Source: Pseudomonas sp. MM223
GTDB taxonomy: Bacteria; Pseudomonadota; Gammaproteobacteria; Pseudomonadales; Pseudomonadaceae
Length of the DNA: 64,000 nt
Assembly: GCA_947090765.1 (NCBI GenBank)
Contig: OX352322.1
Location: 2,711,501-2,775,500, forward strand
Direction: 5' to 3'
Numbering within the stretch: position 1 is the stretch's first letter; the number at the start of each line of letters is the position of its first letter. Below, one piece after another: positions 1 through 64,000 of this stretch. A program made the translations under genes and the position numbers. The notes under the pieces were generated by a model. It was not told the origin of the DNA. It ran no database searches and saw only the letters and a list, made by a program, of their open reading frames with translations.

Positions 1-455
1 GTGGCGCTGTCTCGGTCATCACCACCGACGGCCCGGCCGGGCGTTTCGGCTTCACCGCTTCGGCGGTGTGCAGCGTGACCGACTCACCGCCCACCTTGCT
101 GGTGTGCATGAACCGTTCTTCGTATTCCAACGAGCAGTTCAAGGCCAACGGCGCGTTGTGCGTGAATGTGCTGGCCGGCACCCATCAGCAATTGTCCGGG
201 GTGTTTGCCAACCGCAACCTGAGCATGGAGGAGCGCTTTGCCTCGGCCTTGTGGACGGTGCTGGAGAGTGGGGCACCGGTGATGCAGGAGGCGCTGGTGA
301 ACTTTGACTGCCGCATTGCCCAGGTGCACGAGGTTGGCTCGCACAGCATTTTTTACTGCGAGATTCAGGATATCCGCCAGGGCGGTGCCGATGATGGGCT
401 GGTGTATTTCAACCGCGCTTATCACCGGGTGTGCGAAACCTCCAAAGCCTGCTGA
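1..455 (+). CDS. iacG: Flavin reductase, 5' truncated (IacG-like)
   Basis: The open frame enters from the left window edge (first full codon at 3) and ends at a TGA at 453-455, so the N-terminus is missing. What remains is the flavin-reductase-like FMN-binding split-barrel domain: the motif GAVSVITTDG near the edge, then GFTASAVCSVT, the SNEQF region, and a C-terminal YFNRAYH segment typical of HpaC/RutF-type NAD(P)H:flavin reductases. Such proteins supply reduced flavin to a partner monooxygenase. The neighbours (MarR repressor, amidase, SnoaL-like protein) match the gene content of indole-3-acetate catabolic (iac) clusters, where IacG is the flavin reductase serving IacA. The domain call is firm; the iacG identity is inference from context, because IacA would lie outside the window. 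Confidence 0.75.
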   Translation, partial: GAVSVITTDGPAGRFGFTASAVCSVTDSPPTLLVCMNRSSYSNEQFKANGALCVNVLAGTHQQLSGVFANRNLSMEERFASALWTVLESGAPVMQEALVNFDCRIAQVHEVGSHSIFYCEIQDIRQGGADDGLVYFNRAYHRVCETSKAC

Positions 456-465
456 GCGCGCGCAC

Positions 466-561
466 CTGTAGGAGCAGCCTTGTGCTGCGAAGAGGTCGGT
501 ACAACCACAACAATTGTGTTGTCGGGACCGGCCTCTTCGCAGCACAAGGCTGCTCCTACAG
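466..561. repeat. Paired REP element (inverted repeat)
   Basis: Two copies of the P. putida REP core CTGTAGGAGCAGCCTTGTGC face each other (466-491 and 536-561) around a shorter dyad (ACAACAATTGTGTT). The pair sits between two convergent genes (ends at 455 and 579) and can form a long hairpin, so it may serve as transcript end or mRNA stabiliser. Confidence 0.8.
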
Positions 562-578
562 GGCCGCGACCAGGCTAG

Positions 579-1058
579 TTAAAAGGTATCCAGGTTATGG
601 AAAACCACTTCGAGCATCTTGTTCAACCGCTGCACCTGCGCCTCGGTCAGCCCTTTGAAGCTGCGCTGGAACAGGTCCCGGGTCACATCCTGCATGCGCG
701 CGATGTTCTGCAAGCCGGCTTCGGTGATGCGTACCTGAGTCACGCGGCCGTCTTCGGGGCTGGGCGCGGTGTCGACCAGGCCGTCGTCCTTCATGCGGTA
801 GACGATCTTGGTGATGGTCGACAGCTTGGCAATGGCATGGGTGGAGATTTCGGAAATGCTCGATTCGCCGTTCTCGTTGAGGATCCACAACACGCGCCAG
901 CGCGGCACGTCGAGGTCGATCTTCTTCAGCAACCGTTCCATGTTCTGGGTATAGCGGCCATGCACACGGGCCAGCCAGTAGAAGGGGAAGTCTTCCTTGC
1001 GAAACTCATCGCTGGCCGGGTCGTGATGGCTGTGGCCTTTGTTCTTCGAGGTGCTCAT
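579..1058 (-). CDS. iacR: MarR-family transcriptional regulator (IacR-like)
   Basis: This 159-residue protein has a polar, His-containing N-terminus followed by a MarR winged helix: the recognition region SSISEISTHAIAKLSTITKIVYRM (about residues 65-90, quoted in part) and the wing motif SPEDGRVTQVRITEAG. MarR proteins are dimers that usually repress adjacent catabolic operons until the substrate or its CoA ester binds. It is divergent from the amidase gene, and the intergenic region holds an imperfect palindrome ACTTGAATGTTCAGGT (1139-1154), a plausible operator for both genes. A near-identical, perfect palindrome lies upstream of the FeaR-like gene at 6071. In iac clusters the regulator IacR is a MarR protein next to iacG and iacH, which fits here. 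The family is certain and the iacR name probable. Confidence 0.72.
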   Translation of the reverse strand: MSTSKNKGHSHHDPASDEFRKEDFPFYWLARVHGRYTQNMERLLKKIDLDVPRWRVLWILNENGESSISEISTHAIAKLSTITKIVYRMKDDGLVDTAPSPEDGRVTQVRITEAGLQNIARMQDVTRDLFQRSFKGLTEAQVQRLNKMLEVVFHNLDTF

Positions 1059-1138
1059 CGCTTCACTACTTGTGCGGAAACAGTCGCGACATCATAGACG
1101 TTTCCGCGTATTTGGCTATTACAAAGCTGCGTCTTAAT

Positions 1139-1154
1139 ACTTGAATGTTCAGGT
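1139..1154. promoter_or_regulatory. Candidate MarR (IacR) operator
   Basis: ACTTGAATGTTCAGGT is an imperfect 16-bp dyad (half sites ACTTGAA and ACCTGAA) in the 120-bp gap between the divergent MarR and amidase genes. A further half site, TTTCAAGTA, follows at about 1159. The same half site forms a perfect palindrome at 6071-6084. Binding by the adjacent MarR protein is inferred. Confidence 0.5.
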
Positions 1155-1204
1155 GATATTTCAAGTATCTGGCGCGCATGCATCAATCAATGGGTGGCAT
1201 GACA

Positions 1205-2338
1205 ATGACAATAATCGTAGAAACCCTCGACCTGGGCGGCAGCGGCCCGCGGGTCGCGATCAAGGACACCATCGATGTCGCCGGTACCGCGACCCGCGCC
1301 TCCAGCCAGGCACTGGAGGATGCGCCGTTGGCCGAGCGGCATGCCGAGGTGGTCAGCCACCTGCTGGCTGCCGGCGCGCGCCTGACGGCCAAGGTCAGCC
1401 TGCACGAACTGGCCTTTGGTACCACCGGCATCAATCGCCATACCGGCACGGCGGCCAACCCGCGCTTTGCGGGGCGTATCCCGGGTGGTTCGTCCAGCGG
1501 CTCGGCGGCTGCAGTGGCCGCCGGCCTGGTCGACTTCAGCCTGGGCACCGACACCGGTGGCTCGGTGCGCGTGCCGGCCTGTTGCTGCGGGGTATTCGGT
1601 TTCAAGCCGACGTTTGGCCGTGTCAGCCGCAAAGGGGTGATGCCGGCCTACAGCAGCCTTGACTGCGTTGGCCCGTTCGCGGCGAGTTTGCCGATGCTGG
1701 TGCGCGCCATGGGCATGATCGACCCCACCTTCGTCCCTGCCCAGGTGCCCGCCAAGGCGCGTATCGGCGTACTGCGGGTAACCGCCGAGGCAGGCATCCA
1801 CAAGGTGGTGCAGGGTGCACTCAGTGCCAGCGGCTTGCCGTTGGGCAATGTCGAGCTCAAGTACTTTGGTGCGGCCTACGACGCTGGCATGGTGGTGATC
1901 AACCGCGAAACGTTCCAGGCCTGTGGCCACTTGCTGGCAACAGGCAAGGTTGGTAGCGACATCGCCGGGCGCCTGGCGGCAGCGGGGCAGACCAGTGATG
2001 CTGCCTTGGCCGAGGCAGAGGCGGTACGCCAGCGGTTTACCGAGGAAGTCGACCAGGCCCTGGCCCGCTACGACGTGCTGGCGCTGCCGACCATGCCGGA
2101 CTTCCCGCTGCGTCTGGAAGAGGCCGCGGATACCCGCGCGGTATTGGGCATGACCTCGCTGGTGCGGCCGTTCAACCTGTCCGGGCACCCGGCATTGAGC
2201 ATTCCATTGGGCAGCGAGGCCGGCCTGCCGGTGGGCCTACAACTGGTGGCGGCCAAAGGTGCGGACGAGAAACTGCTGGCAGTGGCCGAGCGCTTGCTGA
2301 TCAACCTGTATGGCAGCAATGGGGGCACCGATGACTGA
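1205..2338 (+). CDS. iacH: Amidase-signature hydrolase (IacH-like)
   Basis: This protein of about 377 residues belongs to the amidase signature family. The Ser-cisSer-Lys triad can be seen: Lys in RVAIKDTIDVAG, the first Ser in the Gly/Ser-rich block IPGGSSSGSAAAVA, and the nucleophile in DTGGSVRVPA. Amidases of this family hydrolyse amides to acids. In iac clusters the family member IacH is conserved but its role is not settled. Several in-frame ATGs exist (1178, 1190, 1199, 1205); 1205 is preferred because GGGTGG at 1191-1196 gives a good ribosome-site spacing. Its 3' end overlaps the next start (ATGACTGA), so the two genes are translationally coupled. At about 377 residues it is short for the family. 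The family call is strong, the iacH name contextual. Confidence 0.75.
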   Translation: MTIIVETLDLGGSGPRVAIKDTIDVAGTATRASSQALEDAPLAERHAEVVSHLLAAGARLTAKVSLHELAFGTTGINRHTGTAANPRFAGRIPGGSSSGSAAAVAAGLVDFSLGTDTGGSVRVPACCCGVFGFKPTFGRVSRKGVMPAYSSLDCVGPFAASLPMLVRAMGMIDPTFVPAQVPAKARIGVLRVTAEAGIHKVVQGALSASGLPLGNVELKYFGAAYDAGMVVINRETFQACGHLLATGKVGSDIAGRLAAAGQTSDAALAEAEAVRQRFTEEVDQALARYDVLALPTMPDFPLRLEEAADTRAVLGMTSLVRPFNLSGHPALSIPLGSEAGLPVGLQLVAAKGADEKLLAVAERLLINLYGSNGGTDD

Positions 2339-2843
2339 CGTGCTTGAGTTGCAGGCCCGCCTGCAGGTGTTCGAGCATCAGCAGGCCATTCGTGTGTGCA
2401 TCAACCGTTACATGGAACTGTGTGACCGGCTGGATGCCGACACACCGCTGGATGAGCTGGCCGGCTTGTTCACCCGTGAAGCCGTGTGGGAAGGCAAGGG
2501 CGCCAGGTATGCCGCCAGTTTTGGCGGCTACCGTGGTCGCGAGGCGATCCGGGCGATGTTTGCCACCTACATGAAAACCCCGGCGCACTTTGCCTTGAAC
2601 GTGCACTTTCTCACCAGTGAGCTGATCGAAATGGACGGCGAGCAGGGGCTGGGGCGTTGGGTAATGTTGCAGACCAGTACCTTTGCGGATGGCGCATCGC
2701 ACCTGAATGCTGCGCGGCTCACGGTGCGCTTTGTACTGGAAGAGGGGCAATGGCGTATGGCGCATTTCCAGACCGAGAACCAGTTCAGCCGGCCGGTTAC
2801 CGCCTGGAACAGTGAGGCCCCCTTGCCGGTGCCCACAGACTAA
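2331..2843 (+). CDS. iacI: SnoaL/NTF2-like protein (IacI-like)
   Basis: A protein of 170 residues starting at 2331, overlapping the amidase stop codon by 8 bases. It begins with a helical segment (LELQARLQVFEHQQAIRV) followed by the alpha+beta cone typical of SnoaL-like / dioxygenase beta-subunit folds: RYMELCDRLD, FTREAVWEGKG, FGGYRGREAIRAMF, and the C-terminal strands VRFVLEEGQWRMAHF. Proteins of this fold are small hydratases, isomerases or dioxygenase small subunits. IacI of P. putida iac clusters is a protein of this type encoded next to iacH. No catalytic residue can be assigned with confidence. It is probably co-transcribed with the amidase under the MarR operator. Confidence 0.65.
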   Translation: MTDVLELQARLQVFEHQQAIRVCINRYMELCDRLDADTPLDELAGLFTREAVWEGKGARYAASFGGYRGREAIRAMFATYMKTPAHFALNVHFLTSELIEMDGEQGLGRWVMLQTSTFADGASHLNAARLTVRFVLEEGQWRMAHFQTENQFSRPVTAWNSEAPLPVPTD

Positions 2844-2859
2844 GCCCTGACGCGATCAG

Positions 2860-2990
2860 TGTAGGAGCGGCCTTGTGCCGCGAATGGGCCGCAGGGCGGC
2901 CCCGGCAATTTATGCATCAAGGCTTGAATCATGGGGCCGCTTTGCGGCCCTTTCCGACCGGTCCGGCGCCCCGGCAAGGCCGCTCCCACA
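2860..2990. repeat. REP element pair
   Basis: GTAGGAGCGGCCTTGTGCCG at 2861-2880 is paired with GGCAAGGCCGCTCCCACA at 2973-2990, with GGGCCGC/GCGGCCC dyads inside. It lies between two convergent genes (SnoaL-like and porin) in a 167-bp gap and probably terminates or insulates transcription. Confidence 0.75.
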
Positions 2991-3010
2991 AAGGAGCAGC
3001 GTAAGCTCGT

Positions 3011-4331
3011 TTAGAAGGTACTGACGAACACAATCTGGCTATACAGGTTGTTGTTGTCATTGCCCAACTGTGTCCCACCTTGCCCGGCACTGCGCTCTGG
3101 CGTGTACAGCCCCACCAGCGGTACGACCATCAGGTGCTCGTTAACGGTCCATTCCGCGTAAAGGTCCACTTCGTGACCGTCCACATTGCCCAGGCTGCGA
3201 TCGAGGGTGTCGAACTTGAAACCCATCAGCCCCACGTTCAGCGACGAAGTCGGGCTTACCGTCAGCCCCACCTTCTGGATCCGCGCATTGCTGTTGAACG
3301 GCCCTGCATAATTGCCTGCAACCTCCCCCTGGAACCAGGTGCCCAGCCCACGGCCCAGGCCATAGAACAGCGTGTCGTATTGCTCCGAGAACCGGCTGTA
3401 GCGGTAGCTGAGATTGGGCGCCCAGGGCAGGGCGGCGAAGGTCCAGCCAGCCTCCAGGTACCAGGCGTCTTCGGTGGCCGTGTGCGGCTTGTCCTGTTTG
3501 GCGTATTCGCCGGACAGGAACAGGTTTTCCACACCGGCATTGCCCTGGCCACGAATGCTGTAGGTCTTCATGCCGTCGCGTTCCTGCTGCAATGGCGAGG
3601 CGTACTGTTCGTCGACGTGGGTAGTGCCGATGTAGGTCAGGCCGACCGTGCCTGCGTCCGCCACATGCTCCAGCGTAGCCACGTGCATTTCGGTGTTGGC
3701 CTGGGCGCGGTTGTCCGATTGCAGCCACATCAGGTCGCCGCGCCAGCCTTTGCTGCCCCCCAGGCGCAACACGGCGGTCTTGTCGAAGCTTTTGCGTGCG
3801 GCCAGGTAGTAGGCGCCGCCACGGTTGAACTCGCCATCGGCCAGGCCATGGCCAACGTTCAACGAATCGCCCTGGATCAGGAAACCATCACCCACCGCGA
3901 TCATCTGTTTGCCAAACGACAGGTCGATGCCGTCCTCGCCAAGCATCGGCACCAGGTTGCCGGACTTCCAGCCCAGGTAGGCGTCCTCGATCTTGGTGGT
4001 GCGCTCGCTGCCATCGCTGAAACCGGCAGCATCACCGTCACCCCAGGTGCCCGAGCTCGAGCAGGGCAAAGGCCCCGTACAGCGAACCGGCACTGCCCAG
4101 GCGCTGGTCGCCACTCAGCCCGTATTTGATGTAGCCCTCACGCCATGAGGTGGCGCCGGGTTGGTCGCGGGCGATGGCGTAGCGCTCTTCGCTGTGGAAG
4201 ACACCGAACACGGCTTCCACATTGGCGTTCAGGTGGCGCTCGGCATCGCTGTACAGTTCCTGCGCGCAGGTACCCAGCGAAGCCCCGGCCAACAGCGCGG
4301 CCAAGGTGAGGCGGAATGGGCGGTGGTGCAT
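3011..4331 (-). pseudogene. Outer-membrane beta-barrel porin, frameshifted
   Basis: Translation starts at 4331 (Shine-Dalgarno AAGGAAG) with a clear signal peptide (MHHRPFRLTLAALLAGASLG, cleavage near CAQ-EL). The frame runs to a stop shortly after GAFALLELG, while the rest of the protein continues in the +1 frame from TWGDGDAAGFSDG to a C-terminal aromatic residue (VFVSTF), as outer-membrane proteins end. One extra base in CGAGCTCGA (4052-4060) explains the break; removing it restores a barrel of about 440 residues with alternating strands (for example YLGWKSGNLVPMLGEDGIDL, SFGKQMIAVGDGF). Its role would be substrate uptake across the outer membrane, probably for the adjacent amine or auxin pathway. 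The exact porin family is not recognised. It is either a sequencing error or a real null allele. Confidence 0.7.
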
Positions 4332-4454
4332 GGTCTGGCTTCCTTTGTCATGGTTTTGGCAGAAGTCCTGAAGACATGCCACCGATCATGCAGGAAGCCC
4401 CGGCGCGGGCTTTTGCCCTGGCTGCCAGTTGTGTTTGGCGTTGTGCCAGGCCGA

Positions 4455-4487
4455 TAAAAAGCACAAGGCCCCGTGAAGGGGCCTTGG
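4455..4487 (-). terminator. Rho-independent terminator
   Basis: Read on the minus strand, the stem AAGGCCCC/GGGGCCTT (4465-4485, 5-base loop) is followed by GTGCTTTTT. It lies just downstream of the cytochrome c stop at 4511, so it ends that transcript and separates it from the porin gene. Confidence 0.8.
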
Positions 4488-4510
4488 TGATATTGCCATG
4501 AAGGAATGCG

Positions 4511-4909
4511 TTATTTGAGCCCGGCGAGGAAGCAGGTTACCGCCTGACGTTCGCCGGCATCCGGCAGCCCGGCATAGGGCATGTAGGTGCCGGGGACTGC
4601 GGCCTGGGGTTGCTCGATGAAGGCACCGATGGCTTGGGCCGTCCAGCTGGCCTGACGGCTTTTCATGGCCTGCGAGTAGTTGGCGCCCGGCACGCTGCCC
4701 GGGGCACGGCCGACCACGTCGTGCAGGTTGGGGCCCATCATTACCGGGCCGTCCTTTTGTGCCGAATGGCACGCTGCGCAGTCACGGGCGAATACCTGTT
4801 CGCCTTGCTGACGGGTTGGCGCAGCGCAGTCTTCGGCCAGGGCGAGGGGGCTGGCCAGGGTGGCGAGCAGGAAGGGGACTGCGAACTTTCGGGGGGCGAG
4901 GTTGGGCAT
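4511..4909 (-). CDS. Class I cytochrome c, periplasmic
   Basis: A 132-residue precursor starting at 4909 (an upstream open extension lacks signal features). The signal peptide (KFAVPFLLATLASPLALA) is followed by EDC. The haem-binding motif is C44-A-A-C47-H48, and the sixth ligand is probably M110 in TYMPYAGL. Overall it resembles small cytochrome c552/c550 electron carriers. It lies between the porin and the FeaR-like regulator, in the same direction as the amine dehydrogenase operon. It may accept electrons from the quinoprotein amine dehydrogenase or its own cytochrome and pass them to the terminal oxidase; that partner choice is inference. A strong terminator follows. Confidence 0.8.
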   Translation of the reverse strand: MPNLAPRKFAVPFLLATLASPLALAEDCAAPTRQQGEQVFARDCAACHSAQKDGPVMMGPNLHDVVGRAPGSVPGANYSQAMKSRQASWTAQAIGAFIEQPQAAVPGTYMPYAGLPDAGERQAVTCFLAGLK

Positions 4910-5029
4910 CACGCACGGGTCCTGAGTGGGGTCTTGTTGGTCTTTGGCTTGATTGTGCGCCAGGGGCTTACTGCGAGTTTTGCTATGGCTGCCAGGCTGT
5001 TTGTCGGGCTTGCCAAATGGGCTGCCAGT

Positions 5030-5066
5030 GCCGGCCTCTTCGCAGGCGTGCCCGCGAAGAGGCCGG
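5030..5066. repeat. REP-like hairpin after feaR
   Basis: GCCGGCCTCTTCGC and GCGAAGAGGCCGG form a stem around AGGCGTGCCC, immediately after the AraC-family gene stop (5080). It is a single REP unit and may act as the 3' end of the regulator mRNA. Confidence 0.6.
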
Positions 5067-5079
5067 TACAGGCAACCCA

Positions 5080-5994
5080 TCAGTTGGCATGCTGGCGCCG
5101 ATACTCCCCAGGCGTAACCCCAAACCGCGCCTTGAACGCGGTACTGAAATAGCTCGAATCGGAGAACCCCCAGGCATACCCCAGTGACGACACTTTCTGG
5201 TCCATCGCCGGGTTGCGCAGGTGCTCGGCGCAGAAGTCGAGGCGGCGGTTACGGATGTACTGAGCGATCACCAACCCGTGCTTGGCAAAAATGCGGTACA
5301 GGCTTCGCATCGAAATCCCCACTTCACGGGCAATCACTTCGGGCGTGAGCTGTTCGCAGGTGATGCGCTGGTCGATCAGCGCCAGCGCCTTGCGGAACAT
5401 GCGCTCGTGGCTGCCGGGCACCGTGTCGTGGCTGATGGCCGGGCGCAGCAAGGCGATCAGCGCATCAAGCACGGCCTGGCTTTCGTGGTCGGTCATGTGC
5501 CGCGTACGCCCCGTCTCCAGCATCATCAGGCGGGCCATGCTGGCCAGCGGTGTTTGCGCCTCGATACGTTTGGCGCAGGCCACGCCGGTGCCGCGTGTGC
5601 CGCTTTCTACCTGGGCGCGCGGCAGGATCAGCGACAGTTGCCGAGAGCGTTGTTGAAAGTGCATGTCCAGCGGGCTGCTGGCGTCGATCAGGGTCAGGTC
5701 GCCGGCCTGCAGTTCGATGCGCGCACCTTGATGCTCGATGTGCGAGGTACCGGCCAGTTGCAGCACGGCATAGTAATTGTCGGCACCGCTGGCGCGGATT
5801 TCCCGGGGGCCGCGGAACAGGTTCACCTGGGTCATGTCGACGATGCTCATGGAGATCTGGCCTGCCTGGCACTTTTCGAGCTGGCCGACGAACCCCGGGT
5901 CGAGCTTGCGGCCGTTGAAGTGGCCACAGGCTTCATTGACCTGGCTGAGCCAGGCCTGGAAACGGTCGTCGTGAATGCGGGTTGCAGGGATCAT
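5080..5994 (-). CDS. feaR: AraC-family activator, FeaR-like
   Basis: A 304-residue regulator with an N-terminal AraC_binding_2 cupin-like domain (about 20-180, with the motifs SMSIVDMTQVNLFRGPREIR and AGDLTLIDASSPLD) and a C-terminal double helix-turn-helix (about 205-300). The second HTH carries the family signature VSSLGYAWGFSDSSYFSTAFKARFGVTPGEYR. This arrangement is that of FeaR, which in E. coli activates the amine oxidase and phenylacetaldehyde dehydrogenase genes tynA and feaB. Here the neighbours are a quinoprotein amine dehydrogenase operon and a FeaB-like dehydrogenase, so the same role is very plausible. Its own upstream region contains the perfect palindrome CTTGAATATTCAAG, matching the MarR operator at 1139, which suggests control by the auxin-cluster repressor. 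Confidence 0.75.
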   Translation of the reverse strand: MIPATRIHDDRFQAWLSQVNEACGHFNGRKLDPGFVGQLEKCQAGQISMSIVDMTQVNLFRGPREIRASGADNYYAVLQLAGTSHIEHQGARIELQAGDLTLIDASSPLDMHFQQRSRQLSLILPRAQVESGTRGTGVACAKRIEAQTPLASMARLMMLETGRTRHMTDHESQAVLDALIALLRPAISHDTVPGSHERMFRKALALIDQRITCEQLTPEVIAREVGISMRSLYRIFAKHGLVIAQYIRNRRLDFCAEHLRNPAMDQKVSSLGYAWGFSDSSYFSTAFKARFGVTPGEYRRQHAN

Positions 5995-6272
5995 TGGGGG
6001 CCTCGCACGGGTAACGTTGGAACGGGTCGCTTGGGCGACTCTTGGTGTGTTGTTTAAAGTTTAAAAATCACTTGAATATTCAAGCAAAAATCGGGCCTTG
6101 TGGATTACTTGAAACATGCAGGCACACACTAAGTTGATGATATGTATTGGTTTAATTTTGTTTTTCTTCAGTCTGCGAGGAGGGCTGTTGAAGTTTTTGT
6201 ACGCTCAGACTGTGCAAAAACGTGCAGATACTACCCATCAGGTGTTTCGTGCTCGTGCGCAGTCTACGGGCG
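5995..6272. other. Intergenic region upstream of feaR
   Basis: About 280 bases, AT-richer than the surroundings, between the FeaR-like start and the terminator of the amine dehydrogenase operon. It holds the palindrome at 6071-6084, a TTTAAAGTTTAAAAA block (about 6052-6066) that may be part of the feaR promoter, and a second ACTTGAA half site at 6107-6113. A 61-codon frame at 6116-6301 runs through the terminator and is not credible as a gene. Confidence 0.5.
6071..6084. promoter_or_regulatory. Perfect palindrome CTTGAATATTCAAG, candidate MarR operator
   Basis: A 14-bp perfect dyad lies 77 bases upstream of the FeaR-like start codon. It shares the ACTTGAAT half site with the dyad between the MarR and amidase genes. 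This is the only sequence link seen between the auxin and amine modules. Confidence 0.5.
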
Positions 6273-6295
6273 AAAAAAAGCCCGCTGAGCGGGCG
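6273..6295 (-). terminator. Rho-independent terminator of the aau operon
   Basis: On the minus strand GCCCGCT-CA-GCGGGC is followed directly by TTTTTTT (bases 6279-6273). It lies 30 bases beyond the stop of the last gene (cytochrome c, 6325) and marks the operon end. Confidence 0.85.
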
Positions 6296-6324
6296 GGCTG
6301 AAGGCACAACGCTTGCATGTTTCA

Positions 6325-6843
6325 TCAATGGCCGAGGCCGTCGCCGATGGCAATGCCCCTGGCGCGCATATCCTGGATCAAGCCTGCGCGCACATTGGGC
6401 AGGTTCAGCATGCTCTGCTGGCGTACCCGGTGCACTTCCGCACCGGTATAGGCCGGCCATTGTTCAGGCGAGCTGTTACCGGCCATGCCATCGCGCGTCA
6501 GCAACCAGTTGAGCAGGTCGGCGATCTGCTGGTCGTTCAGTGCGGACTGCGAAATGCCCGGCACCCGCACCAGGAACTCACGGCCACCGGGCACCCGCAG
6601 GAAATTACCGACAAAACCCTGCATGCGCGGTGTGTCGTTGGCCGCCGAGCCTTCGCCGTGGTCACGGTGGCAGCCGGCACATTGCAGTTGGTAGTTCACC
6701 GGCACCGAGTAGCCCGCCTGGGCAATGGGTACCGGCGGTACTTCATTGCCGGGGGCTGGCCGCTGGTTGGGGTTGGGCAGGGTCCTGGCCTGGGCCACGG
6801 GGGGCAGCAGGCACAGGAGCAGCAGCAACGTCATGCCGCGCAT
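6325..6843 (-). CDS. Cytochrome c of the amine dehydrogenase operon
   Basis: A 172-residue precursor whose start at 6843 lies 4 bases after the stop of the amine dehydrogenase small subunit, so it is clearly in the same operon. The signal peptide is MTLLLLLCLLPPVAQA. The haem motif is C55-A-G-C58-H59, with M74 (TPRMQGF) a possible sixth ligand. The C-terminal half (YTGAEVHRVRQQSM and onward) has no recognisable extra haem. It is the likely periplasmic electron acceptor of the TTQ dehydrogenase, in place of the azurin or amicyanin used elsewhere. It is not a close relative of the small cytochrome at 4511. Confidence 0.8.
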   Translation of the reverse strand: MRGMTLLLLLCLLPPVAQARTLPNPNQRPAPGNEVPPVPIAQAGYSVPVNYQLQCAGCHRDHGEGSAANDTPRMQGFVGNFLRVPGGREFLVRVPGISQSALNDQQIADLLNWLLTRDGMAGNSSPEQWPAYTGAEVHRVRQQSMLNLPNVRAGLIQDMRARGIAIGDGLGH

Positions 6844-6847
6844 GGCG

Positions 6848-7369
6848 CTACACCGCCACGCCGCGGATGATGGTGACGGTGCAGTTGTAGATCTTCGACG
6901 CCGCACCCAGGCACCAGTTGATGTCGTTATTGTTGAACGGCCGGTACAGCGGCTGTTCATCGTCATTGCGCGAGCAGGCGCACTGGCCGCAGGCGTGCTT
7001 ACCGCAGCAGTCGTTGTACGAGATGATGTAGTTCTTGCCGTCGGCCGGGTTGCGGCAGGTGCCAATCCAGGTCACCAGCGAGGCCTCGGTGCCGGGCGGG
7101 CAGGAGGTGATCGAGCCGCCGCAGCATGAGCACAGGAAGCCGTCGATGGAGCAGTTGCGCCAGTAGTCGCAGCTGGTCTGGTCACCTGGGTCGCCCATCT
7201 TGGGTTGTTCGCCAGCCAGGGCCTTGGCGGTGCGGTCGATGGGTAGCAGCACCGGCAGGGCGGCGCCGGCGACGATCAGCGAACCCAGCCGTGCCAACAC
7301 CTTGCGCCGGGAGGTGGTGTCGGCGACATGGCGGCTGGAGCGTTCAAACAGTTTGTCGAGAAAACTCAT
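6848..7369 (-). CDS. aauA: Aromatic amine dehydrogenase light chain (TTQ subunit)
   Basis: This 173-residue subunit has a long twin-arginine-like leader (SRRKVLARLGSLIVAGAALP) and a cysteine-rich mature domain with ten or more Cys for the disulfide-stapled beta subunit. The two tryptophans that are cross-linked to make tryptophan tryptophylquinone can be placed: W101 (SLVTWIGTC) and W152 (NDINWCLG). The catalytic Asp (D120 in SYNDCC) and Thr (T164 in YNCTVT) fall at the same relative spacing as in the Alcaligenes faecalis enzyme (W109, W160, D128, T172; constant offset of 8). The enzyme deaminates primary arylalkylamines such as tryptamine, tyramine and phenylethylamine in the periplasm. It is followed after 4 bases by its cytochrome c. 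The TYR-rich methylamine-specific enzyme (MauA) is the main alternative; context favours aromatic amines. Confidence 0.88.
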   Translation of the reverse strand: MSFLDKLFERSSRHVADTTSRRKVLARLGSLIVAGAALPVLLPIDRTAKALAGEQPKMGDPGDQTSCDYWRNCSIDGFLCSCCGGSITSCPPGTEASLVTWIGTCRNPADGKNYIISYNDCCGKHACGQCACSRNDDEQPLYRPFNNNDINWCLGAASKIYNCTVTIIRGVAV

Positions 7370-7383
7370 GGTCGGCTCCGCGG

Positions 7384-8031
7384 TCAGTGCTGCGCGCTGT
7401 GCTGGTGGGTGTGGGCGTGAGAGTGGTCATGGTCATGGCTTTGCGGCCCGTCGCCGTGCAGGTAGTGCTGCAGGCTTGCGCTGCCCAGGTGCAAGGTTTC
7501 AAACAGGCTGTCCAGGTGCTCGCGTGAGTTGACCAGGCCTTTGGCGCGCAGGGTGCCGGCCGCGTCGATCAGCACGGCATAGGGCAGTTTGCCGATCTGA
7601 TAGGTCATGCCGACTTCCGGGCCGACCACGTAGCTGGCCTGCTGCAGGCCGTTGGCCTCGATCAGCGCCTGTTGCTCGGCGAAGTCGCCATCGCTGACGT
7701 AGATCACGTCCAGTGAACCGCTGTTGTCCTTGGCGATGGACTTCACCGCCGGCAGCAACGATTTGCACACCGGGCAGCCCGGGGCGAGGAAAAACAGCAA
7801 CTGCGAGCGCTCACCGCGATAGCCGATGTTTACCGGGCGGCCATGGCGGTCGGCGGCAGTCACTTGTGGTGCGGGGTCGTTGACAGTCACGCCTTTGTCC
7901 ACCATCAGCGCGCCGGCCGGGGCGATGCGGCCGTGCAGTACGCCAATCTGGCGCACCAGGGCCATGACGGTAAAGGCCACCGCTACCAGCAGCAGCCAGA
8001 GCAGGATGTTCGATGCGATAAGCAGTTGCAT
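7384..8031 (-). CDS. aauD: MauD-like thioredoxin-fold maturation protein
   Basis: A 215-residue protein with one N-terminal membrane segment (about 5-27) and a periplasmic thioredoxin-like domain with the redox motif C86-P-V-C89. MauD homologues are needed for disulfide formation in, and stability of, the light chain of methylamine and aromatic amine dehydrogenases. The gene lies between aauE and aauA, as in known aau and mau clusters. Its C-terminus is an unusual histidine-rich tail (HDHDHSHAHTHQHSAQH, from about 199 on), which may bind metal ions; this is not a general feature of the family as far as I know. Confidence 0.85.
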   Translation of the reverse strand: MQLLIASNILLWLLLVAVAFTVMALVRQIGVLHGRIAPAGALMVDKGVTVNDPAPQVTAADRHGRPVNIGYRGERSQLLFFLAPGCPVCKSLLPAVKSIAKDNSGSLDVIYVSDGDFAEQQALIEANGLQQASYVVGPEVGMTYQIGKLPYAVLIDAAGTLRAKGLVNSREHLDSLFETLHLGSASLQHYLHGDGPQSHDHDHSHAHTHQHSAQH

Positions 8032-8035
8032 GGGG

Positions 8036-8572
8036 TTATCTCCCGGTCAATTTGGCAAGGCGCGGCTGGTTGGCCAGCAGGCCATCCACCGTCACATGAA
8101 GCAGCAGGGCCACGGCCGCGGCCGCGATCACCACGAAAATGTCCAGCACGCCAAGGGCGCGCCCGGCCATGGGCAACGCCGCAAAGCCGGCGAGCAGGGC
8201 GATTACCAGGTTGCGCAAAAGCAATACCGGGCGCAGCGGTTGGGCGGCCCCGGGGCCGGAGCAACCACAGTCGATGTCGCGCCGGCCACGCCACAGGTTC
8301 AGGCCGATGGCGCTGGCGTACAGCACCATCAACAGCGCTACCCCCAGTGCTGCACTGGCACGCCAGGCGGGTAGCAGCAGGGCCAGCGCCAGCGCCAGTT
8401 CGGCCACGGCCAGGCCGGCGGTGGCGACAGGCGCCAAGGTGGCAGGCAGCACCTGGTAGGCGCGCACGATGCCGTTGAAGGCGCGCCGGTCACGCAGTTT
8501 GTGGCTGGCGGCGCTGGCCAGCAGGGCGGCCAGTGCCGTGCTGCTGGCAATCACGAGAACAGGGTCGAGCAT
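8036..8572 (-). CDS. aauE: MauE-like membrane maturation protein
   Basis: A 178-residue integral membrane protein with four or five hydrophobic segments and the MauE/DoxX-type layout: an N-terminal ASHKLRDRRAFNGIVRAYQVLP region, then helices, and the short motif DIDCGCSGPG between helices, where paired cysteines resemble the VKOR/MauE redox pair. MauE works with MauD to fold the six-disulfide light chain. The stop is 4 bases from the aauD start and the gene begins 15 bases after aauB, so it is co-transcribed. Confidence 0.85.
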   Translation of the reverse strand: MLDPVLVIASSTALAALLASAASHKLRDRRAFNGIVRAYQVLPATLAPVATAGLAVAELALALALLLPAWRASAALGVALLMVLYASAIGLNLWRGRRDIDCGCSGPGAAQPLRPVLLLRNLVIALLAGFAALPMAGRALGVLDIFVVIAAAAVALLLHVTVDGLLANQPRLAKLTGR

Positions 8573-8587
8573 GGTCCGGTCTCCTGC

Positions 8588-9739
8588 TTACCAAGGGGCC
8601 AGGGTGAGCACGGGGGTGTCGGCAATCTGGTCCATCGCGCCGCTGTGCTTGCCGGTAGTGAGGTCGAAGAACTGCACGCCGCCCTCCAGGTCGGTGGCCA
8701 CCAGGATCGGTGCCTTGTCGTGGCTGGCCTGCAGGCTCCACACCGGTTTGGGCGAGTCGAGGGTGCCGAGCTTCTTGCCGGTCTTGAGGTCGAAAGCCCA
8801 GATGGTGGTGCTTGGGTCTTCCCATTTGCCGTCGGTGTGCTGGTCGTGCATCAGCGCATACAGGCGGTTCAGGCCCGGGGCCACGGCCAATGCCTGCCAG
8901 CCGCCCGGTGCCCAGCCTTGCTTGCGCTCTTCGTCGCTGACCAGCGACCAGGTTGGCAACGGCTTGGCTTTACCGCCCTCGAAGGCCACCGGGTACACCT
9001 CGCCCTGGGTGGTGGTGAAGTAGTAGGTGTCGCCGTTGGCGATGGCGCGTTCGTTGAGGCGCACCTTGTTTGGGTCGAAGAACGGCGTTTGTGTGCGCGA
9101 CACTTCCTTGCCCGCGTCATCCAGGGTCACCAGCAGCAACTGGCCGTCGCCACACAGCGAGGCGAAGCTGCGCTTGCCCACCGGGTAGTTGAGCACGCAG
9201 CCACTGATGGCCACTTCGCTGGCGACCTTGCGCGCCTGGGTGTCGACCACGGTTACCGAGGTTGACGGGGTGAGGTTGAAGACGTAGGCCAGCTTGTTGT
9301 CCGCGCTGACGCCCATGGCGTACTTCTCGGTCAGCGTCGAAGCCCGCTTGGCAGGCAGCACCACCTCCCAGGTGGGTTGCAGGGTCTGGGTGTCCCAGGC
9401 CACCAGCACGTCGGTGCGTTCGCCGTAGGTGCCGCGCGAATAGAACAGGTTGGCCGAGTACAGCGTGCGGTTGTCCGGGCTCAGCGCGGTGGGGGCGACA
9501 AAGGCGTTGGTGGTCATGCCGAGCATGCGCCTGGCCTTGGGGTCGACCACCACCACCTTGCCGGCGATGGGGTTCTTGAAGTCCACATCCAGGATGTAGA
9601 CGCGGTGAGGGTCTGGCGGGAACGGCAAGGTGTTGTGGCCGATCTCTTCGGCGGGCAGGTCGGCCCGCACCGCACTGCTGCCTGCGGCCACGGCCAAGGC
9701 CAGGGCTGCCGAGATGCTAAGCTTGTCGACGCGACGCAT
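8588..9739 (-). CDS. aauB: Aromatic amine dehydrogenase heavy chain
   Basis: A 383-residue precursor with a signal peptide (LSISAALALAVAAGSSAVRA) and a seven-bladed beta-propeller built of repeated strands such as VYILDVDFKNPIAGKVVVVD and VTVVDTQARKVASEV. It corresponds to the alpha subunit of quinoprotein amine dehydrogenases, which forms the heterotetramer with the TTQ-bearing light chain and shapes the substrate pocket. Length and position (first gene of B-E-D-A) match aau clusters. The promoter must lie in the 202-base gap to the divergent aldehyde dehydrogenase, where a direct repeat suited to an AraC-type activator is found (9820-9852). Confidence 0.88.
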   Translation of the reverse strand: MRRVDKLSISAALALAVAAGSSAVRADLPAEEIGHNTLPFPPDPHRVYILDVDFKNPIAGKVVVVDPKARRMLGMTTNAFVAPTALSPDNRTLYSANLFYSRGTYGERTDVLVAWDTQTLQPTWEVVLPAKRASTLTEKYAMGVSADNKLAYVFNLTPSTSVTVVDTQARKVASEVAISGCVLNYPVGKRSFASLCGDGQLLLVTLDDAGKEVSRTQTPFFDPNKVRLNERAIANGDTYYFTTTQGEVYPVAFEGGKAKPLPTWSLVSDEERKQGWAPGGWQALAVAPGLNRLYALMHDQHTDGKWEDPSTTIWAFDLKTGKKLGTLDSPKPVWSLQASHDKAPILVATDLEGGVQFFDLTTGKHSGAMDQIADTPVLTLAPW

Positions 9740-9819
9740 TGGCTATCTCCGATGTTGTTATGGGTTGTGCAGAAATCGCAGTCATCGCAGTGTGCCGCGT
9801 GGCCCGCCGTGCTGATTTG

Positions 9820-9852
9820 GCCTGCGTGACATTCTCTTGAGGCTGCCTGACA
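9820..9852. promoter_or_regulatory. Direct repeat, candidate FeaR binding site
   Basis: GCCTGCGTGACA (9820-9831) and GGCTGCCTGACA (9841-9852) are 12-base direct repeats whose starts are 21 bases apart, two helical turns. AraC-family activators commonly bind such repeats. The site lies between the divergent aauB and aldehyde dehydrogenase genes, about 80 bases from each start. Binding by the FeaR-like protein is inferred. Confidence 0.4.
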
Positions 9853-9941
9853 AAACGCAGCACAGGGCTGGCAGGCGAGCGGGCATGCGCTTGAAGATCG
9901 GCCCACCGCCACGTTGGCGCCGCCATCCAGGAGTGCATGTC

Positions 9942-11429
9942 ATGAGCGATATCCCGCTGTTACCCGCCGTGGTCGAGTTCCTCGCCAGGCCCCATGGCCA
10001 TTTCATCGAGGGCCGTTACCAGGCGGGCGAGGCCGGGCCCTCGGTGGACATTCGCGACCCATCCAGCGGCGCGGTCATCAGCCGAGTAGCCGAGGCGACT
10101 ACCGCCGAGGTGGCGCAAGCCGTGCACAGCGCCCGACAAGCCTTCAAGGGCAGCTGGGCCGAGGTTTCGCCGTACCAGAAAGGTGTGGTGCTGAACCGCC
10201 TGGCCGACTTGATCGAAGCCAATGCCGAGGAGCTGGCCCAGCTGGAGACGCTGTGCTCGGGCAAGTCGATCAACCTTTCGCGCGGGTTGGAGATTGCCCA
10301 GAGCGTGGTGTTTTTGCGTTACTTTGCCGGTTGGGCAAGCAAGATCACCGGCCAGACCATGACCCCATCGCTGCCTTCGTTTGGCGGTGAACGCTACACC
10401 GCCTTTACCCTGCGCGAGCCGGTGGGGGTGGTGGCCGGGATCGTGCCGTGGAATTTCTCGGTGATGATCGGCATCTGGAAGATTGCTTCTGCGCTGGTCA
10501 CCGGTTGCACCATCGTGATCAAGCCCAGCGAGTTCACCCCGCTGACCCTGTTGCGTATCGCCGAGCTGGCGATTGAGGCCGGGGTGCCGGCCGGCGCATT
10601 CAACGTGGTCAACGGGCGCGGCCAGGCCGGGCAGTTGCTGATCGAACACCCCGAGGTAGCCAAGGTGGCGTTCACCGGCTCGGTGCCGACGGGTATCGCC
10701 GTGGGCAAGGCTGCCATGGCGGCCAACCTGACCCGCGCGACGCTGGAGCTGGGCGGCAAGAACGCGGCGGCGCTGCTGGCCGACGTGGATGTCGACGGTG
10801 CAGTGGCCGGCATCGTGCAAACTGCCTTTGTTCACCAGGGGCAGGTGTGCGCCTCGCCGGAGCGCCTGTATGTGCACCGCAGCCGGGTAGACGAGTTCAC
10901 CGGTAAGCTGGCGGCCGCGCTGGGGCAATTGAAGATTGGCTCGGCGCTGGACCCGGACGCCCAGTTCGGGCCCTTGGCCAATGCAACCCACCTGCAGAAG
11001 ATTCTTGGCTTTTTCGACCGTGCCCGGGCCAGCAACACCGTGGTGTGTGGGGCCAGGGCCGTCGAACGGCCGGGTTACTTCGTCGAACCCACGGTGGTAC
11101 TGGCCAATGACGCCAGCGACCCGCTGCTGCACGAAGAAACCTTCGGCCCCATCGTGTGTGTGCTGCCCTTCGATGACGAAGCGCAGTTGCTGGAAATGAT
11201 GAATGACAGCCCCTACGGGCTGACCGCCAGCCTGTGGACCAACGATCTGTCCAAGGCCCTGCGCCTGATCCCGCAGATTGAGGCGGGCACGGTGTGGGTG
11301 AACATGCACACCTTCCTCGACCCGGCGGTGCCGTTTGGCGGGACCAAGGCATCGGGGGTAGGGCGCGAGTTTGGCAGTGCATTCATCGAGGACTACACCG
11401 AGCTGAAGTCGGTGATGATCAGGTATTGA
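9942..11429 (+). CDS. feaB: Phenylacetaldehyde/indoleacetaldehyde dehydrogenase, FeaB-like
   Basis: A 495-residue NAD(P)+-dependent aldehyde dehydrogenase, with start 9942 chosen because AGGAG lies about 9 bases upstream. The catalytic Cys is C303 (GQVCASPERLY) and the general base is E269 (TLELGGKN); FTGSVPTG is the cofactor loop. Sequence features, especially VVEFLARPHGHFIEGRY at the N-terminus and the C-terminal ETKSV-like tail (ELKSVMIRY), follow E. coli FeaB. It would oxidise the arylacetaldehyde released by the divergent amine dehydrogenase: phenylacetaldehyde to phenylacetate or indoleacetaldehyde to indole-3-acetate. The latter is attractive because IAA catabolic genes are next door. 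Expression probably depends on the FeaR-like activator. Confidence 0.82.
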   Translation: MSDIPLLPAVVEFLARPHGHFIEGRYQAGEAGPSVDIRDPSSGAVISRVAEATTAEVAQAVHSARQAFKGSWAEVSPYQKGVVLNRLADLIEANAEELAQLETLCSGKSINLSRGLEIAQSVVFLRYFAGWASKITGQTMTPSLPSFGGERYTAFTLREPVGVVAGIVPWNFSVMIGIWKIASALVTGCTIVIKPSEFTPLTLLRIAELAIEAGVPAGAFNVVNGRGQAGQLLIEHPEVAKVAFTGSVPTGIAVGKAAMAANLTRATLELGGKNAAALLADVDVDGAVAGIVQTAFVHQGQVCASPERLYVHRSRVDEFTGKLAAALGQLKIGSALDPDAQFGPLANATHLQKILGFFDRARASNTVVCGARAVERPGYFVEPTVVLANDASDPLLHEETFGPIVCVLPFDDEAQLLEMMNDSPYGLTASLWTNDLSKALRLIPQIEAGTVWVNMHTFLDPAVPFGGTKASGVGREFGSAFIEDYTELKSVMIRY

Positions 11430-11438
11430 CAGGGGCCT

Positions 11439-11540
11439 TACCGGCCTCATCGCCGGCAAGCCAGCTCCCACAATGACCGCGCTGCCTTGAGGGGTTGCAC
11501 GTTACCTGTGGGAGCTGGCTTGCCGGCGATGAGGCCGGTA
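11439..11540. repeat. Paired REP element, CGCCGGCAAGCCAGCTCCCACA family
   Basis: TACCGGCCTCATCGCCGGCA (start of the left arm, 11439) is mirrored by the right arm ending at 11540; the arms are about 34 bases each. It sits 10 bases after the aldehyde dehydrogenase stop. Confidence 0.85.
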
Positions 11541-11594
11541 CAGACCAGGCAAGGCCCATGCTTTAGAATCGGCCTTTTACCCGAGCCCCACCCC

Positions 11595-12089
11595 ATGCTG
11601 CCCATTGCGCTGCTGCCAACCACCGCTGACCAGGCCCCGCTGATCCGCAACCTCTACCAGTTCTATTCCTACGAGTCCTCCGACTGGGAGCAGGAAGACG
11701 TCGAAGTGGACGGCCGTTTCTACATCCACGACGAGCACTTGCAACGCTACTGGCAGGACGACGGCTGGGGCGCCTACCTGGTGCTGGCGGATGGTTTCAT
11801 CGCCGGTTTCGTACTGGTGGAGCGCAGCGAACTGCCGGGCATCGACGCGCTTGAACTGGCCGACCTGTTCATTCTGAAAAAGTACCGCCGCCAGGGCATC
11901 GGCCAAGCGGTGGCGTTGCAGCTGCTGGGCGGCGAAGGTGACTGGTTGCTGCGTTGCTACGCACAAGACCCGCCGGCCGTGGCGTTCTGCAACGCCGTAT
12001 TGGCGAACCTGTCGCGCCCGGCGCAGGCCATTGCCTTGGCGGATGAACCGGACTTGCTCAATTTTTTGGTGAGCGGCGCCCGCCATTGA
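11595..12089 (+). CDS. GNAT-family N-acetyltransferase
   Basis: A 164-residue protein; the start at 11595 is preferred over upstream in-frame codons that run into the REP. The central motif ELADLFILKKYRRQGIGQAV is the GNAT motif A, whose R/Q-x-x-G-x-G/A loop (RRQGIG) binds the acetyl-CoA pyrophosphate. A C-terminal segment (ALADEPDLLNFLV) is less conserved. The substrate is unknown; proteins of this group act on small molecules or protein N-termini. It is monocistronic, between a REP and a signalling gene. Confidence 0.75.
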   Translation: MLPIALLPTTADQAPLIRNLYQFYSYESSDWEQEDVEVDGRFYIHDEHLQRYWQDDGWGAYLVLADGFIAGFVLVERSELPGIDALELADLFILKKYRRQGIGQAVALQLLGGEGDWLLRCYAQDPPAVAFCNAVLANLSRPAQAIALADEPDLLNFLVSGARH

Positions 12090-12254
12090 GGGTTTGCCCG
12101 CCTTCGTTGGGCCTGGAAGAGGGAAAGCGGCGCTTTTTTGTGAGCCACTTCACAAAATCGTCATGAGCGGCATAATGCCATCAACGCTTTCCAACACCCG
12201 GCCATTGTTTGCCGGGGGTCCTTTTCTTGCCCTTCAAAGGTTCAGGTAAAGTTC

Positions 12255-14351
12255 ATGTCGCTAGTTGCAAGCCCCGACATCATGTACCGGCTATTGATTC
12301 AGAGTGTGGTGGACTATGCCATCTACATGCTCACCCCCGAAGGTATCGTCGCCAACTGGAACCCCGGCGCCCAGCGTGCCAAGGGCTACCATGCCGATGA
12401 AGTCGTCGGCCAGCATTACTCGTTGTTTTACACCGATGCCGAACGCATGGCCGGGCTGCCCGCACATAATCTGGAACAGGCGCGCAACACCGGGCGCTTT
12501 GAAGAGATCGGTTCGCGGCTGCGCAAGGACGGCTCTGCCTTCCACGCCCATGTGGTGATCGATGCGGTATACGACGATGCCGGGCAGTTGGTGGGCTTTG
12601 CCAAGGTTACCCGTGACATTTCCGAGCGCTATCATCAGGAGCAGGAACTGCTGCAGGCCAAGGAGCTGGCCGAGCAGTACAGCCAGGAAATGGCCAACCT
12701 GTCGCAGTTCCTTGATTCGGTGATTGCCAACATCCCCGCCAGCGTCATCGTCCAGGACCTGGAAAGCCAGCGTATCCTGTTGGCCAACCAGCAGGCCGAG
12801 CGCTTGTTCGGCGGGCCGGGGCGCAGCATGATCGGGCAAATGCCCGGTGAGTGCCTGGCCCCCGCCGCGGCCGACTACCTTGAGCAGCAACTGGCGCGTG
12901 GCGCCCGCACCAGCAAAGGCCACGCGGCTGAGACCCGGGTCGATACCGCCCGCGGCCCACGCACCCTGCGCAGCCGAACCTTGCTCAGCCAGAACCGCGA
13001 GGGCCAGGCCGACTATGTGCTGTTCGTGGCTGAAGATGCCACCGAAGAGCTGGCCGCCCATGCGCAGATCCATCACATGGCGCACCATGATGCGCTTACC
13101 GGGTTGCCCAACCGGACGCTGTTCAACGAACGGCTGCGTCAGGCGCTTGTGCGTGGAGACGATAACGCCAAGTTGACCGCCGCCCTGTGCCTGGACCTGG
13201 ACAACTTCAAGAACATCAACGACTCACTGGGCCATGCCTTTGGCGACAAACTGCTGCGCGAGTTGGGCAAGCGCCTGCGCCGTGAGCTGCGCGAGCACGA
13301 CACCCTGGCCCGCCTGGGCGGTGACGAATTTGCCGTGGTGCTGACCGGGCTGGACGGCCGAGAGGCCGCGTGCAACACCGCGCAGCGGCTGATCAACGCC
13401 ATTTGCCCGCCGTTCCAGATCGAGGGGCACCAGTTCACCGTGGGCGTCAGCATCGGTGTTGCCATCGCCCCGGATGACAACGACCAGGCCGAGCAACTGC
13501 TGGGTTACGCCGACATGGCCCTGTACGAGGCCAAGCGCAACGGCCGCAACCGCTTCGAGTGCTTCAACGTCGAGTTGGACGTTGCTGCCCGCCAGCGTCG
13601 TCTGGTGGAAACCGACCTGCGTACCGCGCTGCACCTGGGCCAGTTGCAGTTGCACTACCAGCCGGTGGTGGACCAGCAGACCAGCAGCGTGACCGGTTAC
13701 GAAGCACTGCTGCGCTGGGAGCACCCCACCCGCGGCATGGTCATGCCCATGGACTTCATCCCCATCGCCGAGGAAACCGGGTTGATTCATGAACTGGGCA
13801 CCCGGGCGCTGAACCTGGCCTGCCAGGAGGCGGCCAGCTGGGACAGCGAGCAGACGGTGTCGGTGAACCTGTCGGCGGTGCAGTTCAAGAATGCCAACCT
13901 GGTGCAGGTTGTGGCCTTGGCCCTGGCCGACTCGGGCCTGCCGGCGCAACGCCTGGAGCTGGAAATTACCGAGTCGGTGCTACTGGGCAACAGCGAAGAA
14001 AACGTGCGCACCTTGCGTGCGCTGAAGGACCTGGGTGTGTCCATTTCGCTGGACGATTTCGGCACCGGGTATTCATCGCTGGGTTACCTGCGGTCATTCC
14101 CGTTCGACCGGATCAAGATCGACAAGTCGTTCGTGCATGACATGTGCGACAGCCGTGAGGCGATGTCGATCATCCGTGCCATTACCGAGCTGTCCAACAG
14201 CCTGATGATCAAGACCACGGCCGAGGGAGTGGAGTCGGAAGAGCAGATGCGCCGGTTGGCGGCGGAAGGGTGCTCGCATTTCCAGGGCTACCTGTACGGG
14301 CGGCCGGCACCGGCGAGCGAGCGCCTCAAGCAGGTCGTGACGCTGGAATAG
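12255..14351 (+). CDS. PAS-PAS-GGDEF-EAL c-di-GMP signalling protein
   Basis: A 698-residue cytosolic protein. Order: PAS 1 (about 10-125, YMLTPEGIVANWNPGAQRAKGY), a coiled linker (EQELLQAKELAEQYSQEM), PAS 2 (about 150-260), GGDEF (about 270-435; GGDEF at 355-359, preceded by the inhibitory I-site RxxD with the correct 5-residue gap) and EAL (about 445-695; EALLRW from 483, later DDFGTGYSSLGYL). Both catalytic motifs look intact, so it could make and degrade cyclic di-GMP, with the PAS domains sensing redox, oxygen or ligand. There are no membrane segments. A short promoter gap (12090-12254) precedes it; a REP follows. Confidence 0.88.
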   Translation: MSLVASPDIMYRLLIQSVVDYAIYMLTPEGIVANWNPGAQRAKGYHADEVVGQHYSLFYTDAERMAGLPAHNLEQARNTGRFEEIGSRLRKDGSAFHAHVVIDAVYDDAGQLVGFAKVTRDISERYHQEQELLQAKELAEQYSQEMANLSQFLDSVIANIPASVIVQDLESQRILLANQQAERLFGGPGRSMIGQMPGECLAPAAADYLEQQLARGARTSKGHAAETRVDTARGPRTLRSRTLLSQNREGQADYVLFVAEDATEELAAHAQIHHMAHHDALTGLPNRTLFNERLRQALVRGDDNAKLTAALCLDLDNFKNINDSLGHAFGDKLLRELGKRLRRELREHDTLARLGGDEFAVVLTGLDGREAACNTAQRLINAICPPFQIEGHQFTVGVSIGVAIAPDDNDQAEQLLGYADMALYEAKRNGRNRFECFNVELDVAARQRRLVETDLRTALHLGQLQLHYQPVVDQQTSSVTGYEALLRWEHPTRGMVMPMDFIPIAEETGLIHELGTRALNLACQEAASWDSEQTVSVNLSAVQFKNANLVQVVALALADSGLPAQRLELEITESVLLGNSEENVRTLRALKDLGVSISLDDFGTGYSSLGYLRSFPFDRIKIDKSFVHDMCDSREAMSIIRAITELSNSLMIKTTAEGVESEEQMRRLAAEGCSHFQGYLYGRPAPASERLKQVVTLE

Positions 14352-14387
14352 CAAGTCAGCCTGTCAAACCCTTAGGGCCGCTTTGCG

Positions 14388-14475
14388 CCCCATCGCCGGC
14401 AAGCCAGCTCCCACAAGTTCTGCGTTGGCTCCAACATTACGCGGTCCCTGTGGGGCCGGCTTGCCGGCGATGGGC
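14388..14475. repeat. Paired REP element
   Basis: CCCATCGCCGGCAAGCCAGC (14388 on) is paired with GGCCGGCTTGCCGGCGATGGG ending at 14475 (arms partly degenerate). It lies between convergent genes (GGDEF-EAL and aldo/keto reductase). Confidence 0.8.
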
Positions 14476-14509
14476 TGCGCAGCAGCCCTGATGGGGGCAG
14501 TTGATAGCC

Positions 14510-15334
14510 TCAGCTATTCCAGTCCGGCGCAAACGCCGGGCTTACCACCCGCTGGTCCTTCGGCAAGCCGGCAATCGCCGCGCGGTCTTCGTCGTCCAGT
14601 TGCACGTTCAACGCTGCCAGGTTGGCCAGCTGGTTCTCGCGGCTGCTGGCCTTGGGGATCGCCGCCACACCGTCCTGGTCCAGCAACCACTTCAGCGCCA
14701 CCTGGCTGGGCAGCACGCCATGCTTGCGGGCAATCGCCTGAATCACCGGCTGCGCCGCCGCCTGGCCGCGGGCCAGTGGGGTATAGGCCGTAAGCAGCAG
14801 GTCGTGGCGGCGGGCATAGTCCAGCAGCGGTTGCTGGCTAAGCAGCACGTGGTATTCCACCTGGATCGCCGACAAGGGGGCGCCCAGGGTTTCCACCACT
14901 TGGCGCAGCAGCCCCAGTGGGAAGTTGGCGACGCCGATGTGGCGCGCCTTGCCCTCGTCACGCAGCGCTACCAGGGTGTCGATGCTGCGGGCCAGGTCCC
15001 AATCCTTGCCGGGCCAGTGAATGTGGAACAGGTCGACCTGCTCGGTGCCCAGGGCGCGCAGGCTGTCTTCCAGCGACTGGCGCATGGCCTTGGGCTCCAG
15101 GCGGTCCCACCACACCTTGGTGGTAAGGTGGATCTGTTCGCGCGGCACGTCGCTGTCGCGCAGTGCCTGGCCAACGGCCGCTTCGTTTTCGTAGGCGGTG
15201 GCAGTGTCGATGTGCCGGTAACCCACGTCCAGCGCCTGGTGCACGGCCTGGGTACATTCGGTGCCGGTCATCGGCCAGGTGCCCAGGCCAATGGCTGGCA
15301 GGTCCAGACCGTTACGGGTGGTGAGCCTTTGCAT
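14510..15334 (-). CDS. Aldo/keto reductase
   Basis: A 274-residue protein starting at 15334 (AAGGAA upstream). The AKR catalytic tetrad is present: D43 and Y48 in HIDTATAYENE, K73 in LTTKVWW, and H106 in FHIHWPGK. The cofactor region near the C-terminus (IPKASSRENQLANL) suits NADPH binding. Such enzymes (2,5-diketo-D-gluconate reductase / DkgB type) reduce aldehydes and ketones, including methylglyoxal. There is no operon partner. The substrate cannot be told from sequence. Confidence 0.82.
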   Translation of the reverse strand: MQRLTTRNGLDLPAIGLGTWPMTGTECTQAVHQALDVGYRHIDTATAYENEAAVGQALRDSDVPREQIHLTTKVWWDRLEPKAMRQSLEDSLRALGTEQVDLFHIHWPGKDWDLARSIDTLVALRDEGKARHIGVANFPLGLLRQVVETLGAPLSAIQVEYHVLLSQQPLLDYARRHDLLLTAYTPLARGQAAAQPVIQAIARKHGVLPSQVALKWLLDQDGVAAIPKASSRENQLANLAALNVQLDDEDRAAIAGLPKDQRVVSPAFAPDWNS

Positions 15335-15581
15335 GTAAATTCCTTGTAGGGTGTGCAGGGTTCGTACTCGATGGTCGGTGATCAGCGAGGCACGGGCCAT
15401 GCGTGCAAGGCATAAAGTGGTCGATCAGCGAACACTAATTGCAGCCGGCATGGACAAGCAGCAAATGAACTTCCTTATGCTGCGGCATCTCTTCTAGAAT
15501 TCGAGCTGTTGCATCCGCCAGGCCACGCCTGCGCGGCCTTCCCTGGGCGCTGCCAGCTGGCGCGCCGTCATCGAGAGAGCC

Positions 15582-16460
15582 ATGAGTTCCAGCACACCGC
15601 TGTCCGGCGTCAACCAACCCTTGCGCGGTATTGCCTTGGTAGTGGTGGCGACGTTCCTGTTCGCCAGCCACGATGCCCTGTCCAAATTCCTCGGCGGCCT
15701 GTACCCGATTGTCATGGTGGTGTGGGCCCGGTATGTGGTGCATACACTGCTGATGGCCGGTATTTTCCTGCCCAAGTCTGGCCTCAACGTACTGCGCACC
15801 CGCCGGCCGGTACTACAAACCTTGCGGGCCCTGAGCCTGCTGAGCACCAGCCTGCTGTTTACCACCGGCCTTCAGTATTTGCCGCTGGCGGAGGCAACGG
15901 CGGTCAACTTCCTTGCCCCGGTGCTGGTCACCGCGTTGTCGGCGCCGCTGCTGAAGGAGCGGGTGACGGTGGGGCAGTGGGTGGCGGTCGTGCTGGGTTT
16001 TATCGGCGTGCTGGTGGTGGTGCACCCGGGTGGGGCGATGTTTACTCCCGCCATTCTCTACCCGTTCGGCTCGGCGCTGGGCTTCTGCTTCTATCAGTTG
16101 CTGACGCGCATCCTCGCAGCCCATGACAGCCCGACCACCAGCAACTTCTATGCAGGGTTGTGCAACACCTTGGCGATGAGTGCGCTGGTGCCGTTCTTCT
16201 GGGAGACGCCGCGTTGGGACCATGCGCTGCTGATGCTGGCGCTGGGCGGCTTTGGCATGACGGCGCATTTGCTGCTGACCCAGGCCTTCCGCCATGCGGC
16301 ACCGGCGTTGCTGGCGCCGTTCAGCTATTGCCAGATCGTGTTTGCCGGGTTGCTGGGGGTAATCATCTACAGGCAGGTGCCGGATACCCTGAGCCTGGTG
16401 GGTATTTCGGTGATCTGCCTCAGCGGGCTGGGGGCTGCCTGGATGCAGCGGCGCAAGTAA
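15582..16460 (+). CDS. EamA/DMT-family exporter
   Basis: A 292-residue membrane protein with ten hydrophobic segments in two repeated EamA halves (first half ends near 145, second begins near PFGSALGFCFYQLL). Motifs such as LPLAEATAVNFLAPVLVTALSAPLLKE are typical (quoted in part: AEATAVNFLAPVLV). DMT exporters move amino acids, purines or other metabolites out of the cell; the substrate is not predictable. It is monocistronic, followed after 10 bases by a REP pair. Confidence 0.85.
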   Translation: MSSSTPLSGVNQPLRGIALVVVATFLFASHDALSKFLGGLYPIVMVVWARYVVHTLLMAGIFLPKSGLNVLRTRRPVLQTLRALSLLSTSLLFTTGLQYLPLAEATAVNFLAPVLVTALSAPLLKERVTVGQWVAVVLGFIGVLVVVHPGGAMFTPAILYPFGSALGFCFYQLLTRILAAHDSPTTSNFYAGLCNTLAMSALVPFFWETPRWDHALLMLALGGFGMTAHLLLTQAFRHAAPALLAPFSYCQIVFAGLLGVIIYRQVPDTLSLVGISVICLSGLGAAWMQRRK

Positions 16461-16469
16461 GCACCTGTA

Positions 16470-16564
16470 CCGGCCCTATCGCCGGCAAGCCAGCTCCCAC
16501 AGGTACTGCGCAGTTTTGAGGCCTGTGTAGTACCTGTGGGAGCTGGCTTGCCGGCGATAGGGCC
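16470..16564. repeat. Paired REP element
   Basis: CCGGCCCTATCGCCGGCAAG at the left is mirrored by the right arm ending GGCGATAGGGCC. It lies between convergent genes and touches the 3' end of the lipoprotein gene. Confidence 0.85.
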
Positions 16565-16565
16565 C

Positions 16566-17165
16566 TCAAACACGACCCTTCAATAAAGCCTGCAACGCAT
16601 CATCAAAGTCCCGCAGCGCATCCGCCTGCACCGCCCGCTCATCCTCGACCACCCGCGCCACATCGCCCAGGCGCTTGCTCGCCCGCCCTTCGGCACGGCC
16701 AATATAGGTCAGTTGGTCGTCGAAAAACCGTGCCAGCACCCGGCTTTCGATGCCCGCGCTGGCCAACCGGCTTTCAGTATCGAGCAGCACGATCACATCC
16801 GGGTGGTCGCCCAGCAGCGTATCCAGGTCGTCATAAAAGGTGACTTCAGCGAATTGCTGCGCCAGCGACCGCGCCAGCCAGTCATAGGCCTGGCTCTCGC
16901 TGCTCAGGGTTGCCACCGGGATGCGCTGGCCTGCTGTGGGCGTGGGCGCCTGGGTGCGGTGGCTGCCAAGGTAGGCAAGGGTTGCCTCGGCGTCACGCCC
17001 CAGCAACACTGCCACCCGCTGCCCTGGGGCAAGGGCAACGCTGGAAATGGACGTGGCTGAATAGAAGTGCCCGTAGGGCTGGGCAGTGTCAGTGGCGGCC
17101 GGGCTGGCACAACCACCGAGGGCGGCCAGCAAGGCAAGCAGAGCAGCGATCATGCCGGTTTTCAT
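16566..17165 (-). CDS. Predicted lipoprotein, function unknown
   Basis: A 199-residue protein with a type II signal peptide: MKTGMIAALLALLAALGG followed by C19 in the lipobox LGGC. The mature protein begins SPAATDTAQPYG. The absence of Asp at +2 suggests outer-membrane sorting. Later features are a VAVLLGRDAEATLAYLG segment, VIVLLDTESRLASAG, and a helical charged C-terminus (RASKRLGDVARVVEDERAVQ). I do not recognise the family. It starts alone and ends in a REP; no partner is evident. Confidence 0.7.
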   Translation of the reverse strand: MKTGMIAALLALLAALGGCASPAATDTAQPYGHFYSATSISSVALAPGQRVAVLLGRDAEATLAYLGSHRTQAPTPTAGQRIPVATLSSESQAYDWLARSLAQQFAEVTFYDDLDTLLGDHPDVIVLLDTESRLASAGIESRVLARFFDDQLTYIGRAEGRASKRLGDVARVVEDERAVQADALRDFDDALQALLKGRV

Positions 17166-17264
17166 GGGGGAGCCCTCGTCGATGTGAATGCCGCCATCTT
17201 CCGCCCGCGCCGGCCGCAGCGGAACTTGATGGCATTCATGGTGGCTATCGATGAGGTCGATGCA

Positions 17265-18170
17265 TTACTGCGTGGCCATGAACTGCAGAATGCGTTCGCG
17301 TAGCCAGCGCTCGGCGGGGTCGTTGTCCTGGGCGCCGCTCCAGACCATCGACAGCTCGGCCTCGGTGATGTCGAACGGCGCCGGGTCGGCGCGCAGGCTA
17401 CCGTCGTCGGCCAAGGCGCAGGCCGCGTAGTCCGGCACCGTGGCGATCAGCTCGGTGTTGCGCAGCAGGGCGCGCAGGCTACCGAACTGCGGCACGGCCA
17501 GCACCACCTTGCGGCAACGGCCGATGCGCGCCAGGTCCAGGTCGATGTTGCCGCTCATGTCGCCAGAGAACGACACCATCACATGCGGGCGGGCGCAGTA
17601 TTCGTCGAGGGTCAGCGGGCCGGGGCGGTTGTCGGCGCGCAGCACGCGCACGCCGATGTCGCGTAGCTTGCGGCGTTTGGCCGTGGCCGGCAGGTCGGTG
17701 GTGTAGCTCACACCTACCGAGATTTCGCCGCTGGCCAGCAGGCCAGGCATCAGCAAGAAGTTGGCCCGCCGCACCACCACACTGATATCAGGGGCCTGTT
17801 CACGCAGGGCCTGCAGCAAAGCCGGGAACAGGCCGAACTCGGCATCGTCCGACAGCCCCAGGCGGAACACATTGCAGCTGCTGGCCGGGTCAAATTCGCG
17901 GGCGCGGCTGATGGCGGCGGAAATCACGTCCATCGCAGGTGCCAGCTCGGCGAAAATCTGCATGGCCCTTGGCGTGGGTTCCATGGCCCGGCCGCTGCGG
18001 ATCAGCAACGGGTCATCGAACAGTTCGCGCAAGCGGGCGAGGGCGGCGCTGACCGTGGACTGGGTGATGAACAGCTTCTCGCCGACGCGGGTCAGGTTGC
18101 GTTCGATCATCAGGGCTTCGAACAGCACCAGCAGGTTCATGTCGACGCGGCGCAGGTCGTTGCGGTTCAT
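17265..18170 (-). CDS. LysR-family transcriptional regulator
   Basis: A 301-residue LTTR; the start at 18170 (MNRNDLRRVDMNLLVLFEAL) gives the usual N-terminus. Its winged HTH occupies about 9-67 (RNLTRVGEKLFITQSTVSAALARLRELFDDPL), followed by a NodD/NahR-like effector domain. It lies upstream of, and divergent from, katG, with a 385-base gap. Regulation of katG is possible, but OxyR is the usual peroxide LTTR and this protein lacks an obvious OxyR Cys pair (only scattered Cys such as SSCNVF and GRCRKV). Its target is unknown. Confidence 0.8.
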   Translation of the reverse strand: MNRNDLRRVDMNLLVLFEALMIERNLTRVGEKLFITQSTVSAALARLRELFDDPLLIRSGRAMEPTPRAMQIFAELAPAMDVISAAISRAREFDPASSCNVFRLGLSDDAEFGLFPALLQALREQAPDISVVVRRANFLLMPGLLASGEISVGVSYTTDLPATAKRRKLRDIGVRVLRADNRPGPLTLDEYCARPHVMVSFSGDMSGNIDLDLARIGRCRKVVLAVPQFGSLRALLRNTELIATVPDYAACALADDGSLRADPAPFDITEAELSMVWSGAQDNDPAERWLRERILQFMATQ

Positions 18171-18247
18171 TGGGCTCAGGTTCCGGGAGTAGAGGGCTTG
18201 GCGGTGTATTGAAGCACGCGGCTGGCCTGCGTGCCTTGTATGGATGT

Positions 18248-18285
18248 GCCGGCCTATTTGCGGGTTCACCCGCGAATAGGCCGGC
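18248..18285. repeat. Hairpin / single REP unit
   Basis: GCCGGCCTATTTGCGGG and CCCGCGAATAGGCCGGC pair over 17 bases (one G-T type mismatch) around TTCA, in the LysR-katG gap. Confidence 0.7.
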
Positions 18286-18298
18286 AAAGGAATACCTG

Positions 18299-18335
18299 AC
18301 AGAGCCAGCCTATCACCGCCTAACAGCCACTCTAT
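18299..18335. promoter_or_regulatory. Candidate OxyR-like site upstream of katG
   Basis: ACAG-N7-CTAT-N7-TAAC-N7-CTAT has the exact spacing of the OxyR tetranucleotide consensus ATAG-N7-CTAT-N7-ATAG-N7-CTAT, with elements 2 and 4 perfect, element 1 matching 3 of 4 and element 3 poor. It lies about 220 bases upstream of katG. The remaining 200 bases to the start would be promoter and 5' leader; no other clear signal was found there. Confidence 0.35.
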
Positions 18336-18534
18336 TAGAACTCTGCCCAAGCTCGGCTAGTCTTTCCCGTGGCCCCGCGAATTCCGCGAGCGGGCGGCGT
18401 GTCAGCACCTGGGTGCAAGACCATGCCAAGCCGCCGTGACAGCTTCGCAAGCCCCGTGTAGACCTGATGAGGGGTAGCACGAGCCCACACGCTCGGCTGA
18501 AAGAACACCTGGCATAGACCGGAAATCTGGATAA

Positions 18535-20802
<2,268 letters not shown>

Positions 20803-20821
20803 CCTGAAGTAAAGGTGTTAC

Positions 20822-20946
20822 TGGGGGCGCGTTGCGCCCCATTCGCGGCACAAGGCCGCTCCTACAGGTATTGCGCAGGCCGTGAAGGCTACGCTGGACC
20901 TGTAGGAGCGGCCTTGTGCCGCGAATGGGCTGCAAAGCAGCCCCCA
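20822..20946. repeat. Paired REP element, GGAGCGGCCTTGTGCCGCGAATGGG family
   Basis: CGCCCCATTCGCGGCACAAG begins the left arm (20835 on) and the right arm TGTAGGAGCGGCCTTGTGCC begins at 20901; the outer GGGGGC/GCCCCC bases also pair. It follows katG by 20 bases. Confidence 0.85.
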
Positions 20947-21071
20947 GGGCCACTGGCAATCCCGCCAATTCCAGGTCGGATAGATACAAAAGCGTCCTCG
21001 TCGGTTCTGTTGCAATGCTTCTCAGGCGGCAAGCCTGAACAGCGTGCTTACAACGACAAGGAACCCCGACC

Positions 21072-22283
21072 ATGCAAATGCCAAAGACCCTGAAAATCCG
21101 CAACGGCGACAAGGTGCAGCCAACCTTCTCGGCACAGGAATACGCGGCCCGTCACGCTCGCCTGCGTGCCTACATGGCCGAACATGACATCGAGGCGGCG
21201 ATCTTCACGTCGTACCACAACGTCAACTACTACAGCGACTTCCTCTACTGCTCGTTCGGCCGCCCCTATGCACTGGTGATCACCCAGGACAAGGTTGTCT
21301 CGATCAGCGCCAACATCGACGGCGGCCAACCCTGGCGGCGCACAGTTGGCACTGACAACATCGTCTACACCGACTGGCAACGCGACAACTACTTCGTTGC
21401 CATCCAGCAGGCGCTGCCGTTGGCCTCGCGCATCGGTGTCGAACACGACCACCTGAACTTGCAGAACCACGCCAAACTGGCCGCCTGCTACCCCAAAGCC
21501 GAGTTGCTGGACATTGGCGCGCCGTGCATGCGCATGCGCATGATCAAGTCGGCCGAGGAACAGGCGCTGATCCGCCACGGTGCACAGGTGGCCGACATTG
21601 GCGGTGCGGCAGTGGTAGAGGCGCTGCGTGAGCAGGTGCCCGAGTATGAAGTGGCGCTGCATGCCACCCAGGCGATGGTCCGTGAGATCGCCAGGCGCTT
21701 CCCCGATGCAGAACTGATGGACACCTGGACCTGGTTCCAGTCCGGGCTCAACACCGATGGCGCGCACAACCCGGTGACCAGCCGCCGCGTCGGCAAGGGT
21801 GAAATCCTGAGCCTCAACTGCTTCCCGATGATCGCTGGCTACTACACCGCGCTGGAGCGCACACTGTTCCTCGACCATTGCCCGGATGACTACCTGCGCC
21901 TGTGGCAGGCCAACGTCGAGGTGCACGAGGCCGGGTTGAAACTGGTACGGCCGGGCATGCGCTGCAGCGACATTGCCCGTGAGCTGAACGAAATCTTCCT
22001 GCGCCACGACCTGCTGCAATACCGCACATTCGGTTATGGCCATTCGTTCGGCACCTTGAGCCACTACTACGGCCGCGAAGCGGGGCTGGAGTTGCGCGAA
22101 GACATCGACACAGTGCTGGAGCCTGGCATGGTGGTGTCGATCGAACCGATGATCATGCTGCCCGAAGGGCGACCGGGGGCGGGCGGGTACCGCGAGCATG
22201 ACATCCTGATCGTCAACGACAACGGTGCGGAGAACATCACCAAGTTCCCGTATGGGCCGGAGCACAACATCATTCGCAAATAA
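21072..22283 (+). CDS. Creatinase (creatine amidinohydrolase)
   Basis: A 403-residue protein, the same length as the crystallised P. putida creatinase, with long stretches recognisably identical (for example FTSYHNVNYYSDFLYCSFGR, NIDGGQPWRRTVGTDNIVYT). The catalytic acid/base His is H232 in LNTDGAHNPV. It has the pita-bread fold of M24 aminopeptidases but lacks the full metal-ligand set, as creatinase does. It hydrolyses creatine to sarcosine and urea in the cytoplasm. It is followed by a hairpin and by a proton-symporter gene that may import creatine, and then by a GATase/AraC regulator of the type that controls sarcosine- and betaine-related genes. Confidence 0.95.
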   Translation: MQMPKTLKIRNGDKVQPTFSAQEYAARHARLRAYMAEHDIEAAIFTSYHNVNYYSDFLYCSFGRPYALVITQDKVVSISANIDGGQPWRRTVGTDNIVYTDWQRDNYFVAIQQALPLASRIGVEHDHLNLQNHAKLAACYPKAELLDIGAPCMRMRMIKSAEEQALIRHGAQVADIGGAAVVEALREQVPEYEVALHATQAMVREIARRFPDAELMDTWTWFQSGLNTDGAHNPVTSRRVGKGEILSLNCFPMIAGYYTALERTLFLDHCPDDYLRLWQANVEVHEAGLKLVRPGMRCSDIARELNEIFLRHDLLQYRTFGYGHSFGTLSHYYGREAGLELREDIDTVLEPGMVVSIEPMIMLPEGRPGAGGYREHDILIVNDNGAENITKFPYGPEHNIIRK

Positions 22284-22298
22284 GCATCGGCGCCGCCT

Positions 22299-22322
22299 GC
22301 TTCGCGGGCTTGCCCGCGAAGC
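22299..22322. terminator. Hairpin after creatinase gene
   Basis: GCTTCGCGGGC and GCCCGCGAAGC form an 11-base perfect stem 16 bases past the creatinase stop. No T-run follows, so it is a weak terminator or single REP unit. Confidence 0.5.
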
Positions 22323-22401
22323 GGCCAGCCTGGACAACAAAAAAATCACTGTATGACCACCAGACCCTGCCTCCAATTAAAAGAACCAGAGGGTACCTGT
22401 C

Positions 22402-23736
22402 ATGTCCAGCACCACACTTGACCCATCCGTCGTTGCCGGCCCCGCTCAAAACGCCGAGCGCCAGGCCCTGCGCAAGGCCGCCCGGGCCAGTTTCATGGGC
22501 AACTTTGTCGAGTGGTTCGACTATGCCGCCTACGGCTACCTGGCCACCATCATCGCCGCCACCTTCTTTCCGCAAACCGACAAGACCACTGGCCTTCTGG
22601 CAACCTTCGCCGTGTTTGCCCTGTCGTTTCTGGTACGCCCGATAGGCGGCATCGTCTGGGGGCACTTTGGCGACCGCCATGGCCGGCGCAATGCGCTGTC
22701 GTGGTCGATCCTGATCATGTCGGTGTCCACTTTCTGCATTGGCCTGTTGCCAGGCTATGCACAAATCGGCCTGTGGGCGCCGGCTCTGCTGTTGCTGATC
22801 CGCCTGGTGCAGGGTTTTTCTGCCTCGGGCGAGTACGCCGGTGCTGCGGCGTTTCTGGCCGAATATGCGCCGCCCGGCCGACGCGGCCTGTACACCAGCA
22901 TCGTGCCGGCCAGCACGGCGGCGGGGTTGCTGTTTGGTGCGGCGTTCGTGGCGGTATTGCACGAGCTGCTTAGCAGCGAAGCCCTGCATGAATGGGGCTG
23001 GCGCCTGCCGTTCCTGCTGGCGGCGCCATTTGGGCTGGTAGGGCGCTATATCCGCATGAGCCTACAGGACACGCCCAAGTTTCTGGAGATGGAGCAGCGC
23101 CTGGAGCACAAGGCCGGCATGGCGCCAACGCCGCTGCGCGAGCTGCTGGGCCAGCACCGCCGCAGCCTGGCCATCGGCATTGGCGTTACCTGCCTGAACG
23201 CGGTGGCGTTCTACTTGCTGCTCAGTTATATGCCCACCTACCTGTCCAGTGAGATGGGCATGAGCGAGCGGGATTCATTCATTGCGTCGACAGTTTCGCT
23301 GGCCACCTACATTGGCTTGATCTTCCTGATGGGGCGGCTGTCCGACCGGTTTGGCCGCAAGACCATGCTGGTGGTGGCCTCGCTGTTGTTCCTGGGGCTG
23401 ACCGTGCCGTTGTTCCGCCTGCTTGACGGGCAGCCGCTGCTGGTCATCCTGGCGATCCAGATTTGCTTCGGGGCGATACTGGCGATGAACGACGGGACCT
23501 TGCCGTGCCTGCTGGCCGAGATTTTCCCGACCCGGGTGCGTTTCAGTGGGTTTGCGCTCAGCTTCAATGTGGCCAACGCGCTGTTTGGCGGGACTGCGCC
23601 GTTCATAGCCACCTGGCTGATCCAGGTGACCGGCAGCAAGCTGGCGCCAGCGGGGTATTTGCTGGCGGCGGCACTGGTGGCGTTGGTGGCGATGTTGATG
23701 TGCAGGGAGACAGCGCACTCGGCCCTGGAGGACTGA
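22402..23736 (+). CDS. MFS transporter, metabolite:H+ symporter type
   Basis: A 444-residue transporter of the MHS subfamily (ProP/KgtP/ShiA-like), with twelve membrane segments. Signatures: VEWFDYAAYGYLA in helix 1, the loop GHFGDRHGRRNAL between helices 2 and 3, and the repeated GRLSDRFGRKTML in the second half. These transporters import small osmolytes and organic acids with protons. Position next to creatinase (118-base gap) suggests creatine or a related compound as substrate; this is inference. A Shine-Dalgarno-like AGAGGG lies before the start. Confidence 0.85.
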   Translation: MSSTTLDPSVVAGPAQNAERQALRKAARASFMGNFVEWFDYAAYGYLATIIAATFFPQTDKTTGLLATFAVFALSFLVRPIGGIVWGHFGDRHGRRNALSWSILIMSVSTFCIGLLPGYAQIGLWAPALLLLIRLVQGFSASGEYAGAAAFLAEYAPPGRRGLYTSIVPASTAAGLLFGAAFVAVLHELLSSEALHEWGWRLPFLLAAPFGLVGRYIRMSLQDTPKFLEMEQRLEHKAGMAPTPLRELLGQHRRSLAIGIGVTCLNAVAFYLLLSYMPTYLSSEMGMSERDSFIASTVSLATYIGLIFLMGRLSDRFGRKTMLVVASLLFLGLTVPLFRLLDGQPLLVILAIQICFGAILAMNDGTLPCLLAEIFPTRVRFSGFALSFNVANALFGGTAPFIATWLIQVTGSKLAPAGYLLAAALVALVAMLMCRETAHSALED

Positions 23737-23747
23737 TCAGCCTGCAC

Positions 23748-23843
23748 TGGCCCTATCGCCGGCAAGCCAGCTCCCACAGGTACTGCACAGGTCTTGAAAC
23801 CAGTGGAGGCCTTGTGGGAGCCTGGCTTGCCGGCGATAGGGCC
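23748..23843. repeat. Paired REP element
   Basis: TGGCCCTATCGCCGGCAAGC (23748 on) is mirrored by the right arm GCTTGCCGGCGATAGGGCCA ending at 23843. It separates the convergent transporter and regulator genes. Confidence 0.85.
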
Positions 23844-23866
23844 AGAGCGGAAGACACAGCTTTCAA

Positions 23867-24875
23867 TCAGTGCAAAGAGGCCTGCCGTCGCTCCCCCAAC
23901 GGCGACAAACCGAAGAACCGGCTGTAACTCTTGGAAAAATGCGCCGGCGAGCTGAACCCGCACGCTAATGCCACCTCGCGCACCTGCACATCGCTGCGCA
24001 GCAGCAACTCCCGCGCCCGTGACAGCCGCAGCTCCAGGTAGTACTGGCTGGGCGTGCGTTGCAGGTACTTGTGGAACAGCCGCTCCAGTTGGCGCACGGT
24101 CACCTCGTTAAGGCTGGCAAGCTCCTCCAGCCCCAGTGGCTCTTCCAGGTTGGCCTCCATGATCGCCACCACCTGGCTGAGCTTGGGTTGGGCGCTGCCG
24201 AGCAGGGTGCGCAGTGGTACCCGTTGGCGATCGCGCTCACCCCGCACCCGGTCGCATAGCAACAGCCTCGGCCGCCTTGGCTGCGATGTCCTGGCCACCG
24301 GGTTCGCGGGCCACCAGTTGCAGCATCATGTCCATCGCTGCCACACCACCCGAGCAGGTATAGCGGTCGCGGTCCAGTTCGAACAGCTGGCTGGAAATGA
24401 CAATGCCGGGGAAGTGCGCCTGCAAGGTGGGCAGGTCTTCCCAATGGATGGTGCAACGGTAGCCTTTTAGCAGTTCGGCCTTGGCCAGCAGGTAGCTACC
24501 AGTGCAGATACCACCCAATGGCAGGTGCTGGCGGGCCAGCTTGCGCAACCAGTCGATCAGCGGGCGGCTGCTACGGCCACGGTCGATCGGGTTGGCGCCG
24601 ACCACCAGCAGCGCATCCAGCTCGGGGGCGTTGGCGATGCTGAAGTCGGGCAGTACGCGCATGCCATTGCTGGCGACCACTGGCGCCTCGTCCGCGGCAA
24701 TCAGCACGCTGCGAAACAGTGGCTTGCGCGCGGCCAGGTTGGCCATGCGCAAGGTCTCCACCGCCGACGCCAGGCCGATGGTGGTGAAATTGGGCAAAAT
24801 CAGAAAGCCGAAGGTCTTTACGGAACAACTCTTTACAATAGACGGCGATAGGTTTGTAGAAGCGGGGTGGACCAT
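23867..24875 (-). pseudogene. GATase-1/AraC regulator (GlxA/GbdR type), frameshifted
   Basis: The first part starts at 24875 (AGGA upstream) and encodes a DJ-1/PfpI-like amidotransferase domain (SVKTFGFLILPNFTTIGLAS, GGICTGSYLLAKAEL, CSGGVAAMDMML). That frame ends at a TGA soon after AAKAAEAV. The AraC helix-turn-helix continues in the +1 frame (LLCDRVRGERDRQRVPLR, then LEELASLNEVTVRQLERLF and ALACGFSSPAHFSKSYSRFF). One extra base near 24261 (GCTGTTGCTATG) accounts for the break; repaired, the protein is about 335 residues, normal for the family. Relatives such as GbdR, SouR and GlxA respond to betaine, sarcosine and related compounds, so regulation of the nearby creatinase and transporter is likely. 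If real, the frameshift would remove DNA binding. Confidence 0.75.
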
Positions 24876-25056
24876 TGCGCTGTTCCTGTGCAAGCTGAGG
24901 CATAGTTCGTCAGGGGCAGTGAGAAAATGCAGCCTCGCGTGGTTCTTGTTGTTATAGGTCGTTACCGGGTCGATCTTACACCCCGGGCGCAGCGGCCAGG
25001 AATGGCCCCGCCGGCTGGCAGGGCCGACAGTGATTGCACAGAGAAGGTGATCGTTC

Positions 25057-26385
25057 GTGAACCCCGAATCCATGCTGGCGGCATTGCCAGGCTACGCCAT
25101 GTCGCCCGAGTCGATCCAGGTGCTGCCCGATGCCAAGGCATACCGCGCCTGCTTGCTCGAACGCATCCGCAGCGCCACCCGGCGCATTGTCATCGTCGCG
25201 CTGTACCTGCAGGAAGACGAGGCCGGCCAGGAAGTGCTGGATGCCTTGTACCAGGCCAAGGCCGTGCGGCCAGGCCTTGAAATCACCATCGTGGTCGACT
25301 GGTTCCGTGCCCGCCGTGGCCTGCTGGGGGGCGGACGCCAGCCGGGTAATGCCGCCTGGTATCAGGCCCAGCGCCAGTTGCGCGGGCTGGATATCGTGAT
25401 TCACGGGGTGCCGGTGCAGACCCGCGAGCTGTTCGGCGTGTTACACCTGAAGGGCAGCATCATCGACGACTGCGTGATCTACACCGGTGCCAGCCTGAAC
25501 AACGTCTACCTGCACCGTTTTGACCGTTATCGGCTGGACCGCTACCACCTGTTCCAGTCGCCGGGGTTGGCCGACGCCATGGTCGACCTGGTGCGGCGCC
25601 TGCTGCACCACACCGCTACACCGCGCCTCGACTTGCCTGCACCACCCGCCACCCGTAGCCTGCGCGGCGACATACGGCGCTTGCGCGCGCGATTGCGGCG
25701 CATGGCCTACGAGGCGCCGGCCAGTGTGGCAGGGCAGGGGCTGCGGGTGATTCCGCTGTTAGGCGTGGGCCGTGGCAACCCGTTGAACCGGGCGCTGTGC
25801 GCCTTGTTGGCGGCGGCGCGCACGCAACTCATCATCAGTACGCCGTATTTCAACCCGCCGCGGGTGGTGATGCGCGAGCTTGACCATGCGCTGGAGCGCG
25901 GTGTGCACGTTGAGCTGATCGTCGGTGATCGCACGGCAAACGACTTCTATATCGCCCCGGGTGAGCCGTTCAGTGCCAGTGGTGCCTTGCCTTATCTATA
26001 CGAAGACAACCTGCGTGCCTTTGCCCGGCGCCGCCATGCCGCGATTGCCAGCGGCCAGTTGCAAGTGCGGATCTGGAACGATGCCGGGCATACCTTCCAT
26101 GCCAAGGGCGTGTGGGTTGACCAGCGTTTTTCGCTGCTGACCGGCAACAACCTGAACCCGCGCGGGTTCAACCTGGACCTGGAAAACGGCCTGCTGATCG
26201 ATGACCCGCAAGGTCAATGGCTGGCGCCACGGGAAGCGGAGCTGAACGCGCTGCGCCGGCATGCGCCGAAGATTGCCTCGGCAGAGGCGTTGGGTGTGAA
26301 GGCCGAGCACCCCAAGGAGGTTCGCAAGCTGCTGCGGCGCTTGCGTTTTAGCCGGTTGGAGCCGTTGATCAAGCGGGTGCTTTGA
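25057..26385 (+). CDS. pssA: CDP-diacylglycerol--serine O-phosphatidyltransferase
   Basis: A 442-residue phospholipase D-superfamily enzyme, colinear with E. coli PssA (451 residues). The two HKD motifs are H130-x-K132-x4-D137 (VLHLKGSIIDD) and H348-x-K350-x4-D355 (TFHAKGVWVDQ), and other PssA blocks are visible (IIVGDRTANDFYIAPGEPF, LTGNNLNPRGFNLDLENG). It makes phosphatidylserine, the precursor of phosphatidylethanolamine, at the cytoplasmic membrane face. Its start lies about 180 bases from the divergent regulator start, so their promoters may be close. It ends in a REP pair. It is a housekeeping gene, unrelated to the neighbours. Confidence 0.95.
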   Translation: MNPESMLAALPGYAMSPESIQVLPDAKAYRACLLERIRSATRRIVIVALYLQEDEAGQEVLDALYQAKAVRPGLEITIVVDWFRARRGLLGGGRQPGNAAWYQAQRQLRGLDIVIHGVPVQTRELFGVLHLKGSIIDDCVIYTGASLNNVYLHRFDRYRLDRYHLFQSPGLADAMVDLVRRLLHHTATPRLDLPAPPATRSLRGDIRRLRARLRRMAYEAPASVAGQGLRVIPLLGVGRGNPLNRALCALLAAARTQLIISTPYFNPPRVVMRELDHALERGVHVELIVGDRTANDFYIAPGEPFSASGALPYLYEDNLRAFARRRHAAIASGQLQVRIWNDAGHTFHAKGVWVDQRFSLLTGNNLNPRGFNLDLENGLLIDDPQGQWLAPREAELNALRRHAPKIASAEALGVKAEHPKEVRKLLRRLRFSRLEPLIKRVL

Positions 26386-26419
26386 GCCATTGCACCCTCC
26401 AAAAGCCATACGCGCTTTT

Positions 26420-26537
26420 TTGTAGGAGCGGCCTTGTGCCGCGAATGGGCTGCGAAGCAGCCCCCCCAATAGTGATTCAATGCTGATACCGAGGGGCCGC
26501 TTTGCGGCCCTTTCGCGGCACAAGGCCGCTCCTACAG
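26420..26537. repeat. Paired REP element
   Basis: TGTAGGAGCGGCCTTGTGCC (26421 on) is mirrored by CGGCACAAGGCCGCTCCTAC ending at 26535; GGGCTGC/GGGGCCGC dyads lie inside. It overlaps the last codons of the exporter gene ending at 26532. Confidence 0.85.
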
Positions 26538-27464
26538 GGACCGTGCCGGCTCGGAAACTGTAGCTGTTGGGGCCTCCTTCTTGCCCTTCGGCTTGAGCCG
26601 CGACACGGCAAACAGCACCACCGCCAGCCCGACGACCTGGTACAGCGAAATCTCTTCGCTCAGAAGTGCCCATGACGCCAACACCGTCAGCACCGGCCCC
26701 AGGTTGCCCACCGCTGCCGTATGGGTAGGCCCCAGCCGCTGGATCGCCAGCGCCACCCAGTAGATCGGTAGCACCGTGGAAAACACCGCCATCAACCCGG
26801 CATTGGCCCACACCGCGCCCGGCAATTGCCACAACTGCCCGACCGGTGCCACCAGCAGGTAATGCGCCAGCACCATCAGCGAGGACGCGGTGCCGCACAG
26901 CCCGGCCAGGCGCATCGAGCCCATGCGCTTGAGCATCATCCCGGTGCCGGAGTAATACAACGCGTAGGTCACCGCACTGGCGAACACCCACAGCGAGCCC
27001 AGCACCACCTGCTGGCCAGCACCGGCGACACTGACGTCGTGGACAAAGGCAATGCCCAGCCCCAGGTAGCACAGGCCCATGGCCGACAAGGTGCGCAGGC
27101 TTGGCCGTTCACGCAGGGCGATGGCCTGGAACACCAGCACCAGCGTCGGGTAGGTGAACAGGATCAGCCGCTCGAGCCCGGCGCTGATGTACTGCAACCC
27201 ATAGAAGTCAAACAGGCTGGCCAGGTAGTAACCCAGCAGCCCGAGCAAGGCCACACGCAAACCGTCGCCCAGTTTGAGAGGGGCGCTGCCTTGGTCACGG
27301 CTGGCCCATACCAGCCAGGCGAACAACGGCAACGCCAGCCCCATGCGCATAGCCAGCAGGCTGTTGGCGTCCACCGGCCCGGCTGCGTAGGCGAGCTTGA
27401 CGAAAATGGCCTTGAAGCTGAAGCCCAGGGCGGCCAGCACGGCGTACAAGCCGCCGCTCTGCAT
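26532..27464 (-). CDS. EamA/DMT-family transporter
   Basis: A 310-residue protein with ten membrane segments in two EamA repeats, from YAVLAALGFSFKAIFVKLAY near the N-terminus to QVVGLAVVLFAVSRL, then a charged tail (KPKGKKEAPTATVSEPARSL). It differs in sequence from the other two DMT exporters in the window. It is divergent from a LysR gene whose product probably controls it. The substrate is unknown. Its last codons overlap a REP arm. Confidence 0.83.
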   Translation of the reverse strand: MQSGGLYAVLAALGFSFKAIFVKLAYAAGPVDANSLLAMRMGLALPLFAWLVWASRDQGSAPLKLGDGLRVALLGLLGYYLASLFDFYGLQYISAGLERLILFTYPTLVLVFQAIALRERPSLRTLSAMGLCYLGLGIAFVHDVSVAGAGQQVVLGSLWVFASAVTYALYYSGTGMMLKRMGSMRLAGLCGTASSLMVLAHYLLVAPVGQLWQLPGAVWANAGLMAVFSTVLPIYWVALAIQRLGPTHTAAVGNLGPVLTVLASWALLSEEISLYQVVGLAVVLFAVSRLKPKGKKEAPTATVSEPARSL

Positions 27465-27557
27465 CTGGCGTTGGGCTGGCTGCGTAATGCGTTCATGGAA
27501 TACCCGCGGCAGAAGAATGACAGGGCTTATTCTGAACAGAAGGCGGCTAAGCTAGAA

Positions 27558-27583
27558 TCGCTTTTAATCGAACAGAGCGTTCG
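27558..27583. promoter_or_regulatory. Candidate LysR operator
   Basis: CGAAC-N5-GTTCG (27569-27583) is a 15-base dyad typical of LTTR sites, with the direct repeat TCGCTTTT on both sides (27558 and 27581). It lies just upstream of the LysR start and within the divergent promoter region. Confidence 0.4.
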
Positions 27584-27597
27584 CTTTTGGAGAAGGT

Positions 27598-28527
27598 ATG
27601 CCGTTTGACCTGACTGACCTGCGTCTGCTGCTGGCCATCGCAGCCACGGGCAGCCTGAGCAAGGCGGCTGCGACCTTTCCGGTTGCAGTATCGGCCGCCA
27701 GCAATCGCCTGCGCCTGCTGGAGGAGCGCTGCGGGCTGGCGCTGTTCATCCGCAACGCCGGCGGCATGCAGCTAACGCCATCCGGGCGGTTGGTGCTTGA
27801 GGGCGCGCGAAGCGTCCTGGCTGAGGCACAAAAGCTGCAGGGCACCTTGAAAGAGCTGTCTGGTGAGCACCGCATTACCTTGCGCCTGGCGGCTTCCACC
27901 GTGACCAACAGCACATTGCTGCCTGCCGTGCTGGGGCCGTTCCTGGCGGACTACCCGGAAGTCGACCTGCAACTGGTCGAGCACAAGAGCGTGGATGTGC
28001 TGCGGGTAGTGGTGGCCAACGAGTGCGAGATCGGTGTGTATGACGGCATCCTGAACAGTGAGGGCGTGGTATCGCTGCCGTTTCGCACCGAGCGCCTGGT
28101 GATGCTGGTACCTGCCGGGCATCCGCTGGCCGGGCGCGAGCAACTGCGCCTGGTCGACGCCTTGGGTTTTGCATTCATCTGCTTGCCGGGTGAGCGGCCG
28201 ATGCAGCGGTTTGTCGAAGAGATGGCGATGAAGCTGGCCATGCCCCTCAAGGTCCGGGTACGTGCACCGAGTTTCGAGGCAATTGCCCAGTTGGTGGCAC
28301 AGCGTGCAGGCGTGGCGATGCTGCCCGAAACAGCGGCCCTGCGTGCCGAGCAGGAGCTGCCGGTGCGCAGGGTGGCCCTGGCCGAAAGCTGGGCCACTCT
28401 GGAGCTTCGTTTGTGCTTCCGGGACTGGGAGCAACTGAGCTCACACGGGCGGCAATTGGTGAGCTTTCTCTCCGGTCTTGAAGCGGGTGAGAACGCCGCG
28501 ATTTCGGTGGTTCCCGCACCTGCTTGA
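27598..28527 (+). CDS. LysR-family transcriptional regulator
   Basis: A 309-residue LTTR: HTH at about 5-62 (LRLLLAIAATGSLSKAAATF, VSAASNRLRLLEERCGLALF) and an effector-binding domain after the hinge. GGAGAAGG forms a good ribosome site 3-10 bases before the start. It is divergent from the DMT transporter at 26532, a common local regulator/transporter pair. Inducer unknown. Confidence 0.83.
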   Translation: MPFDLTDLRLLLAIAATGSLSKAAATFPVAVSAASNRLRLLEERCGLALFIRNAGGMQLTPSGRLVLEGARSVLAEAQKLQGTLKELSGEHRITLRLAASTVTNSTLLPAVLGPFLADYPEVDLQLVEHKSVDVLRVVVANECEIGVYDGILNSEGVVSLPFRTERLVMLVPAGHPLAGREQLRLVDALGFAFICLPGERPMQRFVEEMAMKLAMPLKVRVRAPSFEAIAQLVAQRAGVAMLPETAALRAEQELPVRRVALAESWATLELRLCFRDWEQLSSHGRQLVSFLSGLEAGENAAISVVPAPA

Positions 28528-28671
28528 TGGCAAAATGATATTGCCTGCGCGCGTTCACTGACAGGGGCTGGGCTATCATTTGCAGTCATCCGTCCAAGGC
28601 CCCTCTGAAAAGTCATCACGAGCGCATACAATCGGGCCTTTTCCTCATTAACCAGATAGGCCAATGCGTAT

Positions 28672-29838
28672 ATGGCGCTAGATCCACCCACGATGCTGAC
28701 CATCTCGGTCGCCCTGGCAGCGGCGGCTGCCCTGTACCTGGCGATTGAGTGGCGCAGTGTCCGCGAAACCTCACTGCTGTTCTGGAGTGCCGGTTTTGCC
28801 ACTATTACTGTCGGTTGTGTGCTGGCCTTGTTGCGCGGGGTCGGGTTGTTGTTCATCGGCATCTGGTTCGCCAACGGTTTGCTGGTGGTGGCGCACTGGT
28901 TTTTCCTGATGGGCGTACTGCGTTTTACCCAGGACCGCTTGTCGCGGGCCTGGCTGATGATTGTGGTTGTCTGGTTCGCCTTGCTGCTGTTGCCCGTGGG
29001 GCCGCAGTGGTCGAAGGTGATGCTGATGGTCAACTCGTTGCTGGTGGCGGCGTTGACGCTGAAGGCCAGCTTCCTGTTGCGTCCCCACGGTAAGTCGCTG
29101 AGTGTCGGGGCCGTGCAGCTGCGTTATGTTTTGCTGATTCACGGGCTGTTCTATGTGGCCAAGGCGGTCATCGCGATCACGCCGGGTACGTTGATTGACC
29201 TGGCCACCTTTGGCGGGCTGATCATTCAGGTTTCCTTGGTCGAGGGGGCGATGGCGATCATGCTGATTGCCTTGTCGATGACGGGTACCGTGCGCTATCG
29301 GCGTGAGGCGCGGATTGCCCGGCTGGCAGCCCGCGACCCATTGACCGCGTTGTACAACCGGCGTGCGTTGGAGGTGCGGGCGGGGCATTTTTTCAAGGAC
29401 GTCAGCCCGGCGCAGCCCGGGGCGTTACTGCTGATCGACATCGATAACTTCAAGCTGGTCAACGACCTGCATGGGCATATTGCCGGGGACCGATTGCTGA
29501 TTGCCCTGAGTGAGATGATTCGCACGGTGCTGCCCGAGCGCGCGCTGGCCGCGCGGTTGGGTGGCGATGAGTTTGTCATCCTTTTGAGCGGGGCGAGTAG
29601 TGAGCGAGTCATGGAGCTGGGTGGGTTGCTGCGCGAGCAGTTCCAGCAGTATGCCAGCAAGACCGTGCCTACGCCGCACGCGGTTACCTTGAGCATCGGC
29701 GTCAACCTGTTCGAGCAGCCGCCGGCGAGCCTGGCGGCGTTGATCGAGCAGGGGGATGTGGCGTTGTACCAGTCCAAGCGCAGCGGGCGCGACAGTATTC
29801 GGTTTGTTGAGCGGCCGATGGCTGACCTTAACCAATAG
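28672..29838 (+). CDS. Membrane-bound diguanylate cyclase
   Basis: A 388-residue protein with six or seven N-terminal membrane helices (about 8-200) and a C-terminal GGDEF domain (about 220-385, GGDEF at 297-301 in RLGGDEFVILL). The residues ahead of GGDEF (PERALAARL) do not form the RxxD inhibitory site, so feedback inhibition by c-di-GMP would be weak or absent. It probably makes c-di-GMP in response to a membrane signal. It is monocistronic, with a short hairpin after the stop. Confidence 0.87.
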   Translation: MALDPPTMLTISVALAAAAALYLAIEWRSVRETSLLFWSAGFATITVGCVLALLRGVGLLFIGIWFANGLLVVAHWFFLMGVLRFTQDRLSRAWLMIVVVWFALLLLPVGPQWSKVMLMVNSLLVAALTLKASFLLRPHGKSLSVGAVQLRYVLLIHGLFYVAKAVIAITPGTLIDLATFGGLIIQVSLVEGAMAIMLIALSMTGTVRYRREARIARLAARDPLTALYNRRALEVRAGHFFKDVSPAQPGALLLIDIDNFKLVNDLHGHIAGDRLLIALSEMIRTVLPERALAARLGGDEFVILLSGASSERVMELGGLLREQFQQYASKTVPTPHAVTLSIGVNLFEQPPASLAALIEQGDVALYQSKRSGRDSIRFVERPMADLNQ

Positions 29839-29843
29839 GCGAT

Positions 29844-29860
29844 GGGCCGCGAAGCGGCCC
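29844..29860. terminator. Short hairpin between convergent genes
   Basis: GGGCCGC-GAA-GCGGCCC lies 6 bases after the diguanylate cyclase stop and 35 bases before the end of ppnN. There is no T-run; it may act as a weak bidirectional terminator. Confidence 0.45.
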
Positions 29861-29894
29861 AAATAGCCTGAGATTACTGTTTGGACAGCCGGTG

Positions 29895-31268
29895 TCAGGT
29901 CGCCACCTGGTAGCAAGGCACATACGCAGCGCCGCCGGGCAGCTTCATGCGGTGCTGGTCGACGAAGGCCTGTAGCAGCCGGCCCAGTGGGTCCAGCACA
30001 GCGCTGTCGCCATGGATCTGATACGGCCCGTGTTCCTCGATCAGGCGGATGCCCTTGTCCTTGACGTTACCGGCAACGATGCCGGAAAACGCCCGGCGCA
30101 GGTTGGCAGCCAGTTCATGGGGTGGCAGCTCGCGGCGCAGGTCCAGCTCGGCCATGGCCTGGTGGGTCGGGTCGAACGGGCGCTGGAAGCTTTCCTCGAT
30201 TTTCAGCAGCCAGTTGAAGTGGAAGGCGTCGTTGCGCTCGCGGCGGAACTGCTTGACCTCCTTGAGCCCTTCGACCATGTGCCGGGCAACTTCGGCCGGG
30301 TCATCAATGATGATTTCGTACAAGCGGTGCGCCGCCTCGCCCAGGGTAGCGCCGACGAAGGCATGCAACTGTTGCAGGTACGGTTCGGCGCTGCGCGGGC
30401 CGGTGAGCACCACCGGGAACGGCAGGTCGTGGTTGTCGGGGTGCATGAGGATGCCCAGCAGGTACAGGAACTCCTCGGCCGTACCGGCACCGCCCGGGAA
30501 GATGATGATGCCGTGACCGACACGTACGAAGGCTTCAAGGCGCTTCTCAATGTCCGGCAAGATCACCAGCTCGTTAACGATCGGGTTGGGCGCCTCGGCG
30601 GCAATGATGCCCGGCTCGGTCAGGCCAAGGTAGCGGCTTCCATGCATGCGCTGCTTGGCGTGGGCGATGGTGGCGCCTTTCATCGGGCCTTTCATCACGC
30701 CCGGGCCGCAGCCGGTGCACACATCCAGCTTGCGCAGGCCCAGCTCGTGGCCGACCTTCTTGGTGTACTGGTATTCCTCGGTGCTGATCGAGTGGCCGCC
30801 CCAGCACACCACCATTTTCGGCTCTACGCCCGGGCGCAGGGTGCGGGCGTTGCGCAGCAGGTGGAAAACGTAGTCGGTGATGCCCTGGGAGCTTTCCAGG
30901 TCGATACGCTGGCTGGCCAGCTCGCTTTCGGTGTAGACGATGTCGCGCAGGGCGCTGAACAGCATTTCACGGGTGCTGGCGATCATTTCGCCATCGACGA
31001 AGGCGTCGGCCGGGGCATTAAGCAGCTCCAGGCGTACGCCGCGGTCCTGTTGGTGGATACGCACCTCGAAGTCTTTGTAGGCCTCGAGGATGGTCTTGGC
31101 ATTGTCGACATGAGCGCCGGTGTTGAGGATGGCCAGGGCGCACTGGCGGAACAGGGTGTAAAGGCTACCGGTACCGACTTCACTCAGTTGCTGCACTTCA
31201 CGTTGTGACAGCGTTTCCAGGCTGCCTTTGGGGCTGACGGATGCATTGATGACATTGCGTTGAGGCAT
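29895..31268 (-). CDS. ppnN: Pyrimidine/purine nucleotide 5'-monophosphate nucleosidase
   Basis: A 457-residue protein of the LOG/lysine-decarboxylase-like family in its long YgdH form. The signature is PGGAGTAEEFLYLLG, with the phosphate-binding CTGCGPGVMKGPMKGA block before it. A conserved N-terminal PpnN domain (QREVQQLSEVGTGSLYTLFR) and a C-terminal domain flank the Rossmann core. PpnN hydrolyses nucleoside monophosphates to base and ribose 5-phosphate and is a (p)ppGpp target in E. coli. It stands alone, between a hairpin and a 94-base promoter gap. Confidence 0.9.
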   Translation of the reverse strand: MPQRNVINASVSPKGSLETLSQREVQQLSEVGTGSLYTLFRQCALAILNTGAHVDNAKTILEAYKDFEVRIHQQDRGVRLELLNAPADAFVDGEMIASTREMLFSALRDIVYTESELASQRIDLESSQGITDYVFHLLRNARTLRPGVEPKMVVCWGGHSISTEEYQYTKKVGHELGLRKLDVCTGCGPGVMKGPMKGATIAHAKQRMHGSRYLGLTEPGIIAAEAPNPIVNELVILPDIEKRLEAFVRVGHGIIIFPGGAGTAEEFLYLLGILMHPDNHDLPFPVVLTGPRSAEPYLQQLHAFVGATLGEAAHRLYEIIIDDPAEVARHMVEGLKEVKQFRRERNDAFHFNWLLKIEESFQRPFDPTHQAMAELDLRRELPPHELAANLRRAFSGIVAGNVKDKGIRLIEEHGPYQIHGDSAVLDPLGRLLQAFVDQHRMKLPGGAAYVPCYQVAT

Positions 31269-31362
31269 CTAAGTCTTTCCTGTGCGGGTAAAACATCCTT
31301 CTTTCACAACACCATACCGAGAAATGTGGACGGCAACGAGGGGGCGGGTGAAAAACCTTGAG

Positions 31363-31454
31363 ACCGGGTTGGCTTCTTTGCGGGCTTGCCCGCTTCCACA
31401 GGTTCAGCGCAGGCCCCTGTAGGAGCGGGCAAGCCCGCAAAGATGCCAACCCGG
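31363..31454. repeat. Paired REP element, GCGGGCTTGCCCGC subtype
   Basis: GACCGGGTTGGCTTCTTTGC (31363 on) is mirrored by GCAAAGATGCCAACCCGGTC (to 31456), with CGGGCTTGCCCGCTTCCACA inside. It lies between ppnN and the yeiH 3' end and is distinct in core from the other REPs here. Confidence 0.75.
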
Positions 31455-31461
31455 TCCCGGT

Positions 31462-32523
31462 TTATCCCAACAGCTTTTGCACACCGAGGGTAATCGCCAA
31501 TCCACCGCCTACCAGCCACAGGTTGAGGATAGCCCCGGTAGCCAGCGCCTTTGGCCCGGCCTGACGAATCTGGCTGAAGCGGGTTTCCATGCCAAGCGCA
31601 GTCATGGCCATGGTCAGGGCAAAAGTATCGAGGCTGTTCACCGCCTGGGTCACGCTACCCGGCAGCACCTGCAACGAGTTCACCAGCACCAGGGCGAGGA
31701 AGCCAAAGGCAAACCAGGGCATCGCGATGCGCCCATTGCCCTGCGCCTGGCCGGCCTTGCGCGAGCGGCTGATCCACAGGCCTACCACCAGCAGTACCGG
31801 CACCAGCAGCATCACCCGGGTCATCTTGACGATCGTGGCGATATGAGTGGCTTCAGGGCTGACGTTACTTGCCGCGCCTACTACCTGGGCGACTTCGTGG
31901 ATGGTGCCGCCCAGGAACAGCCCGGCGCCCAGGGTGTCCAGGTGCAGCCAGCCGGCATTAATGGCGAGCGGGTAGAGGAACATCGACAAGGTGCCGAACA
32001 GCACCACGCTGCCGACGGCCATGGCGCTTTTGTGCGGGGCACTGCGCAGCGCCGATTCGAAGGCCAGCACGGCGGCGGCGCCACAGATGGCGCTGCCAGC
32101 GGCGGTCAGCAAGGCGGTATCGCGGTCCAGCTTGAACAGCTTCATGCCACACCACAGGCCGATCAGCAGGGTGCTGGACACCACCAGCAGCGATACGAGC
32201 AACCCCGACCAGCCGACTTCGGCGATTTCCTGCAGGCTGACACGCAGGCCGAAGAAGGCTACGGCTATGCGCAGAAGGCCGCGGGCCGAAAAGTTGATGC
32301 CGGCAGCCCAGCTGGCCGGTACACCGTCGCGCAACGCGTTGCCGTACAGCGCGCCGGCGACGATGCCGACGATCAGCGGGCTGATGCCCAGGTTGGCGAT
32401 GGCGGGCAAGGCGGCCAGTTGGGTGACCGCAAACGCGAACAGCGCGACGAACAGGATGCCATTGAGCCGCCCTCGGGTGGAGAGGGTAGGCGTATAAGCG
32501 GGGTTGGACGGAACCGTGGCCAT
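31462..32523 (-). CDS. YeiH-family (UPF0324) membrane protein, putative sulfate exporter
   Basis: A 353-residue protein with about ten membrane helices. Family blocks are visible: SPLIVGIVAGALYGNALRDG, SARGLLRIAVAFFGLRVSLQ, and LTAAGSAICGAAAVLAFESA. YeiH proteins are thought to export sulfate or other small anions; the evidence for the family is limited. It is divergent from a LysR gene resembling YeiE, the usual regulator partner. A perfect palindrome in the 111-base gap is the likely operator. Confidence 0.85.
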   Translation of the reverse strand: MATVPSNPAYTPTLSTRGRLNGILFVALFAFAVTQLAALPAIANLGISPLIVGIVAGALYGNALRDGVPASWAAGINFSARGLLRIAVAFFGLRVSLQEIAEVGWSGLLVSLLVVSSTLLIGLWCGMKLFKLDRDTALLTAAGSAICGAAAVLAFESALRSAPHKSAMAVGSVVLFGTLSMFLYPLAINAGWLHLDTLGAGLFLGGTIHEVAQVVGAASNVSPEATHIATIVKMTRVMLLVPVLLVVGLWISRSRKAGQAQGNGRIAMPWFAFGFLALVLVNSLQVLPGSVTQAVNSLDTFALTMAMTALGMETRFSQIRQAGPKALATGAILNLWLVGGGLAITLGVQKLLG

Positions 32524-32569
32524 GTGAGTCCTCCGGAAAGGTGTTTCGACAAGGCTTACGTTAATCTGG

Positions 32570-32583
32570 TTATAAGCTTATAA
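32570..32583. promoter_or_regulatory. Perfect palindrome TTATAAGCTTATAA, candidate LysR operator
   Basis: A 14-base perfect dyad in the gap between the divergent yeiH-like and LysR genes, 52 bases upstream of the LysR start and 47 bases from the yeiH start. It fits an LTTR recognition site. Confidence 0.5.
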
Positions 32584-32634
32584 AAAATCGTAATTTAGAA
32601 TGGCAAATATCCGGTTAGCTGATATTTTTAAATC

Positions 32635-33522
32635 ATGACCCCAGAACAACTGATAACGTTTGCCACTGTCGCCGAGCACGGCAACATCAGCCACGCGGCC
32701 CAGGCGCTGCACCTGTCGCAGCCGGCGGTGTCCGGCCAGCTCAAGCTGCTGCAAGAGGCTTTTGGCGAGCCGCTGTACCAGCGTGCCGGCCGTGGCGTGC
32801 GGTTGACGGCAGCTGGTGAGCAGTTGTTGGCCCATGCCGAGCGCCTGCGCGAAACCTTTCGCCAGGCCCAGGCATTGCGTGAGGCCATGCGTGGGTTGGA
32901 GCGCGGTACTTTGCGTATTGGTGCCAGCACCACACCCGCCAGTTACCTGCTGCCGTACCTGATTGCCGATTTCCATACCCGCCACCCGGACGTGCTGGTG
33001 ACTACATCGCACGGCAACTCGGCCGAGATCGTCGCAGCGCTGGACAGTGTCGACATCGCCTTGATCGAAGGGCCGCCTGGGCAGGAATTGCCACTGGGCA
33101 CAGAAGTGACGGCCTGGCGTGAGGACGAGATCGTTGCCATCGTGCCCAGTGGTCATCCGTTGGCAAGCAGTGACCAGCAGGCGTTGGCGTCGCTGGGTGC
33201 TTACCCGTTGGTGCTGCGCGAGAGCGGCTCGGGGGTGCGGCAGATCGTCGAGCGGGCGTTTGCCCGTGAGGGTGTTGCGATGCGCGTGGCGCTGGAAATT
33301 GCCGGGGTGGAAGGGGTGAAGGAGGCGGTGCGTGCGGGGATGGGGGTTGGCTTTGTGTCGGCGATGTCCATTCGTCATGAGGATGGGGCGTTGCACAGGT
33401 TGCAGGTTGCGCCGCAGGCGCTGGTGCGGCGGTTCTCCATTCTGGTGCCGCATGCGGCTACACCGTCGCGGGCGGCGGCGCGCTTTCTTGAGTTGTGTGT
33501 TGGCATGCAAGAGGTCGGTTGA
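32635..33522 (+). CDS. LysR-family regulator, YeiE-like
   Basis: A 295-residue LTTR with HTH at about 2-60 (MTPEQLITFATVAEHGNISH, AVSGQLKLLQEAFGEPLYQR) and a CysB/CbbR-type effector domain (LRIGASTTPASYLLPYLIAD). YeiE/YeiH pairs are widespread, and YeiE responds to sulfite in some bacteria. It probably regulates the divergent exporter through the palindrome at 32570. The C-terminus ends right before a degenerate REP. Confidence 0.83.
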   Translation: MTPEQLITFATVAEHGNISHAAQALHLSQPAVSGQLKLLQEAFGEPLYQRAGRGVRLTAAGEQLLAHAERLRETFRQAQALREAMRGLERGTLRIGASTTPASYLLPYLIADFHTRHPDVLVTTSHGNSAEIVAALDSVDIALIEGPPGQELPLGTEVTAWREDEIVAIVPSGHPLASSDQQALASLGAYPLVLRESGSGVRQIVERAFAREGVAMRVALEIAGVEGVKEAVRAGMGVGFVSAMSIRHEDGALHRLQVAPQALVRRFSILVPHAATPSRAAARFLELCVGMQEVG

Positions 33523-33528
33523 CCATTC

Positions 33529-33617
33529 GGGCCTCTTCGCGGCACAAGGCCGCTCCTACAGGGGGTACGCAGCATTCAATGACTTTGTTATAGGTCTTGC
33601 GCCGCGAAGAGGCCGGT
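33529..33617. repeat. Degenerate REP pair
   Basis: GGCCTCTTCGCGGCACAAGG (33530 on) is paired with GCGCCGCGAAGAGGCC ending at 33613. The right arm has lost the TGTAGGAGCG part. It separates convergent LysR and pncB. Confidence 0.65.
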
Positions 33618-33627
33618 CCAGGTAACA

Positions 33628-34827
33628 TCAATTCAACTTGAAGACATGCTTCATGTAGGCCACAAAATTCTCGTCCCGGCATTGCGTCTTGCCCGGGCTG
33701 TCGGAAATCTTGGCCACGGGCGCCCCGTTGCAGTCGGTCATCTTGATCACGATGTTCATGGGCTCCACCCCAGGAATATCGCAGGTCAGCCGGGTACCAA
33801 TGCCAAAGCTCACATTGATCCGTTCGTGCAATGCCCGGTACAGCGTCAGCGCTTTGGCAAAATCCAGCCCATCGGAAAAGATCAGGGTCTTGCTTTTCGG
33901 GTCGATCCCCAGCCGCTCGTAGTGGGCGATGGCTTTCTCCGCCCACGCCAGTGGATCGCCCGAGTCGTGCCGCAGGCCATCGAACAGCTTGGCGAAGTAC
34001 AGATCAAAATCGCTGATGAAGGCATCCATGGTAATGCAGTCGGTCAACGCGATGCCCAGTAACCCACGGTACTCCCGCACCCAGCATTCCAGCGCGGCGG
34101 CCTGGCTGTCGACCAGGCGCGGGCCGAGCTGCTGGTGGGCCATGAACCATTCGTGGGCCATGGTGCCCAAGGGCTTTAGCTCGAATTCGCGGGCCAGGTG
34201 CACATTGCTGGTGCCGACGAAGCGCCCTGGGAAGTCGTGCTTGAGGATGTGCACCACTTCTTCCTGCACCCGGTAAGAGAAGCGCCTGCGGGTGCCGAAG
34301 TCTGCCAACTGGAAGCCGGCCAGCTCATCGGTGCTGGCCTCGGCCTTGAGCCAGTCCAGTTTCTGGTACAGGCGTTCGCCCACTTGCTCGATCACCACCT
34401 CGCGGTAGCGGTAGCGGTTGCGTACTTCGCTGATAATCGCCAGCAGCGGGATCTCATAGAGGATCACATGCAACCACGGCCCGCGTACGCGGATTGCAAG
34501 TTGCCCGGTGGCATCCAGGCCAACCTGGACGTAGCGCAGGTTGAAGCGAAACAGGCTGAGAAAACGGATGAAGTCGGGCTTCAGGAAAGGGATTTTCTCC
34601 AGATACGCCAGCTGATCGTGGGTGACTGTGACTTCGGCCAGTTGCTCCACCTGGTGTCGGATTTCGGCCAGGTAGGGGGAGAGGTCTTCACTATTGCGGC
34701 AGCGGAACTCCCACTCGACCTCGGCGTTGGGGTAGTTGTGCAGCACTGCCTGCATCATGGTGATCTTGTAGAAGTCGGTGTCCAGCAGGTTCTGGATGAT
34801 GCGCGGGCCAAAAACACTTTCGCTCAT
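33628..34827 (-). CDS. pncB: Nicotinate phosphoribosyltransferase
   Basis: A 399-residue enzyme starting at 34827, inside an ATGA overlap with the pncA stop; upstream in-frame codons belong to pncA in another frame. Motifs: [20 protein letters not shown] at the N-terminus, [12 protein letters not shown], the phosphohistidine region [12 protein letters not shown], and phosphate-binding [12 protein letters not shown] plus LIFSDGLDF. It converts nicotinate and PRPP to nicotinate mononucleotide in NAD salvage. It is coupled to pncA and probably repressed by the divergent NrtR. Confidence 0.95.
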
Positions 34828-35474
34828 GGGCGGCCTTCCTTGATCTGGGCAAGCTGGTGGTCGAGCGCGGCCTCGTCGCCGCAAAGGATTACGCCATCGG
34901 CAGCAAGGGCACCGCACGCTTCGATGGCGCCCGCCTGGGTGAGGGCACGGCAGGCGGGCAGGTACAGCAGCACCGTGAAGCCGGCTTGGCGCAACTGGCG
35001 GGCGGTGGTCTTGACGCAGTAGTCCAGGGCCAGGCCGCCGACGATGACTGCACCCACTTGGTGGACCTTGAGGTACTCGATTACCCCGGTGGAGCGGCGT
35101 TCGGCCAGGTCGTGGTAGCAGGCTCCGTAGGGGTGCAGGTCGGGCTCGACACCTTTCCATACGAAGTAGTCGTAGTCGATGGGGGCGGGCAGGCCGGCCA
35201 ATAGCTCGAAACCCGGCGTGCCTGGCACGCAGTGGCTGACCCAGGTCAGGTCTGCATTATCCAGTTGCAGGGGTTGCAGCATGTGCGCAGGGTCGGCGAC
35301 CACCCAGGCGGCGTTGGCCGGGTGGGCGTCCTTGCTGCCCAGGCGCAGGTCGGCGCGCAGGGCCATGGCATTCAGATCCGCCGCGATTTCGTCGCCTTCG
35401 GGAACTGGCAGTTCCTGCGGGGCGTTGGCCGTGAAGCCGTTTTGCGCGTCGACGTCGAAACTGGCGATCTTCAT
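34824..35474 (-). CDS. pncA: Nicotinamidase
   Basis: A 216-residue isochorismatase-fold hydrolase with start 35474 (GGAGAACC upstream). The catalytic Asp is in FDVDAQNGF, Lys in [16 protein letters not shown], and the nucleophile Cys in [13 protein letters not shown]; the metal ligands lie in [13 protein letters not shown]. It deamidates nicotinamide to nicotinate, feeding pncB, whose start overlaps the pncA stop. The 138-base gap to the divergent nrtR holds TGTCA-AG-TGACA, a plausible NrtR site. Confidence 0.93.
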
Positions 35475-35525
35475 GGCGGTTCTCCTTGATGGAATGGCTA
35501 TATAATTCATCTGGTGTATTAAGTG

Positions 35526-35537
35526 TGTCAAGTGACA
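35526..35537. promoter_or_regulatory. Candidate NrtR operator
   Basis: TGTCAAGTGACA (arms TGTCA/TGACA) lies between the divergent pncA and nrtR genes, 52 bases from the pncA start. NrtR binds dyads in the promoters of NAD genes. Assignment rests on position and symmetry. Confidence 0.5.
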
Positions 35538-35612
35538 ACTGCCAAGAGGTTTATGATTGCCTTACTTAGATGCTCTGGTGGATTATTGTGCTACTGAACA
35601 AGGAGCTGCACG

Positions 35613-36317
35613 GTGAGTACAGTCGAAGTCCTGGCCAGTGTCGACATCGTCGCCCTGCGCATGGCCCCTGATGCCCAGCATCTGCAAGTGTTGTTGCACC
35701 GTCGTGAGCGCGAGCCGCATGCCGGCCAATGGGCGTTGCCCGGGGTTATCGTGAATGGGCGAACCCCCGACACCAGCCTGGAAGATGCCGCCAGCCGGGC
35801 CCTGCTCGAGAAGGCCAGGGTTGAGCCGTGCTACATGGAGCAGGTGGGCACCGAGGGCAACGCATTCCGCGATCCTCGGGGGTGGTCGTTGAGCACCTAT
35901 TACCTGGCATTGCTTGACCCGACCCAGGTTGTCGAGGGCGAGCAATTGGCGTTTTTCGATCTGGACAGTGTGTTGGGGCGCAAAGTGCTGTTGCCTTTTG
36001 ACCACAACCTGCTGGTGGAGCGCGCTCGCGAGCGGCTGGCAGCCAAGACGGTGTACAGCAGCCTGCCGCTTTACCTGCTGGCGCAGAAGTTCACAGTGCT
36101 TGATGCATTGGGGGCGGTGCAGGCGTGCCTGGGGCAGCCAGTGAACAGCACCTCGCTGCGCAAGCGGCTGGATCGGCTGCGCGAGTTGGGGTGGGTGAGG
36201 GACACCGGGGAGAAGAACCAGCCCAGGTTGGGCAGGCCACAGCAGTTGTATCAGTACACGCCGCAGGGGGAGCGGGCGTATATGTTTGACCGCAGCCTGT
36301 TGCCGGAAGGGGCGTAG
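35613..36317 (+). CDS. nrtR: Nudix-domain NAD regulator NrtR
   Basis: A 234-residue protein: an N-terminal Nudix-like domain (about 5-140, GQWALPGVIVNGRTPD) whose Nudix box has lost the REUXEE glutamates (RALLEKARV instead), and a C-terminal winged helix (about 150-230, LDRLRELGWVRDTGEKNQPR). This is the NrtR layout: a repressor of NAD biosynthesis genes that binds ADP-ribose-like ligands. Its divergent placement next to pncAB supports the call. AAGGAG upstream gives a good ribosome site. Confidence 0.88.
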   Translation: MSTVEVLASVDIVALRMAPDAQHLQVLLHRREREPHAGQWALPGVIVNGRTPDTSLEDAASRALLEKARVEPCYMEQVGTEGNAFRDPRGWSLSTYYLALLDPTQVVEGEQLAFFDLDSVLGRKVLLPFDHNLLVERARERLAAKTVYSSLPLYLLAQKFTVLDALGAVQACLGQPVNSTSLRKRLDRLRELGWVRDTGEKNQPRLGRPQQLYQYTPQGERAYMFDRSLLPEGA

Positions 36318-36370
36318 TTCCCTGTCTTGCTCTTGCTTCTAAGCGCGCGATAGCTCAGGCACCGCCGATT

Positions 36371-36409
36371 GTGACTTCAGGAGGCCTGCGCTCGGCCTCT
36401 TGAAGTCGC
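36371..36409. terminator. Dyad between convergent nrtR and exporter genes
   Basis: GTGACTTCAGGAGGCC and GGCCTCTTGAAGTCGC form a 16-base imperfect stem with a 7-base loop, between stops at 36317 and 36444. There is no T-run; it is probably a bidirectional transcription barrier. Confidence 0.5.
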
Positions 36410-36443
36410 GAAGATCAAGATCAAAAGCGGATCAAGGGGGGCA

Positions 36444-37373
36444 TCAATGCGCGCAGCGGCTGGTATCCCCTTGCTCCGCCGGGGCCTTTCGCGCCGCCGC
36501 CAGAATGGTCGCCAGCACAATCAACGCAGCCCCCGCTGCCATGCGCAGGCTCGGCTGGTCACCAAACAACCACCACGCGCCGATGATCGCGTACACCGGC
36601 TCCAGCGCGATGATCATGCCGGCGGTGCGCGCTTCCAGCCCTTCCAGGCTCTTGACGAACAGGAACTGCGACAGGCCGGTGCAGAACACACCCAGCAGCG
36701 CCAGGTTGACCCAGTCACTGCCCGCCAGGCTGGTGCTGCCCAGGTGGGTGAAGGCAAACGGCGCTACCAGCGCGGCCACCACCACGTTCTGCCAGAAGGC
36801 CACCTGCATGGCGTTCATGCTTGATGCATTGCGGCGGTTGGCCACGGTTAGCAGGGCGAACGCCAGGCCCGAGCCCAGGCCCCACAGCAGGCCGATGGTG
36901 CCTTTGTCGAGCAGGTCGAAAGTGGGGACTACCAACACCAGCCCGGCCGTGACCATCAGCAACAGCAAACCTTGCACCGCACCGATGCGCTGACCAAACA
37001 CGCCGCGCTCGATCATGGCAATGAACGCCGGGAAGCTGGCAAAGCCCAGGGTGGCCACTGCCACGCCGCCCACTTTTACAGCAATGAAGAAAGTGACCCA
37101 GTGGGTGGCCAAAAGAGCGCCGGTCAGGCCCAGCACCGGCAGGTTGCGCAGGGTCAGCGCATCAAGCAGGCGGGTGCCCTTGAGCCCGGCGACGAAGCCC
37201 AGGGCAATGAAGGCGAAAGTGGCGCGGCCGAAGGTGATGATGCTGGCGTCGGCGTCGATCAAGTGACCAAGAATGCCGGTCAGGCCGAACAGCACAGCAG
37301 CGATGTGTGCAACGAGCAGGGCGTTACGGTGGCCGGTGGCAGCACCGGCTACGGGGATTGAAGTCGCGATCAT
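36444..37373 (-). CDS. EamA/DMT-family transporter
   Basis: A 309-residue protein starting at 37373 with ten membrane helices. Typical blocks: AAVLFGLTGILGHLIDADAS, FGRATFAFIALGFVAG, and LEGLEARTAGMIIALEPVYA in the second EamA repeat. It is a probable exporter of unknown substrate and the third DMT gene in the window. It is monocistronic; the 37374-37667 gap upstream shows no gene and only an AT-rich TTATTTTTGTATAC stretch (near 37580). Confidence 0.82.
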   Translation of the reverse strand: MIATSIPVAGAATGHRNALLVAHIAAVLFGLTGILGHLIDADASIITFGRATFAFIALGFVAGLKGTRLLDALTLRNLPVLGLTGALLATHWVTFFIAVKVGGVAVATLGFASFPAFIAMIERGVFGQRIGAVQGLLLLMVTAGLVLVVPTFDLLDKGTIGLLWGLGSGLAFALLTVANRRNASSMNAMQVAFWQNVVVAALVAPFAFTHLGSTSLAGSDWVNLALLGVFCTGLSQFLFVKSLEGLEARTAGMIIALEPVYAIIGAWWLFGDQPSLRMAAGAALIVLATILAAARKAPAEQGDTSRCAH

Positions 37374-37667
37374 GGCAGTCAAGTCTTCACAATGTGGTGC
37401 GCGCAAACACTCCCGGCTGGCGCAGCACGGGTCTCTAATACTGGGAGTTTTATCGTTATGAGCCCGGACGAATTGCCGGTGCAAAAAGGCGCCACAGCGT
37501 TGGAATTGTGAAGCGAGGCTGTTTTACTCGCGGCTACCACGTCGGCCAGCCCACGGCGCGGGGCTGGTCGATGTGTGTATTATTTTTGTATACAGGGTTT
37601 TGCAGCCGATTGCGGGCGACGTGTGCTTGTCTGATCGCGACATCGACTGTTGCCTTGCAGCGCCGCG

Positions 37668-38261
37668 TCAGTCGTCGCCGTAGTTCATGATCGACAGCAG
37701 GCGTATGGGTACCTGCACCAGTTGCTCCGGGCCGTGCGGGGTTTCGCCGTCGAAGGTCAGGCTGTCGCCAGCGTGCAGGTGATAGAGCTGGTTACCATGG
37801 CGGTACACCAGTTCGCCCTCCAGCAAGTGGAGGAACTCGGTACCGGGGTGGGCGAAGGTGGGGAACTCTTCGCTGGCGTCGTCCATGCTCACCATATAGG
37901 CCTCGAAGTGCTTCTTCGGCCCCCTGGCGTGATTGAGCAAGTGGTAGGTGTGGCCCTTCTCGGTGCCGCGGCGCACCACTTCCAGACCTTCGCCGGCTTT
38001 CACCAGCAGGGCATTGCCGTCGGGCTGGTCATATTGGCTGAACAGCTTGGCCATCGGCATGCCCAGCACGTCGCACAAACGGCTGAGGGTGTCGAGGCTG
38101 GTGGACACCTGGGCGTTCTCGATCTTGCTCAGCATGCCTTGGCTGATGCCGGCGATGCGTGCCACATCGGCAAGCTTGAGGGACTGGGCCTGGCGCTGGC
38201 GCTTGATCTGCAGGCCCAGGTACTGCTCCAGGCGAAGGCGCGGTTCGGTTTCGGTCGACAT
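37668..38261 (-). CDS. XRE-family regulator with cupin domain
   Basis: A 197-residue regulator: an XRE helix-turn-helix (about 18-73, [20 protein letters not shown]) and a C-terminal cupin (about 110-190, [34 protein letters not shown]). Such PuuR-like proteins usually repress amine or amino-acid catabolic genes and sense a ligand through the cupin. It is divergent from the GS-III/GMA synthetase operon, and the shared 301-base region holds GAAA-N5-TTTC dyads at 38353 and 38507 as candidate operators. The latter overlaps the expected sigma-54 start site, a typical position for repression. Confidence 0.85.
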
Positions 38262-38300
38262 CGAATGTCCTGCACGGTTTCAGTTCAAGAATAAAGTTTT

Positions 38301-38317
38301 CGCACTGGGAAAGTGCG
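38301..38317. promoter_or_regulatory. Candidate NtrC binding site
   Basis: CGCACTGGGAAAGTGCG contains GCAC-N7-GTGC, the half-site and spacing of NtrC enhancers, within the 7-base dyad TCGCACT/AGTGCGA. It lies about 190 bases upstream of the sigma-54 promoter at 38482, a normal enhancer distance. Confidence 0.5.
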
Positions 38318-38352
38318 AGATGCAGCTGCGTTGGCTGCTTCTTTCCTCGGGT

Positions 38353-38365
38353 GAAAACAAGTTTC
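38353..38365. promoter_or_regulatory. Candidate XRE operator 1
   Basis: GAAA-ACAAG-TTTC has the same arms and 5-base spacer as the stronger dyad at 38507-38523. It is located close to the XRE gene, so it may serve autoregulation. Confidence 0.35.
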
Positions 38366-38413
38366 CCATAAATAGAACAGAAAAACCTGCCTGGGTTTTG
38401 TGTAGTTTTTGCC

Positions 38414-38446
38414 GGCCTGTTCGCGGCGGTTCGGCGCGAACAGGCC
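38414..38446. repeat. 12-bp perfect hairpin in the promoter region
   Basis: GGCCTGTTCGCG and CGCGAACAGGCC pair perfectly around GCGGTTCGG, between the NtrC-like site and the sigma-54 promoter. It may be a REP unit or a terminator for leftward read-through. Confidence 0.5.
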
Positions 38447-38481
38447 AGATCAGGCAATACACAAGGGCACCCTGGACAAAC

Positions 38482-38498
38482 TTGGCAAGCACATTGCA
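38482..38498 (+). promoter_or_regulatory. Sigma-54 promoter of the glnT-glxBCD operon
   Basis: TTGGCAAGCACATTGCA matches the -24/-12 consensus TTGGCACG-N4-TTGCA at all but one fixed position, with the required 10 bases between GG and GC. The expected start is near 38509, about 54 bases before the first gene. Confidence 0.75.
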
Positions 38499-38506
38499 TT
38501 CCTGTG

Positions 38507-38523
38507 AGGAAAGTAAGTTTCCT
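38507..38523. promoter_or_regulatory. Candidate XRE operator 2 over the transcription start
   Basis: AGGAAA-GTAAG-TTTCCT is a perfect 6-base dyad with a 5-base spacer, located at the predicted +1 of the sigma-54 promoter. Repressor binding here would block initiation. Confidence 0.5.
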
Positions 38524-38562
38524 TTGCGGAATCATTACCCCTTGCCCAGGAGTGTTCAACCC

Positions 38563-39897
38563 ATGTTGCCAGCAGAAACCCAGCGCACCCTCGACCAACA
38601 CGGCATCAAGTACGTGCTGGCGCAATTCGTCGATATCCATGGCTCGGCGAAGACCAAATCGGTGCCGGTATCGGGCCTGAAGATGGTAGCCGAGGAGGGC
38701 GCCGGCTTTGCCGGGTTTGCCATCTGCGGCATGGGCATGGAACCGCACGGCCCGGACTTCATGGCCCGCGGCGACCTGTCGACACTGGTCCCGGTGCCAT
38801 GGCAGCCGGGCTACGGCAGGGTGGTGTGCGTGGGCCATGTCAACGGCCAGCCTTGGCCCTATGACACCCGCTATGTGTTGCAACAACAGGTGCAGCGTCT
38901 GGCCGACAAGGGCTGGACGTTGAACACCGGACTTGAGCCGGAGTTCAGCCTGTTCCGCCGCGACGAAGGCGGCAAGCTGCAACTGGTGGATGCCTCCGAC
39001 AACCTCGACAAGCCGTGCTACGACTACAAGGGCCTGTCGCGCTCGCGGCTGTTTCTCGAACGCCTGACCGAAGCGCTGCAACCGGTAGGTTTCGACATCT
39101 ATCAGATCGACCATGAAGACGCCAACGGCCAGTTCGAGATCAACTACACCTACAGCGACGCCATGGAGTCGGCTGACCGCTTCACCTTCTTCCGCATGGC
39201 CGCCGGCGAAATCGCCAACGACCTGGGGATGATCTGCTCGTTCATGCCCAAGCCCGACCCCAAGCGCGCTGGCAATGGCATGCACTTCCACCTGTCGCTG
39301 GCCAGCAGCACCAACAAGAACCTCTTCCACGACGCGTCCGACAGCAGCGGCATGGGCCTGTCGAAACTGGCCTACCACTTTGCCGCCGGCTTGATGGCCC
39401 ACGGCCCGGCGTTATGTGCCTTTGCGGCGCCAACGGTCAACTCCTACAAGCGGCTGGTGGTGGGGCGTTCCTTGTCGGGTTCGACCTGGGCCCCGGCCTT
39501 CGTCGCCTGGGGGGCAAACAACCGCTCGGCGATGGTTCGCATTCCTTATGGTCGCCTGGAGTTTCGCCTTCCGGACGCCGGTTGCAACCCCTACCTGGTC
39601 ACTGCGGCAATTATTGCCGCTGGCCTGGATGGCATCGACCGCCAGTTGGAACCGGGCGAGATGTGCAATGAAAACCTCTACAACCTGAGCCTTGAAGAAA
39701 TTGCCGCACGCGGCATCAAGACCCTGCCGCAGTCGCTGAAGGAGGCCGCCGACGCGCTCGAAGCCGACCCGTTGTTCCGCGAGGTACTGGGCGCCGAGAT
39801 CGTCGACGAGTTCATCAAGCTCAAGCGCATGGAGTGGGTGGAGTACTGCCGCCACGTCTCCGACTGGGAAATCCAGCGTTACACCGAGTTCTTCTGA
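38563..39897 (+). CDS. glnT: Type III glutamine synthetase / gamma-glutamylmethylamide synthetase
   Basis: A 444-residue enzyme (start 38563, AGGAG upstream) of the GlnT group. Glutamine synthetase motifs: [14 protein letters not shown] near the N-terminus, the metal-binding GLEPEFSLF and [16 protein letters not shown]/Glu-binding [10 protein letters not shown], and [34 protein letters not shown]. The same family includes gamma-glutamylmethylamide synthetase (GmaS), which joins methylamine to glutamate. The following three genes are those of GlxBCD or N-methylglutamate synthase MgsABC, so methylamine is a serious candidate substrate alongside ammonia. Sigma-54 promoter, NtrC-like site and XRE operator point to nitrogen control plus a specific inducer. 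Confidence 0.88.
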
Positions 39898-39964
39898 CCG
39901 CCCCCAATCCCCTGGGCGGCGCAACAAGAACGCGCTCGCCCACTGCCTAGTAAGGAGCATCACC

Positions 39965-40870
39965 ATGTGTGGAATCGTAGGTCTGTACCTGAAAAAGCCC
40001 GAGCTGGAAGCCCAGCTTGGCAAGCTCTTCGAACCCATGCTCGAAGCCATGACCGACCGTGGCCCGGACAGCGCCGGCTTTGCCATCTACGGCGACGAAG
40101 TGGCCGATGGCTGGGTCAAGCTGACCCTGCAAGCAACTAGCACAAGTTACCCCTGGGCCACCCTGATGGGGCAACTGGAAGGGCGGCTGGGCTGTTCGCT
40201 GGACTGGTTCCAGAACGCTAGCGCTGCGGTGCTCAAGGTGCATGCCGGCGAGGCAGCCGCCCGCCAGGCCCTGCAAGACCTGGCACCGGAGGTGCGCATC
40301 ATGAGCGCCGGGCAGAGCATCGAAATCCTCAAGGGCATGGGCTTGCCGGCAGAAATCTCCAGTCGCTTCGGTCTGGCCGGCATGAAGGGCAGCCACATCA
40401 TTGGCCACACCCGTATGGCCACCGAAAGCGCCGTGACCATGGAGGGCAGCCACCCGTTTTCCACCGGTGCCGACCTGTGCCTGGTGCACAACGGCTCGCT
40501 GTCCAACCACTTCCGCCTGCGCCAGGCGCTTAAGCGTGAAGGCATCAGCTTCGAAACCGACAACGACACCGAAGTGGCCGCCGGCTACCTGACCTGGCGC
40601 CTGCAGCAGGGCGACACCCTGGCCCAGGCCCTGGATGGCGCGCTGGAAGACCTGGACGGTTTCTTCACCTTTGCCATCGGTACCCGCAACGGCTTTGCCG
40701 TGATCCGCGACCCGATCGCCTGCAAGCCGGCGGTGCTCGCCGAGACCGAAGACTATGTGGCCATGGCTTCGGAATACCAGGCACTGGCCGGCCTGCCAGG
40801 TATCGAGCACGCCAAGGTCTGGGAACCGGCCCCGGCCACGCTGTACGTCTGGGAGCGCGAAAGCGCCTGA
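39965..40870 (+). CDS. glxB: Class II glutamine amidotransferase, GlxB/MgsA type
   Basis: A 301-residue protein starting MCGIVGLY, where Cys2 becomes the N-terminal nucleophile. Further class II motifs are TDRGPDSAGFAIYGD, IGHTRMATESAVT, and VHNGSLSNHFRLR. It corresponds to the amidotransferase domain of glutamate synthase encoded as a separate subunit. It releases ammonia, or hydrolyses gamma-glutamylmethylamide, for the FMN subunit GlxD. It is second in the operon, 67 bases after glnT. Confidence 0.88.
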   Translation: MCGIVGLYLKKPELEAQLGKLFEPMLEAMTDRGPDSAGFAIYGDEVADGWVKLTLQATSTSYPWATLMGQLEGRLGCSLDWFQNASAAVLKVHAGEAAARQALQDLAPEVRIMSAGQSIEILKGMGLPAEISSRFGLAGMKGSHIIGHTRMATESAVTMEGSHPFSTGADLCLVHNGSLSNHFRLRQALKREGISFETDNDTEVAAGYLTWRLQQGDTLAQALDGALEDLDGFFTFAIGTRNGFAVIRDPIACKPAVLAETEDYVAMASEYQALAGLPGIEHAKVWEPAPATLYVWERESA

Positions 40871-40897
40871 CCTGCCACCGAACCTCTGGAGAACCTT

Positions 40898-41572
40898 ATG
40901 AAAACGATCGACCTTTCCAGCACTTCGGTGCGTGTGCTCAACCAGTCCCTGCACGGTGAGGTGCAGGACCCTGAATGGCGGGTGACCCACCCCGATGGTA
41001 AGCACAACCTGGCCGTGGGCATCAACGCCGCCGTGGCGGTGGATATCGAGGGCCACGCCGGCTACTACTGCGCCGGCATGAACCAGCAGGCCAGTGTGAC
41101 GGTGCATGGCAACGTGGGTGTGGGCGTGGCCGAGAACATGATGTCTGGCTCGGTGCGGGTCAAGGGCAGTGCCTCCCAGGCCGCTGGCGCCACCGCCCAC
41201 GGTGGGCTGCTGGTGATCGAGGGTGACGCCGGTGCCCGTTGCGGCATTTCCATGAAGGGCGTGGACATCGTGGTGGGCGGCAGCATCGGCCACATGAGCT
41301 GCTTTATGGGCCAGGCCGGGCGCCTGGTGGTGTGTGGCGACGCTGGCGATGCGTTGGGCGACTCGCTGTACGAGGTGCAGATCTACGTCAAAGGCTCGGT
41401 GCAGTCGCTGGGCTCGGACTGCATCGAGAAAGAGATGCGTGCCGAGCACCTGCAAGAGTTGCAAGAACTGCTGAACAAGGCAGGTTTGGACCACAAGGCC
41501 GCTGATTTCAAACGCTACGGCTCGGCCCGCCAGCTGTACAACTTCAAAGTCGACAACGCCAGCGCGTACTGA
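40898..41572 (+). CDS. glxC: Glutamate synthase alpha-helix-like (GXGXG) subunit, GlxC/MgsB type
   Basis: A 224-residue protein made of the right-handed beta-helix GXGXG domain of glutamate synthase. Repeated turns can be seen: GNVGVGVAENMMSGSVRVKG, GGLLVIEGDAGARCGISMKG, VVGGSIGHMSCFMGQAG, VVCGDAGDALGDSLY. The domain is structural and links the amidotransferase to the synthase. It is 27 bases from glxB and 15 bases before glxD. Separate GXGXG subunits occur in the glxBCD and mgsABC clusters. Confidence 0.87.
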   Translation: MKTIDLSSTSVRVLNQSLHGEVQDPEWRVTHPDGKHNLAVGINAAVAVDIEGHAGYYCAGMNQQASVTVHGNVGVGVAENMMSGSVRVKGSASQAAGATAHGGLLVIEGDAGARCGISMKGVDIVVGGSIGHMSCFMGQAGRLVVCGDAGDALGDSLYEVQIYVKGSVQSLGSDCIEKEMRAEHLQELQELLNKAGLDHKAADFKRYGSARQLYNFKVDNASAY

Positions 41573-41587
41573 TCCAGGAGCATTCCC

Positions 41588-42913
41588 ATGAGCGAACAAT
41601 TCCCCCCGGTACTGCGTGAGTCGGCCACCTTCGATCGCCTGACCATCCAGGAAATCCAGCGTGCCGCCGAAACCGGTATCTACGACATTCGCGGTGGTGG
41701 CACCAAGCGCCGTGTGCCGCACTTCGACGACCTGCTGCTGCTGGGCGCCAGCGTGTCGCGCTACCCCTTGGAAGGCTACCGCGAGAAGTGCGGCACCGAC
41801 GTGGTGCTGGGCAACCGGTTTGCGAAAAAGCCGATCCACCTGAAAATCCCGGTGACCATCGCCGGCATGAGCTTTGGCGCGCTGTCGGCCAATGCCAAGG
41901 AAGCGCTGGGCCGGGGCGCGACCATTGCCGGCACCAGCACCACCACCGGTGACGGCGGCATGACCCCGGAAGAGCGCGGCCAGTCGCAGCATCTGGTGTA
42001 TCAGTACCTGCCATCGCGCTACGGCATGAACCCCGACGACCTGCGCAAGGCCGACGCCATCGAGATCGTCCTCGGCCAGGGCGCCAAACCGGGCGGTGGC
42101 GGCATGCTGCTGGGCATGAAGGTGACCGAGCGGGTGGCCGGCATGCGCACCTTGCCGATCGGCGTCGACCAGCGCAGTGCCTGCCGCCACCCGGACTGGA
42201 CCGGCCCGGATGACCTGGCGATCAAGATTGCCGAAATCCGCGAGATCACCGACTGGGAAAAACCCATCTACGTGAAGATCGGCGCCAGCCGCCCGTACTA
42301 CGACGTCAAGCTGGCGGTAAAAGCCGGTGCGGATGTGATCGTGCTCGACGGCATGCAAGGCGGTACCGCAGCAACTCAGGAAGTGTTTATCGAACACGTC
42401 GGCATCCCGATTCTGCCGGCCATCCCGCAGGCGGTACAGGCGCTTCAGGAAATGGGCATGCACCGCAAGGTGCAACTGATCGTCTCGGGCGGTATCCGCA
42501 ACGGTGCCGACGTGGCCAAGGCCATGGCCCTGGGGGCAGATGCGGTGGCCATCGGCACGGCGGCGCTGATCGCCCTGGGTGACAACCACCCGCGGCTGGA
42601 CAGCGAGCTGAAGAAGATTGGCTCGGCCGCAGGTTTCTATGACGACTGGCAGAACGGCCGCGACCCGGCCGGCATCACCACCCAGGACCCGGAGCTGGCC
42701 AAGCGGCTGAACCCGGAAGAGGCGGGGCGCCGGCTGGCCAACTACCTGCGCGTGCTGGTGCTGGAGGCGCAGACCATGGCGCGGGCATGTGGCAAGTCGC
42801 ACCTGCACAACCTGGACCCGGAGGACCTGGTGGCGCTGACCGTGGAAGCGGCGGCGATGGCACGGGTGCCGTTGGCGGGGACTGCCTGGGTGCCGGGGCA
42901 GGCGCAGTACTGA
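41588..42913 (+). CDS. glxD: FMN-dependent glutamate synthase subunit, GlxD/MgsC type
   Basis: A 441-residue TIM-barrel flavoprotein corresponding to the FMN domain of glutamate synthase. Blocks include IPVTIAGMSFGALSANAKEA, GTSTTTGDGGMTPEERG, IKIGAS-type KIGASRPYYDVKLAVKAGAD, DGMQGGTAATQEVFIEHVGI and GGIRNGADVAKAMALGADAV. In the glx/mgs systems it transfers ammonia or methylamine to 2-oxoglutarate, giving glutamate or N-methylglutamate. The C-terminus carries a short Cys segment (RACGKSHLHNL) but no full Fe-S cluster set was counted. It is the last gene before a REP. Confidence 0.87.
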   Translation: MSEQFPPVLRESATFDRLTIQEIQRAAETGIYDIRGGGTKRRVPHFDDLLLLGASVSRYPLEGYREKCGTDVVLGNRFAKKPIHLKIPVTIAGMSFGALSANAKEALGRGATIAGTSTTTGDGGMTPEERGQSQHLVYQYLPSRYGMNPDDLRKADAIEIVLGQGAKPGGGGMLLGMKVTERVAGMRTLPIGVDQRSACRHPDWTGPDDLAIKIAEIREITDWEKPIYVKIGASRPYYDVKLAVKAGADVIVLDGMQGGTAATQEVFIEHVGIPILPAIPQAVQALQEMGMHRKVQLIVSGGIRNGADVAKAMALGADAVAIGTAALIALGDNHPRLDSELKKIGSAAGFYDDWQNGRDPAGITTQDPELAKRLNPEEAGRRLANYLRVLVLEAQTMARACGKSHLHNLDPEDLVALTVEAAAMARVPLAGTAWVPGQAQY

Positions 42914-42922
42914 TTTGATCGT

Positions 42923-43045
42923 TGGGGGCCGCTTTGCGGCCCTTTCGCGGTGCAAGGCCGCTCCTACAGGGACCGCATTGCCTGAGCCTGGCGCGGTCCT
43001 TGTAGGAGCGGCCTTGTGCCGCGAATGGGCTGCAAGGCAGCCCCA
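42923..43045. repeat. Paired REP element
   Basis: GGGGCCGCTTTGCGGCCCTT (42924 on), then TGCAAGGCCGCTCCTACAGG, mirrored by TGTAGGAGCGGCCTTGTGCC (43001 on) and ending GGGCTGCAAGGCAGCCCC. It lies between glxD and amt, so read-through from the operon could be reduced here. Confidence 0.85.
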
Positions 43046-43078
43046 AGGGCACCTGACCATTCACACAGGAGTGACTCC

Positions 43079-44384
43079 ATGAAGCACCTCACCCTCGCTG
43101 TAATGTTGTTAGCCCTGGCCACCCAGGCCACTGCCGCCGAAACCACCCTGGACACCGGCAACACCGCCTGGATGATCTGCGCCGCGATGTTCGTGCTGAT
43201 GATGTGCATCCCGGGCCTGGCGCTGTTCTATGGCGGCATGGTGCGGGCAAAGAACTTCCTCTCCGTGTTCACCCAGCTGTTCGCCGTGGCTGGCGTGATC
43301 GGCATCCTCTGGGTGCTGTTCGGTTACAGCCTGGTGGTCGATACCACCGGGATGGTCGAGGGCCAGCTCACCTTCAACAGTTTCATCGGCGGGCTGGACA
43401 AGGCACTGATGCTGGATATTGGCCATGACAGCTTGGTCGGCACCATCCCCGAAGGCGTGTTTGCGGTATTCCAGCTGACGTTTGCCATCATCACCCCGGC
43501 GCTGATTGCCGGCGGTTTTGCCGAGCGCATGAAGTTCAGTGCTTCGTTGCTGTTCATGGCGGCGTGGTTCGTGCTGGTGTACGCGCCAATCGCCCATATG
43601 GTGTGGGGCGGGCCGGGGGCGTTGATGGTCAACTGGGGCGTGCTGGACTTCGCCGGCGGTACTGCGGTGCATATCAACTCTGGCGTGGCTGCCTTGGCTG
43701 CGGCATTGATGCTGGGCAAGCGCAAGGGCTACCCGCAGGTGGCCATGCCGCCGCATAACCTCGGCTTTACCCTGGTGGGTGCAGGGTTGCTGTGGGTGGG
43801 CTGGTTCGGCTTCAACGTGGGGTCGGGGCTGGCGGCCAATGAAGGGGCGGGGGTGGTAATGCTGGCGACCATGGTGGCGGCTTGTGCCGGGATCGTGGGC
43901 TGGTTGCTGACCGAGAAGGTGATGCATGGTCGGCCGACTGCCCTTGGGGCTGCGTCGGGCGCGTTGGCTGGGCTGGTGGGTATCACACCGGCTTGCGCGT
44001 TTGTCGGGCCGTTGGGGGCGGTGGTGATCGGTTTGCTGACGGGGGCCATCTGCTTCTTTGCGGTCACTCGGCTTAAGCAGGCGCTGGGATATGACGACAG
44101 CCTCGATGTATTCGGGTTGCATGGTGTTGGCGGGATGGTCGGCGCGGTGCTGACTGGGGTGTTCGCAGCGCCATCGCTGGGGGGCTATGTAGAGGGTGTA
44201 TCGCCCATCGGGCAGGCGCTGGTGCAACTGAAGGGAGTGGCGTTCACCTTTGTTTACTGCTTCGTGGTGAGCCTGGGCGATTCTCGGGGCGATCAAGCTG
44301 ACTGTCGGGCTGCGGGCCAGTCGGGAGGAGGAAGAGCAAGGGCTGGACCTGGCGGAGCACAATGAGCGGGCTTACAACCTCTGA
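43079..44384 (+). pseudogene. amtB: Ammonium transporter Amt, C-terminal frameshift
   Basis: A precursor with a cleaved signal (LTLAVMLLALATQATAAETT) and eleven membrane helices of the Amt family: NTAWMICAAMFVLMMCIPGL, FYGGMVRAKNFLSVF, AGGFAERMKFSASLLF, and DDSLDVFGLHGVGGMVGAVL with the twin-His pore residues. After FVYCFVVSLG the frame shifts: one extra G in CCTGGGCGATT (44275-44277) moves translation into a 26-residue wrong tail ending at 44365, whereas the restored frame reads AILGAIKLTVGLRASREEEE to a TGA at 44384. Only the last helix and cytoplasmic tail, the GlnK-binding part, are affected. It would import ammonium (or methylammonium) for the glnT/glx genes. Confidence 0.82.
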
Positions 44385-44399
44385 TTGATATGTTGCCAG

Positions 44400-44502
44400 C
44401 ACCGGCCCTATCGCCGGCAAGCCAGCTCCCACAGGAACACCACAGGCCTGGGGCACGTGGGTACTTGTGGGAGCTGGCTTGCCGGCGATAGGGCCGGTAC
44501 AG
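44400..44502. repeat. Paired REP element
   Basis: CACCGGCCCTATCGCCGGCA (44400 on) mirrored by CGGCGATAGGGCCGGTAC ending near 44501, between convergent amt and permease genes. Confidence 0.85.
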
Positions 44503-44508
44503 GTTGAA

Positions 44509-45922
44509 TCAGTGCCCCATGGCCAACTTGGCACTCGTCTGCCGGCGACGGTAGGCACTGTCACGGCTGGCCAGCCACCAGTACAGCGGCGAGGTAATCG
44601 CCAGCCCCACCAGCCACGAAAGGTCAGCCCCGTTGATGTGCTCGGAAATCGGCCCGACATACAGCGGCGTGTTCATGAACGGGATCTGAACCACGATACC
44701 CACCGCATAAGCGATCAGCGCCTGCGGGTTGTAACGGCCGTAGATTCCGCCGTCGACCTGGAAGATCGACTGGATGTCGTAGTCACCCTTGTGAATGGCA
44801 TAGAAGTCGATCAGGTTGATCGCCGTCCACGGCACCAGCACCACCAGCAGCACCAGCACCATGTCGACGAAGTGGCCGATGAAGTCTGCCGAGGCGAACA
44901 CCGCCACCACGCAGCAGGCCGAGAGCACGATCAGCGACAGCACGGCACGGCTTTTGGCGGTGGGGATCCAGCGGTAGGCGAAGGTTTGCACCAGGGTGAT
45001 GATCGAAAGTACTGCGCCGTACAGGTTCAGGGCGTTATGGCTGATTACGCTGAGCAGGAACAGCACCAGCATGATCGGGCCCAGGGTGCCGGTGGCCAGC
45101 TTCACCGCATCCATTGTATCCATGCCGGCCGGGATCGCCAGCACAGCCACGGCGCCGAAGATGAACGACAGGCTCGAACCCAGGGCAGAGCCGAGGTAGG
45201 TGGTCCAGAACGTCGAGCTCGACTTTCACATCCGCCGGCAGGTAGCGGGAGTAGTCCGACACATAGGGCGCAAAGGCGATCTGCCACAGCGCCGCCAGCG
45301 ATACGGTGGCCAGCCAGCCGGCCAGGTTGAAGCTGCCACGGGTGAGGAAGTCGTCGCTTTGCACGTGGGTGAAGATGTAGCCGAAGCCGACCACGATGCC
45401 AATGCCCAGCACCCAGGTGCCGATACGGTTGAGCACGTGGATAAAGCGGTAGCCGATGATGCCGATGATGCCCGAACCCAGCGCACCGATGACGATGCCC
45501 ACCGGTACTGGCACGGTGTCTACCACGCCATGCAGCGACTTGCCGGCAAGCACGATGTTGGAGGCAAAAAAGCCGATGTACATGACGCCGGCGATCACCA
45601 CCACCAGCAGTGCGCCAAGGGTGCCGAACTGTGCGCGGCTCTGGATCATCTGCGGGATGCCCATTTGCGGGCCCTGGGCCGAATGCAGTGCCATCAGCAC
45701 CCCGCCGACCAGGTGGCCGACCAGGATGGCGACGATGCCCCATATCAGGTTCAGGTGGAACAACTGCACGCCCAGCGCGCCGGTGACGATGGGCAACGGC
45801 GCAATATTGCCGCCGAACCACAGTGTGAACAGATCCCTTACCTTTCCATGGCGGTCTTGCGGGGGCACGTAGCCGATTGTGTGTTTTTCTATCAGGGGTG
45901 CCGAATTGGCTGCACTGGTCAT
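44509..45922 (-). pseudogene. NCS1-family permease (cytosine permease-like), frameshifted
   Basis: The gene starts at 45922 (MTSAANSAPLIEKHTIGYVP) and gives the first half of an NCS1 nucleobase/cation symporter: LFTLWFGGNIAPLPIVTGAL, GIPQMIQSRAQFGTLGALL, FAPYVSDYSRYLPADVKVE. The frame then turns to nonsense; the second half (LAIPAGMDTMDAVKLATG, ISHNALNLYGAVLSII, DGGIYGRYNPQALIAYA) is open in the +1 frame to a stop at 44509. A single extra base in CGAGCTCGA (45214-45222) explains it; without it KVESTFWTTYLGSAL follows smoothly. The repaired protein of about 470 residues is a close paralogue of the permease at 57750. Substrate would be a nucleobase-like N-heterocycle. Confidence 0.8.
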
Positions 45923-46234
45923 GACTGACTCCAAGGCAAGGTAGGGCATCGGGAGCTGCCCGGGGGCGTGCCGGCGATGGGCGACGCGTTCTTGTTGGAG
46001 GGATGATGCGGGGCGCGGGGATATCGAGAAATTAGTAAATATGTACCCATAAACCTTAAAAAACCTAAGGCTGACAAAAGCTTAAGCGGTGGACGGTAGC
46101 AAGGAGGGTGCCAGTTGGCGGAAGGGCTTGGGATAGAGGGGTTGAGCCCAGTGTCGGTAGTAAGCGCTGGGCTTTAATGGTGCGTCGTGCGCATTTTCAG
46201 GGCGGTTGAAAGGTTGCCAGTACTGGCAATAGCG
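45923..46234. other. Intergenic region upstream of the NCS1 permease
   Basis: A 312-base gap without a gene. It holds an AT-rich core (46020-46080) with the dyad CCTTA-N7-TAAGG (46054-46070) and AAGCTTAAGC at 46078-46087, candidate promoter and operator for the permease. Nothing else recognisable was seen. Confidence 0.4.
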
Positions 46235-46687
46235 CTACATAGGCAGCAACCGGTCCTGGATCACTTCCTTCATCACCAGGGTCGAACTCAGGCGCTTGAC
46301 GTTGGGAATGCTGGTCAGTTTCTCGTCGTACAGCTTCTGAAACGCCGGCAGGTCTTTGGCCACCACATGCAGCAGGTAATCCGGGTCGCCAAACAGCCGC
46401 TGCGCTTCGACAATCTGCGGGATTTCCGAAAGTGCTGCTTCAAAATCCGCCACCGGCTGGCGGGTGACCTCGCGCAGGGTCACGAACACCAGGGCAGCAA
46501 AGTTGAGCCCCAGGGCGCTCGGCGCCAGGCGGGCGTGATAGCCCAGAATCGCCCCGGAATCCTCCAGTGCCTTCAAACGCCGGTGGCAGGGCGACAGGCT
46601 GAGCCCCACGCGGTCGGCCAGCTCGGTTACCGACAGCCGACCGTCTTTTTGCAGCTCGGCAAGTATTTTTCTATCTGTCCTGTCCAT
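46235..46687 (-). CDS. Lrp/AsnC-family transcriptional regulator
   Basis: A 150-residue protein with the classic layout: HTH (about 5-50, DRKILAELQKDGRLSVTELADRVGLSLSPCHRR, quoted in part as LSVTELADRVGLSLSPCHRR) and a C-terminal RAM ligand-binding domain (about 65-145, LFGDPDYLLHVVAKDLPAFQ). It is divergent from a LysE-type exporter with a 110-base gap containing GAAGAATCTTC, so it most likely activates that exporter when its amino acid is abundant. Confidence 0.9.
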   Translation of the reverse strand: MDRTDRKILAELQKDGRLSVTELADRVGLSLSPCHRRLKALEDSGAILGYHARLAPSALGLNFAALVFVTLREVTRQPVADFEAALSEIPQIVEAQRLFGDPDYLLHVVAKDLPAFQKLYDEKLTSIPNVKRLSSTLVMKEVIQDRLLPM

Positions 46688-46690
46688 TGA

Positions 46691-46701
46691 GAAGAATCTT
46701 C
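46691..46701. promoter_or_regulatory. Candidate Lrp-type operator
   Basis: GAAGA-A-TCTTC is a perfect dyad just upstream of the Lrp start; GGAAGATTC recurs at 46787-46795 next to the LysE start. Paired sites flanking the divergent promoters suit an Lrp octamer. Confidence 0.35.
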
Positions 46702-46797
46702 CAGAAATTGAGTAATTACAGGGAATATACGAAAGAAAATCCCCAAGCGGAATCCGTAATCTTTCGACATCCCAGGCAGTAGATAAGGAAGATTCAA

Positions 46798-47412
46798 GTG
46801 GCTATCAGTGTGCTGACGGCGTTTTGGGCCGTGTCGATGCTGTTCGTGATTACCCCGGGTGCAGACTGGGCCTATGCCATCTCGGCAGGCATGCGCGGGC
46901 GCTGGGTGATGCCCGCAGTGGCGGGGATGCTGTCGGGGCATTTCCTGGCGACTCTGGTGGTGGCTGCGGGTGTCGGCAGCCTGTTGGCGGGCCACCCACT
47001 GGCGCTGACCTTGCTGACCCTGGCGGGGTGCAGCTACCTGTTGTGGCTGGGCGGTAACCTGTTGCTGAGCCCGGCATTGCCCGAGGCCGGCCAGGGCGGA
47101 GCAGGGGAGTCGGGGTCGCGCTGGGCGTTGAAGGGGTTTTGCGTCAGCGGCCTGAACCCGAAGGTTTTCTTGCTGTTCCTGGCCTTGCTGCCGCAGTTCA
47201 CCGACCCGCAGTCGAGCTGGCCGGTACCGCTGCAAATTTTGCTGCTGGGGCTGGTGCACCTGTGCAGTTCGCTGGTGATCTACTCACTGGTCGGCTATGG
47301 CGCCAAAGCCGTACTGAGCACGCGGCCGGGTGCGGCCAAGCTGGTCGGGCGGGTGTCGGGGGTGGCGATGATTACCGTGGCCCTGGGCTTGATTGCCGGG
47401 CAAATCAACTGA
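46798..47412 (+). CDS. LysE-family amino-acid exporter
   Basis: A 204-residue membrane protein beginning at a GTG (46798) with AAGGAAG upstream. Six hydrophobic segments and the family N-terminus (FWAVSMLFVITPGADWAYAI) are evident; SGLNPKVFLLFLALLPQF is the conserved central motif (NPK). It probably exports an amino acid or homoserine lactone-like compound under control of the divergent Lrp protein. Confidence 0.85.
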   Translation: MAISVLTAFWAVSMLFVITPGADWAYAISAGMRGRWVMPAVAGMLSGHFLATLVVAAGVGSLLAGHPLALTLLTLAGCSYLLWLGGNLLLSPALPEAGQGGAGESGSRWALKGFCVSGLNPKVFLLFLALLPQFTDPQSSWPVPLQILLLGLVHLCSSLVIYSLVGYGAKAVLSTRPGAAKLVGRVSGVAMITVALGLIAGQIN

Positions 47413-47478
47413 TTTCACCCGTGGCAAATGGCTTCAGATAAACTCGCCGCAAACCCACGCACAACCAGGATGTGCCCC

Positions 47479-48111
47479 ATGCCTGAAACCACCCAACTGC
47501 TCACCTTCGCCCTGATCTGCCTCGGCATGGTCCTGACCCCGGGGCCGAACATGATCTACCTGATTTCCCGCTCCATCTGCCAGGGTCGCAAGGCCGGGTT
47601 GATTTCTCTGGGGGGTGTGGCCCTGGGCTTCGTCATTTACATGTTCTGCGCCGCCTTGGGCATCACGGCCCTGGTGATGGCTGTACCCTTTGCCTACGAC
47701 GCATTGCGTATCGGTGGCGCGCTGTACCTGTTGTACCTGGCCTGGCAGGCGCTGCGGCCCGGTGGTCGTTCCCCCTTCCAGGTCCGTGAGCTGCCCGCCG
47801 ACAGCCCGCGGCGGCTGTTCACCATGGGGTTTGCCACCAGCTTGCTCAACCCCAAGATCGCCGTCATGTACCTGTCGCTGATGCCGCAGTTCATCGAACC
47901 AGGTCATGGCAGCGTGCTGTTGCAATCGCTGGTACTGGGGTCGACGCAGATCGCCATCAGCGTCACGGTCAATGCGCTGATTGCGGCCATGGCTGGGTCC
48001 ATCGCCGTGTTCCTGGCTGGCAGGCCGCTGTGGCAACAGGTTCAGCGTTGGTTAATGGGTACGGTGCTGGCAGGGCTGGCGGTGCGCATGCTGGCAGAAG
48101 GGCGCCGTTGA
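47479..48111 (+). CDS. LysE/RhtB-family exporter
   Basis: A 210-residue protein; start 47479 is preferred (AGGA 7 bases upstream), with 47470 possible. Six membrane helices and the RhtB motifs LGMVLTPGPNMIYLISRS and FATSLLNPKIAVMYLSLMPQF are present. It lies 66 bases after the first LysE-type gene and in the same direction, so the two may form an operon. The sequences differ enough that they need not share a substrate. Confidence 0.85.
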   Translation: MPETTQLLTFALICLGMVLTPGPNMIYLISRSICQGRKAGLISLGGVALGFVIYMFCAALGITALVMAVPFAYDALRIGGALYLLYLAWQALRPGGRSPFQVRELPADSPRRLFTMGFATSLLNPKIAVMYLSLMPQFIEPGHGSVLLQSLVLGSTQIAISVTVNALIAAMAGSIAVFLAGRPLWQQVQRWLMGTVLAGLAVRMLAEGRR

Positions 48112-48133
48112 GCGCCCATGGCGCTGCAAGGTA

Positions 48134-49945
48134 TCAGTGGCTGCTGGCCGAGGTGTCTTCGGCCGAGGCCGCAGGCGGATCCTCCTGCGGCAGATAAAGG
48201 GTGAAGGTGGTGCCCTGGCCGGGGATGCTTTCTACCTGTACATCGCCCCCGGATTGCTTGGCAAAACCGAACACTTGCGACAACCCGAGCCCGGTACCTT
48301 CACCCGGAGCCTTGGTGGTGAAAAACGGGTCGAAGATGCGTTCCAGCAGTTCGGCGGCAATACCCATACCGCTGTCGCTCACCGATATCGCCGCGAACGG
48401 GGCTGGCGATGAAGGCTGGCCGCGCAGGGCAGGCAGGCGCTGGTCTGCCTGCAGGCGCAGCTGCAAGGTGCCTTCGCCGGCCATGGCATCGCGGCCATTA
48501 AGCATCAGGTTGATCACCGCGGTTTCCAGTTGGCTGAGGTCGGCGCGGATGTGGCACGGCGCCTGCGGCAGTTGCAGCTCAACCTGGATGCGCGCGCCGG
48601 TGGCGGTGTCGAGCATGTCGGCCATGGCCTCCAGCCGTGGGCCGGCCTCGAACACTTCTGGGCTAAGGGCCTGACGGCGAGCGAAGGCCAGTAGCTGGCC
48701 GGTCAGCTTGGCGCCACGGTCGACCGTGTCAGATATGGTCTTGATGTAGCGCTCGCGGCGTTTTTCATCAAGGTTGGGGCGCTGCAGGAAGTGCAACGAC
48801 GAGCGAATGATAGTCAGCAGGTTGTTGAAGTCGTGTGCCACGCCACCGGTCAGCTGGCCGATGGCTTCCAGCTTTTGGGCCTGGCGCAGCACTGCCTCGG
48901 TGTGCACCAGCTGGGTGGTGCGCTCGTCGACGCGGTGTTCGAGGGTGGCATTCAGCGTCTCCAGTGCGGCCATGGCTTCACGCACTTCGGCATGGGCCTG
49001 AACCCGCTGGATATGCGCCCAGCAACGTTCGGTCACTTCGCTGATCAGCGACTGTTCGTAGTGTGTCCATGTGCGCGGTGCGTTGTCATGGATGGCCATC
49101 AGTGCGATGAGGCGGCCGCCTTTGATCAACGGCATGCAGATGGTGGCGGTAATGCCGATGGCCTGGAAGGTGGCGGCTTCGTCGGCGGCCAGTTCACTGA
49201 GGTTGTCGTTGATCACCAGCGGCAGGCCGCTGCGCAACCGGCTGAGTGCCAGACGGCCGAAGTCATGCAGGTGGTACTGGCCCACCAGCCTCGGCGAGCC
49301 GGGGGCCACTGCATCACCGCAGATGGTAAAGCCGTCCTCGTCAGCGTCCATCACCGCATACGCGCAACTGGAAAGGCTCAGGTGCTCGACCATCATGCGC
49401 GTGGTGGTGGCCAGGATCTGGTCTGCGGCGGTGGCGTCGGCCACGGCACGGCCGAGTGCGTCAAGAAAGTTCAGCCGCTGGTTGGCGAGCACGCTGGCGG
49501 TGGTTTCGGTCACCGTGTCGAGCATGCCCAGCACGGTACCGTCATGGTCGCGGATGGGGCTGTAGCAGAAGGTGAAATGGGCGCGTTCCGGGCCGCCGTT
49601 GCGGTCGATGATCAGCGGAAAGTCTTCGATGTACACCGCTTCACCGGCCAGGGCGCGGTCAGCCATGCTGCCGATGTCGGCCCAGGCTTCCTGCCACACG
49701 TCGCGGAAGGGGATGCCCAGGGCCAGAGGCTTGCGCCCGAGAATTTGTGTGAAGGCATCATTGTGCAGGGTGAGCAGGTCAGGGCCCCAGAGCACGGCCT
49801 GCGGGAAGCGCGAGGCCAGGCACAGGGCCATGGTAGTTTTCAGTGCGTCGGGCCAACGCTCCAGCGGGCCCAGCGGAGTATTGGCCCAGTCGTGGTTGCG
49901 GATGCGCTCGGCCATCAGCCCGCCGCCGTCTAGCCATTTCGCCAT
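48134..49945 (-). CDS. PAS/GAF sensor histidine kinase
   Basis: A 603-residue soluble kinase. Order: a PAS-like domain (about 35-150, [20 protein letters not shown]), a GAF domain (about 160-315), a coiled coil, a HisKA domain with H371 ([15 protein letters not shown]) and HATPase_c (about 480-590: N box [12 protein letters not shown]1 [30 protein letters not shown]). The DFNNLL motif places it with cytoplasmic HWE-neighbouring hybrid-type kinases, but no receiver domain is attached, and no response-regulator gene lies next to it. It would be an orphan sensor. Confidence 0.87.
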
Positions 49946-50026
49946 ATGCTCTGTCGGTCCTTTAACTCAAGGCCTTTAGGGTGCACCGAGAATAGCCGGT
50001 TGGCGAGGGTTTTGTGGTGGTCTGTG

Positions 50027-50590
50027 CTAGCGAATGAAGTGCACCTTGCCGGTGTCATCATTGCCCATGTAGATGCCATACACCCCGGCCTGCCGCTCAA
50101 GGATATAGCGCTCGAGAATCTGCCGGATTGCCGGGTAGTAGATCTCGTCCCACGGAATCTCGTCGGGTTCGAAGAACTTGTACGCCAAGGTCTCTGGACC
50201 GTACTGCCCGGTTTCCTCGATGACGCTGGCACGGAAGATGATGTACACCTCGGAAATTGTAGGCACGCTGAAGATGGAGTAGGGCGAGACGATGTCGGCG
50301 CGCACGCCGCTTTCTTCCCACACCTCGCGCAGTGCTGCCTGCTCGGTGGTTTCGCCAGCCTCCATGAACCCGGCCGGCAACGTCCAGGTGCCGGGGCGCG
50401 GCGGGATGGCGCGCTGGCACAGCAGGTACTTGCCATCGCGCTCGATGATGCAGCCGGCGATGATCTTCGGGTTGATGTAATGGACGTAGCCGCAGCCGGT
50501 GCAGTGCAAGCGTTCGTGGGTGTCGCCTGTGGGAACGCCCCGGGCCAGTTCTGTGGTGCAGTGTGGGCAATAGCGCGGGGCGGTGGGCAT
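50027..50590 (-). CDS. Nudix hydrolase with zinc ribbon
   Basis: A 187-residue protein: N-terminal zinc ribbon (C8, C11, C30, C33) and a full Nudix box (GFMEAGETTEQAALREVWEE, then SGV). This is the NudC-like/ADP-ribose pyrophosphatase-related layout acting on NDP-X compounds. It begins 2 bases after the GntR gene stop, so it is translationally tied to the catabolic regulon upstream. That is unusual for a housekeeping Nudix enzyme and raises the possibility of a role in the pathway's cofactor or nucleotide metabolism. Confidence 0.85.
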   Translation of the reverse strand: MPTAPRYCPHCTTELARGVPTGDTHERLHCTGCGYVHYINPKIIAGCIIERDGKYLLCQRAIPPRPGTWTLPAGFMEAGETTEQAALREVWEESGVRADIVSPYSIFSVPTISEVYIIFRASVIEETGQYGPETLAYKFFEPDEIPWDEIYYPAIRQILERYILERQAGVYGIYMGNDDTGKVHFIR

Positions 50591-50592
50591 GA

Positions 50593-51345
50593 TCAGCGGC
50601 CTATGCGAGGTTCCTTCAGGGCCAGGGGCTCGACAATGTCGCGCACCTTGGGGTTGTCGTCCTGCTTCTGGCGCAGGTAGTCCAGGGCCACCTTGGCGGC
50701 AGCGCGGACGTGGTCCACCGAGGCCTGATGGGCCACCAGCGGGTCGCCACCCTTGATTGCTTCGACGATCTTTTCCATTTCGCGGTTGCTGGCGCCACGG
50801 CGGTTTTCCTGCGATACCGAGGTGGCGCGCAGGTAGCTGATGCGCGCCTGCAACTGGCGCAATTGCTGGGCTGCCACCTGGTTGCCGGAGCCTTCCAGCA
50901 GCACGTCGTAGAAGCCTTGCACCGAATCCAGCACTTGTTGCAGCTCGCCTTCTTCGAGGGCCTCGCGGTTGACCTCCAGCGCACGTTCCAGGGCACGGAT
51001 GTCCTTGGCCTTGGCATTGAGGGTGAACAGCTGCACGATCAGGCCTTCGAGCACGCAACGCAGTTCATAGATGTCGCGGGCGTCTTCCAGGGTGATGATG
51101 GCCACGCGCGGGCCCTTGGCATCGGCAAACTCCACCAGGCCTTCGGACTCCAGGTGACGCAGGGCTTCACGCACCGAGGTACGGCTGACCCCGAGGCGGT
51201 CGCAGAGGTCGCGCTCGACCAGGCGGTCGCCCGGGAGCAGGTGGAAGTTCATGATCGCCGCGCGCAGCTTGTCTAGCACGATTTCGCGCAGGGTAACGGG
51301 GTTGCGGTTGACCTTGAAGCTGTCGTCGAGTGGCTGGCGTTTCAT
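50593..51345 (-). CDS. GntR/FadR-family regulator (FCD domain)
   Basis: A 250-residue regulator: winged HTH (about 18-82, LREIVLDKLRAAIMNFHLLP, LGVSRTSVREALRHLESEGL) and an all-helical FCD domain (about 90-225) with the metal-site His/Asp residues (FYDVLLEGSGN, DPLVAHQASVDHVRAA). Palindromes TGGTATACCA upstream of two operons and a third dyad before the permease fit a FadR/VanR-type dimer. It lies at the end of the operon it presumably controls, giving autoregulation. The inducer should be the unknown substrate or an intermediate. Confidence 0.87.
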   Translation of the reverse strand: MKRQPLDDSFKVNRNPVTLREIVLDKLRAAIMNFHLLPGDRLVERDLCDRLGVSRTSVREALRHLESEGLVEFADAKGPRVAIITLEDARDIYELRCVLEGLIVQLFTLNAKAKDIRALERALEVNREALEEGELQQVLDSVQGFYDVLLEGSGNQVAAQQLRQLQARISYLRATSVSQENRRGASNREMEKIVEAIKGGDPLVAHQASVDHVRAAAKVALDYLRQKQDDNPKVRDIVEPLALKEPRIGR

Positions 51346-51433
51346 CAGGTGCGCTCTTTATGAGGCTGTTGCGCCAACATCGCGGAACGCCCCGAACCGA
51401 GGCTTTCCATGCAGTGGTTCGAACAGCCCGTTG

Positions 51434-51823
51434 TTAACGGGTTGACTCCGCATCGGCTTCGGCAAACGCTTCGCGGGCCAGGCGGAAACTGTCCACCGCC
51501 GCGGGTACGCCGCAATAAATGCCGACCTGGAGCAGAATTTCGCGAATCTGTTCACGGCTCAGGCCATTGCGCAATGCGCCGCGAATGTGCAACTTGAGCT
51601 CGTGGGGCCGGTTGAGCGCGGAAATCATGGCCAAGTTTATCATGCTGCGCTCTTTGAGCGACAAGCCTTCGCGGCCCCAGACGTGGCCCCAGCAGTATTC
51701 GGTGACCAGTTCCTGCAATGGCTGGGTGAACGCGTCGGCGTTCTGGATCGAGCGGTTGACGTAATCCTCACCCAGCACCTGGGTGCGGATGGCCAGGCCT
51801 TTGTCGTATTTCTCGTTGCTCAT
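51434..51823 (-). CDS. Carboxymuconolactone decarboxylase-like protein
   Basis: A 129-residue all-helical CMD-family protein (start 51823), resembling PcaC: LVTEYCWGHVWGREGLSLKE, LAMISALNRPHELKLHIRGA, LREI-type EQIREILLQVGIYCGVPAAV. The CxxC pair of AhpD-type peroxidases is absent, so a decarboxylase or lyase-type role is more likely. Encoded in the GntR regulon, 88 bases before GntR and separated from the flavin reductase gene by a REP pair. Its substrate in this pathway is unknown. Confidence 0.83.
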   Translation of the reverse strand: MSNEKYDKGLAIRTQVLGEDYVNRSIQNADAFTQPLQELVTEYCWGHVWGREGLSLKERSMINLAMISALNRPHELKLHIRGALRNGLSREQIREILLQVGIYCGVPAAVDSFRLAREAFAEADAESTR

Positions 51824-51901
51824 GTGCCGTACTCCGGAAGAAAAAAGGGGCCGCAACCGAGGGTGAGACGATAGCGCGGCCCCTGAAAACAGGGGCGAAA
51901 C

Positions 51902-52018
51902 AGGGGCCGCTGTGCGGCCCATCGCCGGCAAGCCAGCTCCCACATGTACTGCACAGGGCTTGAGGCCTGTGGATCTCCTGTGGGACTGGCTTGCCGGCGA
52001 TGGGCTGCAAAGCAGCCC
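51902..52018. repeat. Paired REP element inside the GntR operon
   Basis: GGGGCCGCTGTGCGGCCCAT (51903 on) and CGCCGGCAAGCCAGCTCCCA are mirrored by CTGGCTTGCCGGCGATGGGC and GCAAAGCAGCCCC. It splits two co-directional genes, so it could set unequal expression of the upstream enzymes and the downstream CMD/GntR genes. Confidence 0.8.
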
Positions 52019-52032
52019 CGGCGATGCCAAGG

Positions 52033-52518
52033 TCAGCCCAAGGGTGGCAGGGCGCCCAGCTTGCCTTTGTGGTAAACCATCGGCGTTACCGGCTCGGCCG
52101 GCAGTACCAGGTTCTTCACCGCGCCGACGATGATCGCGTGGTCACCGCCGTCATACTCGCGCCACAGTTCGCACTCGATGATCGCCGTCGCCTTGGCCAG
52201 CAGCGGGTTGCCCAGCTCGCTCAAGTGCCACTCGACGCCCTTGGCCTTGTCCTTGCCTTTGCCGGCGAAGGCATAGGCTTCGGCAGTCTGCTCGGCGGAC
52301 AGCAGGTGAATCGCGAACTGCTTGCTGTCGCGCAGGATCGGGTAGGTGTCGGAGGCGTAGTTGGGGCAGAACAGTACCAGCGCCGGGTCGATCGACAGCG
52401 CGCTGAAGGCGCTGGCGGTGATGCCGACGATAGCGCCGTCGGCGTCCAGGGTGGTGACTACCGTAACGCCGGACGGGAAGGAGCCCATCACGTCTTTGTA
52501 GATGCCGGGTTCGATCAT
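52033..52518 (-). CDS. Flavin reductase (copy 1)
   Basis: A 161-residue FMN-binding split-barrel reductase: GSFPSGVTVVTTLDADGA, GITASAFSALSIDPALVLFC, AIHLLSAEQTAEAYAF, and GGDHAIIVGAVKNL with the conserved GDH. It supplies reduced flavin to the LLM monooxygenase of the same regulon. It is about two-thirds identical by eye to the copy at 56947 and both carry the same unusual GKGKDKA insert. It lies 12 bases after the aldehyde dehydrogenase gene. Confidence 0.88.
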   Translation of the reverse strand: MIEPGIYKDVMGSFPSGVTVVTTLDADGAIVGITASAFSALSIDPALVLFCPNYASDTYPILRDSKQFAIHLLSAEQTAEAYAFAGKGKDKAKGVEWHLSELGNPLLAKATAIIECELWREYDGGDHAIIVGAVKNLVLPAEPVTPMVYHKGKLGALPPLG

Positions 52519-52530
52519 CTCGTTTTTCTC

Positions 52531-54012
52531 CTAGCGCATCACGAACGGGTCGGGCATCGGCGCGGTGGACAGGTTGATCCACACGGTCTTCAGCTCGGTA
52601 TAGGCCAGCACCGAATCGATGCCGCTCTCACGGCCGTAGCCGCTGTTCTTGAAACCACCGATTGGCGCCATGGCCGACACGGCGCGGTAGGTGTTGACCC
52701 AGATGATCCCCGAACGCACGTCGCGGGCCAGGCGATGGGCACGGCCCAGGTCGCGGGTCCAGATGCCGGCGGCCAGGCCGAACTGAGAGTCGTTGGCGAT
52801 GGCCAGGGCTTCTTCCTCGGTCTTGAAGCGGATGACTGCGGCGACCGGGCCGAACACTTCTTCCTGCATGATGGTCATCGAATTGCTGTCGCACTCGAAC
52901 AGGGTCGGCTCGTAGAACCAGCCGTCACCCTCCACCTCGGCACGCTTGCCGCCCATGTGCAATTTGGCGCCTTCGGCCTTGGCCGCAGCCACCAGGCCTT
53001 CGACCACGGCCAACTGCTGTGCGGTGGCCATCGGGCCCATTTCGCTGGCGTCGTCCTGCGGGTTGCCAATGCGGATACGCTTGGCCCGGGCAATCAGACG
53101 CTCGACGAACTCGTCGAAGATCTCGTCCTGTACCAGCAGGCGTGAGCCGGCCACGCAGCTTTGCCCGGAGGCGGCATAGATGCCGGCCACGGCGCCGTTG
53201 ATGGCGCTGTCCAGGTCGGCGTCGGCGAAGATGATGTTTGGCGACTTGCCGCCCAGCTCCAGCGACAGCTTGGCGAAGTTCTCGGCACTGCTGCGCACCA
53301 CATGGCGGGCGGTGGCGGCTCCGCCGGTGAAGGCGATTTTGCGCACCAGTGGGTGGCGGGTCAGTGCTGCACCGGTGGTTGGGCCGTAGCCGGTGACCAC
53401 GTTGACCACACCGGCCGGGAAGCCGGCTTCGAGGGCCAGGCGGGCCAGTTCGAGGATGGTCGCCGAGGCATGCTCGGAGGGTTTGAGCACGATGGTATTG
53501 CCGGCGGCCAGGGCTGGGGCCAGCTTGATTGCGGTGAGGTACAGCGGGCTGTTCCACGGGATGATCCCGGCCACCACGCCGATTGGCTCATGCACGGTGT
53601 AAGCGAACAGGTCGGGCTTGTCCAGCGGCAGGGTGCCGCCTTCGATTTTATCGGCCAGGCCCGCGGTGTAGTGGAAGAACTCTGGCAGGTAGCCGACCTG
53701 GCCGCGGGTTTCGCGGATCAGCTTGCCGTTGTCACGGCTTTCAAGCTGGGCCAGGTGTTCCTTGTTTTCGGCAATCAGGTCACCCAGGCGGCGCAGCAGC
53801 TTGCCGCGCGCGGTGGCGGTGATGCTGCGCCATTCCTTGCTGTCGAAGGCACGCTGGGCGGCCTGCACGGCCAATTCGACGTCGGATTCGTCAGCGTCGG
53901 GCAACTGCGCCCAGGCCTGGGCGGTGGCCGGGTTGAGGCTGTCGAAGGTCTTGCCGCTCTGGGCATCGCGCCATTGGCCGTCGATGCACATCTGGAAACG
54001 AACGAGGGTCAT
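52531..54012 (-). CDS. Aldehyde dehydrogenase
   Basis: A 493-residue NAD(P)+-dependent ALDH with general base E252 (LELGGKS), nucleophile C286 (SGQSCVAGS), the Asn in IPWNSPLYL and the cofactor loop FTGGAATA. The betaine/4-hydroxymuconic-semialdehyde-like features do not fix the substrate. Its start overlaps the hydrolase stop (ATGA). In this pathway it would oxidise an aldehyde released after ring opening or side-chain cleavage, perhaps a semialdehyde as in RutE/pyridine-type routes. Confidence 0.9.
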   Translation of the reverse strand: MTLVRFQMCIDGQWRDAQSGKTFDSLNPATAQAWAQLPDADESDVELAVQAAQRAFDSKEWRSITATARGKLLRRLGDLIAENKEHLAQLESRDNGKLIRETRGQVGYLPEFFHYTAGLADKIEGGTLPLDKPDLFAYTVHEPIGVVAGIIPWNSPLYLTAIKLAPALAAGNTIVLKPSEHASATILELARLALEAGFPAGVVNVVTGYGPTTGAALTRHPLVRKIAFTGGAATARHVVRSSAENFAKLSLELGGKSPNIIFADADLDSAINGAVAGIYAASGQSCVAGSRLLVQDEIFDEFVERLIARAKRIRIGNPQDDASEMGPMATAQQLAVVEGLVAAAKAEGAKLHMGGKRAEVEGDGWFYEPTLFECDSNSMTIMQEEVFGPVAAVIRFKTEEEALAIANDSQFGLAAGIWTRDLGRAHRLARDVRSGIIWVNTYRAVSAMAPIGGFKNSGYGRESGIDSVLAYTELKTVWINLSTAPMPDPFVMR

Positions 54013-54842
54013 GCAACAATCCCCTTGGCGGATTCGGTGAGGGTGCGGGCTTGCGCGAGGAAGTCCAGCAGCATCTTGTTGACTTCACGGGGTGCTTCTA
54101 CCGGCATCATATGCCGTTGCTCGGCGAGGACCACACTGTGCGCACCTGGAATGCTGGCGGCGAGCTGGCGGGTCATGGCCGGAGTGGAGCCCGAGTCGAG
54201 TTCGCCAGTGGCGATCAGCGTTGGCACCTGGATGCTGCCCAGGTCGTCGGCGCGGTACATGTCCTGGGTGGCGAACAGCGAATAAGTGGTGTGATAGCCC
54301 TGCGGGTCGTTGCTCGCCAGCACTTGGCGAATGGCGGCGACCTGCGCCGGGTTGGCAGCCTTGTATTCACGGCTGAACCAGCGGTCGAGGGCAGCATCGA
54401 CATTGGCGTCGGGGCCCAGCTCCGCAGCCTGGGCGGCGCGGGCGATCACGCCGGCACTCTGCTCGGGGGTGCGGTTGAACACGCTGTTGAGCACGACCAG
54501 CGCAGCCAGGCGCTGCGGGTAGTTAAGGGCAAATGCACGGGCGACCAGGCCACCCATGGAGAAGCCGATCACGGTCGCTTGTTGAATTTGCAGGTGGTCG
54601 AGCAGTTCGGCGAGCTGGTCGGCGTAGCCTTCCAACGGCGTGTCGGCCGCTGGCACGCGGCTTTGACCGTGGCCGAGCATGTCGTAGGCGATGACACGGT
54701 AGTCGTTGGCCAGGCCAACAATCTGACCGCCCCACATTTCCTTGTTCAGGCCCACGCCGTGGATCAGTACCACGGGTTGGCCCTGGCCTACGGACAGGTA
54801 GCTGGTGCCGGCAGGTGTACGTTCAGCGACAGGCTGAATCAT
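54009..54842 (-). CDS. Alpha/beta-fold hydrolase (RutD/PcaD-like)
   Basis: A 277-residue hydrolase starting at 54842. Nucleophile elbow G-F-S95-M-G-G, oxyanion region VVLIHGVGLNKEMWG, acid Asp in ATGELDSGSTP and His in AEQRHMMPVEAP. The short-lid form resembles 3-oxoadipate enol-lactonase and the aminoacrylate hydrolase RutD. It is second in the operon, coupled to the aldehyde dehydrogenase by an ATGA overlap, 68 bases after the DUF1185 gene. It probably cleaves an ester, lactone, or C-N bond after the oxygenase step. Confidence 0.87.
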   Translation of the reverse strand: MIQPVAERTPAGTSYLSVGQGQPVVLIHGVGLNKEMWGGQIVGLANDYRVIAYDMLGHGQSRVPAADTPLEGYADQLAELLDHLQIQQATVIGFSMGGLVARAFALNYPQRLAALVVLNSVFNRTPEQSAGVIARAAQAAELGPDANVDAALDRWFSREYKAANPAQVAAIRQVLASNDPQGYHTTYSLFATQDMYRADDLGSIQVPTLIATGELDSGSTPAMTRQLAASIPGAHSVVLAEQRHMMPVEAPREVNKMLLDFLAQARTLTESAKGIVA

Positions 54843-54910
54843 GGAGGGCGCTCCTTGAAGGTCGGGCGCGGCGGGTAAGCACGCCACGCCCCGGCCCGTC
54901 TTGGTTGTTG

Positions 54911-55507
54911 TTATTGAGCGTTGGCTTTTTCGGCAGCCAGTTCTTCCAGGTCGATGTAGCGGTTGCCGATGCGCGGGTGCAGGCGGCCGCCGTCGGCAGC
55001 GCCCAGCACCACCACGATTTCATCGGCACGCGGGGCGTCTTCGATCTGCATTTCCAGGGTGATGTAGTGCGAACGCAGGCCTTCGTCGTCCTTCTGCATC
55101 ATCGGGATCTGGATCGAGGTGCCTGGGCCGCCGCGCTTGTTGGTGAAGCTCAGGTAGCTCTTGGCCTGGACTGCTTCGCGGTAGTGGTTGCCGAAGCGCA
55201 GGGTGTGGATCACGGCCGAGGCGTGCTCGATTTCGCCGTCGGCGCCGACCACCGCAGCTTTGCCGTAGGCTTCGATCTTGTCGGCACCGCCGATGGCAGC
55301 GGTCAGGCGCTCGACCATCAGGGCACCCAGCTCCGAGCAGTTGGCGCGGATTTCCGGCTTCAGATCTTCAACAAAACCGCGACCGGCCCATGGGTTCTTG
55401 ATCACGACGGCCAGGCCGACCATGGTCACCGGCTTGTCGGTGGCCTTGCCGCCTTCGATGCGGGTCTCTTCGGAGTAGGTGACGATCTTGCGGATTTCGA
55501 AACTCAT
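54911..55507 (-). CDS. 'Amino acid synthesis' family protein (PF06684/DUF1185)
   Basis: A 198-residue protein starting at 55507 (GGAGCCACC upstream). It has the family's features: IRKIVTYSEETRIEGG at the N-terminus, MVGLAVVIKNPWAGRGFVED, RTLRFGNHYREAVQAKSYLS-type central block, and VLGAADGGRLHPRIGNRY near the end. No biochemical function is established to my knowledge, despite the family name. It is the first gene of the long operon, directly behind the TGGTATACCA operator, which suggests an early or central catalytic role in this pathway. Confidence 0.8.
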   Translation of the reverse strand: MSFEIRKIVTYSEETRIEGGKATDKPVTMVGLAVVIKNPWAGRGFVEDLKPEIRANCSELGALMVERLTAAIGGADKIEAYGKAAVVGADGEIEHASAVIHTLRFGNHYREAVQAKSYLSFTNKRGGPGTSIQIPMMQKDDEGLRSHYITLEMQIEDAPRADEIVVVLGAADGGRLHPRIGNRYIDLEELAAEKANAQ

Positions 55508-55546
55508 GGGTGGCTCCTGGTGAGGGTTATCAGCTCTTGTTGTCTG

Positions 55547-55558
55547 ATGGTATACCAT
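55547..55558. promoter_or_regulatory. GntR operator 1, ATGGTATACCAT
   Basis: A perfect 12-base palindrome, flanked by TCTG and AATA, 40 bases upstream of the first gene of the long operon. It has the half-site and tight spacing used by FadR-type GntR proteins. Confidence 0.65.
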
Positions 55559-55643
55559 AATATTTGTTGTGCAAGAGGGGGCTGGAAATTTCTCTTGCGA
55601 GGGGACGAAAGGTGGGCTGATGCCCTCAATCTTGTGGTGTCTG

Positions 55644-55747
55644 TACTGGCCCTATCGCCGGCGAGCCAGCTCCCACAAGGACTGCACTGCTTTCAGAACT
55701 GGTGGTGATCCTGTGGGAGCTGGCTTGCCGGCGATAAGGCCAGTGCA
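55644..55747. repeat. Paired REP element
   Basis: CTGGCCCTATCGCCGGCGAG (55645 on) is mirrored by GCTTGCCGGCGATAAGGCCA ending near 55742. It lies between the two GntR-controlled operons. Confidence 0.8.
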
Positions 55748-55753
55748 GGTTTC

Positions 55754-55800
55754 AAAAAAAAGCCCGCTCACGCAGGCCTAAGGGGCCCACGGGAGCGGGC
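55754..55800 (-). terminator. Rho-independent terminator of the LLM operon
   Basis: On the minus strand GCCCGCTC...GAGCGGGC (55800-55762) with an inner GGGCCCC/GGCC dyad is followed by TTTTTTTT. It ends the two-gene transcript (flavin reductase 2 and LLM monooxygenase) 30 bases after its stop. Confidence 0.85.
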
Positions 55801-55830
55801 GCGTCCCGCAATGATTCAGGCAATGGGAAT

Positions 55831-56871
55831 TCAGGCGAACGCCGGCACCACTTCCTTGATGAACAGCTCCAGCGACTTCTTCTTCTCGGCGTGGGGCAGG
55901 CTGTTGTCGCACCAGAAGCTGAACTCGTCGACGCCGAGCTCCTGGTAGTACTTGATGCGAGCGATGATTTCTTCCGGGGTGCCGATCATGGTGTTCTTGC
56001 GGATGTTCTCCAGCTGGAATGCCGGTACTTCGGCAAACTTCGATTCCGGGCTCGGCTCCAGGAAGCCGTTGACCGGCACGGTCTTGTTGCCGAACCAGGC
56101 ATCGAAGGTACGGTAGAAGCGCGAGATAGCCTGGGCGCCGATTTTCCACCCTTCCGGTTCGGCCGGGCTGTGCACGTGGGTGTGGCGCAGCACCATCAAT
56201 TGTGGGCGTGGCACGTCCGGGTTGTTGTCCAGGGCGGCCTGGAACTTGTTCTTCAGGTCCAGCACTTCTTCGTCACCCTTCATCAGCGGGGTGACCATGA
56301 CATTGCAGCCGTTGGCCACGGCGAAGTTGTGCGAGTCCGGGTCGCGGGCAGCGATCCACATCGGCGGCGTGGCGTTGAACGGCTTCGGCACGCTGGTGGA
56401 GGTGGGGAACTTGTAGACTTCGCCATCATGGGCGTAGTCGCCTTCCCACAGCTTGCGCACCACCGGCACCATCTCGCGCAGCGCCTTGCCGCCGTCGGTG
56501 GCTGGCATGCCATTGGCCATGCGGTCGAACTCGAACTGGTAGGCGCCACGGGCCAGGCCCACTTCCATGCGGCCGTTGCTGATCACGTCGAGCAGGGCGC
56601 ATTCGCCGGCGACGCGGATCGGGTTCCAGAACGGCGCAATGATAGTGCCGGCACCCAGGCGGATCTTCTCGGTGCGCGCGGCCAGGTAGGCCAGCAGCGG
56701 CATCGGGCTTGGCGAAATGGTGTACTCCATGGCGTGGTGTTCGCCAATCCACACGGTGCTGAAACCGCCGTCTTCGGCCATCAGGGTCAGTTCGGTCAGG
56801 TCTTCGAACAACTGGCGGTGGCTGACCTGTTCATCCCAACGTTCCATGTGTACGAACAACGAAAATTTCAT
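55831..56871 (-). CDS. LLM-class flavin-dependent monooxygenase
   Basis: A 346-residue luciferase-like TIM-barrel enzyme: KFSLFVHMERWDEQVSHRQL, TLMAEDGGFSTVWIGEHHAM, RTEKIRLGAGTIIAPFWNPI, LLDVISNGRMEVGLARGAYQ, PPMWIAARDPDSHNFAVANG and a C-terminal GTPEEIIARIKYYQELGVDE. It uses reduced flavin and oxygen and is paired with the upstream flavin reductase (75-base gap). Group members include RutA, which opens the uracil ring, and PyrA-type pyridine ring-opening enzymes. With an NCS1 permease, a nucleobase-like ring is a sensible substrate guess. It is not RutA itself; the gene set differs. Confidence 0.88.
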   Translation of the reverse strand: MKFSLFVHMERWDEQVSHRQLFEDLTELTLMAEDGGFSTVWIGEHHAMEYTISPSPMPLLAYLAARTEKIRLGAGTIIAPFWNPIRVAGECALLDVISNGRMEVGLARGAYQFEFDRMANGMPATDGGKALREMVPVVRKLWEGDYAHDGEVYKFPTSTSVPKPFNATPPMWIAARDPDSHNFAVANGCNVMVTPLMKGDEEVLDLKNKFQAALDNNPDVPRPQLMVLRHTHVHSPAEPEGWKIGAQAISRFYRTFDAWFGNKTVPVNGFLEPSPESKFAEVPAFQLENIRKNTMIGTPEEIIARIKYYQELGVDEFSFWCDNSLPHAEKKKSLELFIKEVVPAFA

Positions 56872-56946
56872 GGGGCTTTCCTCAACGCTTGAAAGGGGCT
56901 GGCGCCTGGCAGGGTAGGCGCCAGTGGTCTCGATTCAGAATAGGCT

Positions 56947-57432
56947 TCAGGCAAAGGCCGGCAGGCTGGCCATCTTGCCGCGGCAGTACACCATCGGCCG
57001 TGGCGCTTCTTCGGGCACAATCAGGTTATGCACCTTGCCAACCATGATGGCGTGGTCGCCACCTTCATATTCACGCCACAGTTCGCATTCGATGACAGCG
57101 GTGGCACCCGCCAGGACCGGGTTGCCCAGTTCGCTCAGGGACCACTCGATGCCACTGGCCTTGTCCTTGCCTTTTTTGGCAAACGCATAGGCTTCGGCTT
57201 GCTGCTCACCGGAAAGCAGGTGAATGGCAAAACGCTTCTGCTTGATCAGCACAGGGTAGGAGTCGGAGGTGTAGTTGGGGCAGAACAGCACCAGCGGCGG
57301 GTCCATCGACAGGGAGGAGAAGGCGCTGGCGGTCAGGCCGACAACCGAGCCGTCGTCGTCCAGGGTGGTGATGACGGTAACGCCGGACGGGAAGGAGCCC
57401 AGGACGTTCTTGTAGACGGTTGCGTCGATCAT
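56947..57432 (-). CDS. Flavin reductase (copy 2)
   Basis: A 161-residue paralogue of the protein at 52033, with the same blocks: GSFPSGVTVITTLDDDGS, GLTASAFSSLSMDPPLVLFC, LLSGEQQAEAYAFAKKGKDK, GGDHAIMVGKVHNL. It is first in the operon with the LLM monooxygenase and so is its dedicated FMNH2 or FADH2 source. The start at 57432 lies 57 bases behind GntR operator 2. The presence of two reductases suggests two flavin-using steps or a tandem duplication split between operons. Confidence 0.88.
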   Translation of the reverse strand: MIDATVYKNVLGSFPSGVTVITTLDDDGSVVGLTASAFSSLSMDPPLVLFCPNYTSDSYPVLIKQKRFAIHLLSGEQQAEAYAFAKKGKDKASGIEWSLSELGNPVLAGATAVIECELWREYEGGDHAIMVGKVHNLIVPEEAPRPMVYCRGKMASLPAFA

Positions 57433-57488
57433 CGGGAGTACCTCTAAAGGGCTGCGGTGGTCCGCGGTTTTTATCGTTGATGTGTCTG

Positions 57489-57500
57489 ATGGTATACCGT
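57489..57500. promoter_or_regulatory. GntR operator 2, ATGGTATACCGT
   Basis: Eleven of twelve bases match operator 1, as do the flanks TCTG and AATA. It is upstream of the flavin reductase 2/LLM operon. Confidence 0.62.
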
Positions 57501-57660
57501 AATACCTATTTTGCAAGCGGAATTTTCAACCCTGATTTTTCACGATGAACGGCTCAAGGCCACGTAAATAGCGGCTTTGAATGGTGAGGCGGTTTGTCGC
57601 AGGGGTTTCGCGAGCAGATCAGCGGGCGTTTTTTCGTACGGATCAGTGTTGTCAAAAGTT

Positions 57661-57679
57661 TGGAATACCATAATATGGT
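57661..57679. promoter_or_regulatory. GntR operator 3, ACCATA-A-TATGGT
   Basis: TGGAATACCATAATATGGT contains a perfect 13-base odd dyad (57667-57679) plus the TACCATAATA block shared with operators 1 and 2. It lies 71 bases before the permease start, on the other side of the 317-base divergent gap. No further gene or signal was recognised in that gap. Confidence 0.55.
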
Positions 57680-57749
57680 CCGCAGCTGAGAGGCCGCCCT
57701 GGATGCGGTTTCCTTACAAAGATAAAAACGACCTTTCGAGCTGAATCCT

Positions 57750-59156
57750 ATGTCCCAACCGTCATCGCAACACCAGTTTGTCGAGAATCACACGGTCGAT
57801 TACGTTCCACCTGCCGAGCGCCACGGGAAGGCGCGCGACCTGTTCACCCTCTGGTTCAGTACCAACATTGCGCCACTGCCTATCGTTACCGGCGCCATGG
57901 TGGTCCAGGTGTTCCACCTGAACCTGTTGTGGGGGCTGATCGCCATTGTGTTGGGCCATCTGGTCGGGGGTGTGGTCATTGCCCTGGCTTCTGCGCAGGG
58001 ACCGCAGCTGGGCATTCCACAGATGGTGCAGAGCCGTGGCCAGTTCGGCCGCTACGGCGCCTTGTTGATCGTGTTCTTCACCGCGCTGATCTATGTCGGC
58101 TTCTTCATTTCCAACATCGTCCTGGCGGGCAAGACGATTCACGGTATCGCCCCGGGCGTACCGATGCCGGGTGCGATCGTGATCGGTGCCCTGAGCGCCA
58201 CGGCCATCGGCGTGATCGGCTACCGCTTCATCCATGTCCTCAACCGTATCGGTACCTGGGTGATGGGTTCGGCGCTGCTGGCCGGCTTCATCATGATGTT
58301 TGCCCAGGCGCTGCCGGCCGACTTCTTCAGCCGTGGCGCGTTCAACCTGTCGGGCTTCATTGCGACCGTGTCGCTGGGCACCATCTGGCAGATCAGTTTC
58401 TCGCCCTACACATCGGACTACTCGCGTTACCTGCCGCGTGAAGTGGGCATCGCCAAGCCGTTCTGGGCCACCTACTTCGGCGCTACCCTGGGCACCATCC
58501 TGTGCTTCAGCTTTGGTGCGGTGGCGGTGCTGTGCGTACCGGAAGGTACCGACGCCATGGATGCGGTGAAACAGGCCACCGGCTGGCTGGGCCCGATCCT
58601 GATGGTGCTGTTCCTGCTCAACATCATCAGCCACAACGCCCTTAACCTGTATGGCGCGGTGTTGTCGATTGTCACCGCGATCCAGACCTTCATGGCTGAT
58701 TGGACGCCGAGCATCAAGGTGCGGGTGATCCTGGCATCGGCGATTCTGGTCGGCTGCGGAATGGTTGCACTGAACGCCTCGGCGGACTTCATCGGCCACT
58801 TCATCGGCCTGATCCTGGCGCTGCTGCTGGTGCTGGTGCCGTGGGCTTCGATCAACCTGATCGACTTCTACCTGATCAAGAAGGGCCAGTACGACATCGC
58901 CTCGATCTTCAGTGCTGATGGCGGTATCTATGGCCGCTTCAACCATCACGCGATCATTGCCTATGCCTGCGGCATCCTGGTGCAGTTGCCGTTTGCCAAC
59001 ACGTCGTTGTATGTGGGGCCGTACTCGAACCTTGTCGAAGGGGCTGACTTGTCGTGGTTGTTCGGGTTGATTGTTACGGTGCCGCTGTATTACTGCCTGG
59101 CGACCCGAGGCAAAGCTGCCGAGAAGGCGGGGCGGGTAGTGAATGCAAACGACTGA
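57750..59156 (+). CDS. NCS1-family nucleobase/cation symporter
   Basis: A 468-residue, twelve-helix permease of the CodB/Fcy2-like NCS1 group: LFTLWFSTNIAPLPIVTGAM, GIPQMVQSRGQFGRYGALLI, SFSPYTSDYSRYLPREVGIA, ISHNALNLYGAVLSIVTAIQ, DGGIYGRFNHHAIIAYACGI. NCS1 permeases import cytosine, purines, allantoin, hydantoins and similar rings with H+ or Na+. It is divergent from the flavin reductase/LLM operon and shares GntR-type operators, so it presumably imports the pathway substrate. A frameshifted paralogue lies at 44509. Confidence 0.9.
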   Translation: MSQPSSQHQFVENHTVDYVPPAERHGKARDLFTLWFSTNIAPLPIVTGAMVVQVFHLNLLWGLIAIVLGHLVGGVVIALASAQGPQLGIPQMVQSRGQFGRYGALLIVFFTALIYVGFFISNIVLAGKTIHGIAPGVPMPGAIVIGALSATAIGVIGYRFIHVLNRIGTWVMGSALLAGFIMMFAQALPADFFSRGAFNLSGFIATVSLGTIWQISFSPYTSDYSRYLPREVGIAKPFWATYFGATLGTILCFSFGAVAVLCVPEGTDAMDAVKQATGWLGPILMVLFLLNIISHNALNLYGAVLSIVTAIQTFMADWTPSIKVRVILASAILVGCGMVALNASADFIGHFIGLILALLLVLVPWASINLIDFYLIKKGQYDIASIFSADGGIYGRFNHHAIIAYACGILVQLPFANTSLYVGPYSNLVEGADLSWLFGLIVTVPLYYCLATRGKAAEKAGRVVNAND

Positions 59157-59177
59157 TAGAACGCTGTTGCAGTAACT

Positions 59178-59281
59178 GGGGCCGCTTTGCGGCCTTTCGC
59201 GGCACAAGGCCGCTCCTACAGGGCGTACGCGGTCCCTTGTAGGAGCGGCCTTGTGCCGCGAAAGGGCTGCAAAGCAGCCCC
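59178..59281. repeat. Paired REP element
   Basis: GGGGCCGCTTTGCGGCCTTT (59178 on) and CGGCACAAGGCCGCTCCTAC are mirrored by GTAGGAGCGGCCTTGTGCCG and GGGCTGCAAAGCAGCCCC. It lies between convergent permease and chemoreceptor genes. Confidence 0.85.
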
Positions 59282-59293
59282 GGCTATTTCAGA

Positions 59294-60919
59294 TCAAACC
59301 TTGAACTGCGCCACCATGCCGTTCAAATCCACCGCCAGCCTGGACAAATCCTGCGCTGCGGCGCTGGTCTGGTTGGCCCCCGCCGACGTCTGCATCGCCA
59401 GGTCGCGAATGTTCACCAGGTTACGGTCAACCTCCCGCGCCACCTGCGCCTGTTCCTCCGAAGCACTGGCAATCACCAGGTTGCGCTGGTTGATCGAGGC
59501 AATCGCCTCGGCAATCACTTCCAACGCCTGACCGGCACCTTGCGCCACATCCAGTGTGCTGGTGGCACGCCCCTGGCTGCTGTGCATAGCCGTCACCGCC
59601 CGCTCGGTCCCATTCTGGATACCCGCGATCATCTGTTCGATCTCTGCTGTCGACTGCTGGGTGCGGTGGGCGAGGGCGCGCACTTCGTCGGCCACCACGG
59701 CAAAGCCACGGCCTGCCTCGCCGGCGCGGGCAGCTTCGATGGCGGCGTTCAGCGCCAACAGGTTTGTTTGCCCGGCAATCGCGCCAATCACATCCAGCAC
59801 GCGGCTGATTTCGTTGGCATTGCTGGCCAGTTGTTCGATCTCGGCCGAGGTGCCAGTTACGTCAGCCACCAGATGTTGAATGGACGCCAATGCCTGGTTG
59901 ACCCGGTCGCGGCCATCACGGGTGGTCTGGTCGGCGCCCTTGGAGGCATCGGCAGTGCTGACTGCATTGTTCGCCACCTCTTCGACGGCGGCGGTCATCT
60001 GGTTCACGGCGGTGGCCGCCTGGTCGATTTCCGCGCTCTGCTGGTGCAATCCGCGGCTGGTGTCTTCGGTGACGGTGTGCAGTTCTTCCGAGGCCGAAGC
60101 CAGTTGGTCGGACGACGCGGCGATCTTGCGGATGGTGTCACGCAGGCTTTCCTGCATGCGGCTCAGGGCACGCAACAGCAAGGCTGGCTCGTCGCGGCCG
60201 GAAGCGCGAATTTCCCGGGTGAGGTCGCCGGTGGCTACACGTTCGGCGACAGCGACGGCATCGGCCAGTGGTACCACGATGCTGCGGGTAAGCACGGTGG
60301 CAATGACGGCCAGGGCGAACATGATGACCAGCAACGAGGCGATGATGGCGGTGAACGCTTCGTCTGCGACGTCACTGCTGCGCTGCGAGGCGTCTTCGGC
60401 GCCCTTGCTGTTGTAGGCGATCAGGGCGGTCATGGCCTTCATCATGGTGTCGGCGCGCTGGGTGAGCGGGCCGCTGATCTGCAGCTTGGCCTCGCTCATG
60501 CGGCCAGCGGCAATGTCCTGCAGCACTTGCAGTTGCAGGTTGAGGTACTGCTGGTGTGCGTCATTGAAGGCGTTGAACAAGGCGCGGTCGTCGGCCGCGA
60601 TGATGGTATCGGCGTAGTCCTTGAGGCCGTCCTTGAGTTCGGCGTTGATGCCTTCGAGCATCTGAATGTTCCGAGCGCGCTCGGCAGGGTTGTCGTCCAG
60701 TGCGGCACGCAGGGTAACGGCGCGGGCGCGCCCAAGGTTGCTGCTGATGTCACCCAGGGCTACCACGGCGGGCATCCAGGTGACCCGGATTTCGTCGGTG
60801 GCCTTGTCCATCTGGCGGGTTTCGTAGAGTGCGATAAGGCCCATGAACAGGACCAGGATGCCCAACAGGGCGAATACGCTGGCAGCGCGAATGCCGATCT
60901 TCATATTCCGTAACTGCAT
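59294..60919 (-). CDS. Methyl-accepting chemotaxis protein
   Basis: A 541-residue chemoreceptor: TM1 about 12-32, a periplasmic four-helix-bundle ligand domain of roughly 155 residues (about 33-188), TM2 about 189-211, HAMP ([19 protein letters not shown]) and the cytoplasmic signalling domain with the hairpin tip [20 protein letters not shown]. No C-terminal CheR/CheB pentapeptide is seen. It is next to the permease of the unknown pathway and may sense the same compound, but its promoter carries a different dyad (61075-61095). Confidence 0.9.
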
Positions 60920-61074
60920 GGAATGCTCCTTGACGGTGGCGTGCAGGCGTCAGGAGCATGGACGGAAAGCCGGGTCACCGGTTATGGCGCCAGGCTCTTG
61001 ATGCGCTGCGGATTAGTAGTTGTACCTCACCCTCTTGAATACTTTTTTGATTTGAATGATGCCATATGGCCATT

Positions 61075-61095
61075 ATTGTTGAACAGTCCAACAAT
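61075..61095. promoter_or_regulatory. Dyad ATTGTTG-N7-CAACAAT upstream of the chemoreceptor
   Basis: A perfect 7-base inverted repeat with a 7-base spacer, itself partly symmetric (AACAGTC), about 155 bases before the chemoreceptor start. It has the look of a GntR/FCD or LysR-type operator; the regulator is unknown and it does not match TGGTATACCA. Confidence 0.4.
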
Positions 61096-61108
61096 GTAAC
61101 GACATGAT

Positions 61109-61141
61109 TGACAAAACCGTCGTTTGTTGACGGTTTTGTCA
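61109..61141. terminator. 13-bp perfect hairpin, probable terminator
   Basis: TGACAAAACCGTC and GACGGTTTTGTCA pair perfectly around GTTTGTT, 12 bases past the stop of the flavoprotein gene (61153) and ahead of the chemoreceptor promoter. It has internal T4 but no T-run after the stem. Confidence 0.65.
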
Positions 61142-61152
61142 GGATCTTGCTG

Positions 61153-62349
61153 TTAAACGATCGCAATCATCGGATCGGCAGCGGCCAGGGCCACGGCGCG
61201 ATCAGCCGCTGGCGGGTAGATCCACACCGAGTTGATCTGGCGTTTCAGGTTCTTGCCTTCCTGGCCTTGCAGTTTCAGTTCCCGTTCCCAGCCTTCGCTG
61301 TACGCCGCGCCCCATTCACCCAGGTCGAGGCAGGTAACGTATTTGGGCTGGCGGTAAACGACCGGCGCCACTCCGAGCAAATCGGCCATGGCATTGTTGC
61401 CACTGTGACGGCCCATCGGAATAGCGTGCTGGCACGTCATCAGGGCGTGATTGCCGATTTCATCGACGGCCGCCCAGGCGGTATCACCGGTGGCGTAGAT
61501 GTGTTGCTGGCCAACCACCTTCAGGTGATCGTCGACCTTCAGCCGGCCGAAGTTGTCACGCTCGCCGGCAACCTGCGCGGTCAGCGGGCTGGCCTTGACG
61601 CCGACGGTCCAGATGACGGTGTTGCTGGCGATGTATTCGCCGTTGTCGAGGGTGACGCCGCCTGCATCCACAGCCACCACCGAGGTATCGGTCAGCCATT
61701 CGACGCCAGCGTGTTCCGATGCAGCAACGATCGATGGCTTGATACCAGCACCCAGTGCCGCGCCAATGCTGGTGCCACGGTCGACCAGCAATACCCTCAC
61801 GTCGTCACCGAGGATGGCGCGCAGGCGGGCGGGCATTTCGGTAGCGGTTTCGATACCGGTGAACCCACCGCCGCAGACCACCACGGTGTTGCGGGCAGCC
61901 GAAGCGGGCAGGGCGGCCAGGCCGGTCAGGTGCTGCTCCAGGCGCATGGCCGACTCAATCTGGTCGACATCGAACGTGTGTTCGGCAAGCCCCGGCACTG
62001 CTGGGCGTGCCACCTGGCTGCCGGCGGCGAGGATAAGGCGGTCGTAGCCGATCTGTTGGCGCTGGCCTTGGCTGTCGGTGTAGCTGACGCTGCGCGCATC
62101 GGCGTCGATGGCCTCGGCATTGCCGGTGATGAAGCGCACGCCCACGGCCTCGAACAACTCACCTACGGGGGCTTTCAGGGTATGCGCATTGGCTTCGTAG
62201 AAGCGGGGGCGAATACGCAGTTCGGCTTGCGGGGCGAGCACGCTGATGCTCAGGTCGTCGCGCTGGGCCTGGTCGAGCAGGCGGGCGGCGCTCAGGGCGC
62301 TCCAGACGCCGGCAAAGCCGGCACCGATGATGAGGATGTTCGATTTCAT
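61153..62349 (-). CDS. NDH-2-like FAD/NAD(P) oxidoreductase
   Basis: A 398-residue pyridine-nucleotide disulfide-oxidoreductase family flavoprotein: FAD-binding IIGAGFAGVWSALSAARL at the N-terminus, the NAD-binding CGGGFTGIETATEMPARL at about 175, and the second FAD motif YATGDTAWAAVDEIGNHALM. The fold is that of type II NADH dehydrogenase, but it is shorter (NDH-2 is usually above 430) and lacks an obvious membrane anchor. It could be a soluble NADH:quinone or ferredoxin-type reductase. It is divergent from tmm; a role in supplying that enzyme is not required, since Tmm uses NADPH directly. Confidence 0.8.
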   Translation of the reverse strand: MKSNILIIGAGFAGVWSALSAARLLDQAQRDDLSISVLAPQAELRIRPRFYEANAHTLKAPVGELFEAVGVRFITGNAEAIDADARSVSYTDSQGQRQQIGYDRLILAAGSQVARPAVPGLAEHTFDVDQIESAMRLEQHLTGLAALPASAARNTVVVCGGGFTGIETATEMPARLRAILGDDVRVLLVDRGTSIGAALGAGIKPSIVAASEHAGVEWLTDTSVVAVDAGGVTLDNGEYIASNTVIWTVGVKASPLTAQVAGERDNFGRLKVDDHLKVVGQQHIYATGDTAWAAVDEIGNHALMTCQHAIPMGRHSGNNAMADLLGVAPVVYRQPKYVTCLDLGEWGAAYSEGWERELKLQGQEGKNLKRQINSVWIYPPAADRAVALAAADPMIAIV

Positions 62350-62858
62350 GCTGTGCTCCGCTGGAAAAAGGGGTTTTGCCCCGTGGGTCGTATTGCTTCA
62401 ATAACTCCGACTATAGTGGTCGTAGTTTATTTGTGCAAGCGTTCCAGACGCAGACGCCCCTGCCGAATGCTCGGCAGGGGCGTCTGCGGGTGTGGCACAG
62501 CGGGGCGACAAACCTTGATATCCCCACCCCCATCCGTTATAGATAAAAAGGAAACCACAAAGAAAAGAGGCCATTGCAGCCCCCATGTACGAGATCACAC
62601 GTATCTTGCGCCCCTCAGGCCCCCATTTCGCGCCCCGCGCGGATGGATACGGGCCCACCCCCATGATCCTTTCCCCGCTTTCAAGCCTGTTTCACGTGTT
62701 GTCGATTCCTCCCGCCAACATCCTGCTCAACCAGATGCGCAAACGCCCCGTCCCTCCACCTGCACCGTAACGCCTGAATCCCGTTACCCCCGGCCTTTTG
62801 CCGTTCGGGGTTGGGGAGCCTTTGCATTTTTTCAGCGTTCAACTGTTCAGGAATCACT
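62350..62858. other. 509-base gap between divergent flavoprotein and tmm genes
   Basis: The gap holds the 17-base hairpin at 62450-62487 and an AT-rich stretch at 62535-62570. A 61-codon frame at 62585-62770 lacks a ribosome site and ends in a Pro-rich tail, so it is not called. A GGGG/CCCC-rich segment (62790-62820) precedes the tmm ribosome site CAGGAA at 62848. Confidence 0.5.
62450..62487. repeat. 17-bp perfect hairpin with 4-base loop
   Basis: GCAGACGCCCCTGCCGA and TCGGCAGGGGCGTCTGC pair without mismatch around ATGC. It is not a member of the REP families seen elsewhere in this window. No T-run follows on either strand. Confidence 0.75.
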
Positions 62859-64000
62859 ATGACTCTTCGTGTAGCTATCATCGGCGCCGGCCCGTCCGGC
62901 CTTGCGCAACTGCGTGCGTTCCAATCCGCCCATGCCCAGGGCGCGCCCATGCCGGAAATCGTCTGCTTCGAAAAACAAGCCGACTGGGGCGGTATGTGGA
63001 ACTACACCTGGCGCACCGGCCTCGACCAGCATGGCGAGCCGGTGCACGGCAGCATGTACCGCTACCTGTGGTCCAACGGCCCCAAGGAGTGCCTGGAATT
63101 CGCCGACTACAGCTTCGACGAACACTTCGGGCGGCCGATCTCTTCGTACCCGCCGCGCGAGGTGCTGTGGGACTACATTCAAGGCCGCGTGAAGAAGGCC
63201 GGTGTGCGCGATTACATCCGCTTCAATACCGTGGTCAAGAACGTCAGCTTCAATGAACACACACGCGAGTTCACCGTAAGCGCCCACGACTACAGCGCAG
63301 GGGTTGGTATCGAGCAGGTATTCGATTACGTGGTGGTGGCCAGCGGGCACTTTTCTACCCCGCACGTGCCGGAGTTCGAAGGCTTCGAGCGTTTCACCGG
63401 GCGTATCCTGCACGCCCACGATTTTCGCGAAGCGGTGGAATTCAAGGGCCAGGACCTGCTCATTGTCGGCAGCAGCTACTCCGCCGAAGACATCGGTTCC
63501 CAATGCTACAAGTACGGCGCGCGTTCTATAACCACGGCCTACCGTACCCAGCCGATGGGCTACAAATGGCCCAAGGGGTGGGAAGAGCGCCCGCAATTGC
63601 TGCGGGTCGAGCATGACCTGGCGTTCTTCGCAGACGGTTCGAGCAAGCGCGTGGATGCGATCATCCTGTGCACAGGCTACCAGCATCACTTCCCGTTCCT
63701 GCCGGATGAGCTGACACTCAAGACCAACAATCGCCTGTGGCCTGCGGGGCTGTACCAGGGCGTGGTGTGGGAGCAGAACCCGCAATTGCTGTACCTGGGC
63801 ATGCAGGACCTCTGGTACAGCTTCAACCTGTTCGACGCACAGGCGTGGTTTGCCCGCGACTACATGATGGGCCGCATAAAGCTGCCGTCCAGGGCAGGCA
63901 TGCAAGCCGACAGCCAGCGCTGGCGCGAGGACGAAGAGGGCCTGGCAACCACGGCGTCGATGTATGAGTTCCAGGGCCGATACATCAAGCACCTGATCGA
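62859..64000 (+). CDS. tmm: Trimethylamine monooxygenase, 3' truncated by window end
   Basis: The frame opens at 62859 and is still open after 380 codons at the window edge. It is a class B flavoprotein monooxygenase of the FMO group: FAD motif G9-A-G11-P-S-G14, [20 protein letters not shown], the strongly conserved [18 protein letters not shown], the FMO fingerprint [11 protein letters not shown], and the NADPH motif [18 protein letters not shown]. Later blocks ([33 protein letters not shown]) are those of bacterial trimethylamine monooxygenase, which makes trimethylamine N-oxide with NADPH and O2. Very few residues (well under 90) can be missing. Regulation is unknown. Confidence 0.88.

Follow-up and report, generated by a model that had tools for sequence, protein, structure and literature searches.

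The flavin-dependent gene cluster at positions 50027–59156 of the window (the whole 64,000-nucleotide stretch of Pseudomonas sp. MM223 DNA that was analysed) most probably represents, in Pseudomonas, the described trigonelline ring-opening pathway, and it is located beside methylamine-recycling genes. The identity of the genes, a gene set homologous to one in Acinetobacter baylyi, a shared operator and the linkage to methylamine genes are established directly here. We infer the substrate and all of the reactions, and put the probability that this region is a tgn-type catabolic island for trigonelline (N-methylnicotinate) at about three in four.

All genes that the first-pass annotation had named in this region were found, and each passes its Pfam gathering score (NUDIX, GntR/FCD, CMD, flavin reductase, ALDH, alpha/beta hydrolase, AA_synth, the family once called DUF1185, LLM, a second flavin reductase and NCS1). 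Every cluster gene except NCS1 is encoded on the minus strand. The island extends beyond the cluster, to methylamine-assimilation genes at about 37668–44365 and, with uncertain membership, to a chemotaxis gene. The 343-aa frame at 50027–51058 corresponds to the NUDIX gene of about 50027–50590 behind the GntR gene, and the genes for the alpha/beta hydrolase and the aldehyde dehydrogenase overlap by 4 bases. The features of the cluster, with gene starts set by eye and percentages giving identity to the A. baylyi counterpart, are:

50027–50590, minus strand: NUDIX hydrolase whose N-terminus holds a zinc ribbon (PF00293, PF14803)
50593–51345, minus strand: GntR/FCD regulator (37%)
51434–51823, minus strand: PcaC-like CMD protein, 129 aa from MSNEKY (74%)
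52033–52518, minus strand: flavin reductase 1, single domain, 161 aa (PF01613; 38% to the reductase domain)
52531–54012, minus strand: aldehyde dehydrogenase, TgnC counterpart (53%; with a conserved cysteine region, GQSC)
54009–54842, minus strand: alpha/beta hydrolase, TgnD counterpart (33%; aligned regions around the Ser, Asp and His motifs)
54911–55507, minus strand: DUF1185/AA_synth protein, TgnF counterpart (PF06684, 240.5 bits; 54%)
55831–56871, minus strand: LLM flavin-dependent monooxygenase, TgnB homologue (48.8%)
56947–57432, minus strand: flavin reductase 2, single domain, 161 aa (PF01613)
57750–59156, plus strand: NCS1 permease (PF02133; 54%)
59294–60919, minus strand: methyl-accepting chemotaxis protein (MCP), adjoining the cluster, membership uncertain (match to the 4HB_MCP_1 sensor domain)

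MCP genes flank several related clusters, and the one in the window was considered as a trigonelline sensor. It carries a 4HB sensor, in contrast to the dCache_1AM domains of a preprint that reports no trigonelline binding by the domains of this type that it tested.

All cluster genes except NUDIX have counterparts in a single A. baylyi cluster (L040), which shares eight homologous gene families with the window (GntR, DUF1185, alpha/beta hydrolase, flavin reductase, LLM, ALDH, NCS1 and CMD; 33–74% identity) as well as the operator type. We take the L040 genes to be tgnA to tgnF, going by enzyme class, species and a published abstract. The first-pass annotation had described an uncharacterised GntR-controlled, flavin-dependent ring-degradation pathway. 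Its GntR control and flavin-dependent opening of an N-heterocycle are supported, with an operator common to two promoters, but the word "uncharacterised" does not hold, because homology searching leads to the A. baylyi trigonelline-type cluster with the same eight families. According to published work, TgnA/TgnB open the trigonelline ring in A. baylyi and TgnF is related to DUF1185 proteins.

The two clusters also differ. Gene order in the window is DUF1185-hydrolase-ALDH-reductase-CMD-GntR-NUDIX with reductase-LLM separate, unlike the arrangement in A. baylyi, which has one reductase of 310 aa where the window has two of 161 aa. Both copies are 38–39% identical to the reductase domain of the A. 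baylyi protein, and its C-terminal half is absent. The window has the additional NUDIX gene, which is also found in clusters L020, L021, L022 and L027 and was not detected in the A. baylyi cluster, and the nearby methylamine genes; no match to GmaS or Mgs was found in 19 kb of the A. baylyi locus. Conversely, the 388-aa protein encoded between NCS1 and the second ALDH of A. baylyi has no copy in the window, nor was DUF1330 or a TgnE-type succinate-semialdehyde dehydrogenase (SSADH) found there, the best window matches to the latter being 37% (the cluster ALDH) and 32% identical. The best SSADH of the genome is 58% identical to the A. baylyi enzyme and is unlinked to the island (C1:2636485).

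The putative GntR operators are:

55545–55562, plus strand: operator-like sequence TGATGGTATACCATAATA, upstream of the DUF1185 gene
57487–57504, plus strand: operator-like sequence TGATGGTATACCGTAATA, upstream of flavin reductase 2
57661–57670: imperfect operator copy, upstream of NCS1

Their placement suggests three transcription units (flavin reductase 2-LLM, DUF1185 to NUDIX, and NCS1) in place of the two divergent operons proposed earlier. A. baylyi has the operator of the first two promoters with a single mismatch. In related loci (A. baylyi among these), 78 of 96 DUF1185 genes are preceded by it at no more than 2 mismatches; the shuffles gave no such case. GGTATA-type palindromes may be common in this GntR subfamily (e.g. 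NanR), so operator sharing alone proves little. The GntR protein would control the gene set through TGGTATACCA-type operators, in a direction that we infer.

The window LLM aligns with the A. baylyi LLM over its full length (344 positions), and both contain the HMER, GEHH and ARGAY stretches. In the tree, the window LLM does not fall inside the clade of the A. baylyi LLM (TgnB); it belongs to a separate Pseudomonas/actinobacterial clade (20 rows, 100/100 support) that is sister to the A. baylyi group, with long separating branches. Names among the listed LLM relatives are mostly generic; 4 of the 120 listed, from 1832 found, are named "flavin-dependent trigonelline monooxygenase, oxygenase component". 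Of 298 sampled genomes of the genus, 167 encode LLM, 166 of them together with DUF1185 and 1 without it; DUF1185 alone is found in 2, and 129 have neither. This co-occurrence argues against a chance assembly of the gene set.

Tgn-type clusters of rhizobia and Rhodobacterales (Sinorhizobium meliloti pSymA, loci L030 and L033; Gemmobacter, L029) have the DUF1185-hydrolase-reductase-LLM-ALDH core and the operator in common with the window, with an LLM that is about 50% identical; they differ in having an ABC transporter instead of NCS1, and NIPSNAP or DUF1330 partners. S. meliloti is known to use trigonelline. In a Caballeronia locus a single operator serves a divergent pair of tgn-like clusters, which shows that tgn-like paralogues, possibly with another substrate, exist. 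These paralogues and the separate clade of the window LLM would be consistent with a tgn-type island for a different N-methylated ring (N-methylnicotinamide, homarine or another N-methylpyridinium), from which similar chemistry would release methylamine or an N-methyl amino acid. We regard this as rather improbable, though it is the most serious of the alternatives: the gene set, operator type and NCS1 type are the same as in A. baylyi, and each of the 167 LLM-positive genomes holds one match of the LLM family at E ≤ 1e-100, so that no second such oxygenase is seen in the genus. As for homarine, its degradation goes by the N-methylglutamate route, and the GmaS and Mgs-type genes of the window fit free methylamine better. 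In favour of this alternative, a homarine pathway that uses Mgd has been described; against it, one paper holds TgnA/TgnB unlikely to act on homarine.

The methylamine genes are located 6 to 12 kb from the ring-degradation cluster:

37668–38261, minus strand: XRE-cupin regulator, divergent from gmaS
38563–39897, plus strand: GmaS, gamma-glutamylmethylamide synthetase type (TIGR03105, 673.9 bits, cut-off 469.6)
39965–40870, plus strand: GATase gene (domain architecture)
40898–41572, plus strand: GXGXG gene (domain architecture)
41588–42913, plus strand: glutamate-synthase-domain gene (domain architecture)
43079–44365, plus strand: AmtB-type ammonium, possibly methylammonium, transporter (TIGR00836, 383.0 bits, cut-off 343.3)

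We read TIGR03105, named type III glutamate--ammonia ligase in NCBIfam, as GmaS, and take the three genes at 39965–42913 to be mgsA, mgsB and mgsC of N-methylglutamate synthase, going by architecture. The region thus resembles the N-methylglutamate pathway in its GmaS, which is over the cut-off, and, at the level of architecture, in the run of GATase, GXGXG and glutamate-synthase-domain proteins. It differs in that no N-methylglutamate dehydrogenase was identified among the soxA-family matches of the genome, one of which scores over the cut-off (C1:420883) and the other, soxA-like, below it (C1:2543222); both lie away from the island.

GmaS over the cut-off was found in 67 of 167 LLM-positive and 7 of 131 LLM-negative genomes of the genus (Fisher p 3.5e-13, a value that overstates independence because the genomes are related). 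When both are on the same contig, 36 of 43 GmaS-LLM pairs lie within 30 kb and 7 further apart; 16 of 59 GmaS places are on a contig other than that of the LLM. Ten LLM-GmaS neighbourhoods were inspected, nine of them picked for known close pairing and therefore illustrative rather than a sample. In locus L180 the two gene sets occur without the kinase block between them, and in L177, one of the ten, GmaS is only 46% identical and the Mgs proteins of the window were not detected. Both the association and the methylamine genes beside the cluster fit an N-methylated substrate, which makes an N-methylpyridinium likelier than the pyrimidine, hydantoin or pyrazine suggested previously.

Trigonelline would be imported by NCS1, and the flavin reductases would supply reduced flavin to the LLM oxygenase, which would open the N-methylpyridinium ring; the order of reactions follows the one reported in the abstract of a 2018 A. 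baylyi paper. The aldehyde dehydrogenase would oxidise the ring-opened aldehyde or lactol, and the alpha/beta hydrolase would split the N-formyl-N-methyl enamine into methylamine, formate, CO2 and succinate semialdehyde. The unlinked SSADH, helped by DUF1185, may route the carbon to succinate, while AmtB, GmaS and N-methylglutamate synthase would recapture the released methylamine. Counted against the tgn assignment were the LLM outside the A. baylyi clade, the hydrolase at 33%, reductases without the C-terminal half and no linked SSADH, and further the absence of GmaS over the cut-off from 100 of the 167 LLM-positive genomes, the absence of GmaS and Mgs matches from the 19 kb of the A. baylyi locus, the GmaS places on other contigs or beyond 30 kb, and the Caballeronia paralogues.

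The enzyme classes by themselves would also suit a pathway of Rut type that acts on a non-methylated N-heterocycle (pyrimidine, hydantoin or pyrazine), since LLM, hydrolase and reductase are broadly of the classes of RutA, RutD and RutF and a permease of NCS1 type is present. The likeness to the Rut pyrimidine pathway, drawn in the first-pass annotation, ends with these classes, and we rejected it on the NCBIfam cut-offs. The RutF model gives 61.7 and 62.3 bits for the two reductases (cut-off 254.75) and the RutD model 94.5 bits (cut-off 238.5), both missing by a wide margin, and none of the ten cluster proteins scanned is of RutB or RutC type. The NCBIfam matches listed, the top 25 of 31, include no model for RutA. 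The window has NCS1 rather than the NCS2 of Rut, and a Rut-like route would leave the methylamine genes without a role and the near-complete match to the A. baylyi gene set aside, which makes it very unlikely.

CMD is the most conserved protein relative to A. baylyi. Its PcaC score (TIGR02425, 151.0 or 152.1 bits) is just under the cut-off of 155.7, and a better PcaC candidate is encoded elsewhere in the genome (200.5 bits); a PcaC/PcaD role in the beta-ketoadipate pathway was accordingly rejected. For the hydrolase the best NCBIfam model is PcaD, with a score under its cut-off, and its triad regions align with those of the A. baylyi hydrolase. These nearest models, and the diketocamphane monooxygenases (4uwm) among LLM enzymes, could point to a flavin-dependent Baeyer-Villiger pathway for alicyclic ketones that ends in a PcaC/PcaD-like lactone step. 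However, 4uwm matches the window LLM weakly (E 1.8e-5), CMD of the same kind is present in A. baylyi and the methylamine genes are linked, so that we consider this reading the least probable of all.

We know of no step for a PcaC-like CMD in the trigonelline pathway. CMD, DUF1330 and NIPSNAP were considered as substitutes for one another at one step. Their presence was tallied in 75 related loci, each 15 kb or longer; most came from a single scan with an Acinetobacter LLM at its centre, so they do not form a random sample. The partners are DUF1330 alone (32), CMD with DUF1330 (21), NIPSNAP alone (10), CMD with NIPSNAP (1), CMD alone (1) or none (10); DUF1330 and NIPSNAP were not seen together. 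CMD as a replacement for DUF1330 was set aside because the two often co-occur. Tentatively, and with the odds against it, CMD might be an unrecognised trigonelline-type enzyme that decarboxylates or tautomerises a 2-formylsuccinate-like intermediate after the hydrolase, toward succinate semialdehyde. Such a step would explain why CMD stayed conserved while the preceding hydrolase diverged.

The DUF1185 protein has solved relatives (2qtp and 3byq). It had been proposed as a novel ring-cleaving or isomerising enzyme; the ring-cleaving role is unlikely because LLM plus reductase (TgnA/TgnB) opens the ring in the described pathway. TgnF is reported to stimulate succinate-semialdehyde oxidation; the same source states that this stimulation was not observable with HcdD, a DUF1185-type protein.

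No title on this Pseudomonas cluster is among the literature matches listed. The result is most likely a useful assignment to a described pathway type rather than an unknown pathway. It provides a candidate substrate and a stepwise mechanism for a cluster whose LLM is widespread in the sampled genus, and distinguishes components whose role is likely (LLM, ALDH, hydrolase) from CMD, NUDIX, DUF1330 and the mode of action of DUF1185. One island would join the breakdown of a common plant betaine, trigonelline, to the recycling of methylamine.

The genes that the first-pass annotation had named at 50027-59156 were found there by profile matches. The only plus-strand gene among the ten listed encodes the NCS1 permease.

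Genes of the window cluster
50027-50590, minus strand, NUDIX protein
50593-51345, minus strand, GntR/FCD regulator
51434-51823, minus strand, CMD (PcaC-like) protein
52033-52518, minus strand, flavin reductase 1 (FR1)
52531-54012, minus strand, aldehyde dehydrogenase (ALDH)
54009-54842, minus strand, alpha/beta hydrolase
54911-55507, minus strand, DUF1185/AA_synth protein (TgnF counterpart), with solved relatives 2qtp and 3byq
55831-56871, minus strand, LLM (flavin-dependent monooxygenase, TgnB homologue)
56947-57432, minus strand, flavin reductase 2 (FR2)
57750-59156, plus strand, NCS1 permease

Repeats of type GCCGGCAAGCCAGCTCCCACA lie in both orientations between genes of the island (51824-52032, 55511-55830 and 44366-44508); we take them to resemble Pseudomonas REP elements.

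Opening of the trigonelline ring is ascribed to TgnA/TgnB in PMC8269262. PMC7913881 describes TgnF, from the trigonelline pathway of Acinetobacter baylyi ADP1, as homologous to a DUF1185-type protein and as stimulating succinate-semialdehyde oxidation; its authors saw no such stimulation with their own DUF1185-type protein. The A. baylyi DSM 14961 locus (L040), obtained in one species-genome scan with the Acinetobacter LLMs of the plasmid collection, encodes in order GntR, DUF1185, alpha/beta hydrolase, flavin reductase (310 aa), LLM, ALDH, NCS1, a 388-aa protein with no Pfam match, a second ALDH and CMD, and a DUF1330 gene adjoins it. The Tgn names given to this locus are presumed from the enzyme classes and from what the 2018 trigonelline paper reportedly describes; the deposited TgnB has the accession Q6F9F6. 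In direct alignments with L040 the window proteins are 37.2% (GntR), 54.3% (DUF1185), 33.2% (hydrolase), 48.8% (LLM), 53.0% (ALDH), 53.8% (NCS1) and 74.2% (CMD) identical, and the two reductases, within the domain they share with the A. baylyi one, 38.7 and 38.4%. The hydrolase and ALDH align with their A. baylyi counterparts in the catalytic motif regions. Since this gene set is homologous, an existing pathway with the same genes has been found and the cluster can no longer be called uncharacterised; what the first-pass annotation observed stands, and its interpretation is half right, the island being a variant of a known pathway.

The LLM and DUF1185 halves of the island are one system. Of 298 genomes of the genus, 167 encode LLM (E ≤ 1e-100) and 168 encode DUF1185 (E ≤ 1e-80); 166 have both, one LLM alone (an assembly 73% complete), two DUF1185 alone and 129 neither. 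The pair persists even where its genes lie at a great distance, as in one genome that has them at about 1.64 Mb and 5.85 Mb on the same contig. An ABC transporter, RibBA and DUF1330, none of which was found in the window, split the halves in L124 and L125, which are from the genus, and in L126, from the family.

In the window, the sites TGATGGTATACCATAATA at 55545 and TGATGGTATACCGTAATA at 57487 precede the DUF1185 and FR2 genes respectively (chance expectation 0.00, 100 shuffles), and a weaker operator copy precedes NCS1; such sites at the cluster promoters fit one GntR regulon. A scan of 99 loci (L017-L115), with stretches shorter than 200 bases left out, gave 96 DUF1185 genes, 78 of which have a best upstream match to GGTATACCRTAATA with at most two mismatches (13 exact, 38 with one, 27 with two), the other 18 having more. 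The A. baylyi DUF1185 gene has the site with 1 mismatch, and composition shuffles (five per stretch) gave none at two mismatches or fewer. GGTATA palindromes may be usual for the GntR subfamily concerned, so we take the shared operator as support and not as proof. L124, L125 and L126 each carry the operator three times. Within these islands the flavin-biosynthesis gene RibBA (L124:9518-10624, L125:8327-9433, L126:15104-16267) has an operator copy nearby, which suggests that flavin supply is co-induced.

The trigonelline pathway reportedly releases methylamine. The window also has methylamine genes, some 6 to 12 kb away from the cluster: a gamma-glutamylmethylamide synthetase (GmaS, 38563-39897; TIGR03105, 673.9 bits, cut-off 469.6), followed by GATase, GXGXG and glutamate-synthase-domain proteins and then AmtB. 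GmaS exceeds the cut-off in 74 of the 298 genomes, 67 of the 167 with LLM (the other 100 have no GmaS over it) and 7 of the 131 without LLM, a count that is unselected evidence from related and thus not independent genomes. Of the 76 GmaS places over the cut-off, 59 are in genomes with a listed LLM place, 43 on the LLM contig and 16 on others; 36 of these 43 pairs lie within 30 kb and 7 further apart. In three regions chosen for a close LLM-GmaS pair, the LLM frame directly adjoins a frame of the MgsC (N-methylglutamate synthase) type (L176), is separated from it by one unmatched 129-aa frame (L175), or stands in the order MCP, NCS1, FR2, LLM, DUF1185, hydrolase, ALDH, FR1, CMD, GntR, NUDIX, second NCS1, Amt, Mgs and GmaS genes (L180). 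The 19 kb that make up L040 gave no match to GmaS or Mgs. The second NCS1 gene of the window (44509-45949, minus strand) is interrupted, its halves in different reading frames, which may reflect either a true pseudogene or a fault in the assembly; in L180 and three further loci (L184, L191, L192) it is a single frame of 474-479 aa. The methylamine genes and the cluster, as the two halves of the island, are separated in the window by a sensor kinase and two exporters of the LysE type (46798-49945), which do not stand between them in L180.

CMD is the best conserved cluster protein between the window and A. baylyi (74%). It is probably not the PcaC of this genome, scoring 152.1 bits with the PcaC model (cut-off 155.7), while another locus of the same genome scores 200.5. 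We know of no published step for it in the trigonelline pathway. For a relative of PcaC, decarboxylating a 2-formylsuccinate-like product is natural chemistry. Against this, in vitro reconstitution of the A. baylyi pathway reportedly took six proteins, CMD not among them, so that CMD could do no more than accelerate or channel one of the steps. Related loci also count against a decarboxylation step, as 42 of 75 have DUF1330 or NIPSNAP without detected CMD and 10 of 75 have none of the three.

The window island differs from that of A. baylyi in several respects. In a tree of 56 LLM proteins the window LLM falls in a group of Pseudomonas and actinobacterial proteins (20 rows, 100/100), and the A. 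baylyi LLM in a separate one with Burkholderiaceae, rhizobia and Rhodobacterales. The A. baylyi reductase has a C-terminal half that both window reductases lack. Succinate-semialdehyde dehydrogenase (SSADH) is unlinked to the window cluster; the best candidate in the genome lies at C1:2636485 (58% identical), and a second, C1:278046-279472, matches as two adjacent pieces (61 and 66%). The actinobacterial version on Arthrobacter dokdonellae plasmid pDCT5 (L027) has a linked SSADH, two DUF1185 genes, a tautomerase and a riboflavin kinase. In Caballeronia pedi two tgn-like clusters diverge from one shared operator region (L049, about 3.7-10 kb and beyond). An LLM, DUF1185, hydrolase and ALDH belong to each cluster, and the second LLM branches apart; the two clusters possibly serve two related substrates under one regulator. 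The tgn-like family therefore does hold paralogues that may act on another substrate, and for this reason we put the probability that trigonelline is the substrate of the window pathway at about 0.76 and not higher.

Judged from homology, the substrate would be taken up by NCS1, and LLM, with FMN or FAD reduced by FR1 or FR2, would oxygenate it, leading to ring opening. Oxidation by ALDH and cleavage by the hydrolase would then yield methylamine, formate, CO2 and succinate semialdehyde, after which SSADH would act together with DUF1185; methylamine would pass to gamma-glutamylmethylamide and N-methylglutamate. In Mesorhizobium (L028:6205-8004) the alpha/beta hydrolase and flavin reductase are fused in one 599-aa protein, which ties the two functions together. 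The assignment of the island to a known pathway, of which it would be the Pseudomonas form, is well supported and easy to test.
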